Below, piece after piece: positions 1 through 46,297 of a stretch of 46,297 bases of DNA. Each line of letters starts with the position of its first letter. Within the stretch, counting starts at the first letter, position 1. This DNA comes from Rhodocyclaceae bacterium. GTDB taxonomy: Bacteria; Pseudomonadota; Gammaproteobacteria; Burkholderiales; Rhodocyclaceae. The stretch covers positions 4,482-50,778 of the forward strand of contig PMIH01000181.1 of NCBI GenBank assembly GCA_003158255.1, read 5' to 3'. Below the pieces are notes generated by a model. That model was not told where the DNA came from, ran no database searches, and was given only the letters and a program-made list of their open reading frames with translations. The translations under genes were made by a program, and so were the position numbers.

Positions 1-1188
1 GGCGATGGCGATGCCGCCCAGGCTCATAATGTTGGAGTTGATACCGAGCCAGCGCATTGCGATGAAGGCCATCAGCACGCCGACCGGCAACATCAGGATC
101 GCCACCAGCGCCGAGCGCACGTGCAGCAGAAGCAGCGCGCAGACCAGCGCGACGATCGCGCTCTCCTCGATCAGCGTGCTCTGCAGCGTGGCGATGGCGC
201 GCTCGATCAGTTCGGAGCGGTCATACACCGGCACGATGCTGACGCCATTGGGCAGACCGGGCGTCACTTCCGCGATCTTCGCCTTGATGTTGGCGATCAC
301 CTCCAGCGCATTCTGGCCGTAGCGCGCCATGGCGATGCCCGACACCACCTCGCCTTCACCATTGAGTTCGGCGATGCCGCGCCGCTCGTCGGGCACCAAC
401 TCAACGCGGGCGATGTCGCGGATCAGCACCGGCGTGCCCTTGTCACTCTTCACCACCAGCGCCGCGATGTCGTCGGCGCCGCGCAGGTAGCCACGACCGC
501 GCACCATGTACTCGGTCTCGGCCATCTCCAGGCTGCGACCGCCGACGTCGCGATTTGACGTGCGAATCGCATTGGCCACGGTCATCAACGGAATGCCGTA
601 GGCGCGCAACTTCACCGGATCGACCGTCACTTGATACTGCTGGACGAAGCCGCCGATGCTCGCGACTTCGGCCACGCCCTGCGCCTTGGTCAGCTGGTAG
701 CGCAGGTACCAGTCCTGCAAGGTGCGCAATTCGGCCAGCGTCTTGTCCTTGGCCAGAACCGCGTACTGGAACACCCAGCCGACGCCGGTGGCGTCCGGCC
801 CCAGCGTCGGCGTCACTCCTTGCGGCAAACGGCCGGCCGCCGCGTTGAGGTATTCGAGCACGCGCGAGCGCGCCCAGTAGATGTCGGTGCCGTCGTCGAA
901 GATGACATAGACGAAGGAGGCGCCGAAGAAGGAGAAGCCGCGCACCACTTTCGACTTCGGCACCGACAGCATGGCGGTCGTAAGCGGATAGGTGACCTGG
1001 TCCTCAACCACCTGCGGCGCCTGGCCGGGCACTTCGGTGTAGACGATCACCTGCACGTCGGAGAGGTCGGGCAGCGCGTCGAGCGGCGTCTTCAGCACCG
1101 CATAGACGCCGCCGAGAATGGCGGCGAGCGTGCCGAGCAGCACCAGGAAGCGGTTGCGCGCCGACCAGTCGATGAGGGATGAGAGCAT
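1..1188 (-). CDS. cusA: CusA/CzcA-type RND heavy-metal efflux transporter, N-terminal part (gene runs off the left edge)
   Basis: Reverse translation from ATG at 1188: MLSSLIDWSARNRFLVLLGTLAAILGGVYAVLKTPLDALPDLSDVQVIVYTEVPGQAPQVVEDQVTYPLTTAMLSVPKSKVVRGFSFFGASFVYVIFDDGTDIYWARSRVLEYLN, the characteristic CusA N-terminus. Not in the ORF list because it lacks a stop in the window. Confidence 0.93.
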   Translation of the reverse strand, partial: MLSSLIDWSARNRFLVLLGTLAAILGGVYAVLKTPLDALPDLSDVQVIVYTEVPGQAPQVVEDQVTYPLTTAMLSVPKSKVVRGFSFFGASFVYVIFDDGTDIYWARSRVLEYLNAAAGRLPQGVTPTLGPDATGVGWVFQYAVLAKDKTLAELRTLQDWYLRYQLTKAQGVAEVASIGGFVQQYQVTVDPVKLRAYGIPLMTVANAIRTSNRDVGGRSLEMAETEYMVRGRGYLRGADDIAALVVKSDKGTPVLIRDIARVELVPDERRGIAELNGEGEVVSGIAMARYGQNALEVIANIKAKIAEVTPGLPNGVSIVPVYDRSELIERAIATLQSTLIEESAIVALVCALLLLHVRSALVAILMLPVGVLMAFIAMRWLGINSNIMSLGGIAIA

Positions 1189-1189
1189 G

Positions 1190-2701
1190 TCAGTTTCTCT
1201 TTTCGACTTTGGTGATCACCCACTCGCCGGGCTTGCGCTCGACGAACTCGAAACTGATTGCCGTGCCTGGCTTGATGTTGGCGAACAGCGCGGCGTTGGC
1301 CGGCACGAACTCCATGGTCATCTTCGGCCACTTGAGGCTCGCCACCGGTTCGTGGCTGATGGTCACTATGCCGCCATCGATGGCGTCGAGCTTGCCGACG
1401 GCCTGATGACCGACCGCCTTGGGCTTCTCCATGCCGTCCAGCGCTGCCTTGAGGTTGCTCTCGGAGTCGATCAGGAAATTGCCTGCCGATACCACGCGCT
1501 CGCCCTCCTTCACGCCGTCGAGGATCTCGACGTACTGGTCGCCGCGCGCACCAGTCGTAACCGGTCGCGGCTCGAAGCGGCCCTCGCCGAGATCGATTAC
1601 CACCACCTTGCGGGTTCCGCTGTCGATCACTGCAGCGGTCGGCACCGCCAGCACCGCGCCGCGATTCCCGACGGCGAACTCGACCTGCGCGTACATCGCC
1701 GGCTTGAGCAGCCCACCGGGATTGGCGAGTTCCAGCCGCACGGGAATCGTGCGCGTCTCGGCCTTCAACGTTGGGTAGATGTAGGCGACCGTGCCAGCGA
1801 AGGTCTTGCCTGGATAGGCATCGACGTGCACGCTGGCCTTGCCGCCGTTCTTCACCAGCGAGATGTCCTGCTCGGGCACATCCGCGACCACCCACACGGC
1901 GGACGTGTCGGCGATCTGATAGAGCGCGTCGCCCGGCATGAAGCGCATGCCCTGCACCGCTTTCTTTTCGGTGACCACGCCTGCCACCGGCGAGGCGAAA
2001 GTCAGGGTCCGCCTTTCTCCGTCTGCGGCGAGCGCCTTAACCTGCACGTCGGAAATATTCCAGTTGCGCAGGCGCGCGAGGCTGGCGTCGGCGAGCTGTT
2101 GCATGGCGGCGCGTGAGTCCGGTGAGGCCTCGGCGGCGGCTTTCGTCGCAATGGCATATTCGCGCTGCGCGGAAACGAGTTCAGGGCTGTAGGCCTCGAA
2201 CAGCGCCTGGCCGCGAGCGACCGGCTGGCCGGTGACATTCACGTGCAGGCGCTCGATCCATCCTTCGAACTTCGGTGCAACGGTGAACGTGCGTCGCTCG
2301 TCGACCTCGACGCGACCGCTCGCGCGCAAAGCACGGTCGAGCACTCGGCGTGCCACGACGACTGACTTTACGCCCGACTTCTGCACCTTCTCGGCGCCAA
2401 GCGTGACACCGCTATCTGACGCCGCACTGTCTTCGCCCTCAAATACGGCGATGTAGTCCATCCCCATCGGGTCCTTTTTCGGCACCGGCGAGGTGTCCGG
2501 CAGGCCCATCGGATTGCGGTAGTAGAGCAGTTTCTTGCCGGCCCCCGCAGTCACCGCAGATGGCGTACTCCCACGGGGATTCCCTTCGGTCACGTCATGG
2601 CTGACTTTCGTGCCGGCCCAATAGCCGGCTCCGGTGGCAAGTGCCACCGCGACGGCGACGATCGCAAGTCGTTTCATCCCAGAGGGATTTCCGTTGGTCA
2701 T
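1190..2701 (-). CDS. cusB: CusB-type periplasmic adaptor (membrane fusion protein) with N-terminal heavy-metal-binding motif and C-terminal CusF-like domain
   Basis: 503 aa ORF; YYRNPMGLPDTSPVPKKDPMGMDYI metal-binding segment, HlyD-like barrel/lipoyl regions, C-terminal ISHEPVASLKWPKMTMEFVPA resembling CusF; directly upstream of cusA. Confidence 0.92.
   Translation of the reverse strand: MTNGNPSGMKRLAIVAVAVALATGAGYWAGTKVSHDVTEGNPRGSTPSAVTAGAGKKLLYYRNPMGLPDTSPVPKKDPMGMDYIAVFEGEDSAASDSGVTLGAEKVQKSGVKSVVVARRVLDRALRASGRVEVDERRTFTVAPKFEGWIERLHVNVTGQPVARGQALFEAYSPELVSAQREYAIATKAAAEASPDSRAAMQQLADASLARLRNWNISDVQVKALAADGERRTLTFASPVAGVVTEKKAVQGMRFMPGDALYQIADTSAVWVVADVPEQDISLVKNGGKASVHVDAYPGKTFAGTVAYIYPTLKAETRTIPVRLELANPGGLLKPAMYAQVEFAVGNRGAVLAVPTAAVIDSGTRKVVVIDLGEGRFEPRPVTTGARGDQYVEILDGVKEGERVVSAGNFLIDSESNLKAALDGMEKPKAVGHQAVGKLDAIDGGIVTISHEPVASLKWPKMTMEFVPANAALFANIKPGTAISFEFVERKPGEWVITKVEKRN
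2347..2369 (+). repeat. 23-bp interspersed motif copy 1 (inside cusB)
   Basis: GGCGTGCCACGACGACTGACTTT; consensus GGCGTRCCRCCACGRCTGACTTT. Confidence 0.5.
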
Positions 2702-3927
2702 ATTTCACCCCCAACCAATCGTTCGATCTCGGCCAGCCGCGCCTGCTGCTCGGCCTGCGCCTTGATAACGTTCTGCTTCGCGTTGCGGATCTGCCGCTGC
2801 GCATCGAGCAGCGTGGCGAAATCGACCTTGCCGTTCTCGTAGCCGGCCAGCGCAGCCTGGAAGGTCAGTTCGGCCTGCGGCAATAAGTCGCCGCGCGTGA
2901 GCTGCTCGATCCGCTGCGATGCCTCGAATGCGGAGACGTTCTCGGCAAGTTCAACCAGCAACCGATTCGCGCTGGCATCGCGCCGGGCGCTCGCCGCTTC
3001 GAGCGATCGCTCGGCCTCGCGTTCCTGGCTGCGGCGACTACCCTGTTGCAGCGGAATGTTCACTTCCAGCATCAGCTCCCATTCGCTGACGCGGCTGCCG
3101 GTCTGGATCGGCGAGACGCCGAGCGCGACATCGGGATAGCGGTTGCGGTAAGTGGCGTCGCGATTCTTCTCGGCGGCACGGATGCGCGCGTCGTCGGCGA
3201 ACAGCTGCGGATTGCGCGCGCGCAGCCGTTCCTCCAGCGCGTCGTGATCGAGATTGGCGGGCATCGGTCGCCATGCCATCGGCTCGGCGAGCGCAGCATG
3301 CGATGGCCGCGCCAGCAGGCCGTTGATGCGTACCTGAGCATGGTGCCGCTCGTTCTCGGTCTGCACGATCTCCGTCTGCAAGGCCGTGCGCTCGACACGG
3401 GCACGAATGGCATCCTGCTGCGGCGCCAGGCCATTGGCATAGCGGTTGCGGCCGATCTCCGCCAGCCGGTCGAGCAGGTCAGCCACTTCGCGGCTCAGTG
3501 CGAGTTGGCGTGAAAGTGCGTAATCGAGCGCGTACGCCGTCTTGATGCGCGCCGCGAGTTCGAGCCAGCCTGCATCGCTGCCGGCCACCGCGGCATCGGC
3601 CTCGGCCTCGGCGGCCTCGCGCTTCAGGTCGCGCTTGCCCCAGAAGGGCAGCGGCTGGATGAAGGTGTACTTGGTGCTGCGGCCCACCATGTCGGCGGCG
3701 ATGCCGCGCTCCTCGAAGCGCAGCGTCGGATCGGGCAGCGCGCCGCTGGCGGCGGCGCGTTCACGCGCGGCGTCCGCCTCCAGTCGCAGCGCGATCACCT
3801 CGGGGCTTTGCTGGCGGGCGAGAGCGAGCAGCGCGTCGACGCTGCCGCCGGGCGGACTATCTGCCCGAACGGTCAGCGCGCACAGCGCGGCCATCGCCAC
3901 CAGCCCGTGCGTAACGGGCCTGAACAT
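2698..3927 (-). CDS. cusC: TolC/CusC-type outer membrane efflux protein
   Basis: 409 aa ORF with signal peptide and OEP-type helical repeats (ALLALARQQSPEVIALRLEADAARERAAASGALPDPTLRFEE...); overlaps cusB start by 4 bp. Confidence 0.87.
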   Translation of the reverse strand: MFRPVTHGLVAMAALCALTVRADSPPGGSVDALLALARQQSPEVIALRLEADAARERAAASGALPDPTLRFEERGIAADMVGRSTKYTFIQPLPFWGKRDLKREAAEAEADAAVAGSDAGWLELAARIKTAYALDYALSRQLALSREVADLLDRLAEIGRNRYANGLAPQQDAIRARVERTALQTEIVQTENERHHAQVRINGLLARPSHAALAEPMAWRPMPANLDHDALEERLRARNPQLFADDARIRAAEKNRDATYRNRYPDVALGVSPIQTGSRVSEWELMLEVNIPLQQGSRRSQEREAERSLEAASARRDASANRLLVELAENVSAFEASQRIEQLTRGDLLPQAELTFQAALAGYENGKVDFATLLDAQRQIRNAKQNVIKAQAEQQARLAEIERLVGGEI

Positions 3928-3936
3928 GGCGCGCCC

Positions 3937-4257
3937 CTACTTCGCGGCTTCGATGCGGGTGACGACGATGTCGCCGCCCGACATGATGGCTTGGAAGCGC
4001 ACCTTATCGCCGGCCTTGAGCTTGGCCAACGCGGCGGTGTCCTTGACCGGAAACTGCATGGTCATCGGTCCCATGCCGACGCTGTCGATAGGCCCGTGGG
4101 CGATGGTGGCTTTGTCGCCGGCGATCTTCTTGATGGTGCCCTGCGCCCAGGGCACCTCATCGGCAGCGAACGAGGCGAACGAGAACAGCAGGGACAGGGC
4201 GATGGCGAATGCGCGCAGCAATTTCATGATGAACCTCCGAATGCAATGACGAGACAT
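3937..4257 (-). CDS. cusF: Stand-alone CusF-like periplasmic copper-binding protein
   Basis: 106 aa with signal peptide; AQGTIKKIAGDKATIAHGPIDSVGMGPMTMQFPVKD, with the CusF-type MGPMTMQF motif. Confidence 0.85.
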   Translation of the reverse strand: MSRHCIRRFIMKLLRAFAIALSLLFSFASFAADEVPWAQGTIKKIAGDKATIAHGPIDSVGMGPMTMQFPVKDTAALAKLKAGDKVRFQAIMSGGDIVVTRIEAAK

Positions 4258-4306
4258 TGCGGCCGTGGACGACCGCTACCGCCGCGGTGATGAGCCGCGG
4301 TTGCTG

Positions 4307-4681
4307 TCAGGCCACGCGTTTGGGCGGTTGCTGCGGCGGTTCGGGAATAGCGCTCGCGGGGGCGAGCGGCGCATCGGCGGCGAAATCTCGCCCGGCAGGA
4401 ACGACAGCGGCGACATGCTCGGGCGTCGGGAGGAAGCCGGCCGCCGCGAGATGGCAGAAGCCGCAGTCGTCGCAATTCATGCCGTGGTCCGCCGGCGCGG
4501 GCTGATGCTCGTGTATGGGGCAGTGTTCGACTGTGGCATCGTCAACCATCGCCATCATCTTGTGCGCCTCACCATGCCGGCAGAATGGCATGGCGGTCGC
4601 CGCGATGGCCTGGAAAGGCAGCCACAGGGCGGCGACGAACAGCGGCAGGAGGCGGATGAAGCGATGGTGCATGGCGATCAT
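4307..4681 (-). CDS. Small Cys/His/Met-rich secreted protein (DUF2946-like), probably metal-associated
   Basis: From MIAMHHRFIRLLPLFVAALWLPFQAIAATAMPFCRHGEAHKMMAMVDD...CPIHEHQPAPADHGMNCDDCGFCHLAAAGF; adjacent to the cus genes on the same strand. ORF track starts at 4729; 4681 is the more plausible start. Confidence 0.6.
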   Translation of the reverse strand: MIAMHHRFIRLLPLFVAALWLPFQAIAATAMPFCRHGEAHKMMAMVDDATVEHCPIHEHQPAPADHGMNCDDCGFCHLAAAGFLPTPEHVAAVVPAGRDFAADAPLAPASAIPEPPQQPPKRVA

Positions 4682-4732
4682 TGTAGGTAGCCGCCCTTCG
4701 GACCGCAAGGGCAACTGTCGACAGGGCAACGG

Positions 4733-5299
4733 TCAGGCCGCCATCCGCTCCCAGAGCAACCAAGCGACGAGGAAGGCCAAGCCAACGACTTCGTAGGCGA
4801 GGATGAGGATGACGACGCGCCGCCCGGTCTGGTTCATGCGCAGCCAGATTCGGTCCAGCAGCCACTTGCCCAAGCGGGCGCGCCAGCGCGGGCTGGCGGA
4901 CAGCAGGAGGTAATCCGCGGTGGCGCGCAGCCAGAGTGCCAGATTCGTGCGCGCGGGGCCGTCGTCGTCGGCGATGCTGGCATCGCGCAGCACGAGTTCG
5001 CAGATTCGATCGAACGCGGTCAACTCGACGTCGATCGTGCGCACGGCACCGCTACGGACGATCTCCAGCCGCCAGGGCGGCTGGTTGTCTGCCGCCGAGG
5101 CGAATCGGGCCTGATAGTCTTCTTCGCGATCGTCTTCGTCCAGGCGCAAGCGAACGTCGAAGCAATTCGGATCGCCGGTTGACTTCAGCGCCAACAGACT
5201 CCATTCAGGATTGAGCCGCAGCCAGGTGTCGAGCGTCGGGAAGCGGTCGCGCAGGTCTTCTGCAGACGCCGATAACCGCAAGCGGCCCTCGAAAGCCAT
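4733..5299 (-). CDS. Hypothetical membrane protein with C-terminal TM helix
   Basis: Likely start MAFEGRLRLSASAEDLRDRFPTLDTWL at 5299, overlapping the stop of the upstream USP gene; hydrophobic segment VVILILAYEVVGLAFLVAWLLWERMAA at the C-terminus. Confidence 0.6.
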   Translation of the reverse strand: MAFEGRLRLSASAEDLRDRFPTLDTWLRLNPEWSLLALKSTGDPNCFDVRLRLDEDDREEDYQARFASAADNQPPWRLEIVRSGAVRTIDVELTAFDRICELVLRDASIADDDGPARTNLALWLRATADYLLLSASPRWRARLGKWLLDRIWLRMNQTGRRVVILILAYEVVGLAFLVAWLLWERMAA

Positions 5300-5733
5300 C
5301 AGCGCACAATCAGCAACGGTGTGGCGAGCCGCCGAAACAACTGCTCCGGCAAGTTGCGCGATTCGAAGCGCTGATACCAGCCTTCGAGCACGCTGCCGCC
5401 GACGACCACCAGATCGAAAGTCGAGGCCCGCGCGACGATCACCTCGGCACGATCGCCGTCGGCCAGTTCGGTGGTCGCCGCAATGCCGGCTGTAGCGGCA
5501 ATCGCCGCGAATTCCTTCAGGGCACTCAACCCTTCCTTGCGCAATGATTGGTCGAGATGCGCACGGCACTCGTTGCGACCCACGGCGTAGATCTCGTGCG
5601 TGTATTTCTCCAGGTATGGATCGACGACGTGCAGCGCGGTCAGATTAGCGCTTAAGGCGCCGGTCAGCAGCAGGGCATGGCGCAGCGCCTTTTCGGTGTG
5701 CGGCTCGCCGTCGACGCAGAAGAGGATATGCAT
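5299..5733 (-). CDS. Universal stress protein (UspA family)
   Basis: 144 aa; MHILFCVDGEPHTEKALRHALLLTGALSANLTALHVVDPY...DLVVVGGSVLEGWYQRFESRNLPEQLFRRLATPLLIVR. Confidence 0.8.
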   Translation of the reverse strand: MHILFCVDGEPHTEKALRHALLLTGALSANLTALHVVDPYLEKYTHEIYAVGRNECRAHLDQSLRKEGLSALKEFAAIAATAGIAATTELADGDRAEVIVARASTFDLVVVGGSVLEGWYQRFESRNLPEQLFRRLATPLLIVR

Positions 5734-5748
5734 GGCAGTGCGGGATGC

Positions 5749-5774
5749 GGAGCGGCGCGATGAAGCGCCGCTCC
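5749..5774 (-). terminator. Perfect 10-bp stem hairpin downstream of the YeiH-like gene; candidate terminator or mRNA-end structure
   Basis: GGAGCGGCGC-GATGAA-GCGCCGCTCC between the YeiH-like stop (5790) and USP start (5733). No clear T-tract. Confidence 0.45.
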
Positions 5775-5789
5775 GGTCGGCGACGTCCG

Positions 5790-7166
5790 CTATTTGATCG
5801 CGAACACCTCGGCGCCGATGGCCATCACCGCCACCGCCGACAGCACCGCCTTCAAGGTGGCCGCGACGACGCCGATGACGAAGGCCGTACCGCCCGCCTT
5901 CTTCAAGTCGTCGAAGGCAATATTGAGACCGACGCCGGCGAAGCCGATGGCGAAGAACAGCTTGAGCAGTTCCTTGCCGAGGATGTCGCGCTCGGACTGC
6001 ACGAACATGCCGTACTCGTTCATCGTGACGATGATGAAGAAGCCGAGAATGAAGATCGGAAACTTCTCTCGTACCACTTGCCAGACGTTAACTTTCTGCG
6101 CCTCACCACCCGCCGCGATGGCCGGCTGCACGACATAGAAGTAGATCGTCCAGAGCACGATCAGCGGAATGAAACCGACGCGGACGATGTTGATGACGTT
6201 GGCGGTCAAGAGCGCTTCGTGCCCGTACCAGGACGCAGCCGCCACCAGTTGCGCCGTGTTGAGGATGGCCGTGCCCGCCCAGGCGCCGAACACGGGTTGA
6301 CTCATGTTCAGAGCCTGACCGATGTAGGGGAAGGTGAACAGCGCGAGCGTGCCGAACAACAGGATGGTGCCGATGGCATAGAAGAAGTCGCGCGGCTTGG
6401 CGTTGACCACCGGCGCGACCGCCACCGCCGCCGAGACGCCGCAAACGCCGACGCCGGCCGCCATGACGCCGGCCAGCCCCTCGTCGACCTTGGAGCGTCG
6501 CCCCCAGTACGAAATCAGGATCTGGGTGCCGAGTACGAACGTCACCACGAGGCCGAGGCCGATGGCGCCGACTTTGAGCAGGTCGGACCACAGGTAATAG
6601 CCGCCGAGGATGATGATGCCCGGTTTGATGATGGGGCGCGCGGCGATGGTGCCGGCTTTGAAGACCTCTGCGACGCCCACCGTATTGCGGATCAGCATGC
6701 CGACCAAGAGCAGCATTGCCACATAGGTCAACTGGAACTGGATGATCTTGTTGCCGAAGCTGAACTTGCCCGGCATCTCCTTGCTCTGTGCCAGATCGTT
6801 GTACTCCGACTCCTTGAGCAGATGCGGCTTGGCCGGCTTTTTTGGTTCCTTGGGCTTGGCCTGCCCGGCCTGCAACGCTCCCAATGCGGCTTTGTGCTCA
6901 TCGATCTTGGTCTTGTATTCGGCTTCCTTCAGGGCGAAGGATTCCTTGCTCTTCGCCGTGTAGTCGGCGAAGGGCGCGAACGCGCCGCCTTCCTTCCCGG
7001 CGATCGAGAGTAGCCGCTCGGCCTCCTTGTAGTCGACCGACCAGCCGTGGGTCGTGGCGTCCCATTGCAGGGCCGCCCAGCCGAATACCATGCAGAGAAT
7101 CAAACCCGGCAGCATCCTGGGCAGCGCCCGGAAGCTGTACTCGATGCCGATGCCTCCCCCCGCCAT
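5790..7166 (-). CDS. YeiH-like (putative sulfate exporter family) multi-pass membrane protein
   Basis: 458 aa; hydrophobic segments with GIIILGGYYLWSDLLKVGAIGLGLVVTFVLGTQIL, AGVMAAGVGVCGVSAAVAVAPVV and a C-terminal FAIGFAGVGLNIAFDDLKKAGGTAFVIGVVAATLKAVLS typical of the family. Confidence 0.75.
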   Translation of the reverse strand: MAGGGIGIEYSFRALPRMLPGLILCMVFGWAALQWDATTHGWSVDYKEAERLLSIAGKEGGAFAPFADYTAKSKESFALKEAEYKTKIDEHKAALGALQAGQAKPKEPKKPAKPHLLKESEYNDLAQSKEMPGKFSFGNKIIQFQLTYVAMLLLVGMLIRNTVGVAEVFKAGTIAARPIIKPGIIILGGYYLWSDLLKVGAIGLGLVVTFVLGTQILISYWGRRSKVDEGLAGVMAAGVGVCGVSAAVAVAPVVNAKPRDFFYAIGTILLFGTLALFTFPYIGQALNMSQPVFGAWAGTAILNTAQLVAAASWYGHEALLTANVINIVRVGFIPLIVLWTIYFYVVQPAIAAGGEAQKVNVWQVVREKFPIFILGFFIIVTMNEYGMFVQSERDILGKELLKLFFAIGFAGVGLNIAFDDLKKAGGTAFVIGVVAATLKAVLSAVAVMAIGAEVFAIK

Positions 7167-7182
7167 GATCCGCCCTCCCCGG

Positions 7183-7332
7183 TCAGAAGAACAACGACTT
7201 GACGAAGCTCGGGCCGATGACGCCGAGCTTCACCAGGACGACGGCAATGGCCGCCAGGATGAGGACGAATACATCCTCTTTGCGTTCGGCCGAGAAGGTG
7301 TCCTGCGCTTTCTTTTCGAACTCCGAAGGCAT
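7183..7332 (-). CDS. Small single-TM protein (49 aa) upstream of the YeiH-like gene
   Basis: MPSEFEKKAQDTFSAERKEDVFVLILAAIAVVLVKLGVIGPSFVKSLFF; the in-frame ATG at 7332 is preferred over the longer ORF-track start. Confidence 0.6.
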   Translation of the reverse strand: MPSEFEKKAQDTFSAERKEDVFVLILAAIAVVLVKLGVIGPSFVKSLFF

Positions 7333-7400
7333 CTTGTTCCCCCTTGCTTTTCGAATGGTTGGACTGCTGGCGCCGACTCTAGCTAGGCGACCGTGGCCGC

Positions 7401-7446
7401 ACAATTGGCGCGCTGCCGTAGCCGTCTACCTGAAACACCCAATTGT
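7401..7446. promoter_or_regulatory. Inverted repeat ACAATTGG ... CCAATTGT in the divergent intergenic region
   Basis: 7401-7408 ACAATTGG and 7439-7446 CCAATTGT, between the small ORF/YeiH pair (minus) and the sensor kinase (plus). Confidence 0.35.
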
Positions 7447-7504
7447 CGAAGGCATGAAAGTGTGTTACAGACAGTCATTCGAAATCCCGTAGCGTCTGGC
7501 CATA

Positions 7505-9265
7505 TTGAATTCACTCTCGCCGCTGATCCGTCCGCTCCTCGTGTTCCTCGCGCTGGTCTCGTGCGCGGCCCGTGCGCAAACCGCGCAACCGGTTCGGGTC
7601 GCTGTCCTGGCCGACAAGGGCATCGAATCTGCCGAGCAGGAATGGGCCGGATTGTTCGACTGGCTCAATCGGCGCGTGCCCGGACGATCCTTCGTGTTCG
7701 TCGGACTCGACCACCCGGAACTTCGACAGGCGGTGCACGACCACAGCGTCGACTTCGTCGTCACCAACGGCGGCAACTACAGCGAACTGGAATACAGCGA
7801 GGGCGTGACCCGCATCGCCACGCTCGACTCGCCGCTCGGGCTGTCACCGGACCAGGCGGTGGGTTCGGCGATCGTGACCAGGGCCGGTTCCGGAATCACG
7901 GAACTCGCCGACCTGAAAGGCAAGCACCTGCTGGCCGCCAGTCCGGAAGCCTTCTGCTGCTACCAGATTGCCGCTCGCGAACTGGTATTGGCCGGGATCG
8001 AGCCGGAGCGCGACCTGGGGCGACTCGAATTCACCGGCTTTCCGATCCAGCGCATCGCCCGCGCCGTGCAAGACGGCAAGGCCGACGCGGGAATCATTCG
8101 CACCTGTCTGCTCGAACAGATGATCGAACGCGGCGAAATCAAGCCGCACGCGTTGCGCGTGCTGTCTCCGCGCACGATACCGGGCTTCCCCTGCCAGACG
8201 TCCTCGCGGCTGTACCCCGACTGGCCGTTCGCGGCGCTAAGCCACACCGCACCCGAACTTTCCCGGCAGGTGGCCGTTGCGCTGCTGGAAATGCCGCGCA
8301 CGCCAGAAGGCTACCGCTGGTCGATTCCCGCGCACTACGCCATCGTCGACGAGCTATTCCGCGACCTGAAGCTCGGCCACTACGCCAACCTGCAGCAGGA
8401 AACGCTGGAGGCCCTGGTCCGGCGCTATCGCCTCGAACTCATGCTGCTCGCCAGCCTGATCGTCTTCTGGATCATCCACACCGTTCGCGTCGATTATCTG
8501 GTGGCGCTGCGTACGCGCGAATTGCGACACATGACCGAGGCCATGCGCGAGCGCCAGAATGCCCTCGACCACGCCGGCCGCCTGGCCATCCTCGGCGGCA
8601 TGGCCAGTGCCATCGCCCACGAACTCAAACAGCCATTGGCGGCGATCGGCAACTTCGCCCGCGGCATGGATCGGCGCATCGTCGCGGGCCGTTTGGAGCC
8701 GGAACCGCTGCGGGAGGGCTGCCATGAAATCGTGCAACAGAGCACGCGAGCCGACGCGACCATCGAAAAGATCAGGAGCTTTGCCAGGAAGAATGTCGGC
8801 GTCATGCGATCGGTGAATCTCGCCAGCTTCGTCAAGGAAGCTGCCGATTTGTTCGGCGTTGCCCATCCGGAGGTCTGCATCGATTGGGACGATTCGACCG
8901 ACCCGAGCGGCGCCCAGGTTCGGGCGGATGCCATCCAGATCCAGCAGGTCACGTTCAACCTGCTCAAGAACGCGTTCGACGCGCAGAAGGCGGCCGGGAA
9001 TCCGGGCGCGCCCATCGAAGTCACGCTCGCCGACATGGAGCGCGGCTACCAGGTCTCGGTGCGCGACAAGGGCGGCAGCCTCAGGGACGAAGACATCGCC
9101 CATCTCTTCGAACCGTTCTTCACCACCAAACCCGATGGCCTCGGTCTCGGGCTCGCGCTGAGCAAAGGAATCGTCGAATCGCACGGCGGCACGCTCACCC
9201 TGACGAAGGAAGCCCAGGGCGTGCGCGCCAGTTTCTGGCTGCCGGCGGAGTACCCGCATGACTGA
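7505..9265 (+). CDS. Sensor histidine kinase with N-terminal PhnD-like periplasmic binding domain (TtrS-like)
   Basis: 586 aa from TTG; signal peptide, periplasmic-binding-like region (VRVAVLADKGIESAEQEWAGLFDWLNRRVPGRSFVFVGLDHPELRQAV...), TM, H-box AIAHELKQPLAAIGNF, N/G boxes NLLKNAFDA and GLGLGLALSKGIVESHGG. Confidence 0.87.
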   Translation: MNSLSPLIRPLLVFLALVSCAARAQTAQPVRVAVLADKGIESAEQEWAGLFDWLNRRVPGRSFVFVGLDHPELRQAVHDHSVDFVVTNGGNYSELEYSEGVTRIATLDSPLGLSPDQAVGSAIVTRAGSGITELADLKGKHLLAASPEAFCCYQIAARELVLAGIEPERDLGRLEFTGFPIQRIARAVQDGKADAGIIRTCLLEQMIERGEIKPHALRVLSPRTIPGFPCQTSSRLYPDWPFAALSHTAPELSRQVAVALLEMPRTPEGYRWSIPAHYAIVDELFRDLKLGHYANLQQETLEALVRRYRLELMLLASLIVFWIIHTVRVDYLVALRTRELRHMTEAMRERQNALDHAGRLAILGGMASAIAHELKQPLAAIGNFARGMDRRIVAGRLEPEPLREGCHEIVQQSTRADATIEKIRSFARKNVGVMRSVNLASFVKEAADLFGVAHPEVCIDWDDSTDPSGAQVRADAIQIQQVTFNLLKNAFDAQKAAGNPGAPIEVTLADMERGYQVSVRDKGGSLRDEDIAHLFEPFFTTKPDGLGLGLALSKGIVESHGGTLTLTKEAQGVRASFWLPAEYPHD

Positions 9266-9878
9266 ACAAGACGCCATCATTTATCTGATCGACGATGACG
9301 ATGCCATGCGTCGCTCGCTCGTCTATCTGCTCGATTCGGCGGGCTGGCGGACCGAGGCGTTCGCCTCCGGCCGCGACTTCCTCGATCAGTACGACGGCCA
9401 TGTGCCCGGATGCATGGTGCTTGATGTCCTGATGCCGTTCATGGGCGGCATGGAAGTCCAGCAGGTGCTGCGGGCGCGCGACATCTGCCTGCCCATCATC
9501 TTCCTTTCCGCGCACGGCGACCTGGCCATGGCCGTTCAGGCGATGAAGCTGGGCGCCGTCGATTTCCTGGAGAAGCCCTGCAAGGATCATGTGCTGCTCG
9601 ACGCGGTCGGCCGCTCGGTTCGGCACAGCATCGTTCAATGCCTCAGCGAGCAGCAGTTGGCCGCGGCACGCGCCCGGCTGGAAACGCTGACGGCGCGCGA
9701 GCGTGAGGTGGCGGAGTGCCTCGCCGCCGGCGACTGCAACAAAACGATCGCGCGCAAGCTCCAGATCAGCGACAAGACCGTGCAGGTGCACCGGCACAAC
9801 GCCATGGAGAAGCTGCACGTGCACTCCACGGCCGAAATTGCTCGCCTGATCTTGCACGCCCAGACTCCGAGCGCGTGA
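9258..9878 (+). CDS. FixJ/TtrR-like response regulator (REC + LuxR-type HTH)
   Basis: 206 aa; YLIDDDDAMRRSLVYLLDSAGW, VLDVLMPFMGGMEV, EKPCKDHVLLDAV, LTAREREVAECLAAGDCNKTIARKLQISDKTVQVHRHNAMEKL; start overlaps kinase 3' end. Confidence 0.92.
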   Translation: MTEQDAIIYLIDDDDAMRRSLVYLLDSAGWRTEAFASGRDFLDQYDGHVPGCMVLDVLMPFMGGMEVQQVLRARDICLPIIFLSAHGDLAMAVQAMKLGAVDFLEKPCKDHVLLDAVGRSVRHSIVQCLSEQQLAAARARLETLTAREREVAECLAAGDCNKTIARKLQISDKTVQVHRHNAMEKLHVHSTAEIARLILHAQTPSA

Positions 9879-9891
9879 CCCTTGTTGGCGC

Positions 9892-9914
9892 GCCGTACCA
9901 CGACGACTGACTTT
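9892..9914 (+). repeat. 23-bp interspersed motif copy 2 (intergenic, between response regulator and A2M gene)
   Basis: GCCGTACCACGACGACTGACTTT. Confidence 0.6.
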
Positions 9915-9997
9915 GGCTGGTCGTCCCGATGCTTGAACGACGCGCCGCTAGCTTATGATGCCGTCGTCCATAGAGCCTGATTCGAGGAGTCGTCTTC

Positions 9998-12900
9998 ATG
10001 TCACGCCGCATCCTTCGCATTCTGCCGTTGCTGCTCGTATTGCCCGCCGTCGCCCAGGCGACGGAGCTGAGCCATTTCGTTCCGCTCGGCGAAGCCAAGC
10101 GCGTGCATCAGGTTTCCGTCAACTTCAGCGATGCGATGCGGCCGCTGGGCGACCTGGCAGCGCCGGATCCCTTCACGTGGAGCTGCCAGGGCAGCAATGC
10201 GGTCGGCCGCGGCCGCTGGGTGGATACGCAAAGCTGGGCGCTCGATTTCGACCGCCAACTGCCCGCCGGCGTCCGCTGCGAATTTCGGCCGGCCGCGGGC
10301 CTGCGCGATCTGGCCGGTCACACGGTGAAGGCGGCACCGGTCTATCGCTTCGACACCGGTGGCCCCGCCGTCGTCTCCATCGACAATGGTCGCTACTCGA
10401 GTGGCATCGACGAAGACGCGGTGTTCATGGTGCGGACCAACGGGCCAATCGACTTCGCGTCGGTGGAAGCGAACACATGGTGCGCGATCGAGGGCATCGG
10501 CGAGAAGGTGCCGGCGAAGTTGCTGTCGAAAGCCGACAAGCTGACTTTGCTGAGCCGTTACGGCGGCACGCCCAACGCCGAAACACTGGAGACCACGGCG
10601 GCGTTGCGTTGCGCGCGCCAGTTGCCCAACGACATGAAGGTGCAGCTCCATTGGGGCAAGGGCATCCGCGGCACGACCGGCCTTGCCACGACGGAAGCGC
10701 AGTCGCGCGAATTCAAGGTGCGGCCGCAGTTTTCGGTCACCGTCAGTTGCCAGCGCGAGAACGCGCATGCCGACTGCGTGCCGCTCTCGCCCATAGAACT
10801 AAAGTTCACCGCCTCGGTGCGCCGCGAGGATGTGATGAAAATTCGTCTCGTCGGCCCGATGGGCAAGAAGTGGCCGGCGATGGTGCGCGATGACGACGGC
10901 GAATCCGAGTTCGTCGACTACGTGCAGTTCGACAGTCCCTTCCCGGCGGAGTCGCGCTACACCTTGCAGGTGCCGGATCGCATCCGCGACGAGGCCGATC
11001 GGCCGCTGACCAACCGCGACCGACTGGCCGCGGTGGAGATCAAGACCAGCGACTATCCGCCGCTGCTCAAGTTCGCCGCCGACTTCGGCATCATCGAGCG
11101 CAAAGCCGGTGGGTTGCTGCCGGCGACGCTGCGCAATCTGGAACCGGTCGCCGAAGGCTCGACCGACACCACGGTGGACGGCAGCAAGCCCGGCACCGCC
11201 GCGACGATCCGGCTGCTGCGCCTGACGCGCGACGAGGACATCCTCGACTGGCTGCGCCAGTCGAATCAGGCGCGCGGTTACGACGACCGTCGCGTATCGC
11301 TGCTCAAGAGCGAGCCGCGTGCCCGCATCGCGCTGCTGCCGAAACCGAACGGCCCGAAGCCGATGGAAGTGGTGGGCATTCCGCTCGGCGAGCCGGGGCA
11401 GTACGTCGTCGAGGCCGAGTCGCGGCTGCTGGGCGAGCGGCTACTCGACAAACCCGAGCCGATGTACGTGCGCACGCTGGCGCTCAACACCAACCTCGCG
11501 GTGCATTTCAAGAAGGGCGACGAAAGCAGCTTGGTCTGGGTAACGACGCTCGACACCGGCAAGCCGGTCGGCGACGCACGCATCTCCGTGCGCACCTGCG
11601 ACGGCACCCAGGTGGCGTTTGGCACCACGGGCGCCGACGGCGCCATGGCCATCCGCCGGCGCCTGCCCGAGCAGCCGCGCAGCTGCAAGGATTTCTACGC
11701 GTACTTCATCTCGGCGCGCGCGAACATCGACGGCGTCGACGACATCAGTTTCGCCACTTCCGACTGGCAGAAAGGCATCGAGCGCTGGCGCTTCAAAGTA
11801 CCCTATCCAAGCCTGTTGCCGGACGTGATGACGCACACCGTGTTCGACCGGCCGTTGTTCCGCACCGGCGAGACGGTGCATATGAAGCACATTGCACGTC
11901 GCCATACCGACTCCGGCTTCGGCTTCGTGCGCCGTGAAGTCCTGCCCGACCGCATTGCCATCCAGCTCGAAGGCAGCGAGCTGCGCTTTGAAATGCCGTT
12001 GACCTGGAAGGGTGGCAGCGCCGAAACCACCTGGACGATTCCCGCCGAGGCCAAACTGGGCCGCTACTGGGTGAGCTTCCTGCGCCCCGGCGACAAGGCG
12101 CAACGGGTCTATGGTGACGAGGGCGAAATGGACGGCGAGGACGCCTGGGCCTCGCCCGGCACCTATTGGCGCGGCGGCAGTTTCCGCGTTGCCGATTTCC
12201 GTTTGCCGGTGATGCGCGGCGAAGTGGCCGTGCCGGCCGCACCGCTGATTGCCGCCTCGTCATTCGACGTCGACCTGCGCCTGGGCTACCTCGCCGGTGG
12301 CGGTGCCAGCGGCGACAAAGTGCGCCTGCGCAGCGAAATGCGCCCCGCCAGTTTCACGCCGGCGGATGATTTCGAAGGCTACGTATTCGGCTCGCCGCCG
12401 GTGGACGCGGCCGCCATCCGCGACGGTGGTTGGGGCGGCCAGCCCGAGGCGACGATCGTCGACGACCAGCGCGATGTTGCGCTCGATAAGGCTGGCACGC
12501 GACGCGTCGCCGTCGCTTCGCTGCCCAAATGGCAAGTACCTGCGAGCATCGTCACGGAAATGGAATACGCCGATCCTTCCGGCGAAACCCACGCCGCGGC
12601 GGGCACCAGCACCTGGTGGCCGGCGGCGGCGCTGATCGGTATCGGCAGCGACAACTGGGCCAGCGCGCAAGACAAGATCAAGCTGAAGCTGGCCGGGCTG
12701 ACCACGGCGATGAAACCGGCGGCCGGCCTCGCGTATACGGTGCGCGGCTGGTACAAGCGCAGCTTCGTGCATCGCAAGCGCATGATCGGCGGCTTCTACA
12801 GCTACGACACGCGCAACGACGTCGTCGAGCTAAGCGAGCTGTGCAAAGGCAGCACCGACGAACGCGGCCGCGCTGGCTGCGAGTGGGCGCCGCCGAAGAA

Positions 12901-15793
12901 CGAGAAGAACCAGCAGAGCGCGGAGCTGATCGTCGAGGCGCGCGCTGTCGACGCCGCTGGCCGCGCCAGCCACGCCGTGACCAGCGTCTGGCTCGGCGAA
13001 TCGGAAGAGACCTGGTTCGACCAGGACGAATCGGACCGCATCGACGTGCTGCCGGAGAAGAAGCACTACGAGCCGGGCGACACCGCCGTGCTGCAAGTGC
13101 GCATGCCGTTCCGCAACGCCACGGCGCTGGTTACCGTCGAGCGCGAAGGCATCCTTGATCGCTTCGTGGTACCGCTCTCTGGGCGATCGCCGACCGTGCG
13201 CGTGCCGATCAAGCCGAACTACGGACCGAACGTGTTCGTGTCGGTGTTCGTGGTGCGCGGCCGCGTCGGCGGCGTGCAACCGACCGCGCTGGTCGATCTC
13301 GGCAAGCCGGCCTACAAGCTCGGCATCGCCGAACTCACCATCGGCCGCAAGGGCTACGAACTGGGCGTGAAGGTCGACGCGGACAAGCCGGTCTACAAGA
13401 CGCGTGAAGAGGTCACGGCACGCATCCGCGTCACGCTGCCCGACGGCTCGCCGGCCAAGGGCGGCGAGTTCGCGCTCGCCGCCGTCGACGAAGCGTTGCT
13501 GGAACTGGCACGTAACGACTCGTGGCAATTGCTGACACGCATGATGGCACGGCGCGGCCTCGCCGTGGATACCGCCACCGCGCAAGCGCAAGTGGTGGGC
13601 AAGCGCCACTTCGGCCTCAAGGCGCTGCCGGCCGGCGGCGGCGGCGGGCGCCAGCCGACGCGCGAATTGTTCGACACGCTGATCAAGTGGCAGGGCCGCG
13701 TGATGCTCGACGACAACGGCGAGGCGACCGTGAAGATTCCACTCAACGATGCACTGACCACCGTGCGCATCGTCGCCGTCGCCCAGCAGGGCGCTGGGTT
13801 GTTCGGCACCGGCTTCGCGCGCATCCGCACCACCAAGGAGGTGCAGATCTTCGCCGGCCTGCCGCCGGTGGTGCGCGATGGCGACCAGTTGCGCGCCGGC
13901 ATCACGGTGCGCAACATGACGCAGCAGAAGGACAGCTTCACGGTCACACCAACGGCCAACGCGACGGTCGACGGCAAGCGCGTGACGGTGAGCGGACTCG
14001 CCGCACAGACCGTGGCGCTGGAACCCGGCGAGTCGCGCGAACTGGCCTGGCCGCTGGCGGTGCCGACCTCGGCCAACCGACTGGAGTGGCTGGTCAATGC
14101 CCGCGCCGAACATGGTGACGGTCAGGACGCGTTGCGCGCCGCGCAGTCGGTAATACCGGCGCTACCGGTGCGCGTGCAAGCGGCGACGCTTGAGCAGGTC
14201 AACGGCAGCCTCGCCGTGCCGGTGAAATTGCCGCCCGGCGCCGTGCCGGGACGCGGCAGCGTGGACGTGTATCTGAAGCCGACGCTTGGCGCATCGAGCG
14301 ACGGCGTGCGGGCGTATATGGAAGACTATCCGTACATCTGCCTGGAGCAGAAGATCTCCAAGGCGCTCGGCACACGCAGCGCGGGGCGCTGGGAGGACAT
14401 CACCGGCAAGCTTGGCACCTATCTCACCGCCGACGGACTGGCTTCCTACTTCACGAATCCGGAACGCGACAAGGGCTCGGTGCCGCTGACGGCGTACTTG
14501 TTGGCGACCGCGCACGAGAGCGGCAATACGCTGCCCGACGACGCCCGCGAACGCATGCTCGGCGCGCTGGCCGCATTCGTCGAGGGCCGGCTGAAGGAAG
14601 GCGAGCGCATGGCCTGGTCGCCGAAACCCGATCTGCCGATGCGCAAGTTGATCGCCATCGAGGCATTGTCGCGCTACGGCCGCGCCACACCGCAGCATCT
14701 CGCGACGGTGCCGATCACGCCGGGCCTGTGGCCAACCGGTGCAGTGGTCGACTGGCTGAATATCGCCAACCGCATGACGGCGCTACCCGAGCGCGAGCGG
14801 CGATTGACGGAGGCGGAGTCCATCCTGCGCACACGCATGGTCAGCTCCGGCACGCTGACGCAGTTCGCCGACGAATCCGACCACTACTGGTGGTGGCTGA
14901 TGGTCTCGCCCGACGCCACCGCGGCACGCGCCATCAGCGCGTTGATGGACCGCCCCGGTTGGCAGCGCGAGATCCCGCGCCTGGTGCGCGGCGTGATGTC
15001 GCGCCAGCACGAAGGCCGCTGGAACACCACGCCGGCGAACGTCTGGGGCGTGCTGATGCTCGACAAGTTCGCGCGCAAGTACGAAGCCGAGCCTGTGGCC
15101 GGCGAGACCGCCGTCAGCCTGCCTGGCGGCGTGCCACCACGGCTGACTTTCGACTGGAGCCAACTGCCGGCGCAGGAAACCACCAATGCGCAGCTGGCGG
15201 CGACCGGCAAGACCGCCGCGCCGGTGGCAGGAAGTGCGTGGCGCGATGCCGGCGAACGACTGCGCTTCGCCTGGCCTGATAGCGGCGCGGGACAAGTCGC
15301 CATCGAGCACCACGGCACCGGCAAGCCCTGGGCAACCGTGCAGGTGCGCGCCGCACGCGCGCTGACCACACCGCTTTACGCCGGCTTCGTGATCAAGAAG
15401 ACGGTGACGCCGCTGGAGCAGAAGGTGAAGGGCCGCTGGAGCCGCGGTGACGTCGTGCAGGTGCGCATCGACGTCAAGGCGCCGACGCGCTGGACCTGGG
15501 TCGTAATCAACGACCCGGTGCCGGCCGGCGCGACCATCCTCGGCAGCGGCCTCGGCCGCGAGTCGTCGCTGGTCAAGACAGTCGACGGTAGTGAGGGCTG
15601 GGTGAGCTTCGTCGAGCGCGCCTTCGACGGCTACCGCGCCTACTATGAATATTTCGGCGGCAAGACCACGCTGGTGTACAGCTACCGACTCAACAACAGT
15701 GGCCGACTGCAACTACCGCCGACGCGCGTCGAGGCGATGTATGCGCCGGAAAATTTCGGCGAGGCGCCGAACGAGACAATGCAAGTGGATTGA
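9998..15793 (+). CDS. Bacterial alpha-2-macroglobulin family protein
   Basis: 1931 aa with signal peptide; MG-type beta domains (DRPLFRTGETVHMKHIAR; PGDTAVLQVRMPF), AEFALAAVDEALLEL-type segment, thioester motif YPYICLEQKISKALG; followed by PBP1C as is typical. Confidence 0.92.
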   Translation: MSRRILRILPLLLVLPAVAQATELSHFVPLGEAKRVHQVSVNFSDAMRPLGDLAAPDPFTWSCQGSNAVGRGRWVDTQSWALDFDRQLPAGVRCEFRPAAGLRDLAGHTVKAAPVYRFDTGGPAVVSIDNGRYSSGIDEDAVFMVRTNGPIDFASVEANTWCAIEGIGEKVPAKLLSKADKLTLLSRYGGTPNAETLETTAALRCARQLPNDMKVQLHWGKGIRGTTGLATTEAQSREFKVRPQFSVTVSCQRENAHADCVPLSPIELKFTASVRREDVMKIRLVGPMGKKWPAMVRDDDGESEFVDYVQFDSPFPAESRYTLQVPDRIRDEADRPLTNRDRLAAVEIKTSDYPPLLKFAADFGIIERKAGGLLPATLRNLEPVAEGSTDTTVDGSKPGTAATIRLLRLTRDEDILDWLRQSNQARGYDDRRVSLLKSEPRARIALLPKPNGPKPMEVVGIPLGEPGQYVVEAESRLLGERLLDKPEPMYVRTLALNTNLAVHFKKGDESSLVWVTTLDTGKPVGDARISVRTCDGTQVAFGTTGADGAMAIRRRLPEQPRSCKDFYAYFISARANIDGVDDISFATSDWQKGIERWRFKVPYPSLLPDVMTHTVFDRPLFRTGETVHMKHIARRHTDSGFGFVRREVLPDRIAIQLEGSELRFEMPLTWKGGSAETTWTIPAEAKLGRYWVSFLRPGDKAQRVYGDEGEMDGEDAWASPGTYWRGGSFRVADFRLPVMRGEVAVPAAPLIAASSFDVDLRLGYLAGGGASGDKVRLRSEMRPASFTPADDFEGYVFGSPPVDAAAIRDGGWGGQPEATIVDDQRDVALDKAGTRRVAVASLPKWQVPASIVTEMEYADPSGETHAAAGTSTWWPAAALIGIGSDNWASAQDKIKLKLAGLTTAMKPAAGLAYTVRGWYKRSFVHRKRMIGGFYSYDTRNDVVELSELCKGSTDERGRAGCEWAPPKNEKNQQSAELIVEARAVDAAGRASHAVTSVWLGESEETWFDQDESDRIDVLPEKKHYEPGDTAVLQVRMPFRNATALVTVEREGILDRFVVPLSGRSPTVRVPIKPNYGPNVFVSVFVVRGRVGGVQPTALVDLGKPAYKLGIAELTIGRKGYELGVKVDADKPVYKTREEVTARIRVTLPDGSPAKGGEFALAAVDEALLELARNDSWQLLTRMMARRGLAVDTATAQAQVVGKRHFGLKALPAGGGGGRQPTRELFDTLIKWQGRVMLDDNGEATVKIPLNDALTTVRIVAVAQQGAGLFGTGFARIRTTKEVQIFAGLPPVVRDGDQLRAGITVRNMTQQKDSFTVTPTANATVDGKRVTVSGLAAQTVALEPGESRELAWPLAVPTSANRLEWLVNARAEHGDGQDALRAAQSVIPALPVRVQAATLEQVNGSLAVPVKLPPGAVPGRGSVDVYLKPTLGASSDGVRAYMEDYPYICLEQKISKALGTRSAGRWEDITGKLGTYLTADGLASYFTNPERDKGSVPLTAYLLATAHESGNTLPDDARERMLGALAAFVEGRLKEGERMAWSPKPDLPMRKLIAIEALSRYGRATPQHLATVPITPGLWPTGAVVDWLNIANRMTALPERERRLTEAESILRTRMVSSGTLTQFADESDHYWWWLMVSPDATAARAISALMDRPGWQREIPRLVRGVMSRQHEGRWNTTPANVWGVLMLDKFARKYEAEPVAGETAVSLPGGVPPRLTFDWSQLPAQETTNAQLAATGKTAAPVAGSAWRDAGERLRFAWPDSGAGQVAIEHHGTGKPWATVQVRAARALTTPLYAGFVIKKTVTPLEQKVKGRWSRGDVVQVRIDVKAPTRWTWVVINDPVPAGATILGSGLGRESSLVKTVDGSEGWVSFVERAFDGYRAYYEYFGGKTTLVYSYRLNNSGRLQLPPTRVEAMYAPENFGEAPNETMQVD
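15128..15150 (+). repeat. 23-bp interspersed motif copy 3 (inside A2M gene)
   Basis: GGCGTGCCACCACGGCTGACTTT, read in frame as GVPPRLTF. Confidence 0.5.
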
Positions 15794-15794
15794 G

Positions 15795-18044
15795 ATGAGG
15801 TTTGTCGTACTCGCCGCCTATGTCGTATTGACCGTCGCGTCCGCGCACGGCGCGCAGGACGAGCGCGTGCCAAGCTTCGAGCAAGTGCGGGCCGAGCACC
15901 GACCATCCGACTGGATCGTCGCCGACCGTGACGGCGTGCCGCTGCAACGCGTGCGCCGCGAGTTGCGCGTGCGACGACTGGCCTGGATATCGCTCGCGGA
16001 GGTGTCGCCCGCCTTGCCGGCGGCGCTGGTCGCCGCCGAGGACAAGCGCTTCTGGGAACATGGCGGCGTCGACTGGGCTGCCGTCGCCAGTGCGGCTTGG
16101 GATCAGATCGGCATCGGCAACGCGCGCCACAAGCGCGGCGCGTCGACGCTGACCATGCAGCTCGCCGGCATGCTCGACCCCGCGCTGCGGCTGGAATCCG
16201 GCCAACGCCGCGACCTGCGCCAGAAGTGGAACCAGCTCTGGGCCGCACGCGCCATCGAGGCGCAATGGACCAAAGCGCAGATCCTCGAAGCGTATTTGAA
16301 CCTGGTGCCCTGGCGCGGCGAAGCGGTCGGCCTGCCCGCTGCCGCGCGCATCTGGTTCGGCAAATCGCCCGACGGTCTCGACCTGACCGAGAGCGCGCTG
16401 CTGGTGGCGCTGCTGCGCCAGCCGCGCGCGGCACCCACACTGGTCGGCACTCGCGCCTGCACAGTGATCGCCAACCTCGACGCGACCGCCATGCCCGGTG
16501 TGCCGCGGCCCGATTGCCCATCGGTGAAGACGCGTGCCTTGTGGGCGTTCGACGCTACGACGCCGCGTTCGGCGCCGGACGAGATCGGCCTCGCGCCGCA
16601 TGCGGCACGGCGCGCGCTGGCCGAGTGGGGCACGCGGCCGGCGCCACCCCCTGCGCGACCCGGCGGCGAGCCGGTGTTGCGCACGACACTGATGGCCGAC
16701 GTCCAGCGACAAGCGATCGAGAGCGTCGCCACGCACTTGCGCGAACTGTCGCGCCAGAACGTCGAGGACGGCGCGGCCATCGTCATCGACAACGCCAGCG
16801 GCGAGATCGTCGCCTACGTCGGATCGAGCGGCACGCTATCGGCGGCCACCGAGGTGGATGGCGTAATGGCGGGCCGGCAGGCCGGCTCGACACTGAAGCC
16901 CTTCCTCTACGGACTTGCCATCGAGCAGAAGCGGCTCACGGCCGCTTCGCTGCTCAACGACTCGACGCTGCAACTGACGGCCGAAAACGGCGCCTACATT
17001 CCGCAGAACTACGACCACGCCTTCCGCGGCTGGGTGTCGGCCCGCGTCGCGCTGGCCTCCAGCCTGAACATTCCGGCGGTGCGAACCCTGCTGCTGGCCG
17101 GCACCGAGGCCTTCCATCGTCGACTGCTCGACTTCGGTTTCACGACGCTCGTCGAACCGCCGGATCGTTACGGCCTCGCGCTGGCTTTGGGTGGTGCCGA
17201 CGTGCGGCTGATCGATCTCGCCAACGCCTACCGCGCGTTGGCCAACGGCGGCCGCTGGCAGGCGACCGCGCCGCTGACCGGCCAGAGTGAGGCGCGGCCG
17301 GAGCGGCAAGTCATGACGCCTGCCGCCGCTTTCATCGTCAGCGACATGCTGTCCGACCGCGCCGCGCGCGCGCTCACCTTCGGCCTGGAAAACGCGCTGG
17401 CGACGCACGTCTGGTCGGCGGCCAAGACCGGCACCAGCAAGGACATGCGCGACAACTGGTGCGTCGGCTTCACGCGCCGCTACACCGTCGGAACGTGGGT
17501 CGGCAATTTCTCCGGCGCACCGATGTGGGATGTCTCCGGTGTGCAGGGCGCCGCGCCGATCTGGCGCGATCTGATTCACGCCGTCGCCCCGAGTGAACGC
17601 GAAGCGCCGCCGCCGGCACCGAGCGGCGTCAAGGCTATCGAGGTCCGCTTCGAGGGCATCGCCGAACCGCCGCGCCGCGAGTGGTTCCTGCGCGGCACGG
17701 AAACGCCGGTAGTGGCCTTGGCGACGGGTGAGCCAGACGCACTCGCGCCCGCCATCGTCTATCCTGCCGACGGCCTGATCGTCGCCATCGATCCCGACAT
17801 TCCGCTTGACGCCGAGCGACTGGTGTTGCGCATGACGCCGGAGCGCGCCGACCGGCATTGGCGGCTGACGCGGCTCTCGGGCAAGCCCTGCCAGCAGATG
17901 CTGGCGCCCTACGCGACCTGGGCGCCACAGCCGGGCGACTGGCGGTTGGAACTGCTCGATGCCGAGGGCAAGGCGGATGCATCGGTGAAGTTCAGCGTGC
18001 GCGGCGGCGCGCGGCATGCCGATGCCTGCGCAGCCGGCCAGTGA
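15795..18044 (+). CDS. pbpC: Penicillin-binding protein 1C (bifunctional glycosyltransferase/transpeptidase)
   Basis: Start at ATG 15795, directly after the A2M stop. GT51 motifs EDKRFWEHGGVDW, KRGASTLTMQLAGML, RKWNQLWAARAIEAQWTKAQILEAYLNL; TP motifs GSTLKPFLYG, SSLNIP, KTGTS. Confidence 0.93.
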   Translation: MRFVVLAAYVVLTVASAHGAQDERVPSFEQVRAEHRPSDWIVADRDGVPLQRVRRELRVRRLAWISLAEVSPALPAALVAAEDKRFWEHGGVDWAAVASAAWDQIGIGNARHKRGASTLTMQLAGMLDPALRLESGQRRDLRQKWNQLWAARAIEAQWTKAQILEAYLNLVPWRGEAVGLPAAARIWFGKSPDGLDLTESALLVALLRQPRAAPTLVGTRACTVIANLDATAMPGVPRPDCPSVKTRALWAFDATTPRSAPDEIGLAPHAARRALAEWGTRPAPPPARPGGEPVLRTTLMADVQRQAIESVATHLRELSRQNVEDGAAIVIDNASGEIVAYVGSSGTLSAATEVDGVMAGRQAGSTLKPFLYGLAIEQKRLTAASLLNDSTLQLTAENGAYIPQNYDHAFRGWVSARVALASSLNIPAVRTLLLAGTEAFHRRLLDFGFTTLVEPPDRYGLALALGGADVRLIDLANAYRALANGGRWQATAPLTGQSEARPERQVMTPAAAFIVSDMLSDRAARALTFGLENALATHVWSAAKTGTSKDMRDNWCVGFTRRYTVGTWVGNFSGAPMWDVSGVQGAAPIWRDLIHAVAPSEREAPPPAPSGVKAIEVRFEGIAEPPRREWFLRGTETPVVALATGEPDALAPAIVYPADGLIVAIDPDIPLDAERLVLRMTPERADRHWRLTRLSGKPCQQMLAPYATWAPQPGDWRLELLDAEGKADASVKFSVRGGARHADACAAGQ

Positions 18045-18050
18045 GCGACG

Positions 18051-18668
18051 CTACCTTACGCGCAGATAAACCGACTTCCGCTCCCAGTTGCGCGTGCCGG
18101 CGTAGCGGATGGAAATGACATAGCGACCCGGCGGCAGGTCGTCCTGCGTCAGCGTGTTCTGCTGCCGCACCGCGGCCTGGCCATTGATGCGCACATCGGG
18201 GCTGGCGACCATTTCCTGCTTACTATCCAGATCCTGGTCGTCGAGCGGATAGATCGTCAGGTCCACATCGCCCTTCGGCTCGCCGACATGCGGGCGGCCG
18301 AGCGCGTTGGCGATTACCTCGACGTCCATGGCATGTTGGCCATCGACCGGTTCGAGCACCTCCCAATACACTTCGCGGACCTCCGAATTGCCGTTGTGCG
18401 CTTCGGCCGTGATCCGCTCGTGGCGTTGCTTGTCGGCGATCACGACCACGGGCTGGCCGGCGATGGTGGCATCGAAACAGCGGCCGATGCGGTCGACGCA
18501 CGGCAAGCGGTCGAAGTAACTAGCATAACTGGGGGGCGGCGCCGGCGGTTGCGTTGCGCAGCCCGCGAGCAGTGCGACAACAGCAGCAAGGGTGGCCGGC
18601 CCGATAGTACGGGCGGCTTGATCGATCATTCGGGTTCTCCAACGGTGCAGGCGGTGCCGATCCCACAC
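18051..18668 (-). CDS. Hypothetical lipoprotein
   Basis: Lipobox-like VVALLAGCATQ; likely start at MIDQAARTIGPATLAAVVALLAGCATQPP within the 205 aa ORF; convergent with pbpC. Confidence 0.6.
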   Translation of the reverse strand: MWDRHRLHRWRTRMIDQAARTIGPATLAAVVALLAGCATQPPAPPPSYASYFDRLPCVDRIGRCFDATIAGQPVVVIADKQRHERITAEAHNGNSEVREVYWEVLEPVDGQHAMDVEVIANALGRPHVGEPKGDVDLTIYPLDDQDLDSKQEMVASPDVRINGQAAVRQQNTLTQDDLPPGRYVISIRYAGTRNWERKSVYLRVR

Positions 18669-18672
18669 AATC

Positions 18673-18695
18673 GGCGTACCGCCACGGCTGACTCT
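18673..18695 (+). repeat. 23-bp interspersed motif copy 4 (intergenic, at the 3' side of the EF-G-like gene)
   Basis: GGCGTACCGCCACGGCTGACTCT. Confidence 0.6.
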
Positions 18696-18698
18696 TGA

Positions 18699-20753
18699 TT
18701 ACTCTTCGTCTTCCTTCAGCTTGAACGAGGCCGCCAGCTTCTGCTGCGTCTGCGGTGGTACGGGCGCATGGCGCGCGAACTCGATGGTGTAGGCGCCTTG
18801 GCCACCCGTCACCGACTTCAGCTTCGATGCATAATCGGTGATCTCGGCCAGCGGCACCTCGCCGGCGATGGCCACCGAGCCATGGCCACGCGGCGTGGTG
18901 CCGGTGACGTGGCCGCGCCGCGAGGAGAGATCGCCGGCGATGTCGCCCATCGAATGTTCGGGTACGATGATCTCGACGTTGACGATCGGCTCCAGCATGA
19001 TCGGATTGGCGCCCTGGATAGCCGCGATGGTGGCCTTGCGACCGGCGGTGGTGAATGCGACGTCCTTGCCATCGACCGGGTGGGTTTTGCCGTCATAGAC
19101 GATGACGCGCAGATCGTCGACCGGGTAGCCGGCGACCACGCCGTCGGATAGCGCCTGGCGTACGCCCTTCTCGACGGCCGCCATGAATGCGCCCGGAATC
19201 ACGCCGCCCTTGACGCTGTCGACGAACTCGAAGCCGGCGCCGCGCTCCATCGGTTCGATCTTCAGATACACCTCGCCGAACTGGCCGGCGCCGCCGGTCT
19301 GCTTCTTGTGCCGGCAGTGGCCTTCGGCGTTCTTCGTAATCGTCTCGCGATAGGGAATGCGCGGCGGCTTGGTGTCGAGTTCCAGCTTGTATTGCGTCGC
19401 CATCTTTTCCAGCTTGTAGCGCAGGTGCATTTCGCCCAAGCCCTGGATGACGGTTTCATGCGTGGTCGGATGCCGGTCGACGCGGAAGCACGGGTCTTCG
19501 AGTTCCAGCTTGTGCAAAATCTCGAACAGACGCTGCTCGTCGTTCTTCTTCCGCGTCTCGACGGCCAGGCCCTGCATCGGCTGCGGGAACTCCAGCGGCT
19601 TGAGGTGGATGTGGTCTTCGTCGTGCGAATCGTGCAGCACGGCGTCGAACTCGATCTCCTCGATCTTGGCCACGGCGCCGATGTCGCCCGGCCGCAACTC
19701 ATCGACCTCGACGTAATCCTTGCCTTGCAAATGGTAGAGGTGGCCGGCCTTGAACGGCTTCTTGCCATCGCCGACGAAGAGTTGCGAGTCCTTGCGGATG
19801 GTGCCCTGATGAACGCGGAAAACGCCGACCTTGCCCATGTAGGGATCGGCGATCATCTTGAAGACGTGTGCCAACACATGCTTCTTCGCATCCGGTTCGG
19901 CATGGAAGGATTCGATATTCTTGTCGCCTGGCTCACCCTTGTAGAACGGCGGCGCGTTGCCCTCGGCCGGATTCGGCGCCAACGAGGCCAGCACATGCAT
20001 CAGGTGGTCGAGGCCGGCACCCGTCTTGGCGGAAACGAACAGGATCGGCACCAGGTGGCCTTCGCGCAGCGCCTTTTCGAACGGCGCATGCAGCTCGCCG
20101 GGCGCCGGATCCTTGCCGTCTTCAAGATAGCGGGCCAGCAGGTTCTCGTCTTCTTCGACCAACTGGTCGATCAGCTCGCGGTGCGCGTGGGCGACGGTAT
20201 CGAAGTCGGCATCGCCGGCTTCATGTTCGAGCACCTCGACGACGTCGGCGCGGTTGTGCGCAGGCAGATCAAGGAGCTTGCATTCCGCGCCGAAGCGCTC
20301 GCGGATATCGGCAACCAGTCCCGGCAAATCGACGTTGTCGGCATCGATCTTGTTGACGACGATCATGCGTGCCAGATTGCGGGCCTTGGCAGCGCGCATC
20401 ATGCGCTCGGTCATCAGCTCGACACCGGTCTGGGCGTTGACGACCACCAGGGCGGTATCCACGGCAGCCAGCGCGGCAACGGCCTGGCCGGCAAAATCCG
20501 GGTAGCCCGGCGCATCAACCAGATGGACGTGCACGCCCTCGGCGGCGAAATTGACCAGCGCCGAATTCAGGGAATGACCGGCTGTCTTTTCCTGGGTATC
20601 GAAATCGCAAACGGTGCTGCCCTTCTCGACGGCGCCCTTGACAGTGATCGCCCCGGCGCGGAACAGCAATGCTTCCGCGAGGGTGGTCTTGCCGGAACCG
20701 CCGTGACCTACAAGTGCAACTGCGCGGATCGATTCGGTGGCGTAGATCGCCAT
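18699..20753 (-). CDS. Elongation factor G-like translational GTPase (EF-G paralog)
   Basis: 684 aa; GHGGSGKTTLAEALL (G1), DAPGYPDF (G3), NKIDADN (G4), full EF-G domain IV/V regions (GGVIPGAFMAAVEKGVRQAL; LEPIVNVEIIVPEHSMGDIAGDLSSRRGHVTGT). Confidence 0.9.
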   Translation of the reverse strand: MAIYATESIRAVALVGHGGSGKTTLAEALLFRAGAITVKGAVEKGSTVCDFDTQEKTAGHSLNSALVNFAAEGVHVHLVDAPGYPDFAGQAVAALAAVDTALVVVNAQTGVELMTERMMRAAKARNLARMIVVNKIDADNVDLPGLVADIRERFGAECKLLDLPAHNRADVVEVLEHEAGDADFDTVAHAHRELIDQLVEEDENLLARYLEDGKDPAPGELHAPFEKALREGHLVPILFVSAKTGAGLDHLMHVLASLAPNPAEGNAPPFYKGEPGDKNIESFHAEPDAKKHVLAHVFKMIADPYMGKVGVFRVHQGTIRKDSQLFVGDGKKPFKAGHLYHLQGKDYVEVDELRPGDIGAVAKIEEIEFDAVLHDSHDEDHIHLKPLEFPQPMQGLAVETRKKNDEQRLFEILHKLELEDPCFRVDRHPTTHETVIQGLGEMHLRYKLEKMATQYKLELDTKPPRIPYRETITKNAEGHCRHKKQTGGAGQFGEVYLKIEPMERGAGFEFVDSVKGGVIPGAFMAAVEKGVRQALSDGVVAGYPVDDLRVIVYDGKTHPVDGKDVAFTTAGRKATIAAIQGANPIMLEPIVNVEIIVPEHSMGDIAGDLSSRRGHVTGTTPRGHGSVAIAGEVPLAEITDYASKLKSVTGGQGAYTIEFARHAPVPPQTQQKLAASFKLKEDEE

Positions 20754-20849
20754 GATGCAACTCCCTGTATGTTGTTGGTCGTTGCGTTCGATTCTACCCC
20801 TAAGATTTGCGGCGCCGCGGCGACCGCTGCGACTGCTGCGCCTCTGCTT

Positions 20850-20872
20850 GGCGTACCGCCACGACAGACTTT
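20850..20872 (+). repeat. 23-bp interspersed motif copy 5 (intergenic, 5' side of the EF-G-like gene)
   Basis: GGCGTACCGCCACGACAGACTTT. Confidence 0.6.
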
Positions 20873-21002
20873 CCCAGCTCTTGAAACAGTTCCCATTGCG
20901 TGCTAAGAAGAATGGCTCTATTCGCGTTAACTAGTGACAGGCTCGCGGCCTGAGCCTCTGGATTGTCAAACTGGTCGTATTGGTAGCGGCCAGGAGGGCG
21001 AA

Positions 21003-21803
21003 ATGAGGCAACGGGAATTGAAGAAGCTGAAGGCGATGGTGGCGAAGCTCACCTTTGCGCAGCGCCGGGAGCTTACAGATGCATTGGTGGCCGAGGATGG
21101 TGCGGCGGCTTCCGTTGGCATCATTGAGGCCCAGGAGAAGCGGGCGACGTGCCCGCATTGTGGAAGTGAGCGCGTGGTCAGGAACGGCAGCGCCAGTGAC
21201 TTACAGCGCTACAAGTGCCGGGATTGCAGCCGGACGTTCAACGCCCTGACCGGAACACCACTGGCCCGCTTGCGCCAGAAGTCGAAGTGGATCGCGCAGG
21301 CCGAGGTGTTACGTGATGGCATGACCATTACGCAGGCGGCCAAGCGGTTGAAGGTGGCACGGAGCAGAGCATTCCGCTGGCGCCACCGCTTCCTGGCGGT
21401 ACCGAAGACCGTTCAGGCTCAGTCGCTGACAGGGATTGCCGAGGCAGACGAGACCTTCTTCCTGGATTCCCGCGAGGGACAACGTCGCCTTGACCGGAAG
21501 CCGCGCCGACGCGGCGGCAGAGCCGCCAAGCGGGGTCTATCCAAGGAACAAGTTCCGGTGCTGGTCGCTCGGGATCGCTCAGGCGCTACAGCCAACTTCA
21601 TTCTTGTTGCTGACGGCAAGGCGGATCTCGTGGCAGCCCTCAAACCTCTACTGCCCTCAGATACGATCTTGTGCACCGACGGCAGTAGTGTGCTCGCCGC
21701 TGCCGCCAAAGCGATCGGTGTGACCCATCGCCCGGTCAATGTCTCTGCCGGCCGGCGCGTTATTGCCGGCGTCTATCACATCCAGAACGTATGCGCCCGG
21801 TGA
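21003..21803 (+). pseudogene. IS1595-type (ISXO2-like) transposase, 3'-truncated by an IS66 element
   Basis: MRQRELKKLKAMVAKLTFAQRREL...CPHCGSERVVRNGSASDLQRYKCRDCSRTFNALTGTPLARLRQKSKW (zinc ribbon) and ISXO2-like catalytic region GIAEADETFFLDSREGQRR..., LCTDGSSVL; ends abruptly at GVYHIQNVCAR where the IS66-type terminus begins. Confidence 0.8.
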
Positions 21804-22905
21804 ACACAGGGTGGCTCGGAGGTGGGCCAAGCCGGAGTGGATCTCAGACGTGAGCTGAGGTTTGCCAGCGATGCGGCAGCAATTCCTCGATGCGGCTGGC
21901 CGGGTGAGTCGGCAAGCACGTCAAGACGTCCTTGAGGTAGGCGTACGGATCGTGACCGTTGAGCTTGGCCGACTGGATCAAGCTCATGATGGCAGCGGCA
22001 CGTTTCCCCGCACGCAAACTGCCCGCGAAGAGCCAGTTTGATCTGCCCAGGGCAATCGGCCGAATGCGGTTCTCGTTCCAATTGTTGTCGATCGGAATGT
22101 CGCCGTCGTCGAGAAAGCGCATCAGCGCCACCCAGCGGTTCAAACTGTAGTCGAGGGCCTTGGCGATCGGAGACCCCTTGTGAACCAGTTTGCGCTGCGC
22201 AACCATCCAGGCATGGAGTGCATCGGCAATCGGCCGGCTCTCGGATTGCCGTAACTCTCGTCGCTCGTCAGCTGTCAGTTCCGCCGCCCGTTTTTCGATT
22301 TGGTACAAGTGACTGTAGAACGGCAGCGCCGCTTCGGCGATCTGGCTGCGATGATTGGCGTGCAGGTCGAAGAACTTTCGGCGCGAATGCGCCAGGCATC
22401 TGGCGTCGGTGATTCCCTGGGTCAGGAGTTGCTTGTACCCTGAGTAGTCGTCGCAGACGAGGATGCCCTTCCAGTCACCGAGAAAGTCCTTGGCATGCTG
22501 GCCGGCGCGGCTCTCGGCAAAGTCATAGACACAGCCTGGATGGCGTCATAGACGGTCGTGCAGTAGCTCCACACAAACGCCCGTTTGGTCTTGCCCGCCC
22601 CGGGATCCAGCATCGCCACCGGCGTCTCGTCGGCATGGAGCACCTTGCGGGCAAGGAGGATGTCTTTCTGCGCCTCGACCAGCGGATCGAGCGCAACGCC
22701 GGTTTGTCCCACCCACTGTCCCAGGGTCGAGGGCGGAATCGCCAAACCGCTGCGTTCAAAGATGCCCGATTGCCGGTACAGCGGCTGATGATCGGCGTAC
22801 TTCGCGACCATCACCTGCGCCAACAGGCCGGCAGTGGGCAGGCCCTTGTCTATTACCTGAGCGGGCACGGGTGCTTGAATCAGGGTCTCGCACTGGCCGC
22901 TGACT
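21788..22905 (-). mobile_element. IS66-family element remnant (one terminus present, the other missing)
   Basis: Terminus-like GTATGCGCCCGGTGAACACAGGGTGGCTCGG at 21788 followed by an IS66 TnpC-type reading frame on the minus strand; homology fades near 22905 with no second terminus recognised. Confidence 0.75.
21844..22905 (-). pseudogene. IS66-family transposase (TnpC), N-terminally truncated and frameshifted
   Basis: QCETLIQAPVPAQVIDKGLPTAGLLAQVMVAKYADHQPLYRQ...LHADETPVAMLDPGAGKTKRAFVWSYCTTVYDAIQAV / frameshift near 22530 / VYDFAESRAGQHAKDFLGDWKGILVCDDYSGYKQLL...IDNNWNENRIRPIALGRSNWLFAGSLRAGKRAAAIMSLIQSAKLNGHDPYAYLKDVL. Confidence 0.85.
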
Positions 22906-23025
22906 ACCTGCTCCGACTCATACCCCATTGGACAACGCTCCTCACACACATAATTTCCGACAGGCTCGACCTTTGCGAAACAGCCACTTCGCGCAACCGC
23001 TCCTGCTTTTCTGCAGAATTCAATC

Positions 23026-23544
23026 TCACCGCCCGACGACGATTGCGTGCCCCGCCTCCATGTCGAGCTCGGTACGCACATAGAGATCAATTGGAGTGGG
23101 CTCGAACCACAGCTTTGCAGAAATCTCGAATACCGCAAGATTGTGTGAATGAGAAACGGGGTCATGAAAAGGCGTAACGCTTATCGTTTCGGCCAGGATT
23201 CTCGGTTCAAACGTCGCAATTGCGTGCTTGATGCTACTGGCGATCTCGGGCAGATCAAGTTCGCTGTATCGCCGACCTGATATGGGCGCAAGACCGTAAT
23301 TGAGTGTACTGTTCCGGACTCTTGGTGGAAGCGTGAGAGTGCCTCGTGATTCAAACTGCGTCGAATTCAGCAGCCAGGAAAGGTCGCGAATCACTGCATT
23401 GTAATAGTCGATACGACTTATACCCAATTTACGCACTTCGGTGCTACGATCAGGAAATTCGTCGGTAAGACGGTCCAGCAACACTGGCATGAATTGGGCT
23501 TTTCGATCCGCCATCGCAGTCCCGGCCCAGTCAAACTTCGCCAA
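23026..23544 (-). CDS. tssE: T6SS baseplate protein TssE (gp25-like)
   Basis: FMPVLLDRLTDEFPD...GISRIDYYNAVIRDLSWLLNSTQF...SRGTLTLPPRVRNSTLNYGLAPISGRRYSE...; alternative start MADRKAQF at 23514. Confidence 0.87.
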   Translation of the reverse strand: MAKFDWAGTAMADRKAQFMPVLLDRLTDEFPDRSTEVRKLGISRIDYYNAVIRDLSWLLNSTQFESRGTLTLPPRVRNSTLNYGLAPISGRRYSELDLPEIASSIKHAIATFEPRILAETISVTPFHDPVSHSHNLAVFEISAKLWFEPTPIDLYVRTELDMEAGHAIVVGR

Positions 23545-24220
23545 ACATCAAGCGAAATAGCGCCGAATCCGGTCCGCCTGAATGAATTATCTGCCTGGCC
23601 GGCCGCGACGGTGCCGTCTCAGCCCACCAGAAGCTGCGATGCCGGCGCAAGGGAAACTGATCCCTGAGATCGGGCCAGGGAAAGTGCGTCTGCGGCCTTA
23701 CCTTACCTGACTCCGCAATGCCGAGATCCTTGAGTATCCCAGAGGTTGAATCCAAGCCCGTGATGTCCGCGGTGTGCGTCAGGTCAATCACCCGTCGGTC
23801 GAACTCCTCGGACGCCATCGATCGACCAATGCAATCGCGAATCAGTTGGTCGAGCTGGTGAAGCCAGTCGCATTGTGGCGGTAGCAAGGCTCCCAACGCC
23901 TCGCCTCGAAACTCCTGAAGGATGATCACGGGAAACACACGGCCAAAGCGATCAGCGCTCGGTGCCAGACAGCCAATGACTGCCTCCTGGCTCCAGACGC
24001 CCGGTGTTATCGCGAAATGCCAAAGCGGCGCGACCAGATAGCGCTCCCGCCAGTCTTCGGGCTCGACGACGGCTAGATGCTTCATGCCATCCCGCATCCA
24101 CTCCTCGATGGTCGAATCAAAATCGGGCAGAATCCTCCTGCTGAAGAACTCGCTTTCCGAGGGCAGTTTGCCGAACCAGGCCGGCTGCCCGACAAATTGG
24201 GGCACTCCCGTCACCAACAT
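23531..24220 (-). CDS. tagF: T6SS-associated protein TagF
   Basis: 229 aa; QPAWFGKLPSESEFFSRRILPDFDSTIEEWM...WRERYLVAPLWHFAITPGVWSQEAVIGCLAPSADRFGRVFPVIIL. Confidence 0.88.
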   Translation of the reverse strand: MLVTGVPQFVGQPAWFGKLPSESEFFSRRILPDFDSTIEEWMRDGMKHLAVVEPEDWRERYLVAPLWHFAITPGVWSQEAVIGCLAPSADRFGRVFPVIILQEFRGEALGALLPPQCDWLHQLDQLIRDCIGRSMASEEFDRRVIDLTHTADITGLDSTSGILKDLGIAESGKVRPQTHFPWPDLRDQFPLRRHRSFWWAETAPSRPARQIIHSGGPDSALFRLMFGEV

Positions 24221-24274
24221 TTTCCCTTTTCGCGCGAGCCAAGTATGATCGATGCAACAGACTTTGGGATTTCA

Positions 24275-25060
24275 CTAAGCACGTTCAGTCACCTCCGGAC
24301 GAGTGCCAAAAAACGTGGTCTCGTCTTTGCACCCGAGCCAAACAGCTAGCGCCGTGGCATTGTCGCCCCATCCGCAGCTGACGGGCCCGCCTTTACCGAA
24401 CAGCCTTTCGAGCCAGTCGCGTGGGTTCTGCGATTGTCGCAGGCAACTTTCCATCAATTGCTCGTCGACCGCATCCCAAAAGCCATCGGAGCACAGTAGG
24501 AACATATCGCCTTCCTCGACCCCGATCGGCTCGGCACTCAACATGTCAGCCGGTATGTCTTCAGCACATACGGACGCGTAGAGACGGTTCCGGTCGGGTG
24601 CGCCACGCACCGATCCTCGGTGTAATCCCGCATCGATTACTGACTGCAAGACACTGTGATCGCGTGTCAGCAGATGAGCGCGTTGATTGCGAAACAGGTA
24701 GATGCGTGAATCGCCAAGTTGCAGCCAAAGAGCTTTCCGCTCCGTCGTATCGACCAGCAAGCACGCCACCGTCGAATCCATCCGATTGGCGCCTGGCTGC
24801 ACACGACGCTCCCGATCAAGGCTGGATCTAGCAAGGCCGAGGCCTCGCTGTAGTACTTCTTTGCTGGTTAAAGGTTGAGCCGAGAATGCGCCAAGCATTT
24901 CCTTTACCACAGCCTTCGCAGCGATATCGCCAAACCCGTGTCCGCCGGCACCGTCGGCGAGAATAAAGCATCCTTTGTCATCATTGGCAAGAAAGCTGGC
25001 GGCATCCTCGTTGACGACCCGATCGCCTCTCTCGGTCAGCGCTGCGACTGCAATCCTCAT
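24275..25060 (-). CDS. pppA: PP2C-type Ser/Thr phosphatase of the T6SS threonine-phosphorylation pathway (PppA-like)
   Basis: GDRVVNEDAASFLANDDKGCFILADGAGGHGFGDIAAKAVV, LQLGDSRIYLFRNQRAHLLTRDHSVLQ, LLCSDGFWDAVD; 4-bp overlap with the FHA gene. Confidence 0.88.
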   Translation of the reverse strand: MRIAVAALTERGDRVVNEDAASFLANDDKGCFILADGAGGHGFGDIAAKAVVKEMLGAFSAQPLTSKEVLQRGLGLARSSLDRERRVQPGANRMDSTVACLLVDTTERKALWLQLGDSRIYLFRNQRAHLLTRDHSVLQSVIDAGLHRGSVRGAPDRNRLYASVCAEDIPADMLSAEPIGVEEGDMFLLCSDGFWDAVDEQLMESCLRQSQNPRDWLERLFGKGGPVSCGWGDNATALAVWLGCKDETTFFGTRPEVTERA

Positions 25061-26829
25061 GTCGGAGAGCCGACCTGCGAACGCCCAGCGATCTCTTCTT
25101 CATAGGCGCGGATAAATGCCTGTGCATAGAAGTCCTGAAAGTCGTTACCCAACGCATCGGCAATACCTTGATAACGCGCACAGTATGCGTCCCAGCACTC
25201 GGAACGACCGTGCGCGCGGCTGATCCTGCTCAATACCCCCTTGGCAGTAGACTCGGCCTCGATCTTGGCTGGGTCGAAGCGGCGAATCATGTCCTCCATG
25301 GCCGATCGCATTCCCGCCACCATACCCATCTGGTGTGACGTCAGATCGGAATAGGCCTCTATCATCGCGTCGACCGGGCCGAGGAAGCCAGGGTACTTAC
25401 GCCCGAAAAAGTACTGAATGGCGATATCCACGTCTGGAGATAGTTTCAATGGGTTATTGTCATTCGGCTGGATGACCGTCATTTCCACTCTAACCTCCCT
25501 CTTTACAGTCGAGCGCGCCCGCATGAGGTCCAGCGTACCGACGATCGAGATACGTAGAAGTGCGCCGATCAGTCGTACGGTGTCCGCATTGAACTCCACC
25601 GACTGCTCAGGTAGTTGGGCCTCTAGTCCCTCTTCAAAGGCACGCCTGAGCTCTGCGCGGTTGCCAGAACATGCAGGGGATCCTGCTGGCACCTGCCGGA
25701 ACGATGATGAAGGCTCCGCCGCAACGTCTTGTGTTCCGGTGCTGTCTGGGTTGCTGGTCGTCAGGGTCACCACGGGTTCGTTTGCGGCAGCCTGTGCCAA
25801 TGATTCCTCACGCGATGGCTCCGAACGCTTTGGAGCCTCGATGGAGTCGGCGCCCCCCCTTGCCGCCTCCATAAGCCGGCCTGATTCGTCTGATTCCAGG
25901 GGGTGCCTCATTTTTGGTACCCTGAAGGCTGCGACAAGCTCTGGGGCAAGCTCCATCGACGGCGCCTCGGTCGATCCAATCTGTAGGGTATCCAGCAACG
26001 CATTGCTGCGAGATTCGTCCTTGAACAGTTCCAGTGGATCGTAAGTATCCTGCTCAGTCACCAAGCCCCCCTCGATACCATGGGGCAGCAACATTGACTC
26101 GCGCCGTTCACCGCTGAAATCCGGATCATCCGCCACCACCGAAAACGGGGAGAGCCTCGGAAGAACCTCGCCTAATCCGACTTCGCTCGGACCGACGGAT
26201 TCCAGTGGAGCAGTCGTCTCCCGTCGCTGTGGCATTTCCCCGAATGGATCAAAGTCTGCGGGAATGATATGCGCCCCCGCTGGGGTGACGGCATCCAGAT
26301 TGTCGTTGGCGTCGCGAAAGAGTTCCTTGGGCGGTGCAACCGGTGTGCCCAACAAATCGTCAAATGGTCCAGGCAAGGAAACTGCCGAGTAATCGGCAGC
26401 CGACGGCATCCGGCCCATCGCAGATGACAGCAACCCGTGGATAGGTAGCGGGTCGGGCGTACGTGCAACCTTTTCACCCGACGTCACCGTCGCCGCGACA
26501 CCCGCCCCCCGTCCGGCGGAAACCCTTATGCGAAGTACATACCCACCTATCTGTAGCAGGTCGCCGTCCACCAACCGGCACTTTGCGCCAGCCGCAACAT
26601 CCTGATCGTTGACGAAAAAGGGATTGCCATCGCTGACATTGACAATGACGTATGCGTCGCCCTCTCGAACGAAACGCCCGTGCTTTCTCGATACTAGGCG
26701 TGCCGGGTCGGGAAGCACCAGCGTATTCTCGGAATCGCGGCCGACAGTTCCGCCTTCGTCTGGAATTGACCCGCGAACGGGTACCACGGGAGGCAGTTCG
26801 TTATAGCTCAGCGCTACTATATCCAACAC
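25057..26829 (-). CDS. T6SS-associated FHA-domain protein (TagH/Fha-like)
   Basis: 590 aa; N-terminal FHA GGTVGRDSENTLVLPDPARLVSRKHGRFVREGDAYVIVNVSDGNPFFVNDQ; C-terminal T6SS-FHA region LIGALLRISIVGTLDLMRARSTVKREVRVEMTVIQPNDNNPLKLSPDVDIAIQYFFG. Confidence 0.9.
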   Translation of the reverse strand: MLDIVALSYNELPPVVPVRGSIPDEGGTVGRDSENTLVLPDPARLVSRKHGRFVREGDAYVIVNVSDGNPFFVNDQDVAAGAKCRLVDGDLLQIGGYVLRIRVSAGRGAGVAATVTSGEKVARTPDPLPIHGLLSSAMGRMPSAADYSAVSLPGPFDDLLGTPVAPPKELFRDANDNLDAVTPAGAHIIPADFDPFGEMPQRRETTAPLESVGPSEVGLGEVLPRLSPFSVVADDPDFSGERRESMLLPHGIEGGLVTEQDTYDPLELFKDESRSNALLDTLQIGSTEAPSMELAPELVAAFRVPKMRHPLESDESGRLMEAARGGADSIEAPKRSEPSREESLAQAAANEPVVTLTTSNPDSTGTQDVAAEPSSSFRQVPAGSPACSGNRAELRRAFEEGLEAQLPEQSVEFNADTVRLIGALLRISIVGTLDLMRARSTVKREVRVEMTVIQPNDNNPLKLSPDVDIAIQYFFGRKYPGFLGPVDAMIEAYSDLTSHQMGMVAGMRSAMEDMIRRFDPAKIEAESTAKGVLSRISRAHGRSECWDAYCARYQGIADALGNDFQDFYAQAFIRAYEEEIAGRSQVGSPT

Positions 26830-26830
26830 C

Positions 26831-27292
26831 TCACCCCCCCCTTTTCTTGCTTACCGCTCGCTTTGCGCGGCGAAACGCCGGATCCCAAGCTGGATGCCCC
26901 ATTTCATAGGGCGTGAGGTCGAAACTGGGATCGCGTTCGAGGATCGCCTCGAAATACCACTCGCAGAGAGTTATCTGACCGCCAACGCAGTGTGAAAAGG
27001 CCAATAGTTTCCTCGCGCGAGTCTGCGCTGGCAGCGACGCGTCCAGCCAGTCGCGATTTGCGGTAAGAAGCCCGATCACCGCCGAGTAGTTGCCTTCGTC
27101 GTAGTAATACGAGGCTCGTGCGAGGACATTCTCAGCGGCCTGATCGGACGGTGGAATCGCCGCCTGGCTCAATCTGGAAGGCTGCGATTTCACCACACCA
27201 TTGGCGCATCCGCCTACCGATAATGCGAATATGCAGGCGAGCAAGCATCGGCACTTTAACAGGGTGAACAGATCAAGATGATATCGATGCAT
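26831..27292 (-). CDS. T6SS-associated lipoprotein, TssQ-like
   Basis: 153 aa; lipobox LSVGGCANG; RASYYYDEGNYSAVIGLL...FSHCVGGQITLCEWYFEAILERDPSFDLTPYEMGHPAWDPAFRRAKR; sits in the T6SS operon. Confidence 0.6.
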   Translation of the reverse strand: MHRYHLDLFTLLKCRCLLACIFALSVGGCANGVVKSQPSRLSQAAIPPSDQAAENVLARASYYYDEGNYSAVIGLLTANRDWLDASLPAQTRARKLLAFSHCVGGQITLCEWYFEAILERDPSFDLTPYEMGHPAWDPAFRRAKRAVSKKRGG

Positions 27293-27301
27293 TTCGTTCC
27301 C

Positions 27302-28183
27302 TCACCGCACATCGCGTCGAATTTCGATCTGTTCGCCCGCGCCGACGTCGACATCGGCGGCAAACGGTTCTCCCCGGCCGCCCGTCAACACAAACGTATG
27401 GACACCAGGGTTGACCTTGATAATCCGAATCGGCGGAGACTCGCCCACGAGCTTGCCGTCGAAAACGATCGATCCGCCCGGACGAACGTTCAGCAGCAAC
27501 TGCGAGCTACCATCCGCAGTACTGGATACCTGAAGCGTCGAGCGAATATATGACGAAGTTGTGGGGGCGTTGGCCGCCGCCGTCAAACTGCCACGATGCT
27601 CGGCAGTCACCTCGTCGAGCACTGGCGACCACCTTCGGTATCCGTGGCCCTCCTCCGTCACTAGGAACCCCGGCACCTCCGCGTACATGCGACGGAACTG
27701 CAGGGCGCACCCGCTATTGTCATGTTCGTCGCACAGCATGAAGCCCCTATACATGTAGGCCACGGCACGATCGCCCGCCAACCTCAAGTTCCCAATAAGT
27801 GCCTGATCGATGATCCACCTTGCCTGACTGGTCTCGTCGTGATCGAAATGGGAGATTGCCCGGACAAGCTTTCTCTCGGACAGCGTCGGACTCAGACGGG
27901 CTTTCAATTCCCGAACTGCGTCGCTGCTGGTCACTGAAATGCTGCGCCCGCCTCCTCCATTCGAGCCGTGCTGACCAAGATCCTGAGAATATCTGAGGTC
28001 CAGGACGGCGGATGACGGCACATCGGAAGCATTCTCGCATTCGCTGATCGCGCGACCGGCCGACTTGACGATCTGAACGCCTTCCTGGGACGACGAATCA
28101 AACAGGATCGAGCACCCGGACACAATCAGCGCCGCAAGGCAACTGCTAAGCGCTCGTACTGAACAAAGTGATTGAGGATTCAT
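27302..28183 (-). CDS. Lipoprotein with TssQ-like domain and C-terminal PEGA-like domain
   Basis: 293 aa; lipobox LIVSGCSIL; FDHDETSQARWIIDQALIGNLRLAGDRAVAYMYRGFMLCDEHDNSGCALQFRRMYAEVPGFLVTEEGHGYRRWSP resembles the downstream TssQ-like protein; C-terminal LNVRPGGSIVFDGKLVGESPPIRIIKVNPGVHTFVL is PEGA-like. Confidence 0.6.
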   Translation of the reverse strand: MNPQSLCSVRALSSCLAALIVSGCSILFDSSSQEGVQIVKSAGRAISECENASDVPSSAVLDLRYSQDLGQHGSNGGGGRSISVTSSDAVRELKARLSPTLSERKLVRAISHFDHDETSQARWIIDQALIGNLRLAGDRAVAYMYRGFMLCDEHDNSGCALQFRRMYAEVPGFLVTEEGHGYRRWSPVLDEVTAEHRGSLTAAANAPTTSSYIRSTLQVSSTADGSSQLLLNVRPGGSIVFDGKLVGESPPIRIIKVNPGVHTFVLTGGRGEPFAADVDVGAGEQIEIRRDVR

Positions 28184-28192
28184 ATTGGAGCT

Positions 28193-30217
28193 CTAGTGCT
28201 GTCCCGTAGGAAACGAAGCAAAGTCATGCGCAACTTCGACGACGCCGGATTCCACAACCGTAATCTCCTTGACGAGACTGGCCCCATTGGGATGGCTGAC
28301 AACAAGCCTATGCCTCCCGACAGGCAGCGAGATGCGCCGTAGTGGCGGCGCCACCCCAAGAGACCGGCCGTCCACCGAAACATTGCCCCAAGGCTTGATC
28401 GAGAGATCCACGGCACCTTTCCTGTGCCCGATCTGTTCGGCGCTGCCGACCTTGCCCTCCACCCTTGACACAGCAGATGTTCTCTCCGCCGACGTGGAAG
28501 GGGCTTGCGGTCCTACTGTGCTCTCCGTCCCTACCGTGACCCCTGCTACGGCATTGGTGGAGCCGACCTCTATCGTGTTCAGTTGCTTCGCTTCCAAGCG
28601 CGCATCGACTCGAACCGCGTCATCGGTCGCTGACGGCGCTTGCTTCCATCCGCTAGCCGCTTGAGATGTTGGCCTGGATTCATGAGTCCCAGAAGCCGGA
28701 GTAAATGTACCGGGCTCGACCGAGGCTGGTGAACCCATTGATGTGGGTAGCGGAGAGTTCGCCACCGCCGGCGGTGACACCGAAGCGCCAGTCTGCAGCG
28801 ATGTAGCCGTTTCGGCAGTCGATGCTGCCACAAGCGCAACCTTTTCTGTGTCGACTGGCTCTGCTATCTGTGACAGTTCTTGTAGTGGGACCTCATTCTT
28901 CAAGGCGCGAGCAGACGATTGAGAGTCGCGCTTCCAATAAGTCAAAAGCAGAAGCAGTCCAAACGCGATCACCACGCCGACCAACAGCCAACGCTTCCGC
29001 GGTCCATCATTGGTTCGCACCGAAGGTTTGGAATGTCCCCGCAAAGAATCATCGGGAAGATGGTCGGTGTCGCGCCTCCTTGGCGTGATCTTCGCTCTCG
29101 GGACTACCTGAATAGCTTCAGCATCTGAGACCCCCTTTGGGCCTTGCGGGGAGTAACCCACTGGATTTGGATCGGTTGGGCGTGGACGGCTGCGGGCCGT
29201 ATCAGCCCGCCCCCGCAAAACGGGATCCATCGTGTCCATCAATGGCTTTCCCGGTAGCAAACCGGCAGACACTATATGATTGACGAGTGGTGCCGAACCG
29301 GATTGATTGATCAGGGCTGCAAATTCGGCGATTGTCTGCGGACGATCCTCCGGCCGAACCGCCAATCCCTTGTCGATGGCCGCAAGGAATTTCGTGGAAA
29401 ATCCGGGAAGATCCTGACTAGTTAACGGAACCACCGGGTCGCGCATGATGCGGGCTACCGACGTGGTAGGCATTCGTCCGGAGATTGCCAGATAGCAGAC
29501 CGCGCAGAGCGCATAGATGTCCGTCCAGGGGCCTTGGGGAGCGTTCGTGACGTCGTCCGAATATTGCTCAATGGGAGCGAATCCTGGCTTCAGGATGATG
29601 GTCGCCAATTGGTCTGGCTCAGCCACGATCCGCCGTGCGGCGCCGAAGTCTAGCAAAATTGGGTTGCCATCACCGAGAACGATAATGTTGTCCGAAGAAA
29701 TGTCCCGGTGGAAGCACTTTTCGCGATGCATCGCCTGTAGCCCACTAAGGATCGGCTTGATAAGACGGTGTAGCCAAGGTTCGTCGCAATGGAAGCCGCT
29801 CTGGCGGAACAATTCGCGCAGCGTGCTACCGCGATAGTAGGGCATCGCCATGTAGGCCGTTCCGTTCTCCTCCCAGAAACGCAGCACGTCGACCAGCGCC
29901 GGATGCTTGAACTGGGCAAGTAATCTGGCTTCGTTAATGAAGCTGCGCATGCCTTTGGCGAACGTTTCGTGATGGCTCGCCGAGCGGGGTTCAACCCCCC
30001 ACCCGGAGTTGCGCACCGCCAATGCCGCCGGCATGTATTCTTTGAGTGCAACCTCGCGGTGCAGCAGGACATCGTCGGCGAGATAGACGATGGCAAAACC
30101 GCCTTCCCCCACCACCCCCTTTATGCGGTAGTCCTGAATCCGCGTATCAACGGGCAAGCCACCAACCGGTGGTGGAATGAATTTGCTCAATGCGTCACTG
30201 GACGATGCCGACACCAT
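28193..30217 (-). CDS. ppkA: T6SS-associated Ser/Thr protein kinase (PpkA-like) with TM helix and C-terminal PEGA-like domain
   Basis: 674 aa; GEGGFAIVYLADD, VALKEYMP, HRDISSDNIIV, LLDFGAARR, KPGFAPIEQY; TM KRWLLVGVVIAFGLLLLLTYW; C-terminal LSIKPWGNVSVDGRSLGVAPPLRRISLPVGRHRLVV. Confidence 0.9.
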   Translation of the reverse strand: MVSASSSDALSKFIPPPVGGLPVDTRIQDYRIKGVVGEGGFAIVYLADDVLLHREVALKEYMPAALAVRNSGWGVEPRSASHHETFAKGMRSFINEARLLAQFKHPALVDVLRFWEENGTAYMAMPYYRGSTLRELFRQSGFHCDEPWLHRLIKPILSGLQAMHREKCFHRDISSDNIIVLGDGNPILLDFGAARRIVAEPDQLATIILKPGFAPIEQYSDDVTNAPQGPWTDIYALCAVCYLAISGRMPTTSVARIMRDPVVPLTSQDLPGFSTKFLAAIDKGLAVRPEDRPQTIAEFAALINQSGSAPLVNHIVSAGLLPGKPLMDTMDPVLRGRADTARSRPRPTDPNPVGYSPQGPKGVSDAEAIQVVPRAKITPRRRDTDHLPDDSLRGHSKPSVRTNDGPRKRWLLVGVVIAFGLLLLLTYWKRDSQSSARALKNEVPLQELSQIAEPVDTEKVALVAASTAETATSLQTGASVSPPAVANSPLPTSMGSPASVEPGTFTPASGTHESRPTSQAASGWKQAPSATDDAVRVDARLEAKQLNTIEVGSTNAVAGVTVGTESTVGPQAPSTSAERTSAVSRVEGKVGSAEQIGHRKGAVDLSIKPWGNVSVDGRSLGVAPPLRRISLPVGRHRLVVSHPNGASLVKEITVVESGVVEVAHDFASFPTGQH

Positions 30218-30264
30218 TGCCGTCTCCAGATCACCGGTGTTCCGATGGATATAGGCGAATCAGG

Positions 30265-32940
30265 CTATTTATAGTCATAAACTACTCGCCCTTCGGTCGC
30301 CGAGAGACCCACCGCTGCCATTCCCTTCCCTTCCGTCATTCTGCGCAAGCACTCGCGACTGATTTCCGGCAGGATGACGTTGGTAAGGATGTTGTCCACC
30401 ATGCGCCCACCGGACTCCACTTCCAGGCATCGCTCGGCAACGAGCGCCACCAGACTGTCCTCGTAGGTGAAGCGCGCACCATGCTGCAATTCGATACGAT
30501 CGCCAATCCGGCGAAGTTGAAGGTTGATAATGGAGGCCAGCGTAGCATCACTGAGCGGGTAGTACGGCACGACAACCAGCCTGCCCAGCAGCGCTGCCGG
30601 AAAGACCTTGAGGAGGGGGTCGCGCAATGCCTGCGATAGCGCCTCGGCGGATGGGACCAAGTCGGGATCCCGACACAACGTGGTCGTCAATTCGGTGCCG
30701 ACGTTCGAGGTCAGCAGGATGATGGTATTGCGGAAGTCAATGTAGCGCCCTTCCCCATCCTCCATCCAACCCTTGTCAAAGACTTGATAGAAGATTTCAT
30801 GGACGTCGGGATGCGCCTTCTCCACCTCGTCGAGCAGAACGACACTATGAGGCCGCCGCCGCACGGCCTCGGTTAGAACGCCACCCTCGCCGTAACCGAC
30901 ATATCCCGGGGGCGCACCTTTGAGCGTGGAGACTGTATGCGACTCCTGGAATTCGCTCATGTTGATAGTGATGAGGTTCTGTTCGCCTCCGTAAAGGGTC
31001 TCCGCCAGCGCTAGCGCTGTCTCCGTCTTGCCGACTCCGGATGGGCCGCATAGAAGGAACACGCCGACAGGCTTGCACGGATCATCGAGCTTCGCCCGGG
31101 AAGTCTGCACACGCGCGGCAATGACCTCCAAGGCATGTCGTTGCCCGATGACTCTGGCCTCCAGGGCGGACGCCAGCGACAGCACTGCGGCGATCTCATC
31201 CTTGACCATACGTCCGACCGGGATTCCGGTCCAATCCGCGACGACGGCCGCCACCGCTTGAGCATCCACGGAAGGGAAAACCATGGGATTGTCGCCTTGC
31301 AGGACAAGGAGATCGTTTTCAACGGCCTTCAGACGCTCGATGAGATTGACATCATCAGGCGAACCGTCGATTGCGTCGGGCACCTCCGTGGAATCCTCAT
31401 CGCCATTGCGCCGGTCCTGATCGTCGATCCTCGACCGAAGGAGGGCAATCTCCTCGACCAGTTTGCGACTCTCCTCATAACGCAAGGTCAGAATCGCAGC
31501 AAGAGCGCGCGATTCCTCAATCGACATCGCGATCTCGGTCAGCCGCGTCTCACGCTGCGCGCCGAAACGAGTTTCGCGTTCCAGCATCTCTTTCTCGAGT
31601 GAAAGGGCTTCAATCCGACCCAAGCAATTCTCGAGTTCGGGTGGAGTCGCATACTGACTGACGGCCACACGCGCGCAAGTGGTGTCGAGCAAACTGACAG
31701 CCTTGTCCGGCAATTGGCGCGACGGAATATACCGATGCGACAAGCGTACGGCGGCTTCGATTGCGGCATCCAGTAGCAAGACACCGTGATGCTTCTGAAG
31801 CGCAGGCGCGACAGTACGAACCATCCTGATCGCCCTATCCTCATCCGGTTCCAGCACCTGCACAACCTGGAAGCGCCGAGTCAGCGCGGGATCTTTCTCA
31901 ATGTACTTCTTGTACTCGCTCCACGTTGTCGCACCTATGGTCCTGAGCGTGCCACGAGCGAGCATCGGCTTCAAAAGATTGGCAGCATCGCCAGTGCCGG
32001 CAGCCCCACCCGCACCTACGATAGTGTGAATCTCGTCAATAAATAGGACTGTCGGCACTGCCGAACGTTGGATCTCGTCGATCAGCTTACGCAGTCTGTC
32101 CTCGAATTCACCTTTCATGCTTGCGCCAGCCTGGAGCAGGCCAATGTCCAGAGTCCTCAGACATACGTTGCGCAATACAGGAGGTACCTTGCCACTAACC
32201 AACCTTAAGGCCAGTCCCTCCACAACCGCTGTCTTGCCGACACCGGCCTCGCCGGTCAGGAGTGGGTTGTTCTGGCGACGACGCAGCAGAATATCGACGA
32301 CCTGCCTGATCTCATCGTCACGACACTCAACGGGATCTAGTTCCCCTGCACGGGCCTTGTCGGTCAAATCCACCGTGAACCGGGCAAGTGCAGATTGCCG
32401 GGTATTAGCGGATCCCTGCTCAACATCTGCTGGTGTCGATGCACCGCTCAATGACTCTGCGGTTTCCGGGCTCGCCGCGACAAACATCCCGAACTGATCT
32501 GATAGGCGCTCGGGTGATATCCGATCAAATAGCGGCGACAGACTGAGCATCTGGCGCTTCAGTGCCGGAGTAGCTAGCACGGCGTAGAGCAATACGCCGC
32601 TGCGGATGCTCGACACATTAAACGCCAGTGACGCAAATACCCACGCACGTTCCACAGCAAGATCAATGTGGTCCGAGAGATCGCTGATCGAGGTGGCTCC
32701 ACGGGGCAGCCGATCAAGTGAACTCGCCAAATCCTTCAGGACTTCACCTGGCGTGATGTCGAACTCCGCCAGGATTCGATGCAGGTCGCTATCGCTGTTC
32801 TGAAGAATCTGGTGCAACCAATGACCCAATTCGACATAGGAGTGACTCCGCAGCTTGGCGAATACGGTCGCGCTTTCGATCGACTTGTATAGAGTGGAAT
32901 TCAGCTTTCCAAAGAGCGATATCCGATTGATCTGGTGCAT
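30265..32940 (-). CDS. tssH: T6SS ClpV ATPase (TssH)
   Basis: Two AAA+ modules: [24 protein letters not shown] and [24 protein letters not shown]; ClpV-type N-domain. ORF track starts at 32994; internal [25 protein letters not shown] at 32940 looks more natural. Confidence 0.93.
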
Positions 32941-32981
32941 GGCGTTGGCGCGGCAATTTGGGCTAGTGATGAATTGGGAAG

Positions 32982-34019
32982 TCAGTTCGTGCACCCGGCC
33001 TCGATATCGAGAACCAGATCGTCAGCATTTCGCTCTGTGGTACGGCAACCGAGCCATGTGGTCCAGCCCAGCCGCGTCGATCCGCCAAGTGATGTTTTGG
33101 GCACCTCGGCCGCGTCAAGAACGAGGCATACGTCCCAGGCGAACTCCAGACCGACGTAGTTTCGGATCCAGTCGCGCACTTGCCGATAGCGCGTTCCGAT
33201 AGGAAGAAAGCGCTCGTACGAGGCAAGATCCAGTGGCCCGGCACGCAGACGGAAACGACCGTGGCGGTCAGGCACGGTGACGCCGCAGATAGCGCCGAAA
33301 CCCAAGCGGGCCTGAGAATTCGAATCGCCCAGGGGCGTGCAATCAACGGGCTGCAACTGTAGCCAATGAAACCGACGCTCTTCGAGCGCGAAGCGGCAAC
33401 CGAAGAAGGACGTCAGCGCACTAACGATACCTTCGGGATTCCGGGTCTGGCGAACGAAATGGCTGGCATTAAACCACTTGGCATTGTCCGGCACCGCATC
33501 CCGGTTCTGTAGCGTCGCCTCACCGTAGCCGGTGATACTACCGATGTAGCCAGTGAAACGATTATCGTCGGGCCGATCCATGGAAACAGTCGGCTGAACC
33601 TGGGCCCACGCTCGATAGAACAACAGCAGCAAGCGATGATGGAAAATGTCGACGAAGGACGCCAGGGAGTGGTCGCGGTAGTTCTCTGTTCGTTCAAGCG
33701 CATATTCAGTCAGGTGGATGGGCAACGGTCCGTTGGGACCGAATAGTCCAAAACCTCTCTGTCGGACCACGACCCGGCCATCCGCATTGACGGAAATTGC
33801 ATCGACATTCGCTGGTGCAAACTGCAACGACGCCTTTTGGCCAACACGCACACGCTCGTCAATTGGACGCGTTGCGGTTCCCAGGCGAGGAGATTGCTTC
33901 TGCTTGGCGTCGATCCAGCGCAGAAGCATGAAAAGATCGTACCGCCATGGTGCCTTTTCGGCCGCTGACAGAAAGGCTGGTAGACACGCGACGTCGATGT
34001 CGCCTCCGGGATTAGGCAT
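32982..34019 (-). CDS. tssG: T6SS baseplate protein TssG
   Basis: 345 aa; PWRYDLFMLLRWIDAKQ..., GRVVVRQRGFGLFGPNGPLPIHLTEYALER..., FVDIFHHRLLLLFYRAWAQVQPTVSMDR, typical TssG. Confidence 0.93.
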   Translation of the reverse strand: MPNPGGDIDVACLPAFLSAAEKAPWRYDLFMLLRWIDAKQKQSPRLGTATRPIDERVRVGQKASLQFAPANVDAISVNADGRVVVRQRGFGLFGPNGPLPIHLTEYALERTENYRDHSLASFVDIFHHRLLLLFYRAWAQVQPTVSMDRPDDNRFTGYIGSITGYGEATLQNRDAVPDNAKWFNASHFVRQTRNPEGIVSALTSFFGCRFALEERRFHWLQLQPVDCTPLGDSNSQARLGFGAICGVTVPDRHGRFRLRAGPLDLASYERFLPIGTRYRQVRDWIRNYVGLEFAWDVCLVLDAAEVPKTSLGGSTRLGWTTWLGCRTTERNADDLVLDIEAGCTN

Positions 34020-35880
34020 CGGGACGCCCTCCCCATCGAGGTCCCCAGTAAGCGATCTGACCTGACCGCTTCCCCGTCAGCGTAAGCTCCGTGAACAAGT
34101 TGATCGACACATGGCGGCAAAAGTATTGTTCAAGGACACTGCCGAACAGAAACGGGCTGTGCCCCGCGAAGGCACTTTCATCGACGCTCAGCGCAATACT
34201 GACACCACGGCCATATACCAATGGCCCATCCCCCGGAAGACGTCGCGTAATCGGCGCGACGACAGCGGAGTCAATCGATTCACCATGGCGCGCCACGAGC
34301 GGATCGGCAAGAGAGCCATACAACCCGAGCAATTCTCGGATAGCGACGGCACCATTGACTTCATCAAGATTCTTGAGAGCCAGATAGTTCAGCGACAAGT
34401 GGCTGATTAGCCGCCATGTCAGCTCACGTTCTGCGACTGATGCACGCGGCTTCGTCGGACCCCTGACAATATTTGCAGAGCGGAGTTGGCTGGAACTGTC
34501 GATGGTGAAGTCATGATCTCCCGAGATTGGCATCAGCAACGGCAAATCGCGATTTGTTGCCAACATGTTTACCGATAGCTGCTCGATCCCTTCCTGCCAC
34601 GGGGACTCGGTTCCGTCGACCAGCGAGAGAAACGCTTCCGAGCCAAGATAGGCCGACCGAGGGCCATTGCGTTCAGCCGACCCCGAAACCCGACGAGGCT
34701 CCCGCCGCACCGAGAAGTACGCCAAGTCTGGGCGAGCATCGGAGTCAAGGGTCTGATAGAACGGCCGAAAGCTTGTCAGGGGCAGATTACCGTGATCGAA
34801 CCCCTGCACTGCATTGACTCGATAGATTTCAAAGTCCAGTGGACGCGTTCGGTCAGGAACAATATGGTGCTCGAACTCGCCCAATGAGAGCATCACTCGA
34901 CCAGCCTGATATGGAAATAGGTTGATGGCCGGAGTGCAGTTCAGCAGGAAACTACTGCGGTCAATACTCGCCGCCAAGCTGTCCAGATTGCAATTGAGCA
35001 GGATGGCAATCTCGAATTCTCCGCCAGGCTGTGAGGCTACGGACCGGCGAAGACCGTTAATTGAACAGAAGTGGAATCGCGACGGGAAAGCGAAGTACTC
35101 ATGAAGCAGTCGGTAGCCTTGGAACACACGCGTATCGGCCGGCAAGAGTGCCTGATTGCTGCCAAAGCCCTCCGCCACAATCGCACCAGCGGGAAGTGGT
35201 TGCCAGAGCCCCCCCTGTCCGTCGGAAACCAAGACGGCCACGCTACGATCAATCATCATCTGATAGAGATGAGATGCGACACGCTGATCTCCACCGAGGA
35301 ATAGACACATGCTATCCATCTCGCAGCGCTTAAGGGCTCCTGGCGCTTGCTCCTTGAACTTGAGCCGAATAACGCTTGTCACCGTGCGAATGTTCTTGAT
35401 GCCTGGCAGGATCAGGTCTTCGGTGGGCGAAGAAGCCATTACATCGGTCAATGTAATCGGCCAAACCGTAACTTCGTGGCCAGTGACAAAGTCGCACCGG
35501 GTGCCTGCTTCTCCGGCCGGACGCCCCCTCAACACGGTTCCGCGAGGCAACTTCAGCCCCAGTCCGATATCACTGGCCGGCTCCCCTTTGAAGGGAATCT
35601 CAACCACGCACATTGACGGGGTCGGCGCCAAGTAGTGCGGGTATAGAACCTCCATCAGGCGCTGTGAAAACCGAGGAAACTCGGCATCTATCTTCAAGTG
35701 AATACGCGCTGAGAGAAATGCGAATCCCTCAAGCAAGCGCTCCACATATGGGTCCGCCGTCCCCGCGTCGGTCATGCCAAGACGGCGAGCCACCTTCGGG
35801 TAAGCGTGCGAGAACTCCCGCCCCACCTCCTCGATATAGGCTAATTCCTGGTTGTAGTAATCGAGCAGGCGCGCGTCCAT
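34012..35880 (-). CDS. tssF: T6SS baseplate protein TssF
   Basis: 622 aa; MDARLLDYYNQELAYIEEVGREFSHAYPKVARRLGM...DPYVERLLEGFAFLSARIHLKIDAEFPRFSQRLMEVLYPHYLAPTPSM. Confidence 0.95.
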   Translation of the reverse strand: MDARLLDYYNQELAYIEEVGREFSHAYPKVARRLGMTDAGTADPYVERLLEGFAFLSARIHLKIDAEFPRFSQRLMEVLYPHYLAPTPSMCVVEIPFKGEPASDIGLGLKLPRGTVLRGRPAGEAGTRCDFVTGHEVTVWPITLTDVMASSPTEDLILPGIKNIRTVTSVIRLKFKEQAPGALKRCEMDSMCLFLGGDQRVASHLYQMMIDRSVAVLVSDGQGGLWQPLPAGAIVAEGFGSNQALLPADTRVFQGYRLLHEYFAFPSRFHFCSINGLRRSVASQPGGEFEIAILLNCNLDSLAASIDRSSFLLNCTPAINLFPYQAGRVMLSLGEFEHHIVPDRTRPLDFEIYRVNAVQGFDHGNLPLTSFRPFYQTLDSDARPDLAYFSVRREPRRVSGSAERNGPRSAYLGSEAFLSLVDGTESPWQEGIEQLSVNMLATNRDLPLLMPISGDHDFTIDSSSQLRSANIVRGPTKPRASVAERELTWRLISHLSLNYLALKNLDEVNGAVAIRELLGLYGSLADPLVARHGESIDSAVVAPITRRLPGDGPLVYGRGVSIALSVDESAFAGHSPFLFGSVLEQYFCRHVSINLFTELTLTGKRSGQIAYWGPRWGGRPDA

Positions 35881-35901
35881 GAGGGAGTCAGCAGCTATGC
35901 G

Positions 35902-38900
35902 TCACAGCGCGTTTGGACAACTGAAGGAGGCAATTTCACGCATGCGGAACGGATTCTGAACGCTGCTCGCCGTCACCTCCAGAGTCACCCTGCGATTGCC
36001 AATGCTCAGCGTAGCCAAAAACTTTTCCGGGCTCGGCCCCGGCGAGATTGACGCCGAATCGAACAATCGGTGAAGCGCCCAAGGGCCCTCCTTGCTCTCT
36101 CCGGACGTTGAACCAGGGATCGCCGGCTCCAGCATGACGCGAACCTGCTGGCTGCCACGTGGCCCCGGCCAAGTAATCGTTTGCGCGATCTGGGGCCCGT
36201 GCTGATAGCGGATTACCTGGCCATCCACATCCAAAACAAAGCTGGTGATGGCCGCATCCATTTCGATGGGCTTCAGCGTCAGGGAAATCCGTGGAATATC
36301 CGAGCCGCTACGAAAAAACACCTCGCGAATCGTCTTGGCCTGCTCGAATGACGCGATGTTAACACCGGCCCCCATTTGCCCGCGCGCGCCCTCCTTGAGC
36401 GTCCACGGATGCATGGAAACATCGACCATTTCCACGAGGTTGCGCTGGAAGTAGTCATCGAACTTCCCACCGGGACCGAACAAGCGGGCGAAGTCCTCCA
36501 GGGGAACATCCCGCGTCGCCTTCCGTGCAAAGGGATAGCGCCCACCAATGGCCTGCTGGCATAGTCGGGTCACCTCCCCCACCATCTCCGCACTCTTCGA
36601 CTGCCTTACGTGCTGCGCAACCTGGATCTCGCCAGTGGCCACCACATCGTCGACGACCTGCCTGGCCGGTTGCGGTAGACGGCCAGCCTCAGCTCTAAGC
36701 TTGGTTGGCAAGTCCGATACAGGCGGTTTGCCACCCGAGCGAATTGCGGAGTCGCTAGCCGCAAGCATTGAGTAGTACTCGTTGAGAATCTGGAGCGTGC
36801 CATCAATCGGCGAAGAGCCACTACCACCGCCAGCGAGGCGCCTGAGCGCCTCAAAGCGGCTGTCGACAATCGCTTCCGGCTTGTCGCGAGGTTGAACCTG
36901 ACCGGGCATAAGGCTGGGGCCGACAAGTTGACTCAAGTCATCCCGTGTCGCACGAACAGATCCTTTCACGCGATCAAGGAGCGAGGCGCTGCCGGAATCC
37001 GTGGCAGCCACTTTGGATAAAGTAGTCTCCCGCGCTGCCGCCTTGATCAGCAGTGAGAGAGGAGAGTCCGGCGACGCCAGCGTCTTGACAAGTTGGACGC
37101 TGTCCAGCAATGTGTCGCCCTTGACGACGCCAATGTCGTCAAGAAACTGTTCCCAGGCAATCACGTAATCGCGTGCATACAGTCGCTTTACCTCCAAGGC
37201 CAATGCACCCGACGTCTGGTCCTTTCTGAGATCAAGCTCTGACTTCTCCGAGACACCAAGAACCCAGGAATCGTCTTGGCTGACCAAGCGGATGGCGGCC
37301 TCCAGTTCGGGGAGAAACAGTTCGTGGTAGGCGCGGTGGGAGTAGAAGGACGGCACACCCGACGTAAGGGGATTGCCGCTCTTGCGTTTGAAGACCGACG
37401 CACCTTGCTCGCCCGCAACTCGAGCAATGGTGAATTCCGGGAGCTGGTTACTCCAGAGCGTTCGCTTGAGCCGACTGTAGATGCGCTGTGACGCTGAGTA
37501 CTTGGACAATCGGGACCGCGCATCCTCCACGAGCGCCAGATCCGGTTCGGCGACCACCAGACGCTCATCGATATCGCCCAACACACCAAGGTGGCGATCC
37601 AACTGACCACGTTCTGTGACGCCACTACCCTGCGTCATGTTTCGGTCCCAGTCGGCAAGCATCAGCGCCTTGAACTCCTTCCCGTTGAATCGCGCCGGAT
37701 CGCGCAACATCAGGTAACCGCGAAGGGTCTCAAAGGCAAACTCGATGTCGCGAACTTCCATAGACCGCAGCAGGGTCTCGATCCGCGAGTCAAGCGCCGG
37801 AACAAAACGGCGTCGCACGAGCTTACGGTAAACGATGTCGCCGGCTGCATGAAGCTTTTCGCCCTGGTACAAACCGAAGGTCCAGGCAGTCGACGGATCG
37901 GAGTACGGAAAAGTCGCAGCGTTGGCCACTTCGTCTGCCCTAACCAAGACCGGAAGCAGAGTATAGGGATCGCCTTCCTCTGTCGTAGACAAGGCGAGCG
38001 TATCCTTGGCCAAACGTTCGGATTTGGCTTCGACTTCCGCAATGTACGTCGTGTTGTGGCGATAACTCACCGTCCAGGCTATCGTGGCACAGAGGAGGGC
38101 CAAGGCCGACGCGCCATACCCGGCGTAGCGGAGCCACCGCAACCTCTGATCCTGTTTTTGATTTGCGCCAGCGAGATGGGCTTCCGGAAATACCACGCGT
38201 CGCAAGGTATCCTGGATGAAATAGCTAACACCTGTTCCGCCACTACGAGATCGTGTCCGCGCGGCTGACTGAAAAGTGGCATCCAGTTGCGACAACACCC
38301 GGTCGAACGGGGCTCCCTCTTGCATCCCACTGGTAAAGTACGCGCCACGAATCTCGACCGAGGCTTGAAAGCGGGACTTGACGGCGACCTCGTTGACGAA
38401 CTCGAGAAACAATTCGCCCAATCCGGCGAACTGCTGAGGAAAGGCATAGCAGAGGGCACGGCGAGTTGTGTCCTGTGTTTTTTGTAGTGCATCCAGCAAG
38501 TTGACGTGGAGTTGCTCTTGCAGAACGTCAAGTTCCTTGCGGAACTGATCCCTTAGACCGACGACTTTTTCGGCACTGTCGTGGGGCAAGGTGAAGCCCC
38601 ACACTTGTGCGCGACCGGCTTTGTCCAATCCATCAAAGAATTCCGCGAACCCGGACATGAGGTCGCATTTGGTAATGAGGAAGTAGACCGGGAAATTCAT
38701 TCCGAGCACTTCACGCAACTCGTCCAGCCGGCTGCGCACATTCAACGCATACTGCTTGCGCGCTTCTTCACTGGTCGCCAGAAGGTCGGCAACCGACACG
38801 GTCACCAGAGCACCGTTGATTGGTTGCCTGGGGCGAAATTTTTTGATCAGGCCAAGAAAGCCTTGCCACTCCTTGCGATCGCTCTCGTCGTTGCTTTCAT

Positions 38901-39519
38901 GGGTGGTGTAGCGACCGGCGGTATCAAGCAACACCGCTTGATCGGTAAACCACCAGTCGCAGTCCCGCGTTCCACCAACGCCCTTGACTGATCCGCGACC
39001 GAGCGATGAGGCAAGCGGAAACTCCAGCCCAGAGTTCGCCAAAACCGTCGTCTTCCCGGAGCCGGGGGCACCGATAATTACGTACCAAGGGAGTTGGTAG
39101 ACGTATTGTTTTGGCGAAAGCAGGCGCAAGACAGAATTCGACTTGTCATCGAACCGTGCCTTTCGGAGAATCGACATCGCTTCGTCAAATCGCTTGCGAA
39201 GTCCCTCGATCTCAGCATCGTCTCGGCCGGAGCGGGAGCGCGCTCTTGCATCGCGTACATCCACCAGCACTCCCAGAAATTTCTGGTTCAACGATCCGGC
39301 CCGCCAGTACCCAATAATCCTTTGTGCAAAGAACACGCCAAAGACAAGGCATATGATCACGACCCGAACAATCACGGGTTCCAGGGGCATCCACAGTCCG
39401 ATTGAAATGATCGGCCCGACGAGCCAAATCAGAACGGAAAGCAGAATCAGTCCAATAAGGACCCACGCGAATCTGTTTTTCATCCAACTCAGCAAGAAGC
39501 TCAGTAGTCGACTGAACAT
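35902..39519 (-). CDS. tssM: T6SS membrane complex protein TssM (IcmF)
   Basis: 1205 aa; N-terminal TM helices, Walker A VIIGAPGSGKTTVLANSGLEFPL, GGTRDCDWWFTDQAVLLDTAGRYTTHES, FPVYFLITKCDLMSGFAEFFDGL. Confidence 0.95.
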   Translation of the reverse strand: MFSRLLSFLLSWMKNRFAWVLIGLILLSVLIWLVGPIISIGLWMPLEPVIVRVVIICLVFGVFFAQRIIGYWRAGSLNQKFLGVLVDVRDARARSRSGRDDAEIEGLRKRFDEAMSILRKARFDDKSNSVLRLLSPKQYVYQLPWYVIIGAPGSGKTTVLANSGLEFPLASSLGRGSVKGVGGTRDCDWWFTDQAVLLDTAGRYTTHESNDESDRKEWQGFLGLIKKFRPRQPINGALVTVSVADLLATSEEARKQYALNVRSRLDELREVLGMNFPVYFLITKCDLMSGFAEFFDGLDKAGRAQVWGFTLPHDSAEKVVGLRDQFRKELDVLQEQLHVNLLDALQKTQDTTRRALCYAFPQQFAGLGELFLEFVNEVAVKSRFQASVEIRGAYFTSGMQEGAPFDRVLSQLDATFQSAARTRSRSGGTGVSYFIQDTLRRVVFPEAHLAGANQKQDQRLRWLRYAGYGASALALLCATIAWTVSYRHNTTYIAEVEAKSERLAKDTLALSTTEEGDPYTLLPVLVRADEVANAATFPYSDPSTAWTFGLYQGEKLHAAGDIVYRKLVRRRFVPALDSRIETLLRSMEVRDIEFAFETLRGYLMLRDPARFNGKEFKALMLADWDRNMTQGSGVTERGQLDRHLGVLGDIDERLVVAEPDLALVEDARSRLSKYSASQRIYSRLKRTLWSNQLPEFTIARVAGEQGASVFKRKSGNPLTSGVPSFYSHRAYHELFLPELEAAIRLVSQDDSWVLGVSEKSELDLRKDQTSGALALEVKRLYARDYVIAWEQFLDDIGVVKGDTLLDSVQLVKTLASPDSPLSLLIKAAARETTLSKVAATDSGSASLLDRVKGSVRATRDDLSQLVGPSLMPGQVQPRDKPEAIVDSRFEALRRLAGGGSGSSPIDGTLQILNEYYSMLAASDSAIRSGGKPPVSDLPTKLRAEAGRLPQPARQVVDDVVATGEIQVAQHVRQSKSAEMVGEVTRLCQQAIGGRYPFARKATRDVPLEDFARLFGPGGKFDDYFQRNLVEMVDVSMHPWTLKEGARGQMGAGVNIASFEQAKTIREVFFRSGSDIPRISLTLKPIEMDAAITSFVLDVDGQVIRYQHGPQIAQTITWPGPRGSQQVRVMLEPAIPGSTSGESKEGPWALHRLFDSASISPGPSPEKFLATLSIGNRRVTLEVTASSVQNPFRMREIASFSCPNAL

Positions 39520-40844
39520 CAGTTCACTCCGCCTTCTCGGGTAGCAGGGGTGCGTGGTGGCGCCGCACTCAACGCGGAGTCGATCGCTGTCCGCGGCAAC
39601 AAAAGCGTGATCTCGACTCGCCTGTTTTTTGCCCGGCCTTCGCTAGTGCGGTTGTCGGCGACCGGTTCCGCTTCGCCTCTTCCTTCTGCCCGCATGCGGG
39701 ATCGATCGCCAATCGCGCGCCCAAGCATGTCCTGAACGACAGTCGCCCGCGCTTGCGACAAATGCCAGTTGGATGGAAACTGTATTGACCTCGAAGGCAC
39801 ATTGTCGGTATAGCCCGCGACCACGATGCTGCCCGGAACCTCGTTCATCGCTTGAGCAATTCGACGCAGCACCGCGTCGTAGCGTGCTTTGACATCGGCA
39901 CGCCCGGAATCGAACAAGCCATCACCAAGAATGGTCACCACGCTGCGATCCGGCAGATCCTGAACCTCGACCAGCCCCTCGGTAATCTCTGGTTCGAGGA
40001 ACTTGCGCAGACGCACTGGATCGATGTCACGGACGGGTACTGGCGCCATCTTTTGCACGCTCGGAACGTCTATCGCCGCCAGTTTGGCAAACACGGGGTC
40101 GGAACGATCGGCCAATAGGAAGCTGAAGGTGATATAGATGATCAATCCAATTGCGCCACACACGGTCGCGACAACCCAGACCGGAATCACCCGCCAAGGC
40201 TGGATCACGCCCTCCTCACCCCGCCAGTGAGGAGACAGTCTGCGTTCACGCTCGCCCTTTGCCGTCTGAATGATCGTCGCCAGACGCTGGCGAAGAGTCT
40301 CAAGCTGACCCCGCCCGTTGTCTATGACACGGAAGCGCCCCTCAAAACCAAGAGCAATGCAGAAATACATAAGTTCAAGCAGATCCAAGTGCTTTTGTGG
40401 GTTCTGCGCCACGCGCGATAGCAGTTGGAAATACTTCTCGCCCCCCCAGGTTTCGTCGTGAAACCGTGTGAGGAGGCTGTGCTGCGCCCATTCACCGTTG
40501 CTTCCCCATGGTGTCTGCATCGCGGTCTCATCGAGAACCGTGCATAGGCAGTACCGCGCACCAATCACCTGGTCCTGGGGAACCGACACCTCTAGGGCGC
40601 GTTGCTCAAACATGCGAATTTCCGAGGCCAGCCTTTCGCGCAGTTGCGCGAGATTACCCGTGTGCGCCATTGCACGGATTTGTGGAATCAGATTGACCAA
40701 ACGGTTGGCGGCACGAACCAACGGATTGGTTCCACTCAAGATCTCCTTTAGCGGCGAAACCGAGGCAGCACCAAGGTCGGCGCCCTGGCGAAACTGGCCT
40801 GAGTTTCCCTCCGGGAGGAGCAAGTTGGCCGTTACTGATTCCAC
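39519..40844 (-). CDS. tssL: T6SS membrane complex protein TssL (DotU) with C-terminal OmpA-like peptidoglycan-binding domain
   Basis: 441 aa; ARYCLCTVLDETAMQTPWGSNGEWAQHSLLTRFHDETWGGEKYF; C-terminal VVAGYTDNVPSRSIQFPSNWHLSQARATVVQDML...RTSEGRAKNRRVEITLL. Confidence 0.95.
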   Translation of the reverse strand: MESVTANLLLPEGNSGQFRQGADLGAASVSPLKEILSGTNPLVRAANRLVNLIPQIRAMAHTGNLAQLRERLASEIRMFEQRALEVSVPQDQVIGARYCLCTVLDETAMQTPWGSNGEWAQHSLLTRFHDETWGGEKYFQLLSRVAQNPQKHLDLLELMYFCIALGFEGRFRVIDNGRGQLETLRQRLATIIQTAKGERERRLSPHWRGEEGVIQPWRVIPVWVVATVCGAIGLIIYITFSFLLADRSDPVFAKLAAIDVPSVQKMAPVPVRDIDPVRLRKFLEPEITEGLVEVQDLPDRSVVTILGDGLFDSGRADVKARYDAVLRRIAQAMNEVPGSIVVAGYTDNVPSRSIQFPSNWHLSQARATVVQDMLGRAIGDRSRMRAEGRGEAEPVADNRTSEGRAKNRRVEITLLLPRTAIDSALSAAPPRTPATREGGVN

Positions 40845-40942
40845 GTGGCAGAACTCCTTGGCACTATCGGCAGTTGAACCAACCGGAAACCCCGGGCGGG
40901 CAAAACGGCAACTACTTGGGCACTATTCCGCCTCACTTCAGG

Positions 40943-42280
40943 TCAATTCTTCTTGATCGCCCAGCACTCGATCTGGAGGCCAGGCAAGGATCCAGAGATA
41001 TGCAGCGCCAAGCTGCCGCTTTGGGCCAACTCGCGCCACAGCTCGTGACTGGTATCCATCTCGAAGTAGTTGAAGCCGGCGTTATAGGGAAGCTCGCGGG
41101 GGGCGACGGGCAAAGGCCGCAAGCCAATACCCGGCAAGTGCAGGTTCACCAAGTCACGAATTTTTTCTGGCGGCCCGACCTTGATTCTGCCGGGCAATTG
41201 AGCGCGCACCTGTTCCGGCGCCACGTTGGCTGTCGCAGCAAGTACAAAGTTAGCGCTGCTGAATAGATTGCGGTCGTTAACCTGTCCCAAGTGGACTCCG
41301 TAGCTGCGCTCGGAAAGCTCGATGCGGATCGCATTCTGTTCAAGTACGATCGAGAGAGAATGCCGGATGCTTGCGAATACTGGCCGAAACGTACCGGCAA
41401 GATCGTCGTGATCGTATATAGAAAATGCGGGCGAACATCGCGTCTTGCTGGAGTAAGTCGAAAGCTCTCCGGCAATCGCCAAGAACTCGGAGTACATGCG
41501 TTCGGGATGCAATCCGTCCAGCGCCACAAAATGGTCGATCACCGGCTTCCAGCGATTGGCAAGACTCAGCAACAGGAAGTCTGAAACTTCGGTAATGCCA
41601 CCGCTGCCCGGATCGGCCAAGCGTCGCGCCAAAGCGTCGACGCGCTGGTTCAACAAGCCAGCAACTTCCCTGTTCATCCCGGCCAAGACCGACTGGCGCT
41701 TAACGCACAGGCTAGGTGGAATGTAGTCACGGTCGATAGCCAGCACGTTGTTCGCCTGCCGTTCGATGACATGGAGCACTCCAAGTTTTGGCCAGCCTGC
41801 CGGAACCTGACTATCCACCACCAAGCGCAACGACAAGTCGCCAATTTGGATTTCTGCCGCCGGCCCACCGACCGAATTGCAGTCTGCAACCTCCACGATC
41901 TGAGCAAAGTTTCTAGCCGCCACTTCTTCGTTGCGGCCAAATGCCACAGTCGCCATTCCTTGGCGTAACGGTGCAACTGCCAGACAGATCTTGCTGGACC
42001 GCACGTCCTGCGGCACGTCAAGCTCAAGTGGCGGCGACGAGTGGTCTGGAATGGAAAAGGCGGTACCGTCGGGGAAAACGCCCTCCGCGCGACGAATGGC
42101 CACCACGCCCAGCGTTAGCGCATCCTCATCAAGCTCGAACGAGTGAAATCCCCAGTAGTGCGCCGACAACAAGCGGGCGCGATGATGGACAAGAAATTCG
42201 AAATACCGCTCTTCCTGCTGGAAGTGCTGGGGTCGGAGAAACATTCCCTCCGACCAGACAACCTTTTGCTTGAAAGTCAT
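40943..42280 (-). CDS. tssK: T6SS baseplate protein TssK
   Basis: 445 aa; VVWSEGMFLRPQHFQQEERYFEFLVHHRARLLSAHYWGFHSFELDEDAL, typical TssK N-terminus. Confidence 0.95.
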   Translation of the reverse strand: MTFKQKVVWSEGMFLRPQHFQQEERYFEFLVHHRARLLSAHYWGFHSFELDEDALTLGVVAIRRAEGVFPDGTAFSIPDHSSPPLELDVPQDVRSSKICLAVAPLRQGMATVAFGRNEEVAARNFAQIVEVADCNSVGGPAAEIQIGDLSLRLVVDSQVPAGWPKLGVLHVIERQANNVLAIDRDYIPPSLCVKRQSVLAGMNREVAGLLNQRVDALARRLADPGSGGITEVSDFLLLSLANRWKPVIDHFVALDGLHPERMYSEFLAIAGELSTYSSKTRCSPAFSIYDHDDLAGTFRPVFASIRHSLSIVLEQNAIRIELSERSYGVHLGQVNDRNLFSSANFVLAATANVAPEQVRAQLPGRIKVGPPEKIRDLVNLHLPGIGLRPLPVAPRELPYNAGFNYFEMDTSHELWRELAQSGSLALHISGSLPGLQIECWAIKKN

Positions 42281-42837
42281 TGCTGTTGCCGCTCGCCTTC
42301 ATCAGCCTCGTCGACCACCGTAACTGCTCGCTGATTGACGGTAATCAAGAGGCGCCGTTCCGGAGAAGCGCTACCCGACCACAACATCCCCGCCTGATTG
42401 GGCGCAGGAATCGGAGCAATAGATCGCCAAACACTGCCCTCCATGTCTCGGTAGCCGACTACTACACCAATGAAGCGAGTCGACAGATCGCTTCGCCGAC
42501 GAACCAGCCTGGTTTCTCCTGGTTGCAGGACATATTCCTGCCTTGCCAGTCGATCCTCCCCCAGGACGCTGCGATCATCCCTGATCAACGACATGAAGTC
42601 GGCCGCCAGGAAACTGGCGGAGTTTCGCAGCTCGTAGATCGAAACCACCACTGGAGAGGGGCGACCGGATACCGAAGGATTTGTGTTCTGTGTCGCGCGG
42701 AGGCTGAACTGTATCGGCACCGGCAATTCCTTGCGGGTTACGCCAGAGCATCCAGCGAGGGCCCCCAGCACAATCATACTAAGGACATATACACATAGAT
42801 CTAGATACAATCCGCCGCGCCGCTGCTCTTTATGCAT
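42277..42837 (-). CDS. tssJ: T6SS outer-membrane lipoprotein TssJ
   Basis: 186 aa; lipobox LGALAGCSGV; PSPVVVSIYELRNSASFLAADFMSLIRDDRSVLGEDRLARQEYVLQPGE. Confidence 0.92.
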   Translation of the reverse strand: MHKEQRRGGLYLDLCVYVLSMIVLGALAGCSGVTRKELPVPIQFSLRATQNTNPSVSGRPSPVVVSIYELRNSASFLAADFMSLIRDDRSVLGEDRLARQEYVLQPGETRLVRRRSDLSTRFIGVVVGYRDMEGSVWRSIAPIPAPNQAGMLWSGSASPERRLLITVNQRAVTVVDEADEGERQQQ

Positions 42838-43194
42838 ATTGTTCTATGCCTTACGCCTTATGCATGTTTTATGAAATATCCGCAAGCATCTCGATCGACG
42901 ACGCTTCGTTCCCGCATACAAACCTCAGCAACGACAACTTCGCAGTACACCGCATTGCCGCAATACGCCCATTATCAATAGTTCTACAGCCGCATTGCCG
43001 ACATACGGCCGGCACACATCAACCACTAAGAGGCGGTGACGGGACCGGATTGAATGGATCAGTAGCATATGCCAAAAGGCTCCGCGTATCCAACAGCGAT
43101 AATTTTAGTGCTATTCTAGTTTTTTGTGTTTTATGCCTAACGCTTCCTTTCCATGCAGACCCATCTGGCTCTTTGAACGGACTGCCCGCCAACC
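42838..43194. promoter_or_regulatory. Divergent intergenic/promoter region between tssJ and tssA with direct repeats
   Basis: About 357 bp, visibly more AT-rich than its flanks; direct repeats CCGCATTGCCGCAATACGCCC (42950-42970) and CCGCATTGCCGACATACGGCC (42990-43010). Confidence 0.5.
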
Positions 43195-44175
43195 ATGATC
43201 GATCAGCTGCTCGCACCTGTATCAGGCGACGCTCCATCGGGCTCTTGCCTGGAGTACGACCGCCGCTTTCAGTCCCTGGTTTCGGCCTCCCACGGCCGGG
43301 GCGAGCAGCAACTCGGCTCGAACATCGTTCCAGCTTCGGACCCGGATTGGCACTTCCTGATTGCCGAATCGTCCGCGCTTCTTGCGGAGTCCCGCGATCT
43401 TCGGTTACTGGTGATCTGGACCTATGCCAACCTGCGACTGTTTGGCCTCGAAGGGCTTGCACGCGGGATTGAGGCAATTGCGAAACTGATTGATGCGCGC
43501 TGGGATTCCGTTCATCCACTTATTGAACCCGATGGTGACTGGTACATCCGCGTCAATGCGGTCGCCGGCCTGGCAGATCCCGATTCAGTACTACAGGTAC
43601 TGCGGGACATGCTCCTTGGCTTAATCCAGGGAGCACCAATCACCGTTCGTGATGCTTGTACGCTGGCCGACGGTAGTCAGCCCGACGGGTGTCCCATGCC
43701 AAACTTCGAACAATTACGGATCGCCTTTCAGAAATGCGTACCGGACTGCCCGATCCAGTTTGATATTTGCATTAGGATCCTTGATGGTTTGGCGTCGATC
43801 ACGCAGGCATTCGTTTCGCGGCTAAGCCATGACGCCCAGCCAAACCTGGATCCGCTGGCGCACGTCATTGAGTCACTGCGGCGCTTGTATGCGCCCGCGT
43901 CAGCCAGCCAGGAGTTGCCACTCCAGAATGGGGCAGTCAACACGGCTCCTGCCCTACCCGGACAGAGCGCGCCGGCCTTGCAATCGCGGGGCGACGCTTT
44001 GCGCGCCTTGGCTATTGCTCGCGACTACTTCGAACACCATGAGCCCTCCAATCCGGCATCCCTGCTGATCAAGCGGGCCGAACGGCTGGCGTCCTCGACG
44101 TTCCTGGAGATCATCGAGGACATGGCGCCGGCGAGCATGGATCACATCCGGATGCAGGCCGGCCTCAACCGCTAA
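43195..44175 (+). CDS. tssA: T6SS protein TssA (ImpA_N domain)
   Basis: 326 aa; LLAPVSGDAPSGSCLEYDRRFQSL...DPDWHFLIAESSALLAESRDLRLLVIWTYANLRLFGLEGLARGIEAIAKLIDARWDSVHPLIEPDGDWYIRVNAVAGL. Confidence 0.92.
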   Translation: MIDQLLAPVSGDAPSGSCLEYDRRFQSLVSASHGRGEQQLGSNIVPASDPDWHFLIAESSALLAESRDLRLLVIWTYANLRLFGLEGLARGIEAIAKLIDARWDSVHPLIEPDGDWYIRVNAVAGLADPDSVLQVLRDMLLGLIQGAPITVRDACTLADGSQPDGCPMPNFEQLRIAFQKCVPDCPIQFDICIRILDGLASITQAFVSRLSHDAQPNLDPLAHVIESLRRLYAPASASQELPLQNGAVNTAPALPGQSAPALQSRGDALRALAIARDYFEHHEPSNPASLLIKRAERLASSTFLEIIEDMAPASMDHIRMQAGLNR

Positions 44176-44232
44176 CCACGACTCAGAGACAGACTCTTAA
44201 TCACACTTCGGCACCACCAGGGAGGCATCGGA

Positions 44233-44772
44233 ATGGCAACCAGAAACGACGTAGCAAGAGGCAAGAGCGGGCAGAAGTTCATTGCGCGCAATCGGGCGCC
44301 ACGAGTTCAAATCGAATACGACGTGGAGCTTTACGGGTCGGAGCGAAAAATTCAGTTGCCCTTCGTCATGGGTGTTATGACCGATCTGTCCGGCAAACCG
44401 GCTGACCCACTACCGGCCGTCGCCGATCGCAAGTTCCTTGAAATCGATATCGACAATTTTGACGAACGCATGCGCGCGATCAAACCGCGCGTTGCCTTCT
44501 CGGTGCCGAACTCCCTGACTGGAGAAGGCAACCTTCTACTGGATGTCACTTTCGAAAGTCTGGACGACTTCTCACCAGCCGCGATCGCCAGAAAAGTGGC
44601 GCCACTCAGCGCCTTGCTTAATGCCCGCACCGAACTGAACAACCTTCTTTCATACATGGACGGCAAGGTAGGTGCCGAGGACTTGATTGCGAAGGTTCTT
44701 AACGATCCAGCCCTGTTGAAGACCCTGGCAAGCACACCCAGTGCCCCTGCCGAGACCGCTAAGGAGGGATAA
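44233..44772 (+). CDS. tssB: T6SS contractile sheath small subunit TssB (VipA)
   Basis: 179 aa; QKFIARNRAPRVQIEYDVELYGSERKIQLPFVMGVMTDLSGKP...KFLEIDIDNFDERMRAIKPRVAFSVPN. Confidence 0.95.
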   Translation: MATRNDVARGKSGQKFIARNRAPRVQIEYDVELYGSERKIQLPFVMGVMTDLSGKPADPLPAVADRKFLEIDIDNFDERMRAIKPRVAFSVPNSLTGEGNLLLDVTFESLDDFSPAAIARKVAPLSALLNARTELNNLLSYMDGKVGAEDLIAKVLNDPALLKTLASTPSAPAETAKEG

Positions 44773-44776
44773 GCAA

Positions 44777-46273
44777 ATGGAACGCAGCCAACAGAAAGTC
44801 GCACGGCAGACGGAGGTCGGTGAGAGCAGCGACTTTACGTCACTTCTCAACAAAGAGTTCAAACCCAAGTCCGACGAACAGCGTAGTGCTGTCGAAGGTG
44901 CGGTGCGTACGCTGGCGGAACAGGCGCTGGCAACCACGGTGCAGATATCCACCGATGCCTACCGAACTATCGAAGCCATCATTGCGGAAATCGATCGCAA
45001 GCTGAGCGAACAGATCGACCTCATCCTGCATCACCAGGAATACCAAGCGCTCGAATCGGCCTGGCGCGGACTCCACTACCTCATCAACAACACCGAAACC
45101 GACGAGATGCTGAAGATTCGCGTCATGAACATCTCGAAGAGGGAGCTGCATCGGACGCTGCGCCGTCATAAGGGCGTCGGCTGGGATCAGAGCCCACTTT
45201 TCCGCCGTATCTACGAAGAGGAATACGGTCAACTCGGCGGTGCCCCCTATGGCTGCCTCGTCGGCGACTACTACTTCGACCACAGTGCCCCCGATGTCGA
45301 AATGCTTGGCGAGTTGGCCAAGATCGCATCGGCCGCACACTGCCCCTTCATCGCCGGTGCCGACCCAGCCATTATGCAAATGGAATCATGGCAAAACCTC
45401 GCCAATCCGCGCGACCTCACCAAGATATTCGAGAACACCGAGTATGCCCCGTGGCGCAGCCTGCGCGAGTCGGATGATTCTCGGTACATCGGCTTGGCAA
45501 TGCCCCGTTTCCTTGGCCGCCTGCCCTATGGGAGCAAGACCAATCCCATCGACGAATTCGACTTCGAAGAGGACACCAATGGCGCCGACCACAGTCACTA
45601 CGGCTGGGTTAACGCCGCGTACGCCATGGCGGTCAACATCAACCGCAGCTTCAAGTACTACGGCTGGGCTACTTCGATACGCGGCGTCGAGTCCGGCGGT
45701 GCCGTAGAAAATCTACCGTGCCACACGTTCCCGACCGACGACGGCGGTGTCGACATGAAGTGTCCGACGGAGATTGCAATTTCGGATCGCCGGGAAGCTG
45801 AGCTGGCCAAGAACGGATTTATGCCGCTGGTGCATCGCAAGAACTCGGATTTCGCCGCCTTCATTGGCGCCCAGAGTCTCCAGAAGCCCATCGAGTACTA
45901 CGACGCCGACGCAACGGCCAATGCCAACCTAGCAGCGCGTCTGCCCTACTTGTTCGCCTGCTGCCGCTTTGCACACTATCTCAAGTGCATCGTTCGCGAC
46001 AAGATCGGTTCGTTCCGCGAACGCGACGACATTCAGCGCTGGCTCAACGACTGGATTATGAACTATGTCGATGGCGATCCCACGAACTCCAGCCAGGACA
46101 CCAAGGCGCGCAAGCCGTTGGCCGCCGCCGAAGTCATCGTCGAGGAAGTCGCTGACAACCCCGGCTACTACGGCGCCAAGTTCTTCCTGCGCCCTCACTA
46201 CCAACTCGAAGGCCTGACGATGAGCCTGCGACTGGTGTCGAAACTGCCCTCCATCAAACAGGCGGAAGCCTAA
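44777..46273 (+). CDS. tssC: T6SS contractile sheath large subunit TssC (VipB)
   Basis: From ATG 44777; SAWRGLHYLINNTETDEMLKIRVMNISKRELHRTLRRHKGVGWDQSPLFRRIYEEEYGQLGGAPYGCLVGDYYFDHSAPDVEMLGELAKIASAAHCPFIAGADP. Confidence 0.96.
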   Translation: MERSQQKVARQTEVGESSDFTSLLNKEFKPKSDEQRSAVEGAVRTLAEQALATTVQISTDAYRTIEAIIAEIDRKLSEQIDLILHHQEYQALESAWRGLHYLINNTETDEMLKIRVMNISKRELHRTLRRHKGVGWDQSPLFRRIYEEEYGQLGGAPYGCLVGDYYFDHSAPDVEMLGELAKIASAAHCPFIAGADPAIMQMESWQNLANPRDLTKIFENTEYAPWRSLRESDDSRYIGLAMPRFLGRLPYGSKTNPIDEFDFEEDTNGADHSHYGWVNAAYAMAVNINRSFKYYGWATSIRGVESGGAVENLPCHTFPTDDGGVDMKCPTEIAISDRREAELAKNGFMPLVHRKNSDFAAFIGAQSLQKPIEYYDADATANANLAARLPYLFACCRFAHYLKCIVRDKIGSFRERDDIQRWLNDWIMNYVDGDPTNSSQDTKARKPLAAAEVIVEEVADNPGYYGAKFFLRPHYQLEGLTMSLRLVSKLPSIKQAEA

Positions 46274-46297
46274 GGAAACGCTGAACAAGTGACCGTA

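What the first reader, a model, noticed from the sequence alone, without database searches (positions are those of the whole stretch)
26831..30217. Variant envelope arm of the T6SS threonine-phosphorylation module: tandem TssQ-like lipoproteins, with a PEGA-like domain shared by the second lipoprotein and the kinase
Seen in sequence: the 153-aa lipoprotein (26831-27292) and the N-terminal part of the 293-aa lipoprotein (27302-28183) align by eye (RASYYYDEGNYSAVIGLL..FSHCVGGQITLCEWYFEAILERDPSFDLTPYEMGHPAWDP versus RAISHFDHDETSQARWIIDQAL..GFMLCDEHDNSGCALQFRRMYAEVPGFLVTEEGHGYRRWSP), including spaced Cys residues and a GH..W.P end. The longer protein ends in LNVRPGGSIVFDGKLVGESPPIRIIKVNPGVHTFVL, which resembles the predicted extracytoplasmic tail of the neighbouring kinase, LSIKPWGNVSVDGRSLGVAPPLRRISLPVGRHRLVV. 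Established knowledge: in the P. aeruginosa H1-T6SS, PpkA/PppA/Fha1 are controlled by the envelope proteins TagQRST, none of which was recognised in this window. Inference: the lipoproteins and PEGA domains may form an alternative periplasmic sensor feeding PpkA.
Basis: partly seen in the sequence, partly recalled or inferred. Interest (0 to 1): 0.75.

Follow-up and report, generated by a model that had tools for sequence, protein, structure and literature searches.

The report
Lipoprotein tethers for a T6SS kinase
Next to the kinase that switches on a bacterial toxin-injection machine lie two related envelope proteins; comparing nearly 180 gene neighbourhoods shows that this protein family almost always follows a gene whose product ends in a small periplasmic PEGA domain, which suggests a reusable outer-membrane-to-inner-membrane signalling link that the machine borrowed.

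Summary
The 153-aa protein is a TssQ-family lipoprotein (NF038027, 91.9 bits, cut-off 65). The 293-aa lipoprotein has a diverged TssQ-like TPR domain (hhalign 99.4%, E 1.7e-21) and a C-terminal PEGA-like domain that matches the kinase tail (BLASTP E 7e-7). The kinase is a PpkA with one TM and a PEGA tail, inside a near-complete T6SS cluster.

New here: TssQ is not a T6SS family. In 300 Burkholderiales genomes TssQ and T6SS (TssC) co-occur at chance level (24 genomes, 22 expected, p=0.36). TssQ and PEGA co-occur strongly (78 genomes, odds ratio 72, p~1e-41). In 81/97 sampled and 71/79 named loci a same-strand PEGA-ended protein lies immediately upstream of TssQ, either a kinase or a cyclase-like protein. 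T6SS TssQs form one sub-clade. The tandem kinase-PEGA > TssQ'-PEGA' > TssQ > Fha > PppA recurs in all 12 Delftia/Acidovorax-type T6SS loci found. A. citrulli TssW, known to bind PpkA's periplasmic domain, is very probably one of these two proteins.

Most likely mechanism: an outer-membrane TPR lipoprotein docks on the PEGA tail, tethering and activating the kinase, with TssQ'-PEGA' as a bridge. Docking is inferred. A T6SS-specific sensor is only partly supported.

The parts
26831..27292 (-). TssQ-family lipoprotein, 153 aa; lipobox Cys29, TPR-like domain residues 50-146 (26855-27145), conserved Cys102/Cys110
   Evidence: NF038027 91.9 bits, over cut-off; all-helical TPR-like AF2 model, mean pLDDT 87.0, Foldseek hits to TPR domains, none below E 0.001
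27302..28183 (-). LIP2: 293-aa lipoprotein (lipobox LIVSG|C), TssQ-like domain plus C-terminal PEGA-like domain
   Evidence: counterparts in L055 and L158-L169
27602..27880 (-). TssQ-like TPR domain of LIP2 (residues 102-194)
   Evidence: NF038027 E 1.4e-4; hhalign 99.4%; AF2 helices, block pLDDT mostly 92-97
27311..27508 (-). PEGA-like domain of LIP2 (residues 226-291)
   Evidence: BLASTP to kinase tail E 7e-7; seven-strand AF2 model, pLDDT about 74-91; Pfam 14.9 bits, below cut-off
28193..30217 (-). PpkA-type Ser/Thr kinase, 674 aa; HRD Asp172, DFG Asp190
   Evidence: Pfam Pkinase E 3e-25; motifs
28928..28999 (-). single transmembrane segment of the kinase (residues 407-430)
   Evidence: hydropathy
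28232..28384 (-). PEGA domain of the kinase's predicted periplasmic tail (residues 612-662)
   Evidence: PF08308 20.3 bits, 24 bits over cut-off in genome search
25057..26829 (-). Fha / TagH, FHA-domain scaffold
   Evidence: TIGR03354 225 bits; PF20232, PF00498
24275..25060 (-). PppA, PP2C phosphatase
   Evidence: PF13672
23531..24220 (-). TagF
   Evidence: PF09867, TIGR03373
23026..23544 (-). TssE
   Evidence: TIGR03357
30265..32994 (-). TssH/ClpV
   Evidence: TIGR03345
32982..34019 (-). TssG
   Evidence: TIGR03347
34012..35880 (-). TssF
   Evidence: TIGR03359
35902..39519 (-). TssM
   Evidence: TIGR03348
39519..40844 (-). TssL (long form)
   Evidence: TIGR03349/03350
40943..42280 (-). TssK
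   Evidence: TIGR03353
42277..42837 (-). TssJ lipoprotein
   Evidence: TIGR03352
43195..44175 (+). TssA (148.8 bits, just under the 160.85 cut-off)
   Evidence: TIGR03363
44233..46273 (+). TssB and TssC sheath genes
   Evidence: TIGR03358, TIGR03355

Best explanation
The locus encodes a T6SS version of a wider Burkholderiales module in which an outer-membrane TPR lipoprotein (TssQ) docks on the periplasmic PEGA tail of a single-pass inner-membrane signalling enzyme. Here the enzyme is PpkA. Docking would anchor and cluster PpkA at the T6SS membrane complex and raise its activity, so that it phosphorylates Fha and the apparatus assembles; PppA reverses this. The 293-aa protein carries both halves of the pair (TssQ'-PEGA'). 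It most likely works as a bridge: its TssQ' domain docks on the kinase PEGA and its PEGA' docks on the 153-aa TssQ. Shown here: domains, gene order, recurrence, PEGA-TssQ co-occurrence, membership of the window's TssQ in a T6SS sub-clade. Shown elsewhere for the presumed relative TssW: outer-membrane localisation, binding to PpkA and TssM and more weakly to TssJ, and rescue of the mutant's Hcp secretion by extra PpkA. Inferred: that PEGA is the docking surface, and the bridge order.
For: PEGA-TssQ pairing: the gene immediately upstream of TssQ on the same strand encodes a PEGA-ended protein in 81/97 sampled and 71/79 named-genome loci. Genome co-occurrence of TssQ with PEGA has odds ratio 72, p 1.5e-41, against 1.15, p 0.36 for TssQ with TssC. 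In cyclase-type operons the PEGA sits on the cyclase-like protein and the kinase checked is C-tail anchored, so the PEGA rather than the kinase is what TssQ follows. TssQ distances track PEGA distances better than kinase or cyclase distances (partial r 0.41-0.47 against 0.16-0.26). T6SS TssQs form one clade (97/93 and 98/92). Tandem architecture in 12 named loci plus a congener. TssW data in PMC12607579: outer membrane, binds the periplasmic domain of PpkA, and PpkA overexpression restores Hcp secretion in the tssW mutant.
Against: No direct PEGA-TssQ contact has been shown; complexes could not be modelled. A. citrulli AAC00-1 itself was not available, so TssW's identity with TssQ rests on position and on congeners. 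In several Burkholderia-type T6SS clusters TssQ is not adjacent to the PEGA kinase (7-8 kb away, on the other side of the cluster), although both are present. The TssW mutant still keeps part of its T6SS activity, so the tether is not essential there. In Acidovorax and Delftia the second protein has a signal peptide but no lipobox, so its membrane anchoring is not conserved. PEGA scores of the window proteins are near or below the Pfam cut-off.
Confidence: 0.6

Rival explanations
1. Signal-responsive sensor analogous to TagQRST: the lipoproteins detect envelope damage or a ligand and then switch PpkA on.
For: Same place in the pathway as TagQRST and Serratia RtkS, which binds PpkA's periplasmic domain and needs DsbA for stability (PMC6082577); the TssQ TPR carries two near-invariant cysteines that could be redox sensitive; PEGA-TssQ also serves cyclase-like and kinase outputs outside T6SS.
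Against: No signal is known; A. citrulli is described as having constitutive T6SS activity and TssW as a positioning anchor (PMC12607579).
Confidence: 0.22
2. LIP2 is a competitor or buffer: its PEGA' occupies TssQ and limits kinase docking, setting the threshold for firing.
For: LIP2 carries the same PEGA module that TssQ is presumed to recognise; A. citrulli T6SS output depends on the PpkA/TssW/Fha balance (PMC12607579).
Against: Would not explain why LIP2 also keeps its own TssQ-like domain, including the C-x7-C pair, in both lineages.
Confidence: 0.12
3. The lipoproteins are structural accessories of the TssJ-TssM membrane complex and their effect on PpkA is indirect.
For: TssW binds TssM strongly and TssJ weakly (PMC12607579); in some Burkholderia-type clusters TssQ lies beside TssJ.
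Against: Most TssQ genes are in genomes with no TssC, nearly always beside a kinase or cyclase rather than TssJ/TssM.
Confidence: 0.1

Closest known systems
TssW-PpkA-Fha axis of Acidovorax citrulli (PMC12607579)
   Same: Outer-membrane protein encoded between ppkA and fha; single-pass PpkA with periplasmic C-terminus; Fha and PppA next to it. Congeners (L163, L164) have Hcp, a PEGA-tailed PpkA with HRD/DFG Asp at 162/180 (paper: 161/179, same spacing of 18), LIP2, TssQ, Fha, PppA, TssJ in order.
   Different: The paper mentions neither PEGA nor the TssQ family and describes one gene between ppkA and fha; the congeners and the window have two, and the window's second one is a lipoprotein.
NCBIfam TssQ family T6SS-associated lipoprotein (NF038027)
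   Same: The 153-aa protein is a member by score.
   Different: The family name implies T6SS; here it follows PEGA proteins and not T6SS. Its relation to the Bacteroidota T6SS protein also called TssQ was not tested.
TagQRST of P. aeruginosa H1-T6SS
   Same: Envelope input to PpkA, including an outer-membrane lipoprotein (TagQ).
   Different: No TagR/S/T equivalents recognised here; different domains (TPR and PEGA).
RtkS of Serratia marcescens (PMC6082577)
   Same: Periplasmic protein that binds PpkA's periplasmic domain and supports Fha phosphorylation.
   Different: Described as unrelated to known signalling proteins and encoded after fha-pppA; its sequence was not compared here.
LpoP of P. 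aeruginosa (6w5q)
   Same: TPR-like globular domain of an outer-membrane lipoprotein that acts on an inner-membrane enzyme (function from general knowledge); among the Foldseek matches.
   Different: The enzyme is a penicillin-binding protein; the match is at the generic TPR-fold level (E 0.21).

Membership tests
TssQ family (NF038027) | whole-protein score above curated cut-off 65 | tested here: met
   153-aa protein 91.9 bits
TssQ family (NF038027) | same cut-off for the 293-aa protein | tested here: not met
   22.3 bits; it has a TssQ-like domain but is not filed as a member
TssQ family (NF038027) | lipoprotein signal with lipobox Cys | tested here: met
   read from sequence: 153 aa ...SVGG|C, 293 aa ...LIVSG|C; C29 near-invariant in the family
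TssQ family (NF038027) | association with T6SS | tested here: not met
   true for the window, but not for the family: 24 of 93 TssQ genomes have TssC, as expected by chance
PEGA domain (PF08308) | curated cut-off 20.8 bits, kinase tail | tested here: inconclusive
   20.3 bits in hmmscan, 24 bits in genome search
PEGA domain (PF08308) | curated cut-off, LIP2 tail | tested here: not met
   14.9 bits; called PEGA-like because of E 7e-7 to the kinase tail, the all-strand AF2 model and the Delftia homologue at 35.6 bits
PpkA T6SS kinase | kinase domain with HRD/DFG, single TM, encoded with Fha and PppA in a T6SS cluster | tested here: met
TssW (A. citrulli) | gene between ppkA and fha | tested here: met
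TssW (A. citrulli) | sequence homology with A. citrulli TssW | tested here: inconclusive
   A. citrulli not held; in congeners both genes in that position have TssQ domains; [quoted passage not shown]
TssW (A. citrulli) | outer-membrane location and binding to PpkA periplasmic domain | not testable with these tools
   needs experiments
TagQRST | TagQ/R/S/T genes by the T6SS cluster | tested here: not met
   none among the annotated T6SS-cluster genes; the only FGE-sulfatase gene is on contig C110. TagQ, TagS and TagT were not searched separately, and the assembly is 85% complete

The most novel reading that the evidence does not exclude
TssQ and PEGA are a general trans-envelope signalling pair of Burkholderiales: an outer-membrane TPR lipoprotein controls inner-membrane Ser/Thr kinases and class III cyclase-like proteins through a periplasmic PEGA tail. 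T6SS recruited this pair to control PpkA, and some lineages then extended it with a TssQ-PEGA bridging protein.
Probability: 0.6. Interest if true: 0.75.

Novelty: new variant of a known kind. Interest (0 to 1): 0.62.

Why it matters
How species without TagQRST feed envelope information into PpkA is an open question. The finding gives the input a concrete, testable interface (the PEGA tail), puts the single reported case (TssW) into a named family, and suggests that the 'T6SS-associated' label on TssQ is misleading. If right, dozens of uncharacterised kinase and cyclase loci in Burkholderiales share one outer-membrane input module, and the T6SS is one client.

Tried and rejected
Pairwise BLASTP of the two lipoproteins was not significant for the domain, so profiles were used. 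A recent duplication of the neighbouring TssQ as the origin of LIP2 is disfavoured: LIP2s fall outside the starred T6SS TssQ clade. Their long branches leave a single LIP2 origin possible, not shown (p-AU 0.45). T6SS specificity of TssQ was rejected. The TagQRST equivalence found no support. Papers with PEGA plus T6SS: none in the held library; the 11 papers that mention a PEGA domain are, by title and abstract, about other topics. Direct identification of A. citrulli TssW failed: it is absent from the 80 loci returned, and no locus close to Paracidovorax appeared in the Delftia-family sample. The first genome-contig query alignment was too diverse. The 50-row alignment with full-length TssQ misaligned GHPxWG with the PEGA PWG motif and was replaced by trimmed rows. 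Foldseek on both models gave generic TPR matches and weak beta-domain matches only.
Full report
WHAT IS THERE. The three ORFs are as stated: kinase 28193-30217, LIP2 27302-28183, TssQ 26831-27292, all on the minus strand with 9-bp gaps, followed by Fha (25057-26829), PppA, TagF and TssE, and preceded by ClpV, TssG, TssF, TssM, TssL, TssK and TssJ; TssA, TssB and TssC lie on the other strand. The window ends at a contig end, so Hcp/VgrG are not seen. The genome is an 85%-complete assembly of 3.45 Mb in 325 contigs. It is placed in the same order as Delftia (G168 = Delftia tsuruhatensis, since L158 is 100% identical), i.e. Burkholderiales.

DOMAINS. The 153-aa protein is a TssQ-family lipoprotein by curated score with a TPR-like all-helical model (mean pLDDT 87.0); 45 of 61 related sequences hit the Pfam TPR_2 model. 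LIP2 has an N-terminal lipobox and a disordered stretch, a TssQ-like helical domain and a C-terminal seven-stranded PEGA-like domain. Profile-profile comparison secures the TssQ relation, and BLASTP the PEGA relation to the kinase tail. The kinase has intact HRD and DFG motifs and one TM at residues 407-430, which places the PEGA tail in the periplasm (topology inferred, as shown for A. citrulli PpkA by PhoA fusions in PMC12607579).

TSSQ IS A PEGA COMPANION. NF038027 is found in 93 of 300 Burkholderiales genomes but in only 3 others of 274 genomes drawn across the class. TssC is found in 72 of the same 300, and both in 24, against 22.3 expected (Fisher p 0.36). PEGA (PF08308) is found in 92, and both TssQ and PEGA in 78 (odds ratio 72, p 1.5e-41). 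Genomes are not independent observations, so the p-value overstates the case; the contrast between the two tests does not depend on that alone. Gene order agrees. Three common architectures were seen: FHA<PppA<KIN-PEGA>TssQ>, KIN-PEGA>TssQ>, and cyclase-like-PEGA>TssQ>KIN>. In 81 of 97 sampled and 71 of 79 named loci the gene directly upstream of TssQ on the same strand encodes a PEGA-ended protein (the PEGA profile was grown from the window's own kinase tail). In a cyclase-type locus checked for topology (L100) the kinase is C-tail anchored, while the PEGA is on the cyclase-like protein, after its single TM. A mirror-tree comparison over 39 cyclase-type loci gives the highest correlation for TssQ-PEGA, which persists after controlling for kinase or cyclase distances; this is suggestive only, without a significance test.

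T6SS SUB-CLADE AND THE TANDEM. T6SS-linked TssQs, including the window's, fall in one supported clade (21 rows 97/93; 32 rows 98/92), together with some kinase-linked copies for which no T6SS genes were seen in the stretch examined and, in the second tree, the second domains of the fused TssQs. Within T6SS clusters three layouts were seen: KIN-PEGA > TssQ'-PEGA' > TssQ > Fha > PppA (window, congener L055, and 12 Delftia/Acidovorax/Curvibacter-type loci L158-L169); KIN-PEGA > KIN-PEGA > TssQ > Fha > PppA (Casimicrobiaceae-type and others, e.g. L134, L152, L204, L215); and TssQ > Fha with the PEGA kinase at the other end of the cluster (Burkholderia-type, L155-L157). In all three the cluster usually keeps at least one PEGA protein. 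LIP2s lie outside the T6SS TssQ clade; one or two origins cannot be told apart.

LINK TO KNOWN BIOLOGY. A. [quoted passage not shown] Extra PpkA restores Hcp secretion but not position (PMC12607579). The congeners L163/L164 show Hcp, PpkA-PEGA, LIP2, TssQ, Fha, PppA, TssJ. TssW is therefore very probably one of the two TssQ-domain proteins, more likely the lipoprotein TssQ: the Acidovorax LIP2 has no lipobox, and the paper reports tssW also in lineages (Casimicrobium, Collimonas) whose relatives here have TssQ but no LIP2. In Serratia a different periplasmic protein, RtkS, plays a similar part (PMC6082577).

MECHANISM. I infer that TssQ recognises PEGA. The doubled unit in the window would then give a chain: outer membrane - TssQ - PEGA'(LIP2) - TssQ'(LIP2) - PEGA(kinase) - inner membrane, tethering PpkA near the TssJ-TssM complex and promoting Fha phosphorylation. 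The pairing rule and the presence of the parts are shown; the contacts, their order, and any signal are not. LIP2's own membrane anchor in this genus (lipobox, absent in Acidovorax) would make the tether double-anchored.

LIMITS. PEGA scores of the window proteins are marginal by Pfam alone. My PEGA and TssQ profiles were iterated on sets that include the window sequences. TagQ, TagS and TagT were not searched one by one in the incomplete genome. A. citrulli itself was not available.

Noticed in passing
L100:3974-6513, L120, L151 and others: Operons of a class III adenylate/guanylate-cyclase-like protein with one TM and a PEGA tail, then TssQ, then a kinase that (in L100) ends in a C-terminal membrane anchor; about 40 loci in the sample.
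   Followed up: partly
L066, L071, L139, L149, L154: Two TssQ domains fused in one ORF in one family (f22), another doubling of the domain.
   Followed up: no
L134, L145, L152, L170, L177, L182, L187, L192, L204, L215, L230: T6SS-type loci with two tandem PEGA-tailed kinases directly before TssQ-Fha(-PppA).
   Followed up: no
window 20934-23177: IS1595 transposase and IS66-like transposase pieces (read from sequence, not tested) abut the end of TssE, so sequence downstream of tssE has been rearranged.
   Followed up: no
L158-L169: Acidovorax/Delftia-type LIP2 proteins have a signal peptide and extra conserved cysteines but no lipobox, unlike the window's LIP2.
   Followed up: partly
window 9998-15793 and 15645-18044: A 1931-aa ORF without an NCBIfam match beside PBP1C; the arrangement resembles the alpha-2-macroglobulin/PbpC pair (from memory, not tested).
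   Followed up: no
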